Source: Trichoderma breve (taxonomy: Eukaryota; Ascomycota; Sordariomycetes; Hypocreales; Hypocreaceae). From it: 64,000 nt of DNA. Location: contig NC_079234.1 of assembly GCF_028502605.1 (NCBI RefSeq), positions 62,001 through 126,000 on the forward strand. Direction: 5' to 3'. Every line of letters starts with the position of its first letter. Position 1 is the first letter of the stretch. Shown piece by piece: positions 1-64,000 of the stretch. Position numbers and translations under genes: made by a program. The notes beneath the pieces are model-generated. The model made no database searches and was not told the DNA's origin. It saw only the letters and a program-made list of their open reading frames with translations.

Positions 1-136
1 TCAACTTGTCCGCGATAAGAGGGTAATAGCTGCCAAATGGTTCAAGAAATTCGTTCTGAAGGTCTGCAAACACGAGAGCTGTGCGCTTCTTCTCCAGTTG
101 CATGTCCGGATTACGATGAGTAAATACAAACGACAT
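1..136 (-). CDS. Isochorismatase-like (cysteine hydrolase) protein, N-terminal part only
   Basis: The frame opens with an ATG at 136 on the minus strand and runs off the left edge, so only about 45 residues are visible. They contain the stretch ALVFADLQNEF followed by a Phe/Pro/Tyr-rich segment. An Asp-Leu-Gln-Asn-Glu-Phe motif after a hydrophobic strand is the classic N-terminal signature of the isochorismatase-like hydrolase fold, where this Asp belongs to the Asp-Lys-Cys catalytic set. The Lys and Cys would lie outside the window. Members hydrolyse small amides, ureas or vinyl ethers, and the substrate cannot be predicted here. The gene diverges from the NmrA-like gene at 991. Confidence 0.6.
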   Translation of the reverse strand, partial: MSFVFTHRNPDMQLEKKRTALVFADLQNEFLEPFGSYYPLIADKL

Positions 137-990
137 CTTGCCGGCGATGTGTACGGGGTTGTATCGGGGTGCAGTTTGAGTTTAGAATGGATTCAGACAG
201 GAATGTGTAAGCGAGGTTAGAGATTTGTGAACTTTTCATCAGTCTCAGGGCATGACAGTTTTTATAGATGTCAGTTAGTGGGAGAATATTACATATCACT
301 TACACATATTTTGCTTAGGCGGCGCTGCGGTGGCAGTTGAGGGCCGTGAGGTCATCTGGCGAGAAGAATAAGTGAACACCCACGCGGACCAGGGTCTATG
401 GAGTTAGTCGCCAGACTTTTACATTTTAGGTGACATCATAAGCTCTATTAGTAACAGACAAATCATGTCGTTTGTTTGAAGCAAATACATTCTAGCATTG
501 ACGAAGCGCTGGAGAGCCGTAATTTTGGTTCCCTCTTGTGCAGTACTTCCGTCTGGATGCCCAGGACTAGCGTGCGGACCAGGATCACTTAGTGCGGCGG
601 ACCAGGATCAACTGATTACATAGGTAGAGCTAAAGTCAAGCCCACTCCTCCAGCCGCCCGACATTCGAGACTTTTGCAGCTTCGCCAACGCCGAAGAACT
701 CGGCTCTAAACAAACTGATGTCATTTCATGTCGCTGATAAAGCGCAAAAGTTGACTTAGAGCTTACTGGCGCAGCATGAAATTGATTGCAAAGCAGTACC
801 TGCTCGTCCTCAATCGATAGTTCTGCTCAGCCAAAGCTAATCAGTAAGTATATAAACTAACGAGGCAGACCACTATTTGCATCAGTCAATTCCAACTCCA
901 GCTTTCACTATTTAATCACATCTATATATTCATTACGTGCTTTGACTGTCTCGACAACATCTATCACCAACAACCTACCTCATCACCAAT
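137..990. promoter_or_regulatory. Divergent intergenic region with three copies of GCGGACCAGG
   Basis: This 850-bp spacer separates the isochorismatase-like gene (minus) from the NmrA-like gene (plus). The decamer GCGGACCAGG occurs at 384-393, 574-583 and 597-606. The last two copies extend to a 14-bp identity ending GATCA and are 23 bp apart. A TATAAA sits at about 850-855, roughly 135 bp upstream of the NmrA-like ATG. The repeats may be regulator sites; no function is demonstrated. Confidence 0.4.
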
Positions 991-1896
991 ATGGCAGCGG
1001 GTCGCAAGATTGCAATTGTCGGCGCCGGTGGCAACTTGGGCAAGCCGACTCTCAAAGCTTTACTGTCAAAGGGTGTTCACACCATCACTGCACTTCAACG
1101 AGCAGAGTCTACGACTGAATTCCCACCTGAAGTGATCGTCAAGAAGGGATCCTTTACAGACGAATCGTTCCTCGTGGAGACCCTCAGGGGCCAAGATGTT
1201 CTCATCGTCATTGTCCCCATTCCTAACATGGATCTTGGCGACCTCTTTATCAAGGCCGCTATAGAGGCTGGTGTCCCCTATATCCTGCCGACCGAGTTTG
1301 GCGTTGATTCGCCCAAAATTGTTGGCGAGCACTCCATGATGAGACCAAAGGTCACAAGGCGCAACTTGATTGAGAAATCAGGGACGAGCAGCTGGATTGC
1401 TGTCATTTCGAACTTTTGGCTTGATTTGAACATCCAGATCGGGTTATGGGGATTTGATGTGAAGGGTCGAAAGGCAGACCTATTTCGTGGAGCGGATGCC
1501 AAGATCTCGACGACAACGCTTGCACGGACTGGCGAGGGCGTTGCTGCTCTTCTCAGCCTGCCAGAGACCGAGTTGGAACAGTACAAGAACAAGTCCTTTT
1601 ACATTTCCTCTTTCGAGCTCTCACAGAAGGAGATCTTTGGCGCTATTAAGAATGCCACGAGGACAACGGATGCAGACTGGAACATCACGGAGAGAGATGC
1701 GACAGAGATTATTCGAGAATGTGATCCCAAGATCAAGGCTGGTGATGGTTTTGCGGAGTGGACTAGACTGTTTGTTATGTTCTTCCAGGGCATGGATGGC
1801 TCAAACTATGAAGACAAAGCTGTAGATCTAAGTAAATACGGGGTGCCGGCTGAGAACCTGGGCGAAGTGGTGTACCGAGCTGTTGCTGGCTTATAG
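991..1896 (+). CDS. NmrA-like / isoflavone reductase-like NAD(P)-binding protein
   Basis: This is an uninterrupted 301-residue frame. The first 20 residues form a Rossmann beta strand and glycine loop, GAGGNLG, of the GxxGxxG kind used by NmrA-like and isoflavone-reductase-like members of the atypical SDR group. A PTEFG segment near residue 100 and a downstream lysine region match the family layout, and the length is typical (about 300). Such proteins are either NADPH-dependent reductases of phenolic or other small substrates, or redox sensors that bind NADP without catalysis. I cannot choose between these. The start is the first ATG, with adenine at -3 (CAATATG). No intron is needed. The gene may share the repeat-bearing promoter region with the divergent hydrolase. 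Confidence 0.85.
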   Translation: MAAGRKIAIVGAGGNLGKPTLKALLSKGVHTITALQRAESTTEFPPEVIVKKGSFTDESFLVETLRGQDVLIVIVPIPNMDLGDLFIKAAIEAGVPYILPTEFGVDSPKIVGEHSMMRPKVTRRNLIEKSGTSSWIAVISNFWLDLNIQIGLWGFDVKGRKADLFRGADAKISTTTLARTGEGVAALLSLPETELEQYKNKSFYISSFELSQKEIFGAIKNATRTTDADWNITERDATEIIRECDPKIKAGDGFAEWTRLFVMFFQGMDGSNYEDKAVDLSKYGVPAENLGEVVYRAVAGL

Positions 1897-3745
1897 ACAT
1901 CTTTTTATATTTATTTTTCTCTTCGTTTTTTCCCGATAATTTATTGTTAAGCATGCAAACTGTTGCATCTTGCTGAAGTATATTCGCGACGTTTTTCCGC
2001 TAACATGGCTGTGTGCATGTATCGGGCTCTCACTCTATTCTCAATCAAAGTATGCGGAAAGTCATATCCATTATCCGAACCAAGTAGGTTGCCGAGCTGG
2101 AAAAGTTAGTAGATAGATTGGTGAATTGGCCTGGGCCAATCTTAGTCGCAAGGTGAATGATGTTGACCTTTTCTGATACGCTTTGGGCTCGTAGATCAAG
2201 AGTTAATGGAAGAAGTGCATTATCGTTGGAGTTTCCATCTGAAAGTTAGTGGAGGGTTTTGCGACAAAGCGCCGCACCTCAAAATGGACTCCAAGGTGTT
2301 CGGTGAGCAGGCCTGCTGTGCCGTTGGTGTCAGCCATAATCGATGACGGTGGCTATCTCCGAAGCACCGCTATACCTCAGTATGTCAAACCATTGATGTT
2401 CTTGATTCTGCATAACCCGAAATTAATCTTGAGCGCCATATCAATCCATCGATGGTGGTATTCATCGACGACTCATGACGCGAGATTTCTGGCTGCTTTC
2501 CTCCGCGATAAAGTCCCTTGGGTTACGGTACTTGACGTGATGAAGAAACCTACCATTTTGAATGCACTTTCAGAGTCCTCGATGGATACTAGTCTCGATT
2601 CGAAAATTGCCTTCAGTATCTTCATTATGTAATTCGATAGGCGACAGGTGTGTATAGAAAAACTTTACATGACAAATCCCAAATCAATGTATTGAGCGAT
2701 GCTTACATTTTCTCAAAGTCCCAAGGCAGAGAAACCCATTGGGTAGGCAATCTGATGAATAGACAAGGCGGACTAGTATTTCTAGCATGCACGAGAATAA
2801 TGAACACGGGGCTATACGACGAATATCAATCTACATATGTTACATCCGCTTTGCTGGATAGGCAGGGGCCTTGTTGTACAAACATCTCTAAGGCAAAAGG
2901 TTACAGCGTTTAGATGTGCAGACACGCATGTTGTGCGCTATCACAAGAGTCTTCGGTCATATGCATGTTGAAACAGTTTCGCAACTAGAGCAACTTAGAT
3001 CACAAATATAGCCTTTTATCGTAAATTCCTAAACAGGAAGGTTAATGAGTCTGGCAATAAGCTACAGTGAATGATTACGGCCAAATATGGAAGGAGGCTA
3101 TCAAGAACCTTTACTTTTGGCGCCCCGTTTCACAGCGCAATCAACGAGTAGTAGAATATATCTTGGCTCATAGTATATTACTATTTACCATTGTTCATTG
3201 GGAGAAAATTTTTAACCTGATGTTTTAATAAGGAACTTCAAGTTACAAATACAGATCTTACTTAATAGTAAAATTATGTGGTTTGGGATATTCACATATT
3301 ACGCAGATTCTACCCGGAGATTCAGTACTCGGCATAAGACGGGGATTAAAGTGGTACGCTATATATTCCACGACAAATACCACGAATGCAAAATGAAAAT
3401 TGCAGGCATATCGATCCTGAGCTATTATACTAAACAGTAGATGTTATTTTACGAAGGAATTCTTATTATCTATTAAATAACCGCACCATCCTAGTAACTT
3501 CTGAAAATGGCAGGACGAGCAGTTTTAATTCATCTACCCATTTCATAGTATCTCCTTTGTTTTTGACAGTGGTATGAGCCTAGGCATATCATTAGTTTGA
3601 TCACTGATTATCGCTTGCACTAATGGAAAATAGATGGAAGACTGGAGCTCTACAATACTATAAATGTCATGCCACCCGCCCTCTGAAAAAGTCAATCTCA
3701 ATAACACAGCAAAAGTTTACTTCCTCATTACATATTCTCTCGACA
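1897..3745. other. Gene-poor stretch, no supported gene
   Basis: Open frames at 2249-2632 and 2650-2913 on the plus strand are short, unlike any family I know, and have no splice signals that would extend them. The region becomes AT-rich after about 2930. I see no tRNA, repeat array or transposon end. Confidence 0.4.
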
Positions 3746-4406
3746 ATGCATCTTGTTTCTCTTCTCCCCTACACCACCATTCTTGGTGGTGTTGTGGCCG
3801 CTCCAGCAGGTAGCATAGGTCTTACCGCGACCACTCCTGTAAAGCGAGCCGACTCGATTCATATCGTGTATTGCACCCCACTGCCGGGTGAAGGGTCAAA
3901 CTCAATCCCACCTTTTTCGGCAGCTGTGGTATATATTGCTTTTCCCTGTGTCTTGAATCCGCCAAGTTTTTGTTGGAGTGCTGACTGCCTTTGCTCTTTC
4001 TGTAGTATTGTCCGAATGATAACGCCTGTCAGCTGCCTACTAGCAATAACGTATGCAAAATCGACCCTTCGCAATTAGGTGTGGGCGGTCCATTTAGTTG
4101 CAAATTCCCAAGTGGGGTCATTTTTACATGGGAAATCAGCTACGAGGCTTATACGGCACCGTTATATTCTCAAGTCGCGTAAGTTTTTGATCCATTGATG
4201 TTCTGTACTCAGATCGGAGTTCTCCTCCTTCTCCTCCCTAAAAGCAAAAGACATACTAGACTACTATCCAGAAGGAATCAGCGAACTAATACTTATGCAG
4301 AGGCGGATCTAACGGCTTTCAATCATTCACTGGATATAAGGACGACGGGCATGCATTTTGCAGCATCGGCTCCTATAGCTGCGCGACGGATTACTATTTT
4401 AACTGA
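3746..4406 (+). CDS. Small secreted cysteine-containing protein (effector-like)
   Basis: Three exons join in frame: 3746-3928, 4006-4178 and 4301-4406, giving 153 residues. Both introns have clean signals (GTATAT...TGTAG, and GTAAGT...CTAATACTTATGCAG). The protein starts with a hydrophobic signal peptide (MHLVSLLPYTTILGGVVAAP), followed by a Lys-Arg dibasic site near residue 33 that suggests Kex2 processing. The mature part carries seven cysteines and ends with a Gly/Tyr-rich segment and TGA. I do not recognise the family. Size, secretion signal and cysteines fit a fungal small secreted protein, perhaps an effector or antimicrobial. A TATA-like ACTATAAATG lies about 90 bp upstream. Confidence 0.6.
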
Positions 4407-5605
4407 AAGACTACAGCAGAATGTATTTTATACATAAATGCTTGACATGCTTACTACAAGTATATATGTATATATCTAAAATTTCTCTTTCTCTATCTCT
4501 TTCTCCGCCTCTTTCTCTCAAAAAAGCCTTCGTCGTAATGACTACTTATTAAGAGCTGAGAATAAGCTGATAGATTATAATGTTGGAGAATTTTGTGACG
4601 AGTCGATAAATTGATCACTGTTACTTCAAATTAAACACAAGTCTCTAAGACTGCCAAGATGCAGCTTGGAAGTTGCCTCGCATTTTTTGTTTGCAGAGTC
4701 GGAACTACTTTGTATAGGCAGGAGGGAAGAAATGGGGAGATTGCTCTCAGATAATAACTACCTCGGTCGGTGATCCCTGTTTCTACAAAGAAGAGGGCGC
4801 GCTCTGATATATCTCGCATATAGTTGAGTGTCTGGAGCGTCCCCAAGCTATACTTGGAATATCTACCGAGCTTGGATTCTCATGGCATGTGCTGAAAGGG
4901 GCAGTAACCATAAAGGTATCTGTACAAGCCGAATACAAGGGCCTAGTAGTAAATAGTATATAAAAGGGCCGTCTGCCCGACGAGAGTCTAGTAAGGATTT
5001 AAAGCTAATTGATTATACATTTTAACAGCATGAAAAGAGCATTGGATTCGTTATGGTCAGCTTGAGGTTCGGAAAGGCAACGAGCAATGTACAGACCTGC
5101 TACATATGCCCAGCACACCGCAATATCCCTCCCCATGGGAAAATCTTCGTCCACCAGCAACAGGAATAGAGATGCAGAGTACGTTCGAGCTGCACCACTT
5201 TATTTGCCTTGAACTCCAGATCCGCCCTAGGGTTGAATACAATCCGTCGCATTCGTTCAGCCAAGTGAGATAATTGGCCAACAGTCAGAATTTGACAAAG
5301 TTACATTTGCATTTTGGAAGCAACTCGGAGGCATGAACGTAATTGTTGTCTTCTGCATAACTTTACTCAAAATATAGCATACATCAATACCCATGGAAAA
5401 TGACCCTTAATACTACTTAGGTGCCTGGTAGCCTGTTAGAAGCCCACTTTTTGTCTCTAACGGCTTCCTAGGTATCAGTTGACATCATGGCCTCGCTTAC
5501 GGCTTCGGAAGTAATTTGTATCCGTAACTTACGCAACAAAATTGCTGCAGCTAAGCTTTCCCACAGATCCAACCTAGCCATGAACTGACGCCAACTACTG
5601 ATTAA
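4407..5605. other. Intergenic region with a pyrimidine-rich microsatellite
   Basis: A CT-rich tract (TTTCTCTTTCTCTATCTC type) covers about 4483-4519, preceded by a short TA repeat at 4461-4475. Minus-strand frames at 4631-4846 and 5057-5281 show no family likeness or splice continuity. Nothing else is supported. Confidence 0.4.
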
Positions 5606-6438
5606 TCACCCAATCCGTTCTCCTACAGAAAAGGGATATTGGTTCACGCCAGTAATTTTACCTTCATCTTGAAGGATTTGGATAGTTTGGTTAATACCAA
5701 ATTCATGAGTCGTAGCAAAGTCTCGAGACATAATAAGCCGAGGTACACGTTATATCAGGTTATCAATAGTACTTACCGAATACCTGCTTAGAGGAACAAA
5801 TCACACTACCCCAGCTGATAGATGTCTCATGGTCGCTTATGGGCAATGACTCTAGCCCTATCCAATAGCCATAGAACTCTCCAGGAGCATATTCTGATGC
5901 AAATGGAAGTGGAGCTTAGTTGAGGTCTGTGTTAGTAAATATTTGTAATAGAGTCAAGTGCGTGCTGAGCATACCGTTTGCTAGCTTGAAAAGCCACTTA
6001 AGTACTCCTGTAGGAAGCTTGGTATAACTGAGTAACTGACTGTAACATGAGCATACGATATCATTGTGATTTATAAAAGTTATACCTTTTCTTCGGCAGT
6101 AAGAGTTCCAGCTCCCGGAAAGTCAAAAGTGGCGGTTCGCGTAGCACCAGGACTATTATCAACACCAGTAGTGGTCGTAAATGTAGCGCCCAGAAAAGTT
6201 CCGTTGAAAACTTCAAGCATTAGTTAAGGCAAGAAAGCATACAGAATCACGATTATTACTCACAATCTCCAATGACCGAGCTAACATCATTTGCATTTGC
6301 TCCAATTATACCATAGGTAGTGCCATTGGATTTAATAAACCCATCTGGGCAGCTGTATGCATTGGGATCCGGCAGTTGGGCAGAAGCAAATCTACTCGCC
6401 AAGAGCAGAGAGATAAGCTTTAATACACTCAACTTCAT
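5606..6438 (-). CDS. Secreted protein of unknown family, five exons
   Basis: Reading the minus strand, five exons join without a stop: 6438-6264, 6210-6086, 6035-5975, 5893-5777 and 5721-5606, for 197 residues. The four introns (50-81 bp) start GTGAGT, GTATAA, GTATGC and GTAAGT and end in AG. Three of these exons are too short to appear as simple long open frames, and the coding match across every junction is the evidence. The N-terminus is a signal peptide ending ASAQ. The mature protein has two cysteines, about residues 30 and 148, and several N-glycosylation sequons (NGT, NQT). Motifs such as FYGYWIGLE and GINQTIQILQDEGKITG are distinctive, but I do not recognise the family. Extracellular location is inferred from the signal peptide. 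Confidence 0.65.
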
Positions 6439-6702
6439 ACCGAATGAGTTGTCGAAGATAAAATAATAGAGCGGCCTTAGAGTTTACGATGAGAATTCCC
6501 TATTGCTTTAGAGCAAAACATATGCTAATTGGTATGAGGCTACAGCTTTTATGTTCAATCCTGCTGAACTCCTGAGACCTGACTTGTAGCCGATTGCTGT
6601 CAGGATACCGCACTGTGATTAGTAAAGTCATATCTCTTTCCACTTTGATCCGTATCCCGCATCATCCCAGATCACACCGCCACCCCATCCCACATCTCTC
6701 CA

Positions 6703-8127
6703 ATGACTAACCCACAGTATTTTCAATTAGTGGACTCGTTTTCTTTCTGGTATAGGTCCAAGTCCCCTCTCAAAATCCTTTTGGAGTATATGACGGGCTC
6801 TAATGGTTCTACGATGAAAAGGTTTCAATGCCAATATCCCAGCTGCAATCGCTCGTATCTCAGAAAAGAGCATCTCTCACGCCATCAGAAGGACCATACC
6901 AATCTCCGGCAGTTCATGTGCCATTTCTGTCACTCAAAGTTCAACCGCAGGTAATATTATTAGCCCAGCCATTTCCGACTATTTTTGAAGGGTTATAAAC
7001 ACCTTACATCTAGGGACCTTCTAAAGCGTCATATTGTATTGAGTCACAGCAACAGCTCAAGACTGACACCACGTCCTGAGTACTTCCTAGGATCAAGTCT
7101 TACAAACGCGGTTGGTGATTGTCTGAAAGCAACAGCTCCCAATAATGAGCAGTGTGGCCTTTGGGCAAGCAATCAGGATGTGCCAACGGGCCCAACTCTA
7201 CTACTTCTGGAGATACCACACCAAAAACAGCTCACGGAACTGTACTTTCGCAATTTCCATGGACACTGGCCCATTTTACATCAGCAGACGTTTCGAAACA
7301 CGACACAGCCGCCAAAGGTTATGCAAGCCGTCTTGACTGTAGGCCTGTGGACAATGGATGAGCCTGAAACCAGATCCCAGGCCGGGATATTTCACGACGC
7401 AATACTTCGATGCCTTGACAAGGATCTTGTGAGCGAACCTCTTCTTAAAATTCCCTATGATTGGTTCATTTAGTTAATACTACCGATAGTTCAACGTCAA
7501 AGACGGCTACGGTTTACCTAGACCCCCTCGACAAGAATACTTGCCGGATCTTCAAGCCTTCACAATCTCGCTCGGTCTAGCAGTATATAGAGGGATACAT
7601 ACGTTTCCATCATCTATGATTAATGGAAAACATCTTGGTCAGCTGTTTCATGGAACTGGCGTTTTCGACCAGGAAAGAATTGATGCCGAGAACCTGAACC
7701 CGGTAACTCGAGAACAATATCAACGGTGCGCTGTGTGAAATTCTATGTATAACATTAAGCTAAGACACTTAGGCTTGCTCTCGTTCTATTCAAGATCCAA
7801 GTGCACTTGAATTCACTCTTGATAAACAATTTTCCTCAATTTAAGTCTTTTGAATACCTCGCGCCGCAGATACTCAATGTCCGAGTCCCGTCCCCAGAAA
7901 GATTATGGGAAGGGGATATAAGTGACTTGTTTAAAGGAAATGAGTGCAAGGTCCTAATTAGTAGCATGTTCATAGATAGTGCGAGACCGAGCGACTATAA
8001 AAAGCTGTCGTTAGTGATTGCATGGGACTTTACACTAGGAATGGTCCTCGGTTGTTTCTTAACAAGGCATCCTGGGGAAACCTATGTTGCTTTAATGCAA
8101 AGCATTCTTAGTCTTTCACATAAATAA
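6703..8127 (+). CDS. C2H2 zinc-finger fungal transcription factor
   Basis: Exons 6703-6950, 7014-7428, 7490-7725 and 7773-8127 give about 417 residues. Two tandem C2H2 fingers (CQYPSCNRSYLRKEHLSRHQKDH, shown in part as CQYPSC and RKEHLSRH; then CHFCHSKF and RRDLLKRHIVLSH) span exon 1 and the start of exon 2, with the intron inside an Arg codon. The middle region (ELYFRNFHGHWPILHQQTF) is typical of the fungal-specific transcription factor domain that follows such fingers. Apparent stops at 7471 and 7736 vanish once the introns GTGAGC...GATAG and GTGCGC...CTTAG are removed, so the gene is probably intact. The protein is short for its class, so the C-terminal regulatory domain may be truncated. 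The ATG at 6703 is uncertain; in-frame ATGs at 6790 and 6814 also precede the fingers. Confidence 0.65.
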
Positions 8128-8289
8128 ATAAAAGATTCATAGCAAACGATATGAAGAAGCTAGAGCTTATTTATAGATGAAGCGATAGATACTTCAAACT
8201 GCATTGCTCAATAGAAGATAGATGCTAAATATAAACACTCTAAGGCATTGGTTCTTTACATAACGTATCCTATGTACAGATCCATTCTT

Positions 8290-8941
8290 CTAAAATAATG
8301 GCACTGTGTCTTGTCCTCTTGGTCCAATATTAGGCATTTTCAAGATGCTTTCCTCAGTTTCCCCATCAGCTAAACGCTTCACTAGGTACTCAGGGTCATA
8401 ATCTACACCAACTGGGTTTTGCAGGAACTCTGGGGAATTCATGAATACAGTTTGTTTTTCAAGATCGCTGAAAGAATCGACCAATGTTTCAATCACATTA
8501 CCATCCGGGTCCCGATAATACATGCTCATAGTGATTCCGTGATTCACACACCAAAGTGGGATAATGCCGTGCGCCTTGCGCTGCGTATACGCTTGTGCTA
8601 GATCATGGGTATTTTGAAACGTAAACGCAATATGCTGAATCAACTATTAACAGGTATGGATCTGTGAAAACGGATGGGAGTCACTTACATCAAGGCCACA
8701 AGACTTTGGGAGCTTTTGGGCTAGGTCTGGTAGTTGAACGATAGCAACACGATGATGCTCTTCATCATACGTAACAAAGCAAGCATAATCGTTCTTGAAA
8801 GTAGCTTGACCGCCCAAAAAAACCTCGTAGAAAGGCGCCATGGCCTTTAGGTTATTTGTGCGTAGGACCACGTGAGCAAGTTTCTTAGGCGACACAATGT
8901 CAGAACGCGGACGCGTCAGGCAATTTCGTCTTGTTTGACAT
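8290..8941 (-). CDS. Glyoxalase/bleomycin-resistance/extradiol dioxygenase-fold protein
   Basis: Two exons (to 8689, then 8643-8290, intron GTAAGT...AATAG) encode a VOC-fold protein. Exon 1 has KKLAHVVLRT, the first beta-alpha-beta module with a metal-type His. Exon 2 has QHIAF, MYYRDPDGNVIE and a C-terminal tail common in fungal dioxygenase-like members. The usual role is metal-dependent chemistry on small molecules such as catechol-type ring opening or glyoxal conversion; the exact substrate is unknown. There is a problem at the start: the well-placed ATG at 8941 (CACCATG) is out of frame with the domain and reaches a stop within 14 codons. The domain frame has no ATG upstream of the first strand. 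Either a small indel breaks the N-terminus or translation starts elsewhere. Confidence 0.65.
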
Positions 8942-8952
8942 GGTGAATTCAA

Positions 8953-9779
8953 CAGAAGTAAGTAATTAGAGGGTGGTAAAGATAGTTGAGTTTATTTTGA
9001 GAAGTGGTTAGCAAGACGTTATGTGTTGTCCTTATATATATTACATGAGACCCCGGGCAGACGGAGGCTACTACATCTCCGTTGAACATCAAGCATGTGC
9101 ATGGTAGTATATAAGAGAATGTAACCATGGTTGAATAACAAGAGAATTCTGTGGAATCTACATCATCACACCTTCCCAGTTGTCCTATGACATAGGATAA
9201 ATAACATTATACATGCTCTATCTCGGGCGTCAATAGCCATAGTTGGGAGCTGTATCGCGTTCGGATTTTGGTGGGATTCTGCCATCAGGGCATTTATACA
9301 GTAACTTAGACATTCCAAGAGCTCTTCTTCTTCTATTTTTCAACTACTAGTATATGATTGAAGCTGATGTGATTCTTCTTCCTAACGAAAGAGCTCTGCA
9401 GAACCCAACGTGGTTTGCAATCAGTGCCGCAATATTCAGATAATGTATCGATTTCGCCATACACAAATTTTACTGGCCTGCAGCTTGGACCTTGTAGGAT
9501 AATTATGAAACCTTCTACTTATTTTGATCAACGGGCATTGTGCTCAGCTGTACTAGGACGGGAATCGCGGTCGTTTTTGAGACCCCCCTAGTACAGTGTA
9601 CGTCGCGTACGGTCGCGTACGGATGTAAATAACATCCGCATTGTCCCCCACATTTGTAATCCGCTTCCATGACTTCTGGTCCAATTATGGTGGAGCAGCG
9701 AATGCGTCACCTAAGCCTTAAGAGTCGCACACCCTGTACTGAAGTTCATTACTGCGTACCTTTGTCATGAGACTCGAAA
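8953..9779. promoter_or_regulatory. Divergent promoter region with a tandem GTCGCGTACG repeat
   Basis: This spacer separates the glyoxalase-fold gene (minus) and the Zn2Cys6 regulator (plus). At 9602-9621 the decamer GTCGCGTACG is repeated head to tail, followed by GATG, which creates two CGTACGG elements 10 bp apart. Such CGG half-sites so close to a zinc-cluster gene may be autoregulatory sites; this is inference. Confidence 0.35.
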
Positions 9780-12070
9780 ATGACCTCAGATGAAGGCAAA
9801 TCGAAAAAACGAATTACAAATGCAAGTCTTTAGTATCAGTCCAGGACGTGAATAACGAACCAGGCTAATAGTCATAGGCGTGTCTCCCATGCCGAAAGGC
9901 AAAGATGCGATGCGACGGCACGGACCCAATTTGTTCCACATGTCTGAGGCGAGATGTGATATGCCAGTATACCACTCGGAAAACTCGTGGCCAGGGGAAA
10001 AGGTGCGCGTGTTATTCAGATATTTTGTTTTATTGACAACATATCAACCCATAGACTTGTCTCTTCCAGTAAAGAATATATCCAGCAGCTAGAAGACAGG
10101 ATTCGAAGCTTGGAGGCTTCTCTCAAAAACGCCCCTGGATCTCCCAGAGAGAATGAGACATACCCTGCGAGACTGGGTAAGATTCGCCAGGTTGTGAAGC
10201 CAAGTCCTAAGTTTAACTCATAATAGAAGATTGCCAAACCAATACTGTCCCGACGAGAGAGGGCTCTGCATGTCAAGAACAGATTCCACGATCACAAACT
10301 GAAGCTACTCCATCAGCTCTGATAGACACCCCCACACATGACCTCCCATCACTGATCCGCGCCGTTTTCCGATCAAGAGAGTCATCACTCCTTCAAAACA
10401 TAAACCGACTGAAGAAAGATATAAATCCGGGGCCATTCAAAAAGACCATATTTACCAAGGTTCTTCAGGCTACTCCACAGATCGGAGTTGTTATTGAAGA
10501 CATTAATCGCCTATATCCACTACTAGCACCGACAACAATTCTTGAACTGCTCAGCCGCCAAAACGCTATGGGGCTGACAAATTCAACCGAAAGTCCAGGC
10601 CGATGGGCTATAGTGAATTCATTTTTGGCAATACTTATGCAATGGAAGGTGGAAAACTCATCTTTCGCAGAGTTTTCACCTTTAGCTTGGGCCTTTTTTA
10701 AGAATGCATATACTGTCTTTCCTGAGCTGCTAATACGAGGGAAAGGGCTTCTGGATTGTCAGGGAATTTTATTCATGGCCATGTTCATGCACGGAACTGC
10801 CGATGCGTGGACAGGTATTCACCTGGTGTCAGTAGCTGGACGACTAGCAGAAATGATGGGCTTGAATCGCAACATTTCATATCTAACTACTCAGCCCAAG
10901 CAAAGAGACGAATATTTGCGGACGCTCTGGGTAATCTTTATTTTTGATATCACCGAGTCCATGAAATCTGGCTTACCGCCTTCTCTTGACTCCAGCAGTT
11001 TCTCTTTGCCACTCCCAAGTTGTTACTCATCAGACAGAGTTGGTATCTTACAAGTATCTGGAGGCGTTCAGATCAGCCTCATAAGATGCAGAGCCGAACT
11101 TGCACTTATTCAGTCAAAGATATTTAAGCATTTACTATCTGAAGATGCCCTTCAGAAAAGTCTCAAGGGTCTACATACTACACTAGCGTGGTTAAGCCGC
11201 GAACTGGAAGAGTGGAGGAAAAGTCTGCCGTCAGAAATCCGGCCATCGCTTAGCGAGACGTTGACATTTTCACTAGAGATCCCAGTCATTCACTTACATT
11301 TTGTTTACTACAGTTGCATCTGGAAGCTAAGGGCAGCATATACCCGCCTCTATAACGGCGTCTTCGGTGTTGTGCAGCCAAACGATCTCGAACTTACTGA
11401 GAGTGAATTCGATTTTGCATCTTTGTCGATAACATGTCTGGCCGTAGCGCGTGCTACCCTCCGTCTCATGGGAACAATATATTTGCAGCCATTTACCTAT
11501 ATTTGGTAAGCTGTATAACACCCCATTTGGTTTAGTTGTGCTCACTATTACAGGCGAACGATATGTTATCCAATAACTGCCTGTATTACGCTACTGGCTA
11601 GTATTCTTGATGATCCAACCAGTCCCGATGCCGAATTGGACGCTGATCTCATCGAGGGATTTGTCCATTGTTTGAAAGAACTGGGAGGCATTAATGGATG
11701 TGATATACATGAAACGCTCGCAGGTTGCTCAAGATTCCTTGATGTAGTGGCTGTTGCGATTCCCAAAAGAAGTGCTGTGAATCGCAGGACGGATGATGGC
11801 GGGGTTTCAAGAGTGCAAGCAGAGGTAATATACATCACATCTCTTGGAGACCGAGCTAATGGACTGCTACAGCGCGTACGGTTTCAACTGTCGGTACACA
11901 GTGATTACATGCTTCTTGCCCAAGGACTCATTGGCAATATGCCATCCCTATGCAGAGAGGCGTCCCTTGTATTTTCGGATCCAGCCGTATCTCCAAATCC
12001 AGGTGATGAGTTTGGGCTTTTCGTCCCGAAGCTTCTGAAACCAGGGACATTTAACTTTGAATATGCCTAA
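9780..12070 (+). CDS. Zn2Cys6 fungal transcription factor
   Basis: Exons 9780-9821, 9878-10002, 10070-10176, 10227-11505 and 11554-12070 give 689 residues. A possible 48-bp in-frame intron at 11825-11872 (GTAATA...CTACAG) would remove 16 of these. The zinc cluster CLPCRKAKMRC...CSTC...C begins exactly at exon 2. Exon 3 starts with a coiled-coil linker (SKEYIQQLEDRIRSLEASL), and the middle carries the fungal transcription factor domain (GTADAWTGIHLVSVAGRLAEMMGL region). Intron 1 has no GT donor: frame continuity needs the GC-AG donor GCAAGT at 9822, which joins ITN to ACLPC. The protein is presumably a nuclear DNA-binding regulator. The divergent glyoxalase-fold gene is the obvious candidate target. 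Confidence 0.8.
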
Positions 12071-12700
12071 TAAATCGGCAGTCGTACGTGGCAACAACAA
12101 CCTGGATTTCTTATCATGTGTCACCATTCTCAACGGCACGTCACTCTGCCAGCATTCCTTCGACTACCGTATTGTCGAAATCCGGGGCAATTGGTAATCT
12201 CAATAAATAGATCGTGGCCAATATTGGCTCGCACTCCTTCTGGATTGATGTTGTCGGATACAGAATCTTTCGCAGCTGTGTAAGCCTAGTCTGTCTGCTG
12301 CATAAAAATCTCACTTCTGTACATATCTTACACCAATCGCGCGTTACTTCTGGATCTGACCGGATGAGAGCAACCCCAACATGGCTGTATAAAGTCAATG
12401 TAGCGACCACATTGACGTTCAGTGTTTCGTCGGCTTGGATTTTACTTGTACTGTAGCACCAAACTTCTTGACATATACAAGCCTTATATCGAGCTGTTTT
12501 TGACGATTAGCTTTAGTGCTTGCGCAAACTAGCCAATACCGAAAACGTGGGGGAAATAAGTATTCTGCTACTATAATTTTTCTCTGTTGTGGAATGCGTC
12601 ACTTAATAGAGAGCAAGGCTTAAAGTCGCGTTGAGATGGGGCATAATTATTGTATTCTGTCATGGCGCGTTCTATAGACCATCGCCGCCAGGGTACAGTG
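12071..12700. other. Intergenic region, nothing supported
   Basis: Small frames on both strands at 12141-12456 overlap each other and show no domain. No repeat or RNA gene is visible. Confidence 0.35.
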
Positions 12701-12704
12701 GCTG

Positions 12705-13690
12705 TATATTATAATATGCGGTGGGACGTACTTGTGACGACGGCGGATTCACCAAGAGTGGCAGGCTTCGGAGGTGATTGAGGCTGTTTTTTGGTCGGCC
12801 TCGCCCAGATTATAACGTTGCTGGGGCTCCATAACTCTTCCTTAGGTGCAAATATGCCGAGTGCTTCCCAAACAGTGGCATGCGCATCCATGCAGATGTT
12901 TGAGTCCTTAACTACTTAGGTTGGCACCAACCGGTTGGCGTTCCTTGTGATAACTTTTCACAAGGGCCGGGCCGGCGCGACCCTCAGAAACATATGTGAC
13001 CTTCCAAGCCAGATGGTATAAGTCCTGGATACAACCTAAGCATTGCTGACAAGCCCATATACTGGCGGATGTCGATGCGGCGCATCGCCCAGTAGATACA
13101 CGTTTCGACCAACTAAATAATTTTTGCCCACTGTCTCACGGGGCCGATACTAAACCGGGACTGCTTATCTGTCTTCATAATTCACTTTGTCTGCGCGTAT
13201 CACCGGTGCATTAGATGATGCAAGTCTGCGTTGATCAAAATATCACAGAGCACGCCGAATGATAGGGCGAAGTTGAACTTAAAGTCGAGCAACTTACGGC
13301 GCCGCGCTCGCCGTCCGCGCAGAAGGCATATTTGGACTTGAGTAGGTGTTATTGGGTATCATATCACGAATAATACAGACAGTCTCCTCGTCCGATTCGT
13401 GCTTCTGCTGGAGGAGCTGATTGGAGAATTTGATACCAAACCCGTGGTGCGTCGCGTATATTACAAAGAGTAGTTTAAGGTGAGTTTGAGGTAGGTCAAT
13501 GAACTCGCACGGCGAGGATATGTCTAAATTTCTCTTGGAGGAGGAGAACTCAACGAGTTGATCTTATAGTTCTGCGTTAGTATTGTACTTGAGTATCGGC
13601 GTGGCCGCTTCAACACCCAACTCTGCCAAAGCCGACATCAACCATGCTGTAACACCAGCGCTGAGTTATGAAATGTGATTGTGTTATTAA
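12705..13690 (-). pseudogene. Decayed phenol-hydroxylase/TfdB-type FAD monooxygenase
   Basis: Minus-strand translation in shifting frames gives ordered fragments of a class A flavoprotein hydroxylase. First, at about 13680-13600, is a Rossmann remnant (GVTAWLMSALAELGVE). At about 13520-13320 a FAD-domain segment (ATHHGFGIKFSNQLL) leads to CADGERGA, the family's G/C-ADG motif. At about 13110-13050 is the second FAD-binding motif (VYLLGDAPHRHPPVYGL) with GD and PP intact. At about 13040-12940 are AWKVTYVSEGRAGPALV and SYHKERQPVG. At about 12900-12840 is AHATVWEALGIFAPKEE. Fragments are separated by stops and at least three frame changes, and the region between the Rossmann strand and ATHHGF is missing. 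Order and direction match 2,4-dichlorophenol/phenol 2-monooxygenase relatives. It cannot make a working enzyme. Confidence 0.75.
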
Positions 13691-16536
13691 GCCCATGGCG
13701 CAACAACTCAAGTTTCCCATAAGGGGAGCGAAGGGTTCATATGTCAAGGTAAATTTATTCAGACTTGAGGATTCAATGACCTAACTCACCCTGTTCAAGT
13801 CGCAGAGACGGAGCACCTGTTCACAGGAGGAGCAAGATCACTAAGTTAGGGCTTCGGAATCGAGCCTGAAGCAAACCTTGAGATTTTGACAATTTACGCT
13901 GAATTCGACCATAGCACCCTAACTTTTAATGCAGGGACCAAAGAATACATATTGTGTATCCGGCAATTCCCAAACGTTGGGCGAGCTTGTACGAGAACGT
14001 TGTGGATATCATCGACCGCATGGCTGAGATTATGTTCAAAAGCCTCCCAATCCCGCCAGTGATCAGAATGATTAAATTGGCAAAGAATCCCAAAAGAAGG
14101 GAGTAACAATGTCTTGGTAATAGAATTGTAATCACGCTCCTAGATGCTTCGTGATCACTTTTACCAGTAAGCCGTAATTGATCATGCCCTTAAGTACAGT
14201 TGTGTTATCATAGGTGCTTTTGTGAGAGCTAAGAATACATAAATGCCCTAAATTACGGTGTCCCCGGTTCGCAGCTCGGTATACTATTATATAGCTGCGT
14301 TAGGTTGAAAAATATTGTAATTTCAACTTGTCTTGTATGGCAAAAATTTATAAATACTTTTATTGAAAATGTATGGAGTGGATTGGTCAGTATATAGCTA
14401 GGCGAAGCAATAACCGCGACGTAAACAATCCCACTTGCGGCCGCAAGAGCAATTTACACAGTAAGACGCACAGACTGTAAAGAAATAAAGTGTGATTAAG
14501 CTGATGTTCTAGGTATTCTTCTTAGCTTGACGAGGCTTGCAGGGCTGGGCTATATAAATGGGAAAGACGTTGCTGACATGTATCCGCTTTTCTTTCCAAA
14601 GACTTTGGAGCCGAGTGATATATTATGTACTCGTATAATGATGCTATTCTGCATACACCTAAAAATGTGAAAATAAGTTTAAGAGCTTTGAATCACTGTA
14701 TGGTCCGACCGCAATGTTTGCGAGACTTGATCCTTGCAGCAATTCGTGAGTATTGATAAGAAGAAGATATGATGGGCTCACCAAAAATTAATTTAAAGCT
14801 AGTACTAATGACATTGCGAATCTGCTGCCAAGAAAGCTTGGCATAAGATCGATCTATGAGAAACTATTCAATGTATTGACAATTGTAGTTAACCTTTTCG
14901 AGATACTACAGATCAGTACAAAAGTCTTAGGCTGCCATAATGAATGCCCAATCCAGCCAAGTATTTTTGATTTTCGGTCCTTCAAGGGGCCTCCTACTCT
15001 AGGATCTAGATCGGACACCGGGGCTAAAAGCTAATAGCAACCTGTACCTTGAAATATGCTAGCAGGGGGCGGAGAGTTACGGTGATACGCTATCTTTTTG
15101 AGCAATGTTGAAGATAAGGTAGACATTTCAGAAATCCCCCTTTCAGCGCCATTACGAAGACAGAGTACTAGTATGTACATTCCGTTAGTATATTGAGTCA
15201 CGGCATTCTAGTATCCGCCCAGCACGTTTGTTGATGAACGGAATTTAACGAAACATTACTGCATAGTACCTAGGAGATAATATACAAGCTATATGAGCTA
15301 CTCCGCTACGAAAATTTATAACTACACCATTGCTTTACAACTTTGTACATACGTTCTTCCTTAATTGATCGGTGGAACCTCGCTTTCTGTCCTTTGTTAA
15401 GCCCGTGACTTAACTATCTACAACGAAGGGGAAAGAAGAGGGTGTTTTACGCCTTTAGTCCCCTTTCTGAAGGAACCAAAGCAGCGGACAAGTATGTTCG
15501 TAAACTGCTGATCCCTTAGGAAAAGGGAAACTTACCGTATTTCCGCTACCACTATCATCTCCCCTCGGCTTCATAGCCGATTTTGGGAACGGTACTGATC
15601 ATTTATCCACTTTCACGTCAGCGCTATCTATCTGCAGTAGAGATGTCAAGCTTCTTCAGCTCATAGTATAGACTATATGCTGAGGCTAACGCAAGGGTAC
15701 TTTGAAGCATACCTGACATAGCCACGACTCAGTGGGTAAAAATCATTTGTTTTACTTAATACTTACATATGCTATGTGAAAAAACTTTTATTTTATTTTA
15801 ATCTAGTCGTTATATTACTTTTTTTCACCAAATTCTCCAGCCAATCAGGTAATTTAGTAGCTGGCTCAGTTATGCTATGCTGGAGGTTCCAAAATAAATG
15901 GAGAATAAAGAAGTGTATCTTCTCGGTATGTTGTGATTTACTTGTTATTTTACATGTGACAGTCGTATATTCTGGATCGAGGAAAACAATAGTCAAACGT
16001 GGCTTAGATGTCTGACTCAGCGCTTAATATAACGAGCAATTTACCACGATCTGGGACTGAGCTTATATGCAACTAAAAAGAAAAGACAAATTATACGACC
16101 CCAACGAGTCAAGGCTTTGTAAATATCATGGTCCGAGCACGAGTTTTATTATAGAAATCCTCACCATCGACATTTTGGTACGTCTAAAATGTTAGTTATG
16201 GAACAGATCCACCTACGGTGAAGGTACTTCTGTTTTTATTTCGGCCAAATCCGCTTACAAGCCCCTATACCGATTAGTCCATTAGTTGCCACAAAAGCAA
16301 GGGCATGGAGATATATCCTCTGAATGTAATTGACCGAGGCTATGCTGAACTAGTGTAAAGATTTAGCAATATCATTGGATCCCTGTATCACATCAAATAC
16401 TACAGCTTTGCGAAGAATATAAATATGTCTCAGAGTCCTCAGTTCTTTTGCAGAAGCCTACTCTACAGATCACCAGTCTATCACTCCAGATTAACTCGCC
16501 TCTAACAACCTCTCACTCCATATTTGCTTGGTCAAA
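13691..16536. other. Long gene-poor, AT-rich region
   Basis: No frame here is longer than about 80 codons, and none shows a recognisable domain or plausible splicing. Only scattered A/T-rich runs are visible. This could be decayed sequence, but I see no intact transposon ends or long terminal repeats. A TATAAATATG lies at about 16418, some 115 bp before the next gene. Confidence 0.4.
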
Positions 16537-17503
16537 ATGGCTGCCAAATTCCTTTCAATTTTCCTTCTTGCCTTTGCAAAGCTGGGTTTCGCCGCCCATG
16601 AGTATAGCGATAATGACTGGGCACACAGTACGTCCGCTTGATGGAATGCACTACGAGGCGAAATATAGCTAATATACCTGGCGCAGATCATGACTTTGTC
16701 ATCAAAGACCTTGCTCCGTATGCTATGGAACTAATCAACTATATCAATAGAACACAGTCACTAACTACAGCCTAGGATCTGGTTCTTTTCAGACGGCGCT
16801 TGCTATCCTCAAGCTGCTGAGATTAACGGCCAGCAGACAAACGGAAATGGCGCAAGCGGTTGTGGTGTTCCTGCCGGCAGCCATCTGGATTCCGGCTGCC
16901 AATCTCCTGGCCAATGGAGGGGTGCAGGTACCCAAGGCACCTCGTTCCCGACCTACTGGACTACCACCGACTGCAATGACGGCACAAGACGTGTGTGCTA
17001 CGATATTTACTTCCGCCACGATTCAGGACATGAATCAGACTGGGAGTATGCCTGCGTAGTCCTGTCTAGAGCCAGCAATGGTTTATGGTTCCGTAACGGT
17101 ATTATCTTGGAAGAGGATCCCAATCAGGCTTATATCTCTTGGGGTGACTTGGAGACCTGGGATGACGGGTAAGTTTACATCCACTCTCGATATGGACTTT
17201 AATGCTGAGTCAAATTGTTGTTATAGCCAATCATTCACGGACGGAGGCAAGAGAAACGGCAACCACGCTATGATTTACTCAGCTAAGTTTCATCATACAA
17301 TGTTTGCTCACCAGTATACTGGACTGGGCAAGAACAACTGCGCTACGACTGTATCCGAGATGTTCCGCAACAACGATTTCTACTGGCCTGCTGCCAATAA
17401 TCTTCAGCCGGGTACAAACATCCCCCGCAACTGGAACTGGGGAAAGGCTGCTTCAAACCCCCAGGCTTTGGCTAGCTCGGTCTGCGGCTATCATCCATTC
17501 TAA
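16537..17503 (+). CDS. NPP1/NLP-type (necrosis-inducing-like) secreted protein, divergent
   Basis: Exons 16537-16627, 16687-16717, 16776-17168 and 17227-17503 give 263 residues. The N-terminus is a signal peptide ending near GFAAHE. The mature N-terminal part contains a DGACYP segment resembling the GC-x-PYPA region of NPP1 proteins, and six cysteines lie between it and the centre. At the centre is GHESDWEYACVVL, aligning with the GHRHDWE heptapeptide in which His and acidic residues form the metal site. Two heptapeptide positions differ here: Glu-Ser replaces Arg-His. A later AMIYSAKFHH segment fits the C-terminal strand. Canonical members are secreted and bind plant sphingolipids. The altered heptapeptide makes cytolytic activity doubtful. 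The 31-bp exon 2 is unusual but keeps frame and splice signals. Confidence 0.6.
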
Positions 17504-19103
17504 GACTACAGCTGCTATATGACCATGGGTGCTCTAGAAGTCTGATGATCAGTCTATCGTTATTTTACATTCTCTAAGACTACAACTGTCTTGTGAGTAT
17601 TGAGATGATATATTTCGAATACAATTTTTTATTTCTGCATTTGCAACTCTACGGCACTATCAAGGATACTATAATCACTCAAGTCAATGGGAGTGATGAC
17701 CTTGTGTAGTGCCCCCTATCAGCTTACGGAGCCACTTGGGATCCATATAGCACAACTGCGAACAGGTGTGAATAATTTGCCTGTCAATAACTGGAGTATT
17801 ATGGCTCTAAGGAAATATGGTGTGATCTATCTGAATCGAAATTAAGTCCATAATAACAACAAAGCATCAATCTCTGAATCACTGACAGTTAGACCATTGC
17901 GATCAAGCAGCAGGAGGAAATGTTCACCCTTGTTGCAATGTTCATAGCCTACGAAGCACATTTATTTTATACGCTAAGACATGCCAAAAGCGGATCAGCG
18001 AGATTTGCTCTTAACTACCTACCTATTTAGGCAAGCGTCACAATAAGCTAAGTCGTAAGCTTGTGAAAGTTAGCTGCCCCTGTTTCAATACTACAAAATA
18101 ATTTTCCCAATAAGAGCTTTTCGCCGGCTGGAGAATTGCCTTCCCATTGTTCGCCTGCTATTTATGCATTTTCAAAGCTTAATCACTGAAGCGCATATTA
18201 GGCTTATGAGGCAGCATCGTTAAGCAAGGGGTACCTCATCATTTAGGACAGATACCGCATTAGCCAGCTCAGTAAGTGAAATACAAAAGATTAATGACAC
18301 AAGCGATAAATTCAGTGGTCAGCAGCTTGTTGATACCGCAACAACAGACCCAAAGACCATCAAGAAGACTTAGACTCCATGAGTAGACAAATACACCTTT
18401 TGTCTTCCCGTATATAGCAACTTAATCGTAATCTCCTCTACTTATACCTTGAGAGTTGAACAGTACAGCTTCTTACTTTAGTTTGACGGCTAGGTACCTA
18501 ATATGTGATCGCTGGTTGTGTGGGTCCAAGCCGTTGAACAAGTGCGGACTAACATATTCACCCTCACTTCACTGCAGATATTTTCTCAGCCTTTACATAG
18601 CTCAGGAACCGTTTGACGTTATTTTTATTTGTAATTTTCCTACGTCTCATTTGACAACCCATCTGGAAGAGAAATAGGCGACATTGAGCCGCGTATAGGG
18701 TAATCCATTGGCCATGACCTCATCTTTCAACTAAGCGCGCCACGATTTCTACACAAGCTAAGCATTGCGCTGATAGGGTTGTGCTAATCCCAAGCGAGGG
18801 TTGCGCAGCGAGCCAACCAATAAAAGAAGAAGTCCGTCAGCTGATGTTGGGTAATCTTGCTGAACCTACACTTGATGTTGACAAAAACAACGACGACGCA
18901 TATTGAAGTTGGGTCCCTAAGTTGAGTCGCTTCATATATCCCTGGCCCAAGACGTTTTCTATTGAGCCGTAAACATGATTGACTTAGTAATTCGTAAAAG
19001 AAGAATGTGTATAAGTAGCGGTGGTGCGCCGCCTGCTCTTTGGTAGATACCACAAACTTTACAACGTAACATATGCTCCAAGAGAACTATTCATTATTCC
19101 ATC
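17504..19103. other. Intergenic region, nothing supported
   Basis: Short frames only, for example 18456-18677 plus and 18784-19053 minus, without domains. No repeats or RNA genes recognised. Confidence 0.35.
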
Positions 19104-19673
19104 ATGAGTTCAACAAAGATTTCCACTTACTCACCGGCTCCGGTCTACTTACCGCCTCCACGACGTGTGATAACTACTCATAACGCCGATGGCAAAGCCG
19201 TTATCAGCGAAGATCTGTCCGAGAACCCGCCGCGGGTTGACATTCCTGGCATGAACTTTTATTTATGTTACACTTTGAACCAAGCTCCAGGCATCTTACA
19301 AGACGACCAAGACCTGAAAGCATACCAAGATCGACTCCCACATAATGTGGGTCTCAGTATTCCTGGCGGGACTCTGCTCCGAGTTGTTGATTTTTTACCG
19401 GGAGAGTCGGAAGGACCAATACACAGAACGAAGACTATCGATTTTGGAGTTATTATCGAAGGGGAATTACAACTAAATCTTGATAGTGGAGAAAGTACGG
19501 TATTGAAACGAGGAGATATCCTTATTCAACGAGGCACAATTCATTCATGGAAGAACAACAGCACTACCGAGGTTGCACGGGGATTCTTTGTGTTAGTAGA
19601 CGCGGATTTGCCGACAGTGAACGGCACCAAGCTAGCGGAGGAAGTGCCCATCGAGGAACTGAAAAGTGTGTAG
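19104..19673 (+). CDS. Cupin-domain protein
   Basis: This single-exon frame of 189 residues reads through from an ATG (ATCATGAG context) to TAG. From about residue 90 it carries a double-stranded beta-helix cupin core: a PGGTLLRVVDFLPGE strand, then IHRTKTIDFGVIIEGELQL (motif 1, with the G-x5-8-H-x3-6-E-x6-G pattern partly degenerate), then RGDILIQRGTIHSWKN (motif 2, with G, D, P-like turn and H). Fungal members of this 170-190-residue type are common near secondary-metabolite and aromatic-degradation genes. Metal and substrate are unknown; the single His in motif 2 plus the His of motif 1 could bind a metal. It converges with the regulator at 20017-21490. Confidence 0.85.
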   Translation: MSSTKISTYSPAPVYLPPPRRVITTHNADGKAVISEDLSENPPRVDIPGMNFYLCYTLNQAPGILQDDQDLKAYQDRLPHNVGLSIPGGTLLRVVDFLPGESEGPIHRTKTIDFGVIIEGELQLNLDSGESTVLKRGDILIQRGTIHSWKNNSTTEVARGFFVLVDADLPTVNGTKLAEEVPIEELKSV

Positions 19674-20016
19674 TAAAGGAAGCCAATCATTTGAATTGGA
19701 TGGAGTGAACCAGGGTATGGGTTGCTAGTCAATTGCGGCGAATGTTTTGACCTTGAACGGATATTTCTATGTTAAGATGTTAAGAGTTGAATATACGTTA
19801 CTTTGGTATCTACGTATGGGTGTTTAATCAGTCTTAGATAACATTCCAATATAAAGCAGCCTCGCTGGATACCATATAAACTTCAGTAGGATTGATGTTA
19901 TCGTTGTTGAGAAGAGGTTTGGGATCTGAATCTCTCAGTGATGGTCCTGATTTGCAGACATTTGTTTTATCAATAATTACCCGGTTACAATTCAATTTAG
20001 CTCCTATCTTAAGGCT

Positions 20017-21490
20017 TCATTTAAAATGCTCATAGCAATTGGCGTCGCCTCCCCACTTGCGTAACGTCTCGCAGCTGCACTGCCGTTCCGCATCCCATTT
20101 TAGCATCGTCAAAATCTGTTTGGCATCCCATGGCCCTTCTCTTTGCTTTGTTTCTTGTAAAACTTTCATCGCCCTTTTCTTGTCCTGAGGATGGGCGCTA
20201 TACACATATACCCAATACATTGGACCGACTATCGAAGTTTCAAGGCTGACATCTGGCGGCGGCCAGCCTAAAGAACTGTGTACAGCGTGCATCTCCTCAC
20301 CGTATGCAAGCATCTTACCGAGAATCTCGTTTTGGAAGCTCGAGGAATGCACCAAAAGAGAATGTTCTTCGGGGGGTACTGGCATGAGCTCAATTACAGC
20401 CAAGATGGACACAGTATGAAGCATATCCATGCAAAGACTATAATACTCCCAAGTTCCTTTCCTAGGAGCAGCTGGACTGGACATATATGCTTGCAAGCTC
20501 AAATCAATAAAACGACCTCGTTGCCGAAGCGAAGATAGTTCCTGGTGAACATGACTTTCTACCCAGAATGTGGGTTGGTGCTTGAACTCTTGCCACTGCC
20601 AGTCGCGAGACATGACCTCACTGGCTAATTGAATCCTTGCTTCATGGCCTTCCGCAATGCTTCTGATGGACTTGGGTTGAGCGGCGGCTGTATTGGCTGA
20701 GTGCTTCTCATATAACTTGCTCCCCAATGTCATTGGGACCTCCGCTGAGAAGCAGTGCATGCATAGCTCACAATTCCGAAATTGTAAGACGATGCCCCAT
20801 AAATCTTGGCTAGATAGAATTGCGCTCTTTCCTTTATAGGGATGCCTAGCTGAAGTGTGGTTACGTAGAGTTCTCAGGTCGACTGATGATTCAATGATGT
20901 GTATTCCGTTTTTGAGATGCTTTATGGCTGCTGCATGGTTCAAGCGAAGGCTTTCCAGATAAATATATGCGAGACAACATATTAGAACGACTCCGGTATC
21001 GTGAATGTAGCGCTTCTGTGAAATATCCTGTCGCAAGACAGAGATAGATTTGTTGTATTGTTGAAGTATGAATACCTCAATCTTCTCTTTCGTGCCGCGT
21101 GGTATTGAGGTTATATCGGCCACCTTGTGTAAGTGATAAGCGGCGCCAACTGCTATAACCGCGTGGCGTACTGCCTCGTATTCATGGCTAAGCTGCGGTG
21201 CGAGTTGGGTCCAAAATGATGTAACGCAGCATATATGTAAAGCTACACCTCCTTCTGTTGCACGTCTGCAGGTATAAAAAAAGTTTTTCTCCGTTTCAGT
21301 TCCCAATATGCTATTCAGCAGTGCTGGTGGCATAGTCAAATCACCAGAAGCTCTTACTACACCTTTTTGCCGAGCCCTGCCCAATGGATTTACGACTCGA
21401 ACGGTTAGATCATATCCATCGCAAACCCTGCCTGTGGACAGGCACCTGTTGCAACTTTGCTTTGCTTCATCGCATTTGACGCGTCGGATT
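20017..21490 (-). CDS. Zn2Cys6-type fungal transcription factor with damaged or unresolved N-terminus
   Basis: The minus frame is open from an acceptor site at about 21491 (GATGACAG) to the stop at 20017, about 490 residues. It begins RIRRVKCDE and continues SCNRCLSTGRVC, i.e. zinc ligands 3 to 6 of a Zn2Cys6 cluster. The rest is a PF11951-like regulator body (FWTQLAPQLSHEYEAVRHAV, then QDLWGIVLQFRNCELCMHCFS). Ligands 1 and 2 should lie directly upstream. A segment VGKIRSRKYCSS at about 21554-21520 looks like the expected N-terminus, but its first codon is ATA rather than ATG, and no GT donor joins it in frame. The gene may therefore be inactivated, or use an exon I cannot find. Confidence 0.65.
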
Positions 21491-22402
21491 CTGTCATCTC
21501 GTTAGTATGGTGAGAACTACAGTACTTTCTTGAACGAATCTTACCGACTATCAACTGAATTAGCAACCAACACGACAACAGGGAATGGCCCACAAACTTA
21601 CCACGTAATACACCCAGTTCTTACTTTGGTTCTCACAGCTCTTCTTGTTGCCGTCTTTCCCGGTAGATCCTCTAACCGCACCATTTTATCTGCAGTCTAT
21701 CATGGGACCTGTCAATCTTTGAATGACAGGTAACAGCCTACAGGTTTGCCCCCTGTTTACGGCTAACGCGACTTCCGTAGTACGATAGTCGATGATTTGG
21801 TTGCTTTAGTATGTGCGCAGAGCCTACGACACTCTCAAGGCCGCAAGCTGGATGGAGAAGGTGAATGCACCTACTTAGGCAGAGTGTAGCTTGATTGCTC
21901 CAAGTTTATTCTGGGTGAAGGCGAACTGAGATCTAGCTATGACATACTCCGCGACTTCCACGGTCTTACCCGGGCTGTTTTTTATGACTCAGGGAGGATA
22001 AGCAAGAGAACTTGTAGCGCTAGTATGTAGCTGGCATCAGCTGAAGTGGGTAAATTCTTATTGGTCCGCTCGCTCTTATAACCACTTTTGGAGCCTTACC
22101 ACAATTAGTGATGGCATCCTCCAGATTGTTGATCAGTATTGTCAAAAACTTTTGCGTTTATGGCGCCACAGTAATATTGCTACTGCACCAATTACAGGCG
22201 ACACATTGTCTTATGAAATGCACTGCCGCGATTACTATGACACGCTCCCGAATTAGGAGTATATAATTCCATTGTCTACTACCAGATGCCTAGTTATGAC
22301 GGAGTAGATTCACCTTGGTATATCTTCTTAGACAGGTGTTGTAGATAAAAATCCACCCTGATGTAGACATAATTTAGTAAAACGACAAGTTTCCCGTCCC
22401 AT
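21491..22402. other. Intergenic region around the damaged start of the regulator
   Basis: Contains the putative broken first exon of the minus-strand regulator at about 21520-21560. No other coding signal, repeat or RNA is recognised up to the end of the amidohydrolase gene. Confidence 0.35.
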
Positions 22403-23422
22403 TTAATTCAGTGCTTGATTCTTCAGTCTTGGGAACAATGCTAGAGCATTTTCGCGGTTCACCTGGGCGGCCAGGGCTGGCTCTTGGAATCGGTACGCGT
22501 CCTGCCGAGATGTGTGGAAGTCGATAATGTCATTATTTGCGTACGGAGTATCGCTGCCTTATAGTATGTGGCCAGGCTTGGCAAACTTCTCCAGGATACA
22601 CAGTACGTTTTCTGTCCCGGCAACGGCCGTGTCATAGTAGAAGTTGCGAGCATCATCCCAGAATGCGTCGGCGTCTTCCTTCGTCTTGTTTAAGACACTG
22701 GTCGGGCGGCCGATGAGGTAAGGTAGTGTACCACCAGCGTGCGATAAGATGATTTTGCAGTTTGGGTTATTACGGACCGTCTTGTTGTGCAGCATGTCGA
22801 TCGCGGTCTGGGTCGTCTCGTAAGGATACCTGATGACCGGCTGTGGCATACCGCTGACCTGGGCGGTATCAACCGGGTGGGTAGGGTGAACAAGGATCAC
22901 GGCAGAGCGCCGGTTTAGCTCCGCCCAAATTCCCTTGAAGTCCGGATGGCCGAGATAGTGATTGCCCTTTCCATAGCGTGTGAAGAGGACCACACCATCC
23001 GCCTTGAGAACGTCGTAGGCATAAGCGATCTCATTGAGTGTGAGCTTCTCGTCTTGGAGATTTGGCAGTGCGGCAAAGAAGCCATATTTGTTAGGCTGTT
23101 CATCTCGCAACTTGGCACAGAACTCATTGGCCTGCCGAGCTAGGTTGGCAGAGGCCTGGGGATCCTTCAGGATGCAGGCTCCTGGGGCCGTGAGGGAAAG
23201 GATGGAAGTAGTGATGCCGAATTTTTCATTGACTTTTTGGTCCAGCTCAGGTGTCCATTCGGGGATAAACCACCCAGATGGGTCACCACCGGACACCTCG
23301 ACGGCTGTGGAAGTACGTGAGGTTAGTAGGTATGACATAGAGATTCTAGTGTATGAAACAGTACCTTGGCGGTAGAAGTCTGGAACAAAGTGGTGATGGA
23401 CATCGATTCTATTGGGCGTCAT
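22403..23422 (-). CDS. Amidohydrolase-family decarboxylase (ACMSD / 6-methylsalicylate decarboxylase-like) with in-frame stop
   Basis: Exon 1 (23422-23365) encodes MTPNRIDVHHHFVPDFY, with the metal-binding HxH (here HHH) of the amidohydrolase_2 fold. After a 60-bp intron, exon 2 continues with LSLTAPGACIL, VHPTHP (metal His), ILSHAGGTLPYL (His) and the YYDTA strand. Family members such as aminocarboxymuconate-semialdehyde decarboxylase and fungal 6-methylsalicylate decarboxylase remove CO2 from aromatic or muconate substrates. A TAA at 22559-22561 ends the frame at GHIL, just before GSDTPYA, the motif that supplies the essential Asp. The same frame then stays open for 51 more codons of clearly coding family C-terminus to TAA at 22403-22405. 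The protein is either truncated at 267 residues and dead, or read through. It diverges from the flavin monooxygenase and shares two CGG-N8-CCG sites with it. Confidence 0.8.
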
Positions 23423-23806
23423 TGTGATTTGAAAAGGTCAAAGCACAAATAGTTACTGTTAGTGGGTTAAATTTCTTCTGGATGAATCTGGTTTTGCAAG
23501 AAATCATTGCCAAACAGTGTTTCCTTTATAGCCATACAAGCCTCAGCTTGCTGGCATCCGCCTCAGAATCTCTCCCCATGGAGATCTTCCCCACAATGCG
23601 GAGGTAGAATCCGGGGAAGACATGTAAGGGCGTAGGATGAAGAACTTGCGTTGCGTAGAAATCGGGGCTCTCCAATCGCAACATACGAAATCGCCCTTTG
23701 AACCCAACGAACAGCGCAGTTAGCTCCCCTCGCCCGAGGGGTATAGTTTAGATCGCCGTTTGGGTAACCGTACGGCTCCCCGCAGTGTATGCTATGATAT
23801 CGTGCC

Positions 23807-23820
23807 CGGGTCTCTATCCG
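23807..23820. promoter_or_regulatory. CGG-N8-CCG inverted repeat (site 1)
   Basis: CGGGTCTCTATCCG. It lies in the 598-bp divergent promoter between the amidohydrolase and the flavin monooxygenase. It is one of eight such sites in the cluster and the most degenerate in its flanks. Confidence 0.5.
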
Positions 23821-23849
23821 GGTTGAACCTAAGACCCAAGGCGCACCCC

Positions 23850-23863
23850 CGGATTCAGATCCG
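23850..23863. promoter_or_regulatory. CGG-N8-CCG inverted repeat (site 2)
   Basis: CGGATTCAGATCCG. It is a CGGAT-N4-ATCCG palindrome in the same divergent promoter, 158 bp upstream of the flavin monooxygenase ATG. It differs by one base from the site at 39559, and even the preceding CACCCC is shared. Confidence 0.6.
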
Positions 23864-24020
23864 GACCCCACTTCGGCTCAGGGATTCGTGATAATGGATG
23901 AGAGGACTCCGGATGTCTCCCGCCCAGCGACATACATGTAAGTGGGTTTTCATGGCAGTAATTTTGATGAACAATTAGCAGCGATCGTTTCAGAATCCTA
24001 GAATCACGGCAATAGACATC

Positions 24021-25484
24021 ATGAAGGAAGGTACTCCAAATCACGTCCACGATGTCATCATCGTAGGTGCTGGCATTTCTGGCATCAGCGCGGCACATCA
24101 TATTCAGAGAACACTGCCTGATTCTGAGTATCTACTTCTTGAGGGCCGTGATAGCATTGGTGGCACGTGGGACCTGTTCCGCTATCCTGGCATCCGATCT
24201 GACACGGATTTACATACGTTTGGATTCGGCTGGCAACCATGGCAAGAAAATCGAGCCATCGCAGATGGTGATGCTATCGCTCGCTATTTACGCACCACGG
24301 CAGAAATGGATGGAATATACAGCCACATTCGGTTTCAGCACCACATAATCGCGGCCAATTGGTCATCGGCGTCGGAGCTCTGGACCTTGGAGGTCGAAGC
24401 CAACGGCAGCCGCGTTGAGCTGCATACCAAGTTTTTGATTCTGGGGACAGGCTATTACGACTACAAAGAACCCCTACAAGCTGAGATCCCGGGTCTATCT
24501 AACTTCCGTGGCGATCTCGTCCACCCTCAGTTCTGGCCTAAAGATCTCGACTACTCTGGCAAGCGGGTGGTCATCATCGGCAGCGGTGCCACCGCCATCA
24601 CCCTGCTGCCCAATCTAGCTAAGAAGGCAAGCCATGTAACGATGCTGCAACGCAGTCCAACATACATCATGTCTATCGATAATACAACTGGCGGTTCATG
24701 GATACACAAACTTCTCCCTAAGACGTGGGCATTCCAACTGGATCGCTGGATGTTTATGTGGATGATTGTTATCCTGTACAACTTCTGCCGGCTCTTTCCC
24801 GAGCGCTCTCGGGCTTCTTTGGAAGGCGCTGTCGCGAAACAACTTCCCAAAGGAATTTCCATGGACCACTTCCGGCCGCTCTACAAGCCTTGGGACCAGC
24901 GTGTTTGCTTCTCTCCCAACGGCGACTTCTTTGAGAGTCTCAGAGAGGGCGGGGCGCACGTAGAGACTGCTCACATCAAGACGGTGACCTCAGACTCTAT
25001 AATCCTCCATAATGGAAAAACACTGGAAGCGGATATAATTGTCACCGCCACGGGCCTAAAGTTTTGCGTTGGTGGTCATATTCGCGTCACTATGGATGAC
25101 GAAGAGATCAACCTCGCTGACCGCTATGCCTGGAACTCAACGATGTTACAAGATGTACCGAATTTGGCTTTTATGATGGGCTATGTCAATGCCTCTTGGA
25201 CCTTGGGAGTTGAAACAAGCTCCCGGCTTGTTTGCCGCCTTCTACAGCACATGCGGAGGAAGCGCTATTCCAGCGTTGTTCCGCGTTTGCCCAAGGGAGT
25301 TCCCATGGAGCCTCGGCCGATTTGGGATCTTAATGCTACATATGTGAAAAAAGCACAAGGCTTCATTCCCCGCTGCGGCAATATTGGACCTTGGAGAGGA
25401 CGCACCAACTACTTTGTGGACCTGTGGAAGGCCAGATATGGCAGTATCACCAAGGATTTAGTGTTCCGGGCAGTGAAGCCGTAG
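24021..25484 (+). CDS. Flavin-containing monooxygenase, Baeyer-Villiger type
   Basis: This intronless 487-residue frame has the layout of class B flavoprotein monooxygenases. GAGISG at 16-21 is the FAD Rossmann motif. GGTWDLFRYPGIRSD at 47-61 is the conserved segment after the second strand. FRGDLVHPQFWP at 162-173 matches the Baeyer-Villiger fingerprint FxGxxxHxxxWP. GSGATA at 187-192 is the NADPH Rossmann motif, and ATG near 350 closes the fold. The expected reaction is NADPH- and O2-dependent insertion of oxygen next to a ketone, giving an ester or lactone. The lactonase-type SMP-30 gene and the esterase-like beta-lactamase gene in the cluster would handle such products. The gene diverges from the decarboxylase and converges with SMP-30. 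Confidence 0.85.
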   Translation: MKEGTPNHVHDVIIVGAGISGISAAHHIQRTLPDSEYLLLEGRDSIGGTWDLFRYPGIRSDTDLHTFGFGWQPWQENRAIADGDAIARYLRTTAEMDGIYSHIRFQHHIIAANWSSASELWTLEVEANGSRVELHTKFLILGTGYYDYKEPLQAEIPGLSNFRGDLVHPQFWPKDLDYSGKRVVIIGSGATAITLLPNLAKKASHVTMLQRSPTYIMSIDNTTGGSWIHKLLPKTWAFQLDRWMFMWMIVILYNFCRLFPERSRASLEGAVAKQLPKGISMDHFRPLYKPWDQRVCFSPNGDFFESLREGGAHVETAHIKTVTSDSIILHNGKTLEADIIVTATGLKFCVGGHIRVTMDDEEINLADRYAWNSTMLQDVPNLAFMMGYVNASWTLGVETSSRLVCRLLQHMRRKRYSSVVPRLPKGVPMEPRPIWDLNATYVKKAQGFIPRCGNIGPWRGRTNYFVDLWKARYGSITKDLVFRAVKP

Positions 25485-26052
25485 GTCGTATGAGGCATAT
25501 GATAAATGCTTCGGGAATCAGTGCTGTTCAAGATAAAGGACCTCATTATAGATGCCAAGGAAGATACTGTATTTGGGTATAGACAATCTCTCAAACCACA
25601 AAAGTGGCACAATATGGAAGTTTTCCAATACATGCGAGGAAATAATTGCACCAGCCTCATTAGGTATTCTAGTTTATATTTAGATGAAGGCCGATATGTA
25701 CTTGTATCCTAAATTGTCTGTCATTGCTCTTGAACATGTGTGCTGGATACCCAATGTCTCTCGCTTTTGCTGAACGAGGTTATTATCTATATATGTAATT
25801 CGCTGGGCCTCATAATATGCTATTCTCGAAGAAACAAAAGTAACTAGATGGCTACTTACTCGTTTGTAATTTCACTATCTTTTATCGTAAATGGAAGGCA
25901 ATGAAAGAATTATATTCACACTTATAGTAATATCCATCGACTAAAGGAAACCCTCTCACTAATTACAGCCGTATCCATTTGACATAGAAGTAGTAGAGCA
26001 ACTCTCATAATGATCCTCTAGACTGTAACTGCTGGGAATCTCGATAAAGTCC
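25485..26052. terminator. Convergent 3' region of two cluster genes
   Basis: This 570-bp AT-rich spacer lies between the stop codons of the flavin monooxygenase and the SMP-30 gene. It must hold both 3' ends; AATAAA-like and TATATA elements occur, but no specific polyadenylation site can be assigned. Confidence 0.3.
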
Positions 26053-26976
26053 CTACGGCCGCGCCGTGCCCTTTGCAACATCTACTCTCGCATAACTCAC
26101 AGTACATTTGGTCCGCTTTGCAACCATCGCTGAGAAAATGGTCTCCTCATCATCTGGGAACCAATTGGTGACCAGAAAGAGTGTTTTCCCATCATCTCCG
26201 CCAAGAGTGCATGCCGTTGCATGACCCTTTACATGGATTTCATGCGTGATGTTTGCCTGCTGGTCGAGACGGATGAACTTTTCTAGGCCCAGGCAGCTTA
26301 ACCACATGCCTCCCTCGTCATCCATACATCCACCGTCGATACCGATAAGGCCGTGGGCGGTATTGCCGACCTCGCCGGTTGGTGAGATTGTGGTGGGAGA
26401 CCACACCTTTTGGCGGTTGGAGATCTCGCCACCGGCACCAATGTCCCATTTGAGCAGGCCATACCCAAAGGTCTCCGCACAATATAGCGCCTTGCCGTCG
26501 GGGCTGATGAATAAGGCGTTGGGAAATATGATGTTTTCCTCAGCGACTTTGACGGAGCCGTCTGTCTCGATGACGAGAAGGCGGCCCGGCCGCGGCTGTT
26601 CGCCGTGTAAGACCCGTGCTCCTGTGTCATCAAGATAGACACGACCAGTGTTGTCGATCGCCATGTCGCCGCAGTAGCCAGTCATAACGCCAGACATGTC
26701 GGCGTACAGTGTATCTTTACCAGAGGCATCTCGACGGTATAGCTTAGCATCAAACATGGACGAATAGATGAGCGAACCGTCGGAGGAGAAGCACATGCCG
26801 TTCGGCTGGTTCTCAACTTCACGGAGCACTTTCTTTTCGCCCGAGGAAGGGTCTATGGTGTATATGATGCGTCCAGTCATATCACTGATATAGAGGAGGC
26901 CGTTGTAATAGCGAGGGGACTCGCCAAACAGAAGTCCATAGGCGAGTTGTGTGTGGGTAAGCTCCTTGGGCTCCAT
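26053..26976 (-). CDS. SMP-30/gluconolactonase/LRE-type lactonase
   Basis: The first ATG in the frame is at 26976 (MEPKELTH), giving 307 residues; the upstream open frame lacks an ATG. The protein shows the six-bladed propeller signature of the SMP-30/regucalcin family: GESPRY (metal-binding Glu), NQPNGMCFSSDG (Asn), GDMAIDNTGRVY and FPNALFISPDGKALYCAE (Asn and Asp ligands). Family enzymes hydrolyse lactones or related esters with a divalent metal. In this cluster a natural role is opening a lactone made by the Baeyer-Villiger-type enzyme; that is inference. No perfect CGG-N8-CCG site lies upstream. A CGG-N7-CCG (27185-27197) and a CGGATGAGATGCC half-match (about 27138) do. Confidence 0.85.
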   Translation of the reverse strand: MEPKELTHTQLAYGLLFGESPRYYNGLLYISDMTGRIIYTIDPSSGEKKVLREVENQPNGMCFSSDGSLIYSSMFDAKLYRRDASGKDTLYADMSGVMTGYCGDMAIDNTGRVYLDDTGARVLHGEQPRPGRLLVIETDGSVKVAEENIIFPNALFISPDGKALYCAETFGYGLLKWDIGAGGEISNRQKVWSPTTISPTGEVGNTAHGLIGIDGGCMDDEGGMWLSCLGLEKFIRLDQQANITHEIHVKGHATACTLGGDDGKTLFLVTNWFPDDEETIFSAMVAKRTKCTVSYARVDVAKGTARP

Positions 26977-27126
26977 CTTTGAAGAGGTACAATGAATAAG
27001 ATGCGTTTGAGTGTAGTGCCCGAAGCTTGTTGGCAACTTTGTCGCAGCAGGGAAGACAACATGTCGTATTTTATGTATGTCCAGATGGCCGTACTCTGGA
27101 TCTCCCCGCAACCCCAGCTTCCTCAA

Positions 27127-27826
27127 TCTGGGGCCCCGGATGAGATGCCTAGATGCTAATCGAGATCCTCTGCTTCACCGCTAGCGGATCACACCCGCCT
27201 CGTACCAAGAATCGGGGAGGTAGGTATAAACCCCTAAGTTCTCGCCAAAAGTAGGACAGTTGCTGAAGTAATTGAACCAATATCTATACTATTTTTATCT
27301 GTAATGGATAGAATTAATATACTAGGATCATAAGAAGGAATTAATACGTTATCTCTAGTCCGTACCCAATCAGTGGTGACTGGCTTTCTCGAGAGATCTT
27401 CGGACGGGTGTTCGGTTGGTATGGAAAGGAGTTTTTCGCTCAGTCGCGCTAGCCACCGCCTAGTGAAATTCTTAGAGTCATTCTCCATGGAAGCTTGCGG
27501 AGTTGCTTCCGTGGCCTTTCTCCCTTTGAAAAGCCCACTCCGGGGATCCGTACTCCTTTGTCAGCGGTTGTCTAGCTTAAAATAAGCAAAGATTAAGCCA
27601 ACTCTCTATGATGATAGTTGCTATCCCGTATACACACATATCCGTCCGTTCTACATCAATATCTTTGTTGATAGCGGAGAAGTTTTTTGAGGTAAAAACA
27701 TGGAACTAACGTGGAGACATGCCATACAAACTACCTAAGTTTTAAATATGGATCTTTACAAAATGTTGGAAAACAAAAGCAAATCTCATATAGAGCTACT
27801 CCGTAGACATCTTGAGTTTAATTTGC
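27127..27826. other. Intergenic region between SMP-30 and SDR genes
   Basis: A minus-strand frame of 84 codons at 27234-27488 starts with a true ATG but has no recognisable domain. It may be a fragment or chance. The CGG-N7-CCG near-site lies at 27185-27197. Otherwise nothing is seen. Confidence 0.3.
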
Positions 27827-28871
27827 CTAAACCTTTAAGCCCTCCTCAGTGATTTTCTTCTCCCATTGTCTCGCCACTCCAGCCTCATACTCTGATATCC
27901 CTCCATCTTCAATGTCTGGTGGAGGGGCGTTAAACGCGGGGACTACCCGTGTGCCTCTAGCTGTTGCCTCAAATATCGTCCCATCACCGAATTGCGGATT
28001 CTCCAGCAACTCTAGCATAGCATCAGCAACATCCTCCGCGCTGGCTGTAATTTCATCTGCACTAATCATGCTGCTTTTGTCAGGATCATCGCTCCATAAT
28101 GGTGTCTAGACAAAAGAAATTCTGTTAGCAGAAACTCTAATCTCTTTAACGGGGATGAATATACATTTACAGCACCAGGTGCAATAGCAGCCGTGCGAAT
28201 TCCGACCGTGTCCCGCAAACGACCGAGGCTGCGCACAAAACCGTGTACGCCGTGTTTGCTAGCAAAGTATAATGGTGATCCGATACCATGCACGTATCCA
28301 GCCATGCTACCAACGATAAGCAGCGAGCCCGGAATGCGACGTGAGGTCCAGTGGGCAATAGCGAGCTGGCTGAGCCGGATTGGGTGCGTCAGGTTCACAT
28401 CTATCACGGCGTAGTGACCTGGGTCACCGTCTGCGTCATCTTGTGAAGGACTATTTAGATTTGTCGGTGACTTTGGAGGATTCCAGAAAGAACTCCACCT
28501 AGGCTCAAAAATGCCAGCACCTGGAACGACGATATCAATTTGTGGAAAGGCTGTCTCAGCCGCTTGAGTCAACGCCGACAGCTGCGGCCATGATGTGACA
28601 TCCGTCTTCTTGAATAGCGCGACAGGTCTATTAGCTGATGGAGGTGTTAAAGGATCGTGCGGATACTGCTTTAGAAGTTCCTGGGCCTCTGGTCGCAGGC
28701 TTATATCACCAACCAGAACGGAGCACCCGCGGGAGAGAAGCTTCTTCGCAAATGCGAGATTGATGCCTAGTAATGGTAGTCAGTCTGAGGCTGTCTGACA
28801 CAATGACGGGTAGTTGCACCTGATCCGCCGCCAGTGATAATAGCGTATCTACCTGCTACAGAGAGCGCCAT
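27827..28871 (-). CDS. Short-chain dehydrogenase/reductase (SDR)
   Basis: Exons 28871-28820, 28766-28171 and 28105-27827 give 308 residues. The first intron splits the glycine-rich cofactor motif (TGGGSG|GIN). The second is GTAAAT...GTCTAG. Features are YAIITGGGSGGI (TGxxxGxG nucleotide site), VVPGAGIF in the place of NNAG, a serine-containing VGSMAGYV strand and the catalytic YFASK. The C-terminal half (SMISADEITASAEDVADAML) resembles fungal 15-hydroxyprostaglandin-dehydrogenase-like SDRs. It probably oxidises or reduces a hydroxyl/keto group of the cluster substrate with NAD(P). The upstream spacer, shared with the divergent regulator, holds two CGG-N8-CCG sites. Confidence 0.85.
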
Positions 28872-29113
28872 GATATTAGTCTCAGGTGCACAATATCCGA
28901 TAGGTCGGTCTTTCAGATTGACTGCCTATTCCGGCGCTGCATGTAAACGTCTGAGATGCATTTATGTGCCAGAGTTCCTGGTTACACTAAATAAGAAGTA
29001 CAGTGGTTTTGAAATTGAATGGCTTATTGAGTGAAAGCCTCTAAACTGTTTGAATGGGATAATGTGATAGTAGGTCAATATTGAACGCATTCTCAAGAGT
29101 CAACAGCGCACGC

Positions 29114-29127
29114 CGGATGTGCTTCCG
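29114..29127. promoter_or_regulatory. CGG-N8-CCG inverted repeat (site 3)
   Basis: CGGATGTGCTTCCG. It lies between the SDR gene (minus) and the regulator gene (plus), and forms a pair with the next site 24 bp downstream. Confidence 0.6.
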
Positions 29128-29137
29128 GAGGTGAGGC

Positions 29138-29151
29138 CGGATGCGCTTCCG
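29138..29151. promoter_or_regulatory. CGG-N8-CCG inverted repeat (site 4)
   Basis: CGGATGCGCTTCCG. It differs from site 3 at one base. The 24-bp spacing is close to two helical turns (about 21 bp), so two bound dimers could lie on nearly the same face of the DNA. Confidence 0.6.
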
Positions 29152-30115
29152 CTAGCGTCGAGCTAGGTCCAATAATACGAGACGGGTTGGTCTACATCAT
29201 CCTAGAATGCTCTTTTCACGAAACATATTTGAGAGCCTCTGATTGATCATCGTCACTATGCTAGACGACTAATGCTCGGTTCACCGGATGTGGCCATGAT
29301 TGCAGGTGCCCCGCATCTTGTTTGTGTTTGCCCAACGTCTTGAACACGTAAAGTCCGAAAGTCGCTAAGCGTCCTGCCCATGTTGCCGTGCGAGGTGTTT
29401 GCAACAAAGGGGGAAATCGAGACATGGTCAGCGAACAGAAACAAACAATGCGTATATACCCATCACACTGGACTCATTTAGAATGGTGGTCGTATTCTCT
29501 TCATGTATAGGTACACATACGAGTTGATACTTAATTTGCGGGCCTGTTTCCTTTTCTTTTCTTTTGCAAACCTCTTGCCAAGCTCTTGGTTAGATGCTTC
29601 AGCAGACCCTTTCATCATGTCAATGTCAGCTTGCCGTGGGATTCTGATGGAAAAAATGAGCTGCAAATATCTGTCACTTGGTGATCTCCCATTGCAAGCC
29701 AGGATGGGGCATTTTGCAACCCCGGTTTGAGATAAATCCTGCAGTACTTGCGCGTTTAAAGAGTAAACTGTAAGCGGGTATATGATGCCCCCCTTGACTT
29801 AGGGCCTTTGAAATCCCCTAAGATCCCCTTACATGTACAGAGTAGGAGTAGTGTAGCAGTGGCTGCCCCATGGGGTATTCTCAGCTGCACATGTTTAGCC
29901 TTGGTGAATAGGTACGCGGAGAAAGCGGAGTGCAGTCTAGCGCCACCGTGGGTTCCGGTGTGTCCTTTCAACCATCTGTCATACCTCAAATCCATTTAAG
30001 CAGGGTGCTAGAGACCACACACAATCAGATCGTTGTATCTGAATTACTTGCGCGGCAAAATTATTTACCCCGAGTTCAGTTTGGTTTCGCTCCGTCCAAC
30101 AGATGCCATAGGAGT
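29152..30115. other. Upstream region of the cluster regulator
   Basis: No supported gene. A CT/TTTTC-rich stretch lies around 29548-29570. Short minus frames at 29256-29995 have no domain. It probably holds the 5' untranslated region and promoter of the regulator. Confidence 0.35.
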
Positions 30116-32934
30116 ATGCCAATGGTGTCACAAATGTCGCCACGGTCTACTGCCGGGTCTCCCGAGCCTGGAGGCACTCGTAAACGGCGCCGAACTCCGT
30201 TAGCTTGCGATGAATGCCGCGATAGGAAGCGCAAGTGTGACGGCGTGAAGCCTGTATGCGGCGCATGCCGTCGACGAAGCATCACGACTTGCGTCTGGAA
30301 CGAGGAGAGGGTCAGCAAGATGTGGACCAATAGGTAACGTCTTCAAACCTGTAATCCGATCTCCGAACCCTTCCTGACAGTTTCACAGTTATGTTGAGGG
30401 TCTCAGGGCTCGAATACGGGAGCTTGAGTCGTCACAGAATCTTCCATCAAGCCAATCTGCTCATAGCGTTCTGTTTCCAGGGTTATCGCCGCCGGAACCC
30501 GCCAATGCCAGTCCGGATATGGAGATGCCTCAACCAATGGCGCAGCCAACGAGCCCACCAGCTGATCAGACTACAAAGAACCTGCCACCTTACTACACCG
30601 ACGTGCAGGTCGAATATAGACCTGCCGTAAATAACAACCTTCCTGATTCGCCCAAGGACTTGTCGCACTCATTGCGCAGCAAGCCCTCTCCAGCCTATCA
30701 AGACCCAGATCCAGATCTTGACGCCAGCTCGGATAGCGATGACACTGATGTGAACGCAATGGGCGTCATAGCTCCCTTGAATAGCATCGGTGGTAGGCGA
30801 AACAGGAGACCTTCTGAGTACTTTGGTCCCTCCAGTACTGCGAGTCTGGTAGACAGGGCAAGGAATGCCATGGGCCAACAGTGCCGTAAACACTGGTCTG
30901 TGTTGAATAATAGGCCATGCTCCCAATGCCAACATGAGCTGGTCTCTGCCTTGAGCCCGTCGTGTGCTTCATCCGGGCGTTCTCACTCACTCAAGACGGA
31001 CAGTGCGGTATTTGGCATGACAGTTCCTCCACGCGAGGAAGCCGACGATCTCGTGGAAAACTACTGGCGTTGGACACACTCACTCTATCCATCTATCCAT
31101 AGGCCGTCGTTCGAAGAACGCTACCGTATGATATGGTACCCTCAGACGGGGCCACGCTGTCTTAACACAGAGGCCCAACCCTTCGCGCCGGCGGGCCTGT
31201 ATGCCTCCATGGGCGACCGTCTATTCTACTGCATGCTCAACAGTGTGTTTGCTTTAGGTGCCCTCTTCAGCCCCAGGATGGGCCACAAGGACCGAGAGCA
31301 GTTGAGCCGCGGATTCTTTGAGCGTGCTAAGAAGCTCATGGATCTAGACATGCTCGCTGCAGGCAGTTTGGCTCTCGTGCAAACGTTGTTGCTCATGAGT
31401 CAGTACCTACAGAGCACAGAGATGTCGAGCACTTGCTGGAACATCGTCGGGCTTGCGGTGCGCGTCGCCCAGAATATTGGGCTGCACCACGACCCCAAAA
31501 CCTGCAACCAGGGTTGCTGCCCATCACAGGCCCTTGACCAAGCGGAGACAGAGATGCGAAGACGGGCATGGGCGGGCTGTGTGTTGTTGGATCGGTAAGT
31601 GTCTATCTGCTACCCCCTCTCCGCACTCGGTTGGTGGCTGACCATGTATCAGAGTCCTCTGCTTGACGTACGGGCGGCCCTTGATTGTCCACGCGGCCAT
31701 GTCGCAGAGCCATCTCGTCCTTCCAGTAGCCGTGGATGATGAATATTTGACGCGACTTCCGGACGCTCCAGGATCACAGCCGGATGAGACACCGAGCCTA
31801 ACAGAATGTTATGTACAGACTGTTCAACTGCAAGATATCCTCGGCGAGATCCTGACCACGCTGTACCACTCGGATCCTAACCCAAGCCCGGGCTCCTCAC
31901 TCAGCACTGGAGTAAAAAGTGTTGACTTCCACAAGCTCTTCGCCGTTGATAGTCTGCTTACAGCATGGCATAAAAGACTACCACCACATCTTCAAGCTAG
32001 TCGGTATAAGAACAGCGGAGAGCCCCCTACTCTCAACCTATCAGATAGAAAGGTAGTGTACCGTAGACAGGCGATAGTCCTGGAGGTTAGGTATGTTAGC
32101 CAGTCCCTCAAACGTATGACACGACAAGTCAGTACTCACAAGTGTGGAAAGATATTTGCACGTTCATTTAATGATGCTCCGACCGGTTTTATCGGGCCTT
32201 TGTGACCCAGCATCGCAATCAAGTGAATTGGGCACAGGTTCCATGCAAGATGAGATGGTGCTCAAGGCAGCCAACCTATGCGTGTCTGGAGCACGAGAAT
32301 TATTACAGCTGATTGAGGATAATATCTATTTCAAGACGGACGTCCTTTCTCCTCCGTGGTACACGGTCTTCTGTAAGTCCCTTCTGGCACTCTGTGGGTC
32401 GAAAATCGTGCTTATGTCCCTTTATAGATATACATAGCTGCGCCATGGTTTTTCTCATCAGTCTGCTATGCTCTCCGAAGCACATCCACTGCATGGACGA
32501 GGCCTCACTTCTCGAAGGACTGACTCGATGTTTCGCAGCTCTCAAACATTACCAGAGTCGAAGCCGTGCGGCGGGACGCTGCCGCAAGTTTCTCATCTCG
32601 GTGCAGCAAGAAGTCTTCCACTACCGGAGTCAGAACGGTTTGTCGTCTCCCTCTAAGTGTTAATATTACGGTCGTCAGGGTAACAAATATGAATGCAGGA
32701 GTAATGAACGATTTAGGTGTCCTAGAAACCCCCGGCACTGCAGTCATGCTGGGAGGTGAAAATAGCCATGTACGACCAGACCCTTCCATTTGGAACAAAG
32801 ATCTACTCTCTCGGTCGGACATTATGCAGGAAGATGTGCGCTTTGATGAGCAGATTTGGATGTATAATACTCCTGATATTGCCTGGCTTACACAAGGATT
32901 ATATTACGAGGAGCACCCTGAGAACAGTTTATAA
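30116..32934 (+). CDS. Zn2Cys6 transcription factor, probable cluster regulator
   Basis: Six exons (30116-30333, 30389-31594, 31653-32090, 32152-32372, 32428-32637, 32699-32934) give 842 residues. The zinc cluster CDECRDRKRKC...CGACRRRSITTC begins near residue 31. It is followed by a basic linker and a short coiled coil (YVEGLRARIRELES) split by intron 1. A long acidic, Ser/Pro-rich spacer comes next. The fungal-specific transcription factor domain starts near residue 260 (LVENYWRWTHSLYPSIHRPSFEERY, seen in part) and includes AWAGCVLLDRVLCLTYGRPL over intron 2. Three exon junctions were chosen by continuity of this domain. The gene sits in the centre of the enzyme cluster behind two CGG-N8-CCG palindromes, which fits an autoregulated pathway activator or repressor. 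Confidence 0.85.
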
Positions 32935-33112
32935 TCCCCATATAGGGCATTAAATAAACCATCAATAATGTCTCGTTTTCATGAATGTCTTAAGAGTATA
33001 CTATGTACGTATCGGCTTATTCCTACGGTCACCTTTGAACAAGCATATCTCCCCGCTTGCCGCGAGCCAGCGCGCGGTGTGGTAGCCGTACCGGATCCTA
33101 GCCCACACATGC

Positions 33113-33126
33113 CGGATAGTGATCCG
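33113..33126. promoter_or_regulatory. CGG-N8-CCG inverted repeat (site 5)
   Basis: CGGATAGTGATCCG. It lies 124 bp upstream of the aldehyde dehydrogenase ATG and matches CGGAT-N4-ATCCG exactly. Confidence 0.6.
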
Positions 33127-33249
33127 CTCTATGGCAACACCATCCGGAAAATAACGTGAAAAAGTACCCTGCATCCATGATATGTACGAGCTTCTCCATG
33201 GTCTGAAATTTAGCTCCAATACAAGGAAGCAGTAACAGTAGCAGAAACC

Positions 33250-34910
33250 ATGTCATTGCTTGAGAGCCGAACGGTTCCTCTGTGGATCGGCAATAAAGCA
33301 GTCTTGTCCGGCATTACATTCCCAGTAACCAACAGTGCCACCGGTGAGTCCCTAACGGCACACGGCGCTACACCAGAGATTGTTCAGAATGCAGTGGACA
33401 GTAGCTACCAGGCCTTTAACACCTGGAAACGGAGTAGTCCATGGCAGCGGCGGGAGCTGCTCACCAGGGCAGCGAATCTGCTACGAGAGCGTAGAGAAGA
33501 AGCGGCAGCTATCTTACGGGCAAGTACAATCATCATTACAATGCTCCACGTGTTCATATAGGACTCTAATCCCTTTCATTACGTGCTTACCACAGGTCGA
33601 GACTCCAATTGACGATTTCATGGTCCATCAGATCAATATTCAGACCAGTATTGACCTCTTGGAAGAACTAGCGGGTCAGATCATGCACACCATGGATGCT
33701 GTCGTCCAGCCCAGTAAGCAATCGGACGCTATGCTGGCTATGGTCTTCCGAGAACCTCTCGGTGTTCAGGTCGGCATTGCACCATGGAACGCCTCATTAT
33801 TTCTCGGTATGCGAGCAGTAGCAACTCCCATAGCTTGCGGCAACACGGCGATTCTCAAGGCCTCAGAGAAGACCCCAATGGCTCACCATTTCATCGGTCG
33901 GCTTTTTCACGACGCAGGCTTCCCAGCGGGTGTCCTCAATGTCATACAGCATTCCCAGGAAGACGCTGTATCGATTGTGAACGCTCTCGTCTCGGACAGC
34001 CGTGTACGGAAGATTAATTTCACAGGCAGCACGGCAGTGGGCAAGATTATCGCAGCCAACGCTGCAAAGCACTGTAAACCAGTTTTGCTAGAACTGGGCG
34101 GCAAGTCCGCACAGCTCGTGCTCCCAGATGCTGACCTAGACAAGGCAGCGCAGGCAGCCGCTATTGGGGCTTTCACACACGTGCGTCGGCTCGTATCTTG
34201 TTCCTACGCTAGACAAGAAGACTAACATAGGTACGCAGCATGGCCAGGTGTGCATGTCGACAGAGCGGATCCTTGTAAGTGAAAGTGTCCTCGATAAGTT
34301 CTCAGAGAAACTCGCCGCAAGTTCGATGCGGTTCAGTGAGAACGTTTGCCCTGGGGCTTCGGTCGAACATACATCGAAGGTCACATCACTTCTAGAGGAT
34401 GCCCGGGCAAAGGGAGCAAGAATTCTAGGCGGGGGAGAGGGTGCGCATCAAGATGGCTCTTTCTTGACACCTCGGATCCTTGTCAATGTGACTAGGGAGA
34501 TGAAGATCTGGCATACTGAAACATTCGCCCCAATCGCCCTGCTCATCCCTTTCAGCACAGTCGACGAAGCTGTAGCACTGGCCAATGATACGGCATACGG
34601 CTTATCGGCAAGTGTCTACACGGCCAACATCCCACTAGCAATTGAGATTGGGCGGCGTCTTGAGAGTGGTTCAGTCCACATCAACTCCATGACAATCCAT
34701 GACGAGGCGCATATGCCTCACGGAGGCGTCAAAGAGAGCGGTTGGGGCCGATTTGGGGTGCCTTGGGGTAAACATGATCTGATTTTGCAGACCGTACTTG
34801 GACCCATGCTAACGAAAGCCAGGATTTGCCGAGTTTACACAATTAAAAACGATCACCATCACAGATACGCATCTGGCAGGCTAAGAGGGAGTTTTGCGAA
34901 CAGTAGCTAG
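33250..34910 (+). CDS. Aldehyde dehydrogenase (salicylaldehyde/vanillin dehydrogenase-like)
   Basis: Exons 33250-33519, 33596-34180 and 34239-34910 give 508 residues. Motifs in order are AFNTWKRSSPWQR, VGIAPWNASL (cofactor/catalytic Asn), KASEKTP, FTGSTAVG, LELGGKS (general-base Glu), GQVCMSTER (nucleophilic Cys), ETFAPIA and the C-terminal SGWGRFG. GQxCMSTER is typical of the aryl-aldehyde group that oxidises salicylaldehyde or vanillin to the acid with NAD(P). Intron 1 appears to use a GC donor (GCAAGT at 33520), because only that joins ILR to VETPID in frame. The last 35 residues after ILQTVL are unlike the family, so the true 3' end may involve a further exon. Confidence 0.85.
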
Positions 34911-35085
34911 CTTAAAATGCGACTCAGTATAAGCCTTACATTAAACATACATTATAGTAGTCGTTGTATCTGGAAGACTTTCTACCCACAGAATCCTAGT
35001 TTCAGATTGCTACTAGTTAAATACTTAAAAATACTGTTTACATTCGTTTCAATGTTGCCCAATGAGTCCCAAACGGGTGGAGCGA

Positions 35086-35099
35086 CGGGAGTGCTTCCG
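35086..35099. promoter_or_regulatory. CGG-N8-CCG inverted repeat (site 6)
   Basis: CGGGAGTGCTTCCG. It lies 132 bp upstream of the alcohol dehydrogenase ATG and shares GTGCTTCCG with site 3. Confidence 0.55.
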
Positions 35100-35230
35100 G
35101 CCCACGAAGTAAACATTAGCGCCGCACCTCGCCCAGTATATAGCATGCTTCTGCTCCTTAAGCCAATATTTTTCTAGTTGACTAATCCCTCTTTTCTTTT
35201 GCTTGAAGTTACAATAACTTCTGTCTCCAA

Positions 35231-36545
35231 ATGGCAGCTCCGAGAAATATCCGTACGAAAGCCTACGTTGTGCAGGGTGAAGGAGATCCGTTCACTCTCT
35301 GTGATGTTGTCTTGGACGAGGTACAACCAAACGAGGTGCTAGTGGAGATCTGGTACACAGGTATATGCCATACCGTAAGCATTTCGGCTTATTTTGTTGC
35401 CTTCTCGTTCTGTTAATCTCCTGTAGGATGTTGTTGTCCAGCATGGTGGCATGCCACTAGGAGGCTACCCAGCTGTTCTCGGTCACGAGGGAGCTGGCGT
35501 TGTGAGGTGGACAGGATCCGCAATCAAGGATAAATCTTTGAAGCCAGGAGACAGTGTACTGCTTTCATTTCATTCCTGCCGCCAATGTAGATTCTGTCTC
35601 GAGGGTCGGTGTGGCACATGTCCACACATGACGGAGACCAACTTTGTCCGCCCTGCCCGTCGAGATGCCGGAGCAAAATCACCAATATCACTTCTAGACG
35701 GCACAAAGGTTCATGGACAGTTTTTTGGACAGTCATCTATGAGCAAGCTGGCCGTCGTCGCAGAGGCGAGCATAATCAAGGTTGATGCGAGGCCAGAAGA
35801 GCTCCGCACATTACCTCCCATGGGGTGTGGCTACCTAGCAGGTGCTGGAACTGTGTTTAACGTGGTAAAACCACAGGTTCAGGACTCTGTAGCCGTTGTG
35901 GGCATGGGAGCCGTTGGTATTGCGGCGATGCTGGCTGCAAAGTCTCTCGGGGTACGACACGTCATTGCTATCGATGTTGTTGAAGCCAAGTTGAAGGTGG
36001 CATCCTCTCTAGGGGCAACACATATTGTCAACTCGGCAGCAGAGCCAGATTTGCAGACCGCGCTGCACGCCATTATCCCGGGTGGCCCAAACAGTATTAT
36101 AGACACAACCGGCTTGGTCGGAGTGCTCGAGGCCTCAGTGAAAGCTCTCGCTCATGGCGGAACGCTGGCTCTAGTGGGAGTTCCCGCTCCAACTGCAACC
36201 ATGCGAATCAATGCGCTGGATTTGCTGCTGTCGTGTAAACGAGTAATCGGTGTCATTGAGGGAGCCACCGATCCGCATATTGTATTAAGTTCCCCACCCT
36301 TACTCTCATATTTGTAGGTTTGCTAACCTTTCGACCTACAGCTAGTTCCTAAGCTTTTCGAGCTCTACCGCGATGGAAAATTCCCCGTCGACTGCTTGGC
36401 AAAAGTTTATCCAGCGGAGCAACTTGACAAGGCAATCACGGACCTTGAATCGGGTCTGGTAAGTGCTACGACTTAGAAAAGAATTCAGGTTATTAATGAA
36501 TCTTAGATTGTCAAGCCGATCCTGTCGTGGGAGAATTTGTACTGA
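35231..36545 (+). CDS. Zinc-dependent alcohol dehydrogenase (aryl/benzyl alcohol type)
   Basis: Exons 35231-35374, 35427-36281, 36342-36458 and 36507-36545 give 384 residues. The protein is a medium-chain dehydrogenase: GICHT supplies the catalytic-zinc Cys, GHEGAGVV the catalytic His/Glu region, and SCRQCRFC...GTC the four structural-zinc cysteines. GMGAVGIAAMLAAKSLG is the NAD Rossmann loop, followed by an Asp (AIDVV) that favours NAD over NADP. The closest remembered relatives are aryl-alcohol (benzyl alcohol) dehydrogenases. It would convert an alcohol to the aldehyde used by the neighbouring aldehyde dehydrogenase, and the two lie in tandem on the same strand. The tiny last exon keeps family sequence (IVKPIL). 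Confidence 0.9.
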
Positions 36546-36743
36546 TGATGATCTGGTTACCGCTGAATCATTTTTTTTATCTTACATACAAGCCAGTTTA
36601 AAGAAGAACGAATTGTACACACCTTTTTCATAAAATCTAAAAAAGCACAATACACTTAGTACATATTGAAACCCTTTTAGAATAGTTCCATTTATTGTGA
36701 ACATAACTGTCCGCAACAGGTCAGAACTACACCGGAAGCCATG

Positions 36744-36757
36744 CGGATATGCAGCCG
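36744..36757. promoter_or_regulatory. CGG-N8-CCG inverted repeat (site 7)
   Basis: CGGATATGCAGCCG. It lies 117 bp upstream of the second SDR gene. Confidence 0.55.
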
Positions 36758-36873
36758 TAGATTGACCCACATGCGGCATGACTTCCGTCTATGTATACAT
36801 GACATCTGGGCGATATAAGGTGCCTTTTTATAGATTCATGTGAACAGTATTTGCGCTTATTGTGATTTTACCT

Positions 36874-37815
36874 ATGGCCTCTGCTATAGCTCGTGCCGGA
36901 TTGTTGGCGGGCAAGGTGTCTGTAATTACAGGAGCCTCGTCTGGCTTGGGGCAAGCCATGGCACTGGAGTTTGCCAAGCAGGGCGCTACCGTCGTCTGTG
37001 CCGACCAAACACCTGGTCCCAACGCAAACAAGAACCGACTCACGCATGAAATAATATGTGATCGAGGGGGCAAGGCGGTCTTTATCTCGACAAATGTCGC
37101 AGAGGAGAGTGACATGTTGAAGCTCGTCCGGGATTCAGCGAATCAGTTTGGTCGGATTGACATGTGAGTTCTACAACATATAGTCAAGTCATTATCTTTA
37201 AAAGCTGATGGTATGTAGAATGGTTAATAATGCTGGCATTGCCCCAGAGGCCTCTGAGCCGCGACCCATCTGGGAGACATCATTACAAACGTTCGAACGA
37301 ACTTGGGGAGTAAACATGCGCGGTGTCTTTCTCGGATGCAAATATGCTGGTACTCAGATGATGCGCCAAGAGAGAAATCGCAAAGACGGTAGGGCTGGGA
37401 CTATTATCAACATCGGATCAATACTCGGCGTGTTGGGTAAACCAGGCACGCCTGCTTATTCGGCCACCAAGGGGGCTGTAATCGCCTTTACACGAGCAGT
37501 AGCTATGGATTATGCTCCTCACGGCATCCATTGCAATTCGATTCTTCCGGGATGTATGTATGGTCATCACAAGTGCTTATAGTATCAACGCTAACTCAAC
37601 CCAATCCCTTAGTCACGCGAACTCCAATGATCTCAGCTATGACAGAAAACGTCGAAATCGAGCGAGAAATGGCACAACGACATCCTCTCAAGCGACTTGG
37701 AGAGCCACAAGATATTGCAAGCGCTGCTGTTTTCCTGGCCAGCAGCATGTCGGATGGAATTACCGGCCTGAACTTGTCTGTGGATGGTGGGCTACATAGT
37801 CAACTAAGCTTATGA
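36874..37815 (+). CDS. Short-chain dehydrogenase/reductase (classical SDR)
   Basis: Exons 36874-37163, 37219-37553 and 37613-37815 give 275 residues. The first in-frame ATG is at 36874. Features are [16 protein letters not shown] (cofactor loop), CADQ at the end of strand 2, [13 protein letters not shown] (catalytic Ser), YSATKGA (Tyr and Lys) and LPGFTRTPM spanning intron 2. It ends with the common GLNLSVDGG strand. This is a classical fungal SDR acting on an unknown alcohol/ketone of the cluster pathway. It is the third gene in a plus-strand run with the aldehyde and alcohol dehydrogenases. Confidence 0.9.
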
Positions 37816-37954
37816 TCCTTATTATTAGGTAACTGTATTGGTCTGGATAGCAATTATAACACATGGAGCACCATCGAAATAGTTGAAAATGCGGTCAATT
37901 CATGTCGTTCTAGTGATTTTCAAGTTCGTCCATATTTCTAAGACTAAGTGCTGT

Positions 37955-39381
37955 CTACTTGTCTAACGATTCTGCCTTAATACCTTCGTATACTTTGGAT
38001 TCTATCCCCATCCAAAGCTCGACAACTTTGGGGTCAGCAAACGGCAGAATTTGGGATGCAACGAGGCCAGCAATTCCCTGTTGCCGATCACACCACCAAA
38101 ATGCATTGGAGAGGCCAGACCATTGCCCTGTCTTCTCAGAGCGGCCGGTCGGGCCGGGAGTAATCATGAAGCCCAGTCCCCAGCCTTGCGGCGTCGGCGG
38201 CGGGCAAGGGGGATAGAAAGCCTCGGCCATATAGACTAGCTCCGGCTTTACAGCAGGCAAGTGACGGCGGGCAAAATTTGGCAGCCATGCTAGCTGGTTG
38301 GTAAACATGGCTTCAACGGTAGCAGGTGCAAGTACCACCTCGCCTGAATGAGACCTGCCGTCTCGCAGCAACATGGCAAGGATTTCTGAGACAAAGGTTA
38401 ACACAGTGACAGCCAGCAATGGTTTGTGTAGAACATACTTCCAAATTCTCGGGTGCTCCCAAAAAGTCCTGCGCCGCCGCTATGGAAGCTGTGGGCTGCA
38501 TCTGCCTCCAACGGGCGGCTGAGGAGAGGTGTGCGAGGAGAGAGGTTGCCCTCTTGGTCGCGTTGCCATATGCCAACGAGTCTCTCTCTCATCTCTAAGG
38601 AGGGAGTCATAGTCAAGTCGTGGATGCCCAAGGGAATAAATATGTGGCGCTGCATGTAATCACCTAATTTCATGCCCGTAACACGCTCAACGGCTACGCC
38701 AGCCCAGTCCATGGAAATCTTAGATACGGCTTAGCATGAGCATATTTAAAAACACACAGTGAACATACCTACACCATACTCGAATGTTTCTCCTGGTTGG
38801 TTGACAAGAGGTTGTAGAATGTCATCCATGTGCCCGGAAAATTCGTTAAAATTGACTCTGTCAGCGCGACATGCCTTAGAGTAGGCCTGAAGCTTGGGGT
38901 TTAGAAATGAGTATCCGAATCCAGCTATTTTTATAATTGTCAGAATTGTCACAGCTCTCTATATACTAGCTTGTGACAAAATACCTGTATGAGTCAACAA
39001 CATCCGCAGCGTGATGCGGGACTGCGCCGGTTCTAGAGTGCCATTCTCCTGCACAACCTTGAGATCTACAAGCTCTGGGCAGAGACCTTCCAACTGGTCT
39101 GCATCATCGAGACGGAGAATTGAGGCCTCGACGAGCTGCATGCAAGCAATACTAGTGACCAGCTTTGTACACGACGCCAACCAATAAATATCGTTACTAT
39201 CCTCCCTATCCTTTCTTCCAAATGAAGCCGTCGCGGAGTGCACAAAGAGTTCTGGTTGAGAACCGGTACCAACAACAACGGTACTGGCACAGGGCACGCC
39301 GGTTGGTTGCCCCGTGGAGGCGATATCGAGAAGGCTGCGTATATCAGCCGCAGCCTGCTCAGAGAGAGAAAAGCTCGCCAT
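37955..39381 (-). CDS. Class C beta-lactamase-fold serine hydrolase (esterase/transesterase)
   Basis: Exons 39381-38985, 38924-38773, 38718-38439 and 38385-37955 give 419 residues. SCTK at residues 70-73 is the catalytic SxxK. The FEYG|ISMDWAG junction over intron 2 holds the family Tyr (YG/YSN motif), and HSGGAGLFGSTREF and GWGLGF are typical of fungal LovD/EstB-like proteins. These hydrolyse esters or transfer acyl groups rather than destroying antibiotics. In this cluster an esterase acting on a Baeyer-Villiger ester is a sensible guess. No signal peptide is seen, so it is probably cytosolic. It diverges from the FAD monooxygenase over one shared CGG-N8-CCG site. Confidence 0.85.
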
Positions 39382-39558
39382 TATGATATTTTAGTGTACC
39401 TGTATATGCATTGGGCATCTATTACAGCTCATACCATCATATAATAACGTTTTTAAATCTTTTACAGTATTTTCTGTAGATAGATGATACCTTTGTGGGG
39501 AGAGGGCCATATTGGCCGGGTAGGGGTCCCGGAAGCCGGGTTTTGGATGCTCCACCCC

Positions 39559-39572
39559 CGGATGCAGATCCG
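39559..39572. promoter_or_regulatory. CGG-N8-CCG inverted repeat (site 8)
   Basis: CGGATGCAGATCCG. It lies in the 343-bp divergent promoter between the beta-lactamase-fold gene and the FAD monooxygenase. It is nearly identical to site 2, including upstream CACCCC. Confidence 0.6.
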
Positions 39573-39724
39573 TTGCCGGCTTCCAGTACGGTGCAATGCA
39601 AATTTCCCTCAGTGTTGAGGAGCAGCCATCTCTACTCCGTACAATCTGTCTGAAAAGGACTTCATACGATACCTCAATAATATTTGTGCACTTTGCGAAG
39701 CGGTCGAAACAGCGAGACGGCGTC

Positions 39725-41721
39725 ATGGCTGAACAAGTCGATGTACTCATTTGTGGCAGCGGATCTGCGGGGCTTTGCGCGGCTGTCTGGCTGGCACGAT
39801 GCGGCATCAACTACAAGATCGTGGAGCGCCGAGCTGGCCCTCTTGAGAATGGCCAAGCGGATGGTGTGCAGTGTCGAACCGTGGAGATATTCGAAAGCTT
39901 TGGCATATCCGAGGGCCTCCTCAAAGAGGCCTATCATGTGCTCGAGGTTGCTTTTTGGGCAGCAGAGGGCGAGGGCATTAAACGTACTCACTACGCAGCC
40001 GACACGGAGCCTGGCTTGAGCCACCAGCCTCATGTCATCCTGAATCAGGCAAGGATAAATGGCCTGCTGATCGAAGAGATACAGCGGGTGTCTGGAAGCG
40101 TGGAGATTGAGTACGGATGCGACGTACAGAGCGTGGAAGTTGATGATATCGTTCCCGAAGACTCTGCCGCCTGCTGCATTACCACCAGGGCAATTTCGAA
40201 CGGGCAACAGAAGGTCTTTCGATCAAAATATGTGCTTGTCAGTTGGCTAGACAATCACCCTGTCGCATTTTTACTTCACTGCTAACGACAGGTTAGGCTT
40301 GTGATGGAGCTCATAGCGCGGTAAGGAAATCTTTGGGTATTGCCATGGTCGGGGACTCCACGAATGCCATCTGGGGTGTTATGGACCTCCATGCCAGAAC
40401 AGACTTCCCCGACATCCGGAAGAAGGCAATCATCCATTCGCGCGCCGGCAATCTCATGATCATCCCCCGCGAGGGCGACTCCATGATCCGTTTCTACATC
40501 GAGCTTGGTGATGCAGCTGTCAGTGACATCACATTAGATGACTTGCAGGAACGGGCGCGTCGAATTTTCCAGCCCTATTCCGTGGAGTTCATGGAGACGG
40601 TCTGGTGGTCGGCATACTCAATTGGCCAGCGCCTGGCTGACAACTTTGCCAAGGCTGGACGTGTGTTTTTGACAGGGGATGCTTGCCATACGCATTCGCC
40701 AAAGGCCGGACAGGGTATGAACGTGAGCCTGCAAGATGGCTACAACATTGGCTGGAAGCTGGCATCAGTTCTCAGGGGCCAATCCTCTCCCCAAATTCTC
40801 GAAACATATATTTCGGAGCGCCAGAAAACGGCGGCGCAGCTGATCAATTTTGACCGATTCTTCACAAAACTCTTTTCCTCCTCTTACCGACAAGAGAATG
40901 GGATTTCTTCACAGGATTTCAAGGACCAGTTTGTCAAGGCAGGTCGATACACAGCCGGCCAAGGCGTGAGATACGAAGAATCTGTCTTTGTATCCCCAAG
41001 CCCAGCTGATGAGAGCCTGGCTCGGAACGTAACCGTTGGAATGCGCTTCCCCAGTGCCCAGGTTGTCCGGTTCTGCGATGCCCGCGCTATGCAACTGGTG
41101 GCAGCGCTCCCCGCCGATTCCCGGTGGCATGTCGTTGTGTTTGCTGGGGACATTTTGCAGCAGACAGCAGCCGACAGGCTTATCAAGGTCCGCCGGGTCC
41201 CCAAACTTCTTATAGCACCGCTCCGCTAACAGAAGCTATTTACATGCAGGCTGCAGAAAAACTACAGGACATCATAGATACCTTTACACCAGATGGTCAG
41301 GATACGAATTCCGTCATTCAAGGAGTGCTTGTGCTTGCGTCCAAGCGTGTCAAGGTGGAGCAGAGCATGATCCCTGATGTCTTCACCCCGATAACAGGCA
41401 AATGGAAGATCAAACGTGAGTAGTCAGGTTAGCTCTCATATTTCGTATACTGACATGACCAGATCTCCAAAAAGTCTTCGTGGATGACGAGAGTTACAAT
41501 TCAGGGCATGGGAAAGCATACGAAGCGTACGGCATTCATTCTGAGGGATGCTTGATCATCATTCGCCCAGACCAATGTAAGTTGTCAAATTGTGCATGAT
41601 AGGGTAGTACACTTGCAATGCGCTAACTAAAGTAGACGTCGCAAAGATTTGCTCTTTAGATGACACGAAGGATGTCCTGAATTTCTTTAGCCAGTTTTTA
41701 ATTTCCAAGAAATTAAATTAA
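39725..41721 (+). CDS. Phenol 2-monooxygenase-type FAD-dependent aromatic hydroxylase
   Basis: Exons 39725-40237, 40297-41187, 41250-41415, 41463-41576 and 41636-41721 give 589 residues. The N-terminus has the FAD Rossmann loop GSGSAG and the strand-2 acidic end (VERR), then GVQCRTVEIFESFGI, a hallmark of phenol/3-hydroxybenzoate hydroxylases. CDGAHSAVRKSLG (DG motif) follows intron 1. LTGDACHTHSPKAGQGMNVSLQDGYN is the second FAD motif (GD...P...G-N). The C-terminal 150 residues form the thioredoxin-like domain of this group, continued through three small exons (YGIHSEGCLIIIRPDQY). It hydroxylates a phenolic ring ortho to OH using NADPH and O2, and length and domains look intact. It is a functional relative of the decayed gene at 12.7-13.7 kb. 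Confidence 0.9.
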
Positions 41722-42117
41722 GCAAAAGTACTAGAGAATCAAAAGCATTAGAAAATTTGGGCAAGGGAAGAATGCTAATCTATTTTGTAAAATACGTACT
41801 CTATATACCATAGGCTCCCTAATTACCTAGTAATTAGGCATCAGATTGGGGACATATTCAATTTTCTGTGTATTTTAAGACTAATTCGTTATCCTTCCTG
41901 TGAATATTTCGTAGCCTCAATTGGCAAGTCTCACATTCCTTGTCACAAGTCACATGTGTCTTCTGGGACTCCTAAATATCCACTTGTCTATGCTGCCTAC
42001 CTCGTCTGACATACCTGACTGATCCTTGCCATCAATTGATCGCACCGCTGGAAAAAGACCGTCATTAAAGTGACAAATTGCTAAAGAATAATTACCTCTT
42101 TTCTAAAGATAAGCATT

Positions 42118-42969
42118 ATGATACATACATATCTTTCCGCCCCAAATTTTAACATACCGCCCCCGCCGGATTGCCCCTTGGTCTTAGGACAGATCTTGAC
42201 TGATCCAAAAGACCCTCTCTATAGCCTCAACGCCGGTGAGGTAGTTATTCCTCTTGACTCTCCTCAGATTTGCTCCCTACCAGCAAAGGGCTTCTCTGCT
42301 ACCCGATCACAACTAAAGGAAGGCAACTTCAAGGTCTGGACCAAGCTGTCGGATTTGTTCCCTATTGGGGTCAGCGCCGAGGGCGGTAAACGTGGTAGCT
42401 CCGAGGATGTCTTCACGATTGAATGCGTTGAGACAACCTTCTTCCTTCCGACGCCCACGTATTTGGCTAAGAGCCTCCGATGTGAGGCGGTGCGGAGCTA
42501 TCTCGATGGTGCCCGCTGGAAGAAATCGCTATACATAGTCACAGGGATCAAGGTCGCCCGCGGTGCCAAGGTAAAGAGCTCTACAGTCAACAGCAAGAGT
42601 TCTCACTGCGAGCTATCGGCTGGTTTGGCGCAGTCGGGCCTTCCATTGAGCGTTGGTGTCGGCGCCGGGTCCAAGAAGGAGGCAAATGAGATTACGAGCT
42701 TTGAGAGCGACGGATTCCTACTGGCCTTCGAAGTCCGCGAGATCAAATGCACCAAGAAACAACCACCGTCCACAAAGCTCTACCACAAAGGTGCCATGTT
42801 CGAAGCTAGGGTTCCAAAAGGCCAGGAGGCCGACAGTGAATTTTATTTCACGATGGAAGAGACCGACCCAATTCCAGCTAGCCATACTGCACAGGCGTTT
42901 GGTCCGCTTGGACTCGCGAGTCAGAATTCAGGTGATGGTGACGAAGATAGGTTTTGCATTGAGCCTTGA
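42118..42969 (+). CDS. Gasdermin-like protein (HET-Q1/RCD-1 type)
   Basis: This single exon encodes 283 residues, close to the size of fungal gasdermin-like proteins. The N-terminal part reads PLVLGQILTDPKDPL, then NFKVWTKLSDL. The centre has alternating beta strands with SLYIVTGIKVARGAKV, followed by a Gly-rich SVGVGAGSKK and a GFLLAFEVREIKC strand before a variable tail of about 50 residues. This order recalls the fungal gasdermin N-domain with its short inhibitory C-terminal extension. Known members form membrane pores after proteolytic removal of the tail and cause hyphal cell death in allorecognition. The convergent neighbour, 132 bp away, is a subtilisin-like protease gene, the expected partner. 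The family call is from memory of the pattern, not a search. No signal peptide, so it is cytosolic. Confidence 0.6.
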   Translation: MIHTYLSAPNFNIPPPPDCPLVLGQILTDPKDPLYSLNAGEVVIPLDSPQICSLPAKGFSATRSQLKEGNFKVWTKLSDLFPIGVSAEGGKRGSSEDVFTIECVETTFFLPTPTYLAKSLRCEAVRSYLDGARWKKSLYIVTGIKVARGAKVKSSTVNSKSSHCELSAGLAQSGLPLSVGVGAGSKKEANEITSFESDGFLLAFEVREIKCTKKQPPSTKLYHKGAMFEARVPKGQEADSEFYFTMEETDPIPASHTAQAFGPLGLASQNSGDGDEDRFCIEP

Positions 42970-43101
42970 CACCTGATGTGTCTATGAAGCTACTTAGGCG
43001 GTTGCTGTGTCGCATTAGAACTGCATCTCCATAACTCTAGTATCACGGGTTGCAGCTTTTTACACATAGGGTATTAAAATTTGACTCTATCTCTCAAACT
43101 C

Positions 43102-46020
43102 TCAGGAATTGAGCTGGATCAAGATCTTGGATCTGATAATATCTGCATACCGCTCTCTCGTCTTGGCTGACTTGTCTTCCCATAACATCCAAGGACATAT
43201 GTAGTTATGTCCACCTCTCTTCTTGGGTGCCAGGAGCTTCAATACTGATATCATTCCCGAGAAGCTATGAAGCCGTCTAAGATTCTCTTCCCCAATGTTC
43301 TTCTTGGCTTTGGCATAATCGAGCAGGTTTGCCACAATACCGGCTGCGATAGGCGTAGCAAATGAAGTGCCGGACTTACGAATCTTAGCACACGCAGCCC
43401 TGCCCGGCTCGGGAAGCTGGTGCACTTCGACTGCTTCCCCAAGAGTACTAAAATACGAGCCATCATCCATCTCAGAGGTAAAAGTAGGGTTGAAGGGAGA
43501 CGGGTTCCCTTTACCGTCCGTAGCAAACACGCAGATGACCTCCCTCTGGTTAGCCGGGAAAGCAATACCGTCGTTCCCGCCACCGTTGGATGCCGCAGCG
43601 AGCAGAATCTTTCTCTCCTTGTAGGCCGCTAGTATTGCATCCAGCACTACATCACTCCGATCTTCTAAGCCAAACGACATGGAAACGATATCAGCCTGGC
43701 AGTCCCGAACTGCCCAGGTAATAGCCTGGTTTAACATTAGCGCCGCCATCCTAGCTGTCAGCTATAGCTCCCAGAAATGACCAACCTCGGCTATATAGTT
43801 CTCATTATCAAGTAATCCGTCTTCTGAAACGCGAGCGATGCATACTTCAACACCTGGGGCCACTGCCAACAACAGCTCCGTGGTTTGAGTGCCATGTCCC
43901 ACCTTGTCTTCGACGTCGAAGCTGTCTACTAGCCCCGAGTTATCAGGTATCCAGTTGCGCGTCTCTTTGATGCGATGCCGTGCTCCGTTGATAAACGGGT
44001 TATTCCAGCATATGCCCGTGTCAATCACGGCAACCTTGGTACGCTTAATGCGCTCCTCCTCTGGCAGTCCATCTGCCTCAGAGGCCTCGATAGTGTCAAC
44101 TAGAGAATCCATGATCTGGTCATGGTAGACTCCTAGTCTTTTCATCCAATCGTTCGCGTAACTCGCCCTAGAAGCACGGTTAGATCCTGATTTCTTTGTA
44201 AGGCAATAAAAGAAGCATACTCACGACGTATTTCGAACCTCGTCATCCGGTTCGTCTAACACCTGAAGTCTCTCGTTTAACACAGCCCCCAGCTGTCTCC
44301 ATCGATTTTGAGGTCCCCTGCCTGGGGGCGCGACTTCTTGACCAAAAATTCTCTCTTCAGTGGTGGCAGTTTCGGAATCGCTTTCGCCCAGCTCTTCAAT
44401 GGGTTTCTCAATGATATCGAGGTACTCCTGAAGCTTTAAAGGTTGCAGAATGTAGTCATGGACTAGGTTTCCAAACTCCTCATCGTAAGGGTGAGTATCG
44501 ACCGGGAGAAAATCGCACCGGAGGCATGCCGCAATAGCAGATTGGTGGCTTCTGGCTACCTTTCGTTTAAAGACTGGGCTCTCTATCATTTCCCATGCGG
44601 TTGCATAGTCATCATATATGTTTCCTGACCGGCCGCCGCTGCTCATGGTGCCTATTACGACATTATACTCGAGTTCCAGGAGTAGCACACCGAGATCCAA
44701 GATGAAAGGGTGGGTGTGGAAAAAGTCCTTCCAACCGTTGTCATCTAGGTATGCGGATGATTCAGTGGAAGAGATCGCAAAGAATGGTCGGCTTATGTCT
44801 ACCTCAGTATGGCTCTCTTCGCTGCCAACAATTGGGAGCAAGAAGCAGTCAATGAACCTCAGGCGACGAGATTCAAGCCAGAAGGTGCCCGATTGCAAAA
44901 TGAACTCGGCTAATGGTGCTGCTAATAAGATCCTCTCCCTTGAGGATAGCTTTTGGTCTTCCAAAAGCGAACGTAATGACACATAAGATTTGACTTTGCG
45001 TGAGGGTCGTTTAGCCAGAGTAAATTGGTCTGATCCAGATTTAAAAGACAGAGAATCTACCGTTGTATAGCTCCATATATTTTCCTCCATCTCTATAATC
45101 TGGTTTATTGTGTCGAAAACTGGTAAAACTGGTAAAACTGCTGGGGCTAGGAACCTGAAAGACTTAGGAGTCTGTTCCAATAGAGAAATATCGTAAAGCA
45201 GCCAGTGCACATTCCCGTCGCTGCACGGCCGCAGAAAGGCTAGCGTATTAGTGCTCGACGAGTTGGACTCTTGACAGACACAGATCATGGCTTGAGGCGG
45301 GTGTATGTCAACTGAAACTTGTGCAGAAGAGCGGCTGACAAGCCGTGAATATGCTTTGAGTTCGATGAAACGAATTTGTGTTTCTTCTTCCCAAAAGCGC
45401 TCCTGACTCCCGCTACCAGCATGCTCGGCTGATTGGTCTTTCTCATTCGACGTTATCGGCCTATTGATACCTTGAAAGGAGTCACAGATGACCGATCTGC
45501 ATCTCTGGAGGACTTCTAGTGATCGCTTGGCATCTCTGTGCTCGATGCTGAACTGAACAGACCCACCACAATACAGCCCGTCGATGTCAGCAAAGGTACG
45601 GCCTAGTCGATTCGCTGAGACCACCAGCTGTCGAAGCCTCTTGATCTTGTAGAAGCGCTCCGAAGACTTCTTTTGCAGATCTGCACTCAGGTCGGCAGAG
45701 GGTGCGAGGTCCGTTTTGAGCAAAGATTCAAGAAACTCCAACATTCGTTCGGCCGTGCTGCTTAGCTCAACTGAGGTACCCGACGGATTCGTGGCGTAAT
45801 AAGACTTCAGGCCCAGTTCTATCAGCCCTATCTCAACACAAAAGTCGTCAAAGAAGTTGCGTATACGCTCGATCTCTTCTCTTGAATCAGTCGCCCTCGG
45901 CCATCGCGCCTTCGCTTCTGACTCAGCCGCCTGCTTGGAGACAGGGAGGTCTGAGCCGAAAAATTCCAGGACACCAAGCAGCAAATATACCAGCTGTGCA
46001 TCTTCTGGTTTCAGCGCCAT
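43102..46020 (-). CDS. DUF7580-like/subtilisin-like protease (HET-Q2-like) with in-frame stop
   Basis: Exon 1 (46020-44225) and exon 2 (44167 onward) join in frame over a 57-bp intron. The first 250 residues are helical. About 330-580 resembles DUF7580 (VSLRSLLED, DLGVLLLELEYN, HQSAIAACL). A peptidase S8 domain follows with VIDTG (Asp), GHGT (His) and SGTSFATP (Ser). One TAG at 43762-43764 interrupts exon 2 between His and Ser; both sides stay in the same frame. Without suppression the product lacks the serine. Removing 24-31 bp around it would restore the frame in some combinations, but such introns are shorter than normal. Full length would be about 950 residues. Partner and neighbour context: convergent with the gasdermin-like gene, which such proteases cleave in the HET-Q system, and divergent (220 bp) from the C2H2 gene. 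Confidence 0.7.
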
Positions 46021-46240
46021 CTCCAGATTCTATGGTTATAAGCATATCAGATGCATTGCTAGGTTAACAATTCATGCCTGGCAGCTTTTACTGCTCAACT
46101 CATCACGTGTCGGATCGGCGTTGTCGGCGAATCGAGAGGTAATCCTTCGGACGGTAAGATGCGGGGCAGCCCATGCTCACAATTTCAGCATCATACATCG
46201 CAACACGGCTATACCATGCCGTAAGTATGAATTACAAGAT

Positions 46241-47974
46241 ATGGAACGTCTTATACCCTCTGTGTCGGACGAACAGCGTCTGCTCCATACTGCCTCTGCA
46301 ATGGACAGCATTGCTAATGCCACGAGTGAATGCCGAGAGGCTTTTCAGAAGTACCTCAAAGAACCGTACCCTGGCACCGAAAGCGATGTTGCCCGTCTGT
46401 TTGTCAACTTTGAGAGGTGGTCTACCTCGCTATCAGTTGACCGAAATTGGCCCTCCCCTACTCTTAGGAGAACCCTATCGCTGGACACCCTCCTGAGCAC
46501 AGATGCTATGACGAAAAGGAAATTGACAGATTTGCTTCTCTTAATCGCTAAACACATTAGACAAGGTGCGGACTCTAAACATCTTGCATTAAGATAGCTT
46601 AGTAACGATCAACTATTACGACGCAGCAAGCGAAGCCTCGGTCCAATCTCGGACGTCTCGAGCCTCGACAAAGTCCAAGGGGGGCAGCCATTCGGGATAT
46701 AGTGATAGGTTCTCGGAGTCTACGTTCGAATCTTTTAATACTTTTGTGACACAGACGGGCTACATCAACCCCCTAAAGGCCATGAAGCTATACATGAAGA
46801 GGCTGTATGACTTCTCGACGCTGCTGCGTGCCACCGTTCCGGAAATTCGTTACCTTGCCCCCCACCACGAGAAAGACGAAAGCTTCTGGCAGGTGGCCAG
46901 CGCGATGGTAGATTATAAATTCCCTGACGCTGATCCAGAAATCGCTTCTAGGCTAGCGGCAGCTATGATTCTGCGCCGCGGACGCCTCATGCAGCTGCTG
47001 ACCAGACGAGGCCCCGAAAGGCTAGCTCATGCTAACACTGGCTCAGAAACCAAGAAGGGAGAAGAGCCAGAGCAAGCAGGGCTATCCATATCCAGGGCAC
47101 CGACCAGTGCCGCTACTGTTATGTCTGCCGGATACAACGCTCGCAATCTCTCGAAAGTTACAGCCTCCATTGTCTCTAACCATGTCAAAGCTCTAGAATA
47201 TTGGGACCTCATTCCGTCCAGGCCAAAGACGTCCGAGACCGGCGGCTTCACGTGCCGCTACTGTCATCGGACGCTACAACCCATGTCTGCTTCAAGATGG
47301 CGGTAATGTAGATCTTCGACTAGACATTTCTCGATCCGTGGCTGACTTGGCGTCTTTATTCCAGCCGTCATGTTCTCCAAGATATTGAGCCATTAGTCTG
47401 CCTACATGTGGCTTGTTCGCGGCCCCTGGAGACGTTTGGCGACTACTTAGCCTGGAAAAATCACATGCAGACGCATTATCTACGCTGGTATTGCCGTGCT
47501 CCTTGCCACGGTGGCTCTACATTGGTATTTTATCATCCAGCCGACTTTGAGCAACACCTTTGCACTGTACACCGAGACACGATTGCCAAATCCCAAATTC
47601 CCCTCCTTATCCGAAACAGTTCGCGGCCAACCTCCTATATGCCCGATACATGCCCCTTATGCCTAAGAACAGTAGATTACCCAACCACGGAGTGGGAATC
47701 GCATATCTTGAACCATCTGATGACCTTGGCTCAAGTAAGCGCGGACTCTGTCATCAACATGGACCAGGAGGATGGAGATGTTGCTTCGGAGAGCTTATCT
47801 TTCTCGGCCTGGGATAACTATCAGATATCGTTGCTTGATGATGAGGACAGTGACCCGCTATTTGATGACCCAGTAAATGCAGATAACAGAGATCAGGATG
47901 CAGTGATGGGACCGTGGCCCAACGTTGAAGATGAATGGGGCTTCATTAAAGCCAGTTATCGAATCGTTCCTTAG
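46241..47974 (+). CDS. C2H2-type zinc-finger protein, fungal accessory family
   Basis: Exons 46241-46565, 46627-47302 and 47365-47974 give 536 residues. The N-terminal half is helical (SVSDEQRLLHTASAMDSIAN; MILRRGRLMQLLTRRG). The C-terminal half has several Cys/His pairs: FTCRYCHRTL, CLHVACSRP...WKNHMQTHY, WYCRAPC...FEQHLCTVH and CPLCLR...WESHILNHL. These are C2H2-like fingers with irregular spacing. The tail is very acidic. Proteins of this shape are numerous in fungal genomes, often beside NLR or cell-death genes, but have no known function. It diverges from the protease gene, so it may belong to the same defence island; that link is positional only. Confidence 0.75.
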
Positions 47975-50900
47975 AGCACTGATACTAGAATTACTGAGCT
48001 TTGCATTACGCCAAACATTAGAGAAACTTATTCAAACACCATGTTTACAGTACCACACTATGTATTTTCCTTTCTGAGCGAGTGATGGCTTTCATCTTGG
48101 CTATCTCCCTTTTATATCTAACACAATGCAAATGTTTTTATAAGAACAGAAGAACTTGCCCATGATCGATGTCTAGACTGGGTATGTTTTATAGGTTATC
48201 ACAACTAGTTTTGAATGGCGAAACTTCTTTAGAACTATTTTGTTGGCATTGAGGCGCGCTATACTCGGGCGTCATTATTCGATTGGTAATCACCGAGACG
48301 GGTCCTGTTATGTGATGGAAAAATGCCCTATTACTGGGGACTATGTCTTTTCGAGGCTGCCTCTACATACGCCAATTGCTGCCGCCGTGATGGGCCCATC
48401 TCGTATTTCTCTGTGGACGCATAGAGAGGCGGATACGCGGAATTAGCAACCAGGATTACTGGACCGAGCGCGAACTCGATCGGCTTTACCCGAGAACCAC
48501 AACCCTGTGGTTAACCTGGTCACTGATCGATACCGCTGATCGACACTGCTGATCAATATTGCTGATCACTACCGCTAATCACTCCACTACCGCTGATCAA
48601 AACTGCCGATCGATACTGTTTCGATACTCGGAAGCAGGACTAGACGATGTAATTTATGCAGCAGCTTGTATCAGTTATCAATAAAGTTAATCTCGTTGTC
48701 TAAAGTCTTTCTGGGAAAATAGATATATATCGCAATTCCCGCGATGACTATTAGTGTAAGAAACTCAGCATTAAGTGAGGCACAAATAGAGCGATGTCTC
48801 TCCGATAGAATTAGTAGACGTGCCATCCTAGATATCATGATTGAAAATATTCCATAGATAGTGGATAGAGTCACCTAGAGGTAAGGCCATCGTCTCTCTA
48901 AGCATGCCATGGCCAAGCCTTTGTCTCCCATCTCAATGTGAGCAATGCAAGAGAATGCCGTAACTTGACTCGCTTGCAGAACTGTGTACAAGTTACTGGG
49001 GATCGAGGTTTTTTGACATTAGTTGAGATGAGCCAGCTTCTGACTGATGACGTACATAAAATTGCTTGCAGATCTTAAACTTGAATCAAATGGTCCAGTC
49101 ATACCCAAGGTCTAAAAGCCACCAATGAGGTTATGTAATGAAATCACACTCCGCGAGAACTCACTTTGGTACGCTATAGGGTAGATATTATATCTATAAA
49201 CTCGATTGAACGAACCACTTTGCAATCTCTCATCATGTTGATACCATATTTCTGAGCCTTCTTGAAAACCAGCCCAGACCCAGCATGACCAAAGAAGAGC
49301 TAGAGTCAACGATCAAAGAGTCTTCATTCAACCCTGTGAGCCTCTTGAACCAACTGCTCGGAGCTGGCAGGTACTGATCTCTTACTCCATGTGCAATGAT
49401 ATTGATACAATTTAAATTTCCTGTCCCTTTCTACGGGACAACATCTAATGTTGCCTTTCGCAAACAGTCGACTCGCAACTAAGATTTGGATAGGCCCCTC
49501 AAGAAGCCTTCGAAGCTTGTCAACCTACACGTTCCATGTGATTCTGAAAAGAGATTGAGGAATATCAGCCGTGGCTAAACACTCGCCGCATCCACGTGTG
49601 GCAACGCCAAGGCTTCTATGGAGTATCTGTTCTTCAACACTAGCATCACTGAAATGCAAAAGCCGCATTGCCAAGATACTTGGCCATGTTTGTTGAGCGG
49701 CCAATCCGCCTAGTAGCGACACACGCTGCTACGTTTGTTGCGCATTGTTAGCCATTCCTTGGCTAGGCATCCACGGATAAGCAGCATGAGTCGATTCGCC
49801 GAAATTCTTGAGCTGCCCAAATCGGATATTTTTCTCACTGCCATTGGATCCCTGTAGCGCCGTGGCTTCGGCAAGGCGGAGCGACCGTCTGACTATGGCC
49901 TCGAAATCGGCGGTTGACCCGAACCCGGTCGTGAGAATGCGGCCCACCTCGATCAGCATGTCGCCTGGCACGATGTCCTTGCATCCCTGGCCTCGACAAT
50001 CATATCGGGAAATAGATACCATGCGGCTGATCCCACAAATGCAGCACCGCTGTGAACACTCTGGGGAATGCCAGCCGGAAGATTGCTGCATATGCGCCTC
50101 ATCTATCCCATTCGCCTTCGTAAAAAGAGCTCTTCTCCTTTCATCTCCCCTCTAGCCCCTTCAACCTCTTTCAGTGTCAAGCTGGTTGTTGCTAACGCCG
50201 TAATCGTCCTACCCCTGCCTACCGTACCACTGTCACTTCAGGAATATTTGATAAAGCTCTGAGCTCTATTGGAGCTTACGCAGGGCCGCTCTCTCTGCCC
50301 CGCCCACTAGTTGACCATTCAGACTACAGCCTTCCAGGATGGGACAAAACCCGTTAGATGTAAAACGGATTATCTCCTAGTCAGCGCTAAGAGTCTGTGC
50401 CTTACTTGATTAAGTGCTTGCATATGAGCAAGGCGAAATTTTTTTGAAACGCTCATTTAAAATAGGACTATACTCTTGCTCAATTAGGTAGGAGTTAGGC
50501 CAATATTTTGTCAGTTATGCAAGGGGTAAGCTTACACAGATGCCCATTCAAACTAATCAGCGTCAACTTCAACTAATCGATGTCAACCACCTACCCTTTT
50601 ATCAAGACGTTGTAAGATACCAAAATAGGAAGATATAGAAGACATCTTATAGAGGAGTAACTGAGGAAACCATTCTTTAGAACAAATCCATATCTGACAT
50701 ATCTGACATATCTAACATTTCGTAACGTTACTTATTCTGCAAAATAAAGCAGTACGCCCTAAAGCAGTACGCCCTTACCAAATGCGCCGCACTCTACCAA
50801 AACTAATTGAAGCCAAAGGACCTTCTTCAAGTGTGCTGAATTATGTAGGATAGGTAGCTTCACCGAGTTGGTAACTACCAAGAGCCTTACCAAGAATGAT

Positions 50901-51479
50901 AACGACTCAATTCTGCAGTCTCCGAAATTAACACTCTGGGGCCATCCCCCCCTTGCTAGACTAGCTCCTTGCAACGAACCTATGATTTGATGCATAGCCG
51001 CCTTCAGACAGCTAGCTGAAGACTCAAGAGCATACTGGTGTTTCACCTTTTCAAGTGGAATATGTCTACGCGCATTCTGACTTCCTGGAACGTAGGATCA
51101 CGCTATATCGGTAATCTTGACACGGATAGCATGGGGTTCACAGACCTTAATTCCAAGTTAATGAGACTCAACGACAGGGGTTAAATCCCAAAAATAACAA
51201 GTGAGACATGTAACAATTGCGAGCGCGGGCACCTTAACATCACACCTACTCAGACTGGTAATGGCATCTCAGAATCACACCTACTCAAAATGGCAATGGC
51301 ATCTCAGAATAACTTGGTAGGCTTGACTAGCTGGGTTCGAATGATCTATATAAGACTCAAGACATATCTACTGAAACAATGAAGATCTCTCCCATCAAGC
51401 TCATCAGCAGCCACAGACTTTCAAGGCTCTTCGCCAACTGACAATTATCCAAGTCAAACTTCAACAACTATATTTGACA
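47975..51479. other. Gene-poor region
   Basis: Besides the 13-bp tandem repeat described separately, this 3.5-kb stretch has only short frames. The largest are 49729-50091 minus (120 codons) and 50759-51046 minus (95 codons). Neither shows a domain I know, and neither extends by splicing. They may be remnants. TATATAAG at about 51345 is probably the promoter element of the next gene. Confidence 0.4.
48523..48617. repeat. Imperfect 13-bp tandem repeat, about seven copies
   Basis: Units of the form CTGATC-N6-G follow each other: CTGATCGATACCG, CTGATCGACACTG, CTGATCAATATTG, CTGATCACTACCG, a diverged stretch, CTGATCAAAACTG and CCGATCGATACTG. The conserved core is CTGATC. This is a minisatellite or cluster of protein-binding sites; nothing nearby says which. 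Confidence 0.8.
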
Positions 51480-52466
51480 ATGCATCAATCACTCACCACA
51501 GTCCTGGCCCTTTGCCTGGCTTCCACCGCCATGGCTATGCCCCACAGCAACTTGTTCACTCGACAGACCTCCCCTGACGGATCTTGCGGTGGTTCCACTG
51601 GCTTTGTTTGCGCGACTGGTTTCTGCTGCTCACAGTTTGGTTTCTGCGGTACCGGCCCCGATTTCTGTGGCAGCAGCGGAGGTGGTGGCAGCACCGGCAC
51701 CTGCTCATGGGAAGGCCACTGCGCTGGTGCTTCATGCAGCACTGAAAACGACTGCTCTGATGACTTGACCTGCAACAACGGTGTCTGCGGCACTGCTGGA
51801 AGCGGCGGTAGCACTCCTCCTCCTCCTCCTCCTCCCACCGGTGGCGGCGGCGGCATCACCTGTACCTCCAAGGTATCCTACAGCGGTGATGGCTCAACCG
51901 GTGCTGGCTGGCCTGCTCAGAGTGCCTGGGCCAGCTTCGACAACTTGTGGAATGCCAACGTCAACGCCATTAACGGCGCGTGCCAGAACAACGGCTGGGG
52001 CGTTCCAAACAACTCTCCCACTGAGACTTCGCAAATCCAGGCCGCTATCCTCAGCATCTCAGCCTCAACTGGTGTCGATTCGCGCTATGTCTTGGCAACG
52101 GTCATGCAGGAGAGCAAGGGATGTGTCCGTGTTCCCACCACTCAAGGATTCTGGGCCAACCCTGGTTTGATGCAGGACGCCAACGGCACACACACCTGCT
52201 GGATCAGCCCGGGCAACGGCATCAACCCCTGCCCCCAAAGCCAGATCCAAGGCATGATCCAGGATGGCACTGGCGGCACTGCATCCGGCTCTGGTCTGCA
52301 GCAGCTTCTGGCCAGTCTGAGGACTACTGGAGCCCAGCAAGTCTACCAGGCTGCTCGTCTTTACAACTCAGGTAGCATCCCCTCCAACGGAGACTTGAGC
52401 GGACCTGGTGCTACTCCTTCGTACTCCTCGGACATTGCCAACCGTCTGCTTGGCTGTGTTTTCTAA
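51480..52466 (+). CDS. Secreted CBM18 chitin-binding protein with lytic-transglycosylase-like domain
   Basis: The ATG at 51480 opens a 328-residue intronless frame. A signal peptide ends near AMAMPHS. Residues 30-65 form a CBM18 hevein-like chitin-binding module (CCSQFGFCG core). A second cysteine-rich block of about 40 residues follows (CSWEGHC...CNNGVC). After a PPPPPPP/Gly-rich linker comes a domain of about 200 residues with AILSISASTGVDSRYVLATVMQESKG; the Glu in MQESKG sits where the catalytic Glu of soluble lytic transglycosylases lies. This suggests a secreted enzyme acting on chitin or bacterial peptidoglycan, possibly an antibacterial lysozyme-like protein. Codon use is GC-rich and regular, unlike the AT-rich flanks. 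Confidence 0.85.
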   Translation: MHQSLTTVLALCLASTAMAMPHSNLFTRQTSPDGSCGGSTGFVCATGFCCSQFGFCGTGPDFCGSSGGGGSTGTCSWEGHCAGASCSTENDCSDDLTCNNGVCGTAGSGGSTPPPPPPPTGGGGGITCTSKVSYSGDGSTGAGWPAQSAWASFDNLWNANVNAINGACQNNGWGVPNNSPTETSQIQAAILSISASTGVDSRYVLATVMQESKGCVRVPTTQGFWANPGLMQDANGTHTCWISPGNGINPCPQSQIQGMIQDGTGGTASGSGLQQLLASLRTTGAQQVYQAARLYNSGSIPSNGDLSGPGATPSYSSDIANRLLGCVF

Positions 52467-52543
52467 TCGAGCAGTATCATACTATCTTGATGAAGACAAG
52501 GTAGTGGTAGAGCAGAAAATATGTTAAGGAGATGTTTCTTTTC

Positions 52544-52660
52544 AGGACATGTATATATTTTGGACATGTATATATTTTGGAGATGCATTTGTTTTGGAGG
52601 TGTATATATGATGAAGATGTATATATTTTGGAGACGTATATATGATGCAGATGTATATAG
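52544..52660. repeat. AT-rich minisatellite after the CBM18 gene
   Basis: Imperfect units of about 17-18 bp of the form GGACATGTATATATTTT recur six or seven times, with variants GGAGATGCATTTGTTTT and GATGAAGATGTATATAT. The array begins about 80 bp after the stop codon and so probably lies in the 3' untranslated region. Confidence 0.75.
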
Positions 52661-53563
52661 CAAAAGGACGCATTGTATATGACTTTCGTTGAAAAACTTT
52701 GTGAAGTCTTCATTAACTTTCGGTTGCACTACTGTATCAAAGTAATTTTAAATTATATACCAGCTGCTCATGCTGGGCAACCTTTCGTTGCGAGTTGCAT
52801 TCAAAATGTAAAATTGTGTTAATAAAAGGTCTCAGTTATCTATTACTAAGTCGGTTGCAGGACCACTTATATTTATATACCTTACAATCTTTGAGATCCA
52901 CAGACATAAATCGTCCGGGGATACCCTGCAGTCAACAATTATAGCCGTTCATTCTGACGAACTTTTGTGCTTCGAATATACTTAAATGAGTAACTAGTCT
53001 AAAATCTACGGTTGCCAGTTTCACTATCCTAGAAACGATGATTCTCCCGTTTTGGAATGCTGGTTCATGCTACTGCAATATTTCCGCCCGCTATGTGGAA
53101 AATGGCCATAAAGCTTTAAATTTATGTAGCATTCAAATTGGTGGCCACAACGAGCAATATAGTCTCACGACTATGAAAAAGAGGCTTCAAATTATATATT
53201 ACTTATGTTATATCTGTGGAAGATTTTTTCCTTTGCGAAGATAGCTATAATATTAGTTACATCAATACTCCCATCATTGGAGTTGCACACTTTGTAGATA
53301 CGGAGAGACGTCACGTGAAATTGACGCGGTGGCTCACGTCAGCCATTTCCTCCATAGCTACGGAGTATCCGCAGCGCATTCTCGTCAACCAACATTTTGT
53401 CGTATCTCTCATCTTTACGCGTCACAGCGACGGAGCTTAGGCACTTGTAACAGTCACTAGACAAGGGGAATACCAATATTGAGACGCAGCTGATACGTCC
53501 ATTTTACGCTATAGCGTCCTAATATCTCAAAAAAACACCCTTGTCATCCTTTGCACTAACACC
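52661..53563. other. Intergenic region upstream of bZIP gene
   Basis: AT-rich and without a supported gene. Two TACGGAG(TA) elements occur near 53299 and 53358. No further structure was recognised. Confidence 0.3.
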
Positions 53564-55006
53564 ATGCCGCCAGAGAGCCCAGAGGCACTGCAACAGGCTG
53601 TGAGCTCATTGAAGCGTAAAAAGAAGCCCGTTCGCCGTGATATGGAGAAGAGACGTCAACAAAATGTCCAAGCTCAAAAGAAGTATCGTGAGTGCCCCTC
53701 TTCCGTACTTAATGTACCAATATTGTGAATCCGTGAATGGCAATTACAAGGGTAACTAACAGATGAAACGATGTGTAATAATTTAGGAGAAAAACAACGT
53801 CAGCGACTGGAGACTCTCAAGGCAATCGCCGCATCTGCTGGACAGAACCATGCAAATGAAATACCGTGTTCGCAAACAAGTCCGTCCGAAGTGACGATGC
53901 AAAGAGACAACAGCAGCTCAATAGATCATGGTATTTCGACGTCATCTGCATCCCATCAAGGATCCTCGACAGAACGCCCACCACTCGATTCACAGCCTGA
54001 AAGAAACTCATTATCCCAAAGTACGGGGGACTCTCACCCAGCATTTAACTCTTTCGTCGTTCCAAAACAATCTCAACCCACCATCTCACAGCCAAACGAC
54101 AATCCCTCACCTTTTGGTAACGGAAAAATCCACTCCATCTCGAGTCCACCCGCTTCGACGCCTGGAGAATGGCTACTCCAGACTTCACCATCCAATACTA
54201 CGCATTCCAATCCTCCTTCACCAACATGGGACTCATGCACGCATGTCAGCTCTTCATTCCTCATACGTGACAAAACCAGGCAAACGTTTAGCCCATATTG
54301 GACTACAACAATTGAATGCGGCTGCTCAATACCACACGTACAACTACGTTCGAGAGACCCCTTTTCCCACAGCGATACGCATATTATCAGCTTCGGCGCT
54401 GATGGAATGGCCACGGATTCATGCACGAGCAGCAGTATCCACATTGAGCGAGTATGCATCGCTGCGGCGCTGTACACACTCGTGAAGTATATGGGCATTG
54501 GGGAGGAGACTTTCTGTGCGGATGACTCGCTCTCGCCTTTCTACCGGCCGAGCTTAGAATTTGCTGATGATGCCACCCGGAATCGGACAATTGGTATGGT
54601 CCAACAAATGTACAAGACCTTGAAGCCAGACTTGAGACCAAGTGCGGAGCAGATCCTGATAAAGCATCATCCCTATATTGACATTCTGCCCTTCCCGACA
54701 TTGCGGAGGAATCTTATTATGCATCAGAAAGAAATCGACGAAGACGAATTTTTGAACGATACACTGATTGGTCTGATATGTTGGGGTGGCGTGGGCAAGG
54801 CAAGGAATGATACAGATAATGTGATGGGGCATACGGCTGCGGAAACGGCGTGGGATGCGCGCAGTTGGGAGGCCAAGGCGTGGTTCCTAAAGAAGTACTG
54901 GTGTCTGCTTGGCGGGGAAGATGGTGAGCTTGTCAGGCAGAGTGAGTGGTGGCGGAGTGTTAGGGGAGAGGAACTCAAGTTAGATCTAGTTGACTTGAAA
55001 AGTTGA
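53564..55006 (+). CDS. bZIP transcription factor with DUF3425 domain
   Basis: Exons 53564-53687 and 53787-55006 give 447 residues. Residues about 20-50 form the basic region and start of the zipper (RRDMEKRRQQNVQAQKKYREKQRQ, shown in part: N-x7-R spans the intron at KKY|R). A Ser/Thr/Pro-rich middle follows. The C-terminal part has LPFPTLRRNLI, CWGGVG and a Trp-rich end (WEAKAWFLKKYWCLLGG, then SEWWRS), the DUF3425 domain found in AP-1-like fungal bZIPs. It is a nuclear regulator with unknown targets. Its stop lies 220 bp from that of the convergent FMP52 gene. Confidence 0.9.
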
Positions 55007-55226
55007 CTTGCAGAAGGACCTGGAATTGAGTGTCGATTTTGTAGAGAAAAGCAAATCTGAACGCAACACGATCTCACTCTGGTGCAGAGTTTTAGGAAAC
55101 CTCCCAATTGCACACCGAGAGCAAGACCTCCATTCTGTCCATGATCTGAATCAAGACCAGCGCCTGTTTACATCAAATAACGCAACCATCACTTTTGACA
55201 AAGCCAATTCAAGAATGACATTCACC

Positions 55227-55998
55227 TCACTCTTTCCACTCGTCTCTACCCAGCCTTACAATATCCGATTGTTCTAACACCCAAAACTTCGCAGGAGCTT
55301 TCCCCTCTTCCACCATTCTCATAGCAGCCACCGCGGCTCTCCCGATAATCGTTTGATCTTGCGCTACAGAAACTCATCAGTCTTGGTCCTCCCAGTTCAG
55401 AATGCCAAATGAACAAAGACAGGATAAAGTTGCTCATACCCCACTTGTCCTGGAATCCCTGTCCAAGTTTCTTCATCCCATGAAAGATATCCTCCAGCCA
55501 CTTATTCTTTGGGGTTTCTCTTCCCAGAATCATTCCTGGTCTCAAGATTATGACATTCTCAAAGTCCAATTCCTTTATATGTTTCTCAACACCCCTCTTC
55601 ATTCTGGCATAAGGTGTCAGGGCAAATGGGCTCAGCGCCCCGCTTGTCCCTGCGCTCGAACAGTAGACATACGTCTTAACACCTCCTGCTTTCGCCGCTT
55701 TTGCATTTTCTACACATAAATCGTGGTCGATTGCCCATTGCGCAGCGACAGAGCCTGCGCTGCCGATCGTGGTGCCGACGGCATTGAAGACCACTGAGGG
55801 GACCAAAGGCAGCGTGGCGATTAAAGGACCCCATTTGGCGGTGTCGGTTTCGATGATGGATTGAAGTTTGGAATCTTGTGTTGGCGGAGCGCGACGGGAG
55901 ATAGTTGTGACGGACGTGCAAGCAGCAGAGGAGAGGAGGGTAGCGAGGATTTGGGAGCCCACTGCGCCAGTGGAACCAAAGATCAGGGCCGTTGTCAT
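55227..55998 (-). CDS. FMP52: FMP52 homologue, NAD(P)-binding mitochondrial outer-membrane protein
   Basis: Exons 55998-55440 and 55363-55227 give 231 residues, the same length as yeast Fmp52. LIFGSTGAVGSQIL is the Rossmann loop, VFNAVGTTIGSAGS and YVYCSSAGTSG follow, and YARMKRGVE carries the Tyr-x3-Lys pair of atypical SDRs. The C-terminal exon (QDQTIIGRAAVAAMR) agrees with the family. The protein is conserved across ascomycetes and located on mitochondria, with unclear enzymatic role. It is the one clearly core gene in this part of the window. Confidence 0.85.
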
Positions 55999-56343
55999 AA
56001 TGATGTGGATATTAAGTGATATATAATGAGAGGCATTGGGGAGGAAGATTGAAACTTTTTAGGGTTATAAACAATCTTTAAATAGCCCACCGTAAAAGTG
56101 GCTGACGTTAAGTTATGTTGCTCCTGTATAAAAGAAATTGCCTACGGAGTAGCTACACGGTCTTTAATTATCCCGTCACGGCTGATAAGCCAACAGGGCG
56201 CAACATTTATAGCCGCAATTATTATTATAACTGTCTATTAACAATACAGACGGTTAATCTTAGGCGATCAATGTTAGACACATTTAACAAGTTACAAGCA
56301 GTCGTTATTATACGTCACTGTTGGACCATAACCGTTGATACTC
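55999..56343. other. Intergenic region between FMP52 and MFS gene
   Basis: It holds the promoter of FMP52 and the 3' end of the MFS gene, is AT-rich, and shows no other feature. Confidence 0.3.
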
Positions 56344-58050
56344 TCAAGCTGCACCTCCACTAGCAATAGCCGCTGTATTCAACTTGTTCCATCGCTGGAA
56401 CAATATAATGGTAATAAAAGCAATCCCTGACGACGCAATGCCAATCACAAACGCGACTTTGAGACCCTGCATATAGGCTACCAATATCCCAGGAATTTGG
56501 TCCTCCGAAAACACTTTTCGCAAATCCGTCGCGCCGGTGCTCACCACGAGGGCTGGGTTGACTCCTGGTGCTGTCTTGGGAAGATTGTTGATCATGACGT
56601 TAACAAAACCAGCTTGGGCAGCAGAAACCATCCCTGCGCCGCCAAGTGTCTGGAGGAACAGCAGCATGGCTGTCACTTCTGCGAGATCTGTGGCCGGCGC
56701 TGTAGCTTGTACCGTGATAATGGGGATCTGGGACGCGATACCCCAGCCGACACCGCCGATGGTCTGGTAACCGATCCACTTGCCCTCAGAGGTACCAATA
56801 TCCAAAGTGTAAAGCAAACCTGTACATATCGTCGACAGGGCAGTCCCGGCGACGATAATCGGCGCCGCAATACCAGTGGCAGAGATGTAAGCACCGCTGC
56901 AAAGCATGGAGATGACAACAGCGACAATGAGTGGCAGGTTTCTAACTCCACTGGACTGGGCACTCGTATTGTCGATGCTCTGGAAGTATATTGGTAGGTA
57001 ATACAGGACCAAGTAGTACGCGCCAGAGTAGAAGAATGAAAAGACCGACTCGACGATGTAAACTCTCTGCTTGGCAAGGCGGAACGAAAACATAGCTGTG
57101 TCTTTCTGGAACCACTCCCATAGTATAAATGATCCCACTAATACCGCACCGCCAACCAAGAGGCCTATCTCGTGTGCAGAGTCCCAGGGAAACTTGGTAC
57201 CACCGTCCTGTACGGCGAGGAGATAGCATACCACGAAGGCGATCACAAGAGCGGCGCCTACGGGGTCCATATGGAGGAGCTTCTCGCGCAGGGTTGCCGC
57301 CTGTGGCTTTGCAGTTCTGGGGGCCTTGAAGAAGACCAGAATGATGAAGGCGGATATTGCTCCAATGGGCAAGTTGATGTAGAAGCACCAGCGCCATGAT
57401 ACTTTATCTGAGAATGCGCCTCCAATCAGGGGCCCAACAGCTGCCGCAACGCCGTAGCTCGTTCCAACGATCCCAGTGAACATGGGCCGGCTCTTTGGCG
57501 ACGCAGAGAATCCGATGATGGTATATGAACCGGAGCCAATGCCTGCAGCTCCCACGCCCGCAAACGCACGCCCGACGATGAGGGCAGTGCTGCTAGGCGC
57601 AACAGCACAGATCAAAGATCCAAGCTCAAAAATGAATATGGCGATGAGGTAGCTGGTTTTCAGTGGAAAGTATTTATAGATTTTGCCCCAGGCGCTCTGA
57701 AAGCCACCCATAGTCATGAAGAAGGCCGAGCTGTACCAGGCAATATCCGAGAGCCCGTTGAACTGGTCGGTGATTTTGGGAATTGCGGTCGCGACAATTG
57801 TCAGGTCGAGGGAGACGAGAAAGATGGCGAGTGCAAGCGCAGTGATGATGGCGACGAGTCGAGAACCCGTGGGATATTCTGAGTTATCAATCTCCACGTC
57901 TTGCGAGGTCGGAAATTCCACGCTTGAGTCCATCTCTTTATCGCTGATCCTTCGGTCATTAGAGTCCTTCTCGTCGATAGTACTTGCTACTGCCAATGAA
58001 GCATGTCTTTGCTCTGGGGCGACGTCGCCCTTTGAATCGAGAGACGCCAT
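56344..58050 (-). CDS. MFS multidrug/toxin efflux transporter, DHA2 (14-TMS) type
   Basis: The first ATG of the frame is at 58050 (MASLDSKGD), giving 568 residues without introns. A hydrophilic acidic N-terminus of about 65 residues precedes the first helix. LVSLDLTIVATAIPKI is the DHA2 motif in helix 1, GRAFAGVGAAGIGSG the motif C-like region, and WRWCFYINLPIGA the conserved loop after helix 6. About 14 hydrophobic segments follow. Transporters of this type sit in the plasma membrane or vacuole and export toxins or drugs by proton antiport. No biosynthetic gene is adjacent, so the substrate is open. Mid-gene base composition is GC-rich compared with both flanks. Confidence 0.9.
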   Translation of the reverse strand: MASLDSKGDVAPEQRHASLAVASTIDEKDSNDRRISDKEMDSSVEFPTSQDVEIDNSEYPTGSRLVAIITALALAIFLVSLDLTIVATAIPKITDQFNGLSDIAWYSSAFFMTMGGFQSAWGKIYKYFPLKTSYLIAIFIFELGSLICAVAPSSTALIVGRAFAGVGAAGIGSGSYTIIGFSASPKSRPMFTGIVGTSYGVAAAVGPLIGGAFSDKVSWRWCFYINLPIGAISAFIILVFFKAPRTAKPQAATLREKLLHMDPVGAALVIAFVVCYLLAVQDGGTKFPWDSAHEIGLLVGGAVLVGSFILWEWFQKDTAMFSFRLAKQRVYIVESVFSFFYSGAYYLVLYYLPIYFQSIDNTSAQSSGVRNLPLIVAVVISMLCSGAYISATGIAAPIIVAGTALSTICTGLLYTLDIGTSEGKWIGYQTIGGVGWGIASQIPIITVQATAPATDLAEVTAMLLFLQTLGGAGMVSAAQAGFVNVMINNLPKTAPGVNPALVVSTGATDLRKVFSEDQIPGILVAYMQGLKVAFVIGIASSGIAFITIILFQRWNKLNTAAIASGGAA

Positions 58051-58322
58051 GTGGGTTAATGTACGTATTGGCTGTCTAGCTCTAGTAAATGCAGCTTGGC
58101 GAAGAGAGGTTATCTTTATTTCATGAAGATTTAGAGGCAAAGACTCCAAGTAGAGACAGCAGGAAACGCAGGTATTAATGACACAAAAGCCAAGAGCATA
58201 GGCTTCCCCTACAGTATGCTACCCGCCTCCGTTGGCTGAGTGTGTATTAATGGCTGACGAGGGACACATACGCCGCAGGACGCATCTTTGTACTCGCAAA
58301 TGGCTTCATCAGCCATTTTCAT

Positions 58323-58428
58323 CATGGCTCTCTCAGCCTGCATTATTTCGAACGTGTCGTTGATATCAGCCATTCGTCGCATGACTCCCTCAGTCGGCAT
58401 TATGTCTAGCATGTGGCTGATATTAGCC
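58323..58428. repeat. Two-copy imperfect direct repeat, 57-bp period
   Basis: A segment at 58323-58371 (CATGGCTCTCTCAGCCTGCA..., ending TTGATATCAGCC) recurs at 58380-58428 (CATGACTCCCTCAGTCGGCA..., ending CTGATATTAGCC). A minus-strand frame of 73 codons covers it but lacks a clear ATG start and is probably not a gene. It lies upstream of the MFS gene. Confidence 0.6.
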
Positions 58429-59187
58429 AAAAACCCGTAAACTGTACGAAGTTCATGCGGACAAGCTAACGGGCCGACGGGCTAACAGCGAGTGGCTGGC
58501 GCTCGGGAGGATCCGATAAGCAGTGCCGTAATTGCTCTCTTCTCCTGTGGAGGCCCTAGGTGCTGAGAGAATCAACATCAGCCGCTTTAGAAATAACTCC
58601 TGATCGCAAATGCCAAGTCGGAGAGTGCTCGAAGTGGCTCAGCACCCATTGAATCTTCAGTGCAGGTGCGGCAATTCGCCGAAAGAGATCATGTTTTTCT
58701 TGGACTGAATGCTTTCCATCTGCGGCCTGCTGCCGTCACTCATAGTGTGCATGATGCGAAGTGGCTGACGAGTAATGACTATGAGCCAAAGTCTGAGAAA
58801 CCGAGGCATAGATGGTTATCGCAGTCGTATTTAAGTGGGATTATGGGCAATTTTGGTTCAGTCTCTCCAAGTAAGTAGATTTGAGCGGGTTTGGTCGGGG
58901 TTCGACTATTGTGTTCAAGCTGAGCGCGTTGTAGGTGCGTCTAGCGCCGCGATAATGCCCGCTGGTAAGCCGGCCGGCATCTGCCCGTTAGGCTGACGTT
59001 TCCGAAAACATTACGGAGTAGTAATTCATGGCATTCGAGCCAGCGATTTGCACCAAAGAAACTCCTTTGGTTTGTTACGGTTTATATCTTCTTTTACATA
59101 TTATCATTCAAAGTCTTGTAACAAAACAGTGAAAACGTCTATTCTATTCTATTTGCTTTTTTATCTATAAATCAACTTTTATGAGAC
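58429..59187. other. Intergenic region, nothing supported
   Basis: A plus frame of 72 codons at 58660-58878 has no domain. GC-rich at first, then AT-rich towards the old yellow enzyme 3' end. Confidence 0.3.
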
Positions 59188-60300
59188 CTAGTTTTCAGCT
59201 TCTGCGCTCGCTAAAAATTCATTGCTAAACGGATAATCGAGATAACCGGTTGGATTCTTAGGGGTATAGAACGTGCTTCGTTCATATTGATTAAGCGGCA
59301 ACTCATTCTTGATTCGGAAAACAAGGTCTGGATTTGCCACAAAGTGCCTGCCAAACATCACCATAATATCTCTCCTGGAGTATACCTCATCGATCGCTTT
59401 CAGAACGTTGTCCGGCCTATATCCTCCGGCCAGAAGAATTGGCTTATCCCAGAGGTCAAACGCGAAATCAAGGTTGTCGTCAATAGGGTGTTCCTGGTCA
59501 AAGTTGTTGACAACTCGGGGCTCTATCAGGTGAATATAAGCCAGACCCAAGTCCTTCGCTTTGCTGATCAAGTTCGAGAATTGAGGCACCGGGTCTTTCA
59601 TGCGCATGCCCTGGAACGTGCTCCAGGGACTCAGGCGAATTCCGAGACGTTCGCTCCCGATGGTATCGCCGACAGCTTTCATCACTTCGTAGGCAAAGCG
59701 GGATCGGTTCTCAGTGCTGCCGCCGTACCTATCTGTACGGGTATTGCTCACGTCCTGAGTAAAGCTATCGAGAAGGTAGCCGTTGCCAGCGTGAAGCTCA
59801 ACACCGTCGAAACCAGCACGAATGGCATTCTTCGCTGCCGTTGCAAAGTCACGCACAATCTCTTCGATCTCATCGGTAGTGAGAGCCCTTGGTACAGGAG
59901 CTCCCTCCTCATGAGGGATCGCGCTCGCAGATACAATCTCTATGCCTTCTTTTTTGGCAATCTCTGGAACGGCGGCTCGGCCGATGTGAAAGAGTTGACA
60001 GATGATGAAGCTCCCGTTGCGATGCACTTCGTCAGTGATAGCCCTCCAAGCTACCACCTGATCCTCACGCCAGATGCCTGGTGCGTTGGGATAGCCGCCA
60101 CTACCGTGCGAAATAAGGCCAGCCTCCGTTATAATTAGAGTTCCCGGTACCCGAGACCGTTGACTATAGTATTCCTTCATCATTGGCGTCGCGGTATGGT
60201 CGTCAGTGCCTCGAAAGCGAGACAGGGCCGGCATGCCAATCCGATGTTTGACCTCGACTCCGGCAATTTTCAAAGGTTTCCATAGCCGTGATTGAGCCAT
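59188..60300 (-). CDS. Old yellow enzyme family NADH:flavin oxidoreductase
   Basis: This intronless frame of 370 residues starts MAQSRLWKPLKIAG. It has the FMN-binding TIM-barrel features of old yellow enzymes: HRIGMPALSRFRG (strand 1), TEAGLIS, ICQLFHIGRAA (Gln and His near FMN), GFDGVELHAGNGYLLDSF (the His-x2-Asn pair that binds substrate), RTDRYGGSTENRSRF and GRHFVANPDLV (phosphate site). Old yellow enzymes reduce activated C=C bonds of enones with NADPH. The usual catalytic Tyr region is not clearly matched. It may act in stress response or in secondary metabolism; no cluster context supports either. Confidence 0.9.
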   Translation of the reverse strand: MAQSRLWKPLKIAGVEVKHRIGMPALSRFRGTDDHTATPMMKEYYSQRSRVPGTLIITEAGLISHGSGGYPNAPGIWREDQVVAWRAITDEVHRNGSFIICQLFHIGRAAVPEIAKKEGIEIVSASAIPHEEGAPVPRALTTDEIEEIVRDFATAAKNAIRAGFDGVELHAGNGYLLDSFTQDVSNTRTDRYGGSTENRSRFAYEVMKAVGDTIGSERLGIRLSPWSTFQGMRMKDPVPQFSNLISKAKDLGLAYIHLIEPRVVNNFDQEHPIDDNLDFAFDLWDKPILLAGGYRPDNVLKAIDEVYSRRDIMVMFGRHFVANPDLVFRIKNELPLNQYERSTFYTPKNPTGYLDYPFSNEFLASAEAEN

Positions 60301-60861
60301 TGTGCGAAATGTGTTTGTTTGCTGACCCGTGCGATCGTGGATGGTTATAATGAAAGATGTTATGTTATAGAAAGTAAGATGAGCCTGCCTTACGATGTAG
60401 CTTTGATAGCGACAAGCAGCTTGTTGATGATGAGATGTGTGCCATACCTTGATCTACTTATATACTTGCTCTTTGGATGGCAGGACAGATCATTGAAGGT
60501 GGCTAAGTTTTACAACTCCTTGAAGGTTTTGCCCATTCAATAATCGAGATACTTCCCAAAACAGCGATGGCGTTAAACTCAGAGTGAAGTTTGGCTACCA
60601 TTGGTCAGTCGATTAACCGGTTTACTTAAGCAACCAAACTTACAAATCAACAAGCAGCCACTAATCGTGGATCACATCACTCGTAATATCGTTGATTTAA
60701 CTATCAATACAGCTGTCGATTGATAATTGAGCTTCCTAAATATTCTCGAACATGCCGTGGCCATCCGTCGCACCAACTCGCACGTTAGTGGACTACACCA
60801 TCATTATAGTGCTTCCCGCCCTGGAATCTAAAACTGCATAGTTCATCATTGGAGTGGGGGG
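60301..60861. other. Promoter-bearing intergenic region
   Basis: It separates the old yellow enzyme start from the 3' end of the next minus-strand gene. A short plus frame at 60292-60543 overlaps the promoter and is unlikely to be coding. Nothing else is seen. Confidence 0.3.
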
Positions 60862-62623
60862 TCATTGAGTAGGATCAATGCTAGGGTGAATCTCTTCCCA
60901 AAACTCCTCCACCTGAGCACGATAGGCCTTTTCCGACCAAATAAACTGGCTCATGATTGCCACAAGTTCCTCCAAAGAGCTATACCTTCCTGTAAATCGA
61001 GAGTCATGGTTCTCTTGCAGAAGAGCCTTATAGTCATCATGAACTGATCCTTTTGGTGAAAAAGAACCGCCCATGTGTAACATCCAGATAAGCAGGTCAA
61101 TCTGATCGTCCCAAAACGGGTCACCGTTGGACTCTTGTAACTTGCGAAGTAAATGCAACGAAACATGAGACTATGTTACCAATGTCAGTACGAATAGAGT
61201 GAGAGTAGGTCAATGTGAGCAAGAATTGAACATCAACGTTGTAGGTCAAAATCACCGTGAAGTTGTTATACATACAGGCATTACAGAGTGGCGCCACACC
61301 TTGCAGCAAAGCATGCAGGCACTGAGATAGGCGGCTAAATAGCACGCCTCCATATATGGTGAGAGCTTTGGTAGATCTACGAGTCTGGACCCGATTGAAG
61401 CCTGCTGATTGTCTACACGGAGCATCTCCACAGGGTTCTGGCAAGAATATCCGGGGAGATCCTGGACGCATTGCAATGCGTGTATATCTCTCAGAACCTC
61501 AACGTAATCGTTTGTAAACAAGTGGATTCTCTTCTCAAATCCAGGAGCCAAAACGAAAAAATCCGCAGCAAAGGGATCTCGTTTCCACTGGAGCTCAGCG
61601 AATGTCGTGTGATCTATTATACGGTCGGATCCGGTCATAATGGATGAGTTCAGATCTTGCCTATTCGATTTGACGAAAAGAAATCAGTTATAAGCCATAG
61701 CCCATTCGGCCCTCAACCTGGAGATACTTGGGCTATGAGGGTATCTCACCAAAAGATAGCCCGCTTGATTCCGTCGGTTAGATAAATGGTTCTTGATTGA
61801 CCCAATTCAAGCAGCTGGCGGATAGCGCCCATATGTAGCTGAACTTGCCATCGCATGCCTAGGCGAGCCTATAGGTAAACCTATCAGTCAGCACGAGTTA
61901 TTGTTTTAAGCTTCCAATCGAAACAACAAGGGCTCGGAGATTTATTACCTCGACTCCAGCAAGGAGCAAGATGGCGCCCAGAGTTGGCAGCGAGAGCGCT
62001 GCTTCCGGCGAGTTCATTCTCTCGCGAATGGTGCTCATAGCTTGAGCTTGGTAGTCGAGACACTCTTGGTCTACATTACCGCCAGTCACCGCAAACGCAA
62101 ATGTTAGCTTCACGGCGTTCAGGAGAGCCGGGTCGTCAAGGTCTGTGCGGAAAACGGAGCCGAAGTCTTGGAAGACAACCGGATCTGCGACGCTAAAGAC
62201 GGGCTCGGCAGCATGTCGAGCAGCGGCTGTGGAAGTTCTGTGAGCCCCATACCACAAATATTCACCGTCAAGCATAACTTACTGTGACTAAGCAAGGCCC
62301 TCAGTCGCGGAGAGTCTCCCATAATGCTCTCGAAGGGGCCGTAGGCAGATGCAGGGGCGAATATGGACCATGGGACCAGCATTTGGCCAGATGCACCAAT
62401 ACCACTGCCCAGAGTCCCCTCCTGAGGCCTCCGTTTACTACGTAGAGCCTGCTTCACAGCATGTGACCTGGCTACACGCCTCTTCTCCCGGTCTTTTGTA
62501 TCCTCTGGATTCTGTATAGATATGAATTGGAAACCTGTCTCTGTCCACGACGTTAGCTTCTCGCGCCGGCAACGACCCCAAACAAAATACACTTGAGTCA
62601 CCTTTGTGAGGATCACTGTCCAT
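60862..62623 (-). CDS. Fungal-specific transcription factor-domain protein lacking a zinc cluster
   Basis: Six exons (62623-62602, 62534-62283, 62226-61949, 61868-61750, 61660-61276, 61170-60862) give 454 residues. The first exon is 22 bp. After MDSDPHKG comes FQFISIQNPEDTKDREKRRVARSHAVKQALRSKR (seen in part), the basic N-terminal segment typical of PF11951-type fungal regulators that have no Zn2Cys6 motif. Next come a Pro-rich linker (PWSIFAPASAYGPFESI) and a helical body (AVKLTFAFAVTGGNVDQECLDY, LPTLGAILLLAGVE, FWEEIHPSIDP). All introns are GT-AG and 56-105 bp. Its targets are unknown; with the neighbouring old yellow enzyme gene in the same orientation a link is possible but unproven. Confidence 0.75.
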
Positions 62624-64000
62624 GGCGCAAAACTCGATGCTAACGTTGTCGGTGGCGGTGGCCTTGGAGTACCAGTATATTTACTTATGTTGATAGTGAC
62701 AGTAGTTTGGATTTGTTTCCCTTACTATCTACCTAGGATGTTCTGTTCAGAAGTCGCTGACTCATCTACTATCTAGAGGCCTGAGGACAATGGGTGTACG
62801 GGGATCCCGGGCACTTCTTGTCTTTGCAGTTTAGACTAGAGTATTGCTAAGCCGGGAGCTAAATAAGGGTCTTTAGACTGACCGAGGGAAAATTTAAAAA
62901 AACAAATTGAGAAAAAAACAACACGGTGCACAGTCCAAGTTGCACAGTTGTGAACGACACTATACCATAGCCCTCCAAAACGTATTCTTGGACAATGCAA
63001 GCTGGGTAGGCCTGCAAAATTTAGTCCGGACGTGTATAAGAAGTTGATTTCTAAAAGCTCAGTTTATTTCACAAGACAACCTCATCGGCGCTTCCATCCG
63101 CTCTTGTTGACCCCATTGTGTTGTAGGCCGAGAGATGTGGCTCAACTACGCCACCCAGACGCCTGCTTACTTCAATGAACCAGGCTCACTAATGCCCAAG
63201 TGTTATTGATCTGCTGACACGCTGCCGCAAGACAACAACAGCAAGAAGGCGTCATTCGTTGCCGTTCCAGGGCTGCCTGGCTGACTTTGTTAAGAATGGC
63301 CGGAAATGAATTGCTTTGACTGCTCTATCGTCAACCTCTGGGGCTCCGCTATTGGCTGAAAAGAAGATAGAATGGAAACTTAGTTCTTCTTGAAGACATT
63401 CATCATACACTTTAATGGGCTGGCCGCCCGAGCATGAGCCAATGACATACGTCGACTCCTAACACACGCCGTTCTTCTGGTGAACCTCACACAATTCGAA
63501 ATAGTAATCTCTCCTCTTCGTGGTGTCATAGTCAAGAGAGTTATTCCTCATATGATCTCAGTCGTATTACAGCAATGAACAAGAGAACCTTATCCCTAAG
63601 AGCGATATGGGAATTACATAACCGATGAAAAAGGCGGGATTGACATAAGTAATCTGGTGGAGTAAATTGTTGGTATGAGCATGTTGCAGATGATACGAGG
63701 CCTTCGCCGAAATAGGTAAAATCTTCAAACAAGATAGGCAAAAGCTCCAGACTCTCTTGACCAGGGGCCACATTACGAATCTCACTTGCTGCTGTAGTTA
63801 AGTTGAAAGCCTGACCAATCAGGGACCTAAGTTGGCTCCATCGAGTCAGTGATTGAAGAAGTTTTGCAGATTAGCGCTTCCATGGCATCTCAAATTAGCC
63901 TAGGTAGGTGTCAAAAGATCCATCAAATGCGTAACTCCATCCAACCCTGCCTGCATGACAGTTTGCTGCCAGCTGAAGTGTTTAATCCACAAATCCGAAT
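62624..64000. other. Right-hand end, no supported gene
   Basis: Two overlapping minus-strand frames (63541-63771 and 63567-63785) are short and domain-free. They may belong to a gene outside the window or to none. Poly-A stretches occur at about 62889-62921. Confidence 0.35.

Follow-up and report, generated by a model that had tools for sequence, protein, structure and literature searches.

A fungal gasdermin, a DUF7580-subtilase and a C2H2 protein encoded side by side: a probable three-gene cell-death unit

Three genes at the locus

The window (the whole stretch of DNA analysed, 64,000 nucleotides) contains three neighbouring genes, the first of which encodes a gasdermin. This single-exon gene (42118-42969, + strand; 283 aa) specifies a predicted pore-forming N-domain (residues 1-226; 42118-42795, +) followed by a predicted tail (residues 227-283; 42796-42966, +) that carries a net charge of -9 and, by comparison with HET-Q1, may be inhibitory. 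Within the tail an aromatic cluster, F242-Y243-F244 (42841-42849, +), lies 39-41 residues before the C-terminus and is a candidate cleavage region by analogy with F238 of HET-Q1. Profile searches find homology to the pore-forming domain of RCD-1 and HET-Q1, with the HET-Q1 homology spanning the pore domain, while the C-terminal extension is short (68 residues past the HET-Q1 profile match, 57 past the N-domain/tail split used here). In the predicted structure the N-domain fold is present (mean pLDDT of 61, a moderate value, with the tail modelled without confidence), and the fold search groups this model with RCD-1. The alignment used for the structure comprises 29 of 30 collected proteins plus the window gasdermin, the 127-aa P0035 being left out; an earlier model built from 6 sequences was poor (pLDDT of 37) and was kept out of the fold search. 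HET-Q1 does not appear among the best 50 matches listed in either fold table; it is still a profile hit, and this absence does not count against a relationship. The RCD-1 match in a single-sequence PDB search is weak (E = 0.16), and Pfam and NCBIfam searches with the gasdermin give no match. A T. afarasin protein of equal length is 93% identical to the window gasdermin. An earlier note, made from the sequence alone, had called the 283-residue protein gasdermin-like; the profile and fold searches it proposed as a check put this protein alongside RCD-1 and HET-Q1 and not in an unrelated fold. By family and by fold the protein is a fungal gasdermin.

The second gene lies on the opposite strand and encodes a 933-aa DUF7580-Peptidase_S8 protein (43102-46020, -; exons 44225-46020, 43786-44167 and 43102-43725). 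A 132-bp spacer (42970-43101) separates its stop codon from that of the gasdermin gene, and the coordinates and Pfam matches confirm the convergent fusion gene described in the earlier note. One mark of HET-Q2-like (Q2L) proteases is a protease domain encoded <10 kb from a gasdermin gene, and the separation here is those 132 bp. The N-terminal half of the protein ends in DUF7580 (residues 317-530; 44431-45072, -; a Pfam match of exon 1 with E = 7.3e-13), and the Peptidase_S8 domain is C-terminal (43276-44043, -), interrupted by the second intron and matched by two downstream ORFs (E = 6.9e-14 and 2.3e-5). The S8 catalytic set is complete, consisting of Asp648 (44022-44020), His690 (43896-43894), Asn773 (43587-43585) and Ser847 (43365-43363), all on the - strand. 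The 933-aa reading uses two introns, 44168-44224 (GTGAGT..TTCTAG) and 43726-43785 (GTTGGT..AACCAG). It is preferred over a slightly longer alternative because P0006, a 930-aa protein of T. guizhouense (PF24476 and PF00082), is identical in sequence across both chosen junctions and the splice sites of the longer reading are poorer. Neither NACHT nor NB-ARC is matched by Pfam in the window protease ORFs, their relative P0006 or the complete C2H2 protein.

DUF7580 is named in no paper among the 5.39 million of the open-access literature searched. A review (PMC12881547) states that proteases are also fused to "other predicted kinase-like domains", a phrase that might mean DUF7580. A kinase-like nature of DUF7580 was tried as an explanation and was not shown: a PDB search with the domain returns no hits, and hhalign against two kinase-bearing frames of another locus of the genome (L010) gives probabilities of 0.4 and 1.3%. 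One ORF of that locus has matches to Pkinase and DUF7580, both below cut-off and over overlapping stretches.

The third gene encodes a 536-aa C2H2 protein (46241-47974, +; exons 46241-46565, 46627-47302 and 47365-47974). Its ATG at 46241 and that of the protease gene flank a 220-bp spacer (46021-46240) that may serve as a shared promoter, an arrangement in keeping with the divergence from the protease reported in the earlier note. The C2H2-like fingers sit in the second half of the protein, where all zinc-finger Pfam matches fall under the curated cut-offs (zf-C2H2_4, the best C2H2 model, with E = 0.011; CEP104_ZnF with E = 0.0032). The exon-2 stretch (186 aa) has no paralogue genome-wide at E = 0.01; in a search of selected loci it shares a 31-residue match with the C2H2 gene of locus L009 (E = 0.005).

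Recurrence of the gasdermin-protease pair

The gene order was followed through the window's own genome (38.5 Mb on 9 contigs; the closest named proteins of the window genes come from Trichoderma). Searches with four single gasdermin proteins give at least nine gasdermin loci; up to 23 rcd-1 homologues are reported for some Trichoderma strains (PMC10989679). An S8 match lies <1 kb away at six of the nine, compared with a maximum of 2 in 20,000 random placements. Five of these six gasdermins converge on their protease, and the sixth (C7:2889513) is in tandem with it. DUF7580 occurs at 19 loci (including C5:919522, which is below the curated cut-off), six of which have an S8 match within 3 kb. 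A gasdermin is found within 2 kb at 5/6 of the DUF7580-S8 loci versus 1/13 of the other DUF7580 loci (Fisher p = 0.003). Of the evidence assembled here, this dependence of gasdermin neighbours on the S8 type of DUF7580 locus speaks most strongly for an action of the protease on the gasdermin.

The pair also seems to co-occur in other sources. In A. cavernicola the gasdermin P0002 and the DUF7580 protein P0008 are each on a contig of length 704,135, and in another source the gasdermin P0003 and P0009 are each on an 8,528-bp contig, in both cases presumably one and the same contig; the predicted P0008 and P0009 proteins stop close to where exon 1 ends and show no S8 part. Absence of the pairing from every related genome would have refuted the earlier note; the pairing recurs at the five loci counted above in this genome and, apparently, on the single 8,528-bp contig of another source. 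S8 genes are numerous in this genome (36 loci genome-wide after merging), and an accidental meeting of a gasdermin with a C2H2 gene and an unrelated subtilase gene is conceivable in principle. Recurrence far beyond random placement, its specificity for S8-bearing DUF7580 loci and the apparent co-occurrence in other sources make such an accident extremely improbable. The gasdermin-S8 pairing exceeds chance, with the recurrences counted as non-independent if whole units were duplicated together. CHAT and Trypsin_2 were considered as alternative partner proteases and set aside, the 3 + 3 matches genome-wide including none near a gasdermin.

The three remaining gasdermins differ in their surroundings. 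The seventh (C2:256341) adjoins interrupted frames whose S8 matches are weak, remain below cut-off (E = 0.11 and 0.056) and follow one another along the profile. At this locus (L036:820-2794; C2:256320-258294) the gasdermin paralogue is divergent from the interrupted frames, no GHGT motif occurs in the 3 kb read, and a hit of the C2H2 family lies ~4.5 kb from the gasdermin (C2:261469); the unit is probably decayed. Such remnants raise the question whether the window module is itself non-functional in this strain. That is very unlikely, in that all three window genes are open with GT-AG introns, the S8 catalytic set is intact and the 93% identical T. afarasin gasdermin has the same length. The eighth (C6:1412046) directly follows a DUF7580 frame in the same reading frame with one stop codon between them. 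Here (L034:586-2295, +; C6:1411086-1412795) the DUF7580 and gasdermin frames succeed each other without an S8 match and no fitting intron to join them was found; the locus may be a rearranged or fused unit. The ninth (C3:3989405; 3 kb of surroundings read) is without an S8 match for 500 kb around it, and its contig carries no CHAT match.

Neither a gasdermin nor a C2H2 gene neighbours the DUF7580-S8 locus L010. There (L010:4418-8831, +) the DUF7580 frame comes first and behind it a single long frame encodes S8, a protein kinase domain and ankyrin repeats, and a divergent 509-aa frame (764-2290, -) has overlapping kinase and DUF7580 matches below cut-off.

A C2H2 family beside DUF7580 genes

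The C2H2 family is recovered with the zinc-finger half of the window protein as query. Blasted against selected loci, this half matches L009, L011, L012, L013 and L028 (E = 4e-12 to 5e-4), which are all four other DUF7580-S8-gasdermin loci and one of the 21 other S8 loci of 10 kb. This table covers 25 of the 36 merged S8 loci (4 + 21, each of 10 kb) and leaves out the window, the short loci L001-L008 (3.7-4.4 kb), C1:6499348 and C3:5812403. A profile built from six members adds no further locus above threshold and gives a weak match at L023 (E = 0.11). Two genome-wide searches together give 15 family hits, 13 from the first (two of them weak, E = 0.016 and 0.12) and 2 more from the second, in which only zinc-finger-half matches were counted and ankyrin-only matches excluded. 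DUF7580 lies within 5 kb of 11/15 hits. For the 13 places of the first search, on which the placement test was run in preference to the 15-hit union, DUF7580 is within 6 kb of 10, and 20,000 random sets of 13 reach a maximum of 3, a comparison to be read with the bias toward similar loci of a search seeded from members beside DUF7580-S8 genes. The recurrence beside DUF7580 genes lends weight to the guess of the earlier note, which counts the C2H2 gene as a possible third member of the cassette. A family member is present within 5 kb of six of the nine gasdermins, the S8-gasdermin pair at L030 has no C2H2 gene found alongside, and 8/19 DUF7580 loci lack a C2H2 hit within 100 kb. At C2:2088430 the family gene and an S8 frame related to that of the window lie in divergent orientation (L028:2415-5250), with no DUF7580 or gasdermin match in the 10 kb of this locus, and two further hits lie close to each other without DUF7580.

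The architecture of the family members bears on what the C2H2 protein does. The gasdermin-protease pair alone could be the functional unit, with the C2H2 protein a local transcription factor that acts on a shared 220-bp promoter and sets expression without any sensing. The divergent orientation at 10 of the 11 DUF7580-linked C2H2 loci is what such a regulator would predict, and the C2H2 reading frame at L009 also holds a Zn2Cys6 cluster, as fungal transcription factors typically do. On the other hand the L013 member continues into ankyrin and WD40 repeats and ankyrin-type matches adjoin the C6:847401 member, a layout that is receptor-like and not transcription-factor-like, and the C2H2 gene at C6:850541 is on the gasdermin side, neither adjoining DUF7580 nor divergent from the protease. 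The L013 repeats thus favour a sensor, the L009 cluster and the divergent promoter a transcription factor; we regard a purely transcriptional role as a serious possibility, if on balance a doubtful one.

The C2H2-DUF7580 arrangement also occurs with a second type of effector. Four DUF7580 loci (C1:4377546, C7:2461584, C8:284144 and C8:394133) have a PNP_UDP_1 match ≤400 bp downstream; a divergent C2H2 gene accompanies three of the four, and no gasdermin lies within 400 kb of any of them. At L037 (2-1330) and L039 (3-1562) the end of DUF7580 and PNP_UDP_1 (nucleoside phosphorylase) share one open frame, which at L037 starts inside the DUF7580 match, and a divergent C2H2 neighbour is present at both. 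At nine DUF7580 loci neither S8 nor PNP_UDP_1 is matched nearby, and three of these have a C2H2 gene. The region following DUF7580 was read at three of the 13 non-S8 loci (L037-L039) and at L034, and was taken from Pfam places elsewhere. Because the C2H2-DUF7580 arrangement is wired to PNP_UDP_1 as well, the C2H2 protein is most likely an upstream sensor or regulator.

Proposed mechanism and comparison with known systems

The three genes probably form one unit for regulated cell death, of the fungal gasdermin/HET-Q2-like type. By analogy with HET-Q1 the gasdermin would be synthesised as an inactive precursor, its N-domain restrained by the short acidic tail. The DUF7580-subtilase would be the intracellular activator, a stimulus engaging its DUF7580 side, with the C2H2 protein acting upstream as sensor or regulator. 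The subtilase would then cut the gasdermin near the aromatic cluster, ~40 residues from the C-terminus, and the freed N-domain may oligomerise into membrane pores that kill the compartment, as the HET-Q1/HET-Q2 system suggests.

A gasdermin-subtilase two-gene cluster is of an already published kind. The fGSDM-Q2L two-gene clusters were reportedly described by Clave et al. in 2022. Like the pair in the window, they place a gasdermin beside a multidomain S8 protease; ~80% of fungal gasdermin genes are near a protease gene and ~63% are clustered with an S8 gene (PMC12881547; PMC10197012). In Podospora anserina HET-Q2 cleaves HET-Q1 (PMC10197012, PMC12881547) at F238, removing 40 residues (PMC10989679). 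The two systems are alike in combining a short-tailed gasdermin with an S8 subtilase, and the pore-domain homology is detectable, whereas HET-Q2 is a 388-aa subtilase (PMC10989679) and the protease here a 933-aa DUF7580 fusion. Activation of HET-Q1 by the HET-Q2 protease, as stated in the earlier note, stands. The adjacency it ascribed to the Podospora genes does not: het-Q1 and het-Q2 occupy a single locus as alternatives (idiomorphs), while other fungal gasdermin genes as a rule do have a protease gene nearby (PMC12881547) and the window genes lie side by side. In the Neurospora crassa RCD-1-1/RCD-1-2 system two co-expressed alleles are the trigger, without proteolysis (PMC12881547), unlike the window gasdermin, which adjoins a protease.

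Both fungal gasdermin systems treated in the review control allorecognition (PMC12881547), and the locus could likewise determine heterokaryon incompatibility, as het-Q1/het-Q2 and rcd-1 do, instead of sensing foreign organisms. Conservation is lower in the gasdermin tail than in the N-domain in all five relatives compared, as would suit such a determinant, but gasdermin and protease are both open in one genome, in contrast to the het-Q1/het-Q2 alternatives, and the review itself suggests that the allorecognition systems arose out of gasdermin death pathways that already existed (PMC12881547). We consider an allorecognition role unlikely.

For the C2H2 and DUF7580 proteins, in contrast to the published two-gene cluster, the open-access literature searched yields no paper linking C2H2 with fungal gasdermin and HET-Q2 and none describing a C2H2/DUF7580 platform with exchangeable effectors. 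Fungal NLRs offer a partial parallel: S8 and PNP_UDP are among their listed effector domains (PMC4986451), and ankyrin and WD40 repeats occur in the family members here. They differ in that the effector is N-terminal in NLRs and C-terminal to DUF7580 here, and in that no nucleotide-binding domain is matched by Pfam in P0006 or the whole C2H2 protein. A 2025 NLR survey reports C2H2 fingers inside 34 Sordariales NLRs, the excerpt drawn on making no mention of gasdermin. Quite possibly, though we put this forward tentatively, the C2H2 and DUF7580 proteins belong to a so far undescribed immune signalling platform of fungi that does without a nucleotide-binding domain. DUF7580 would be its connector and the C-terminal effector would be swappable, either a subtilase recruiting a neighbouring gasdermin gene or PNP_UDP_1; on this reading the window copy would correspond, as an analogue with three components, to the sensor-caspase-gasdermin pathway of animals. 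A 2025 review counts among the major open questions what kinds of stimuli act on the various putative sensors in fungal cell death (PMC12881547). The C2H2 family, found alongside the protease and also alongside another type of effector, is a concrete candidate for the upstream component and, if this is true, a role for DUF7580 would follow.

The cassette lies ~104 kb from a contig end among catabolic and secondary-metabolism-like genes (window 22559-41229 and 53771-60300), which include an amidohydrolase, an FMO, a gluconolactonase-like gene, aldehyde and alcohol dehydrogenases, a phenol hydroxylase, an MFS pump with a TRI12 match and an FMN oxidoreductase.
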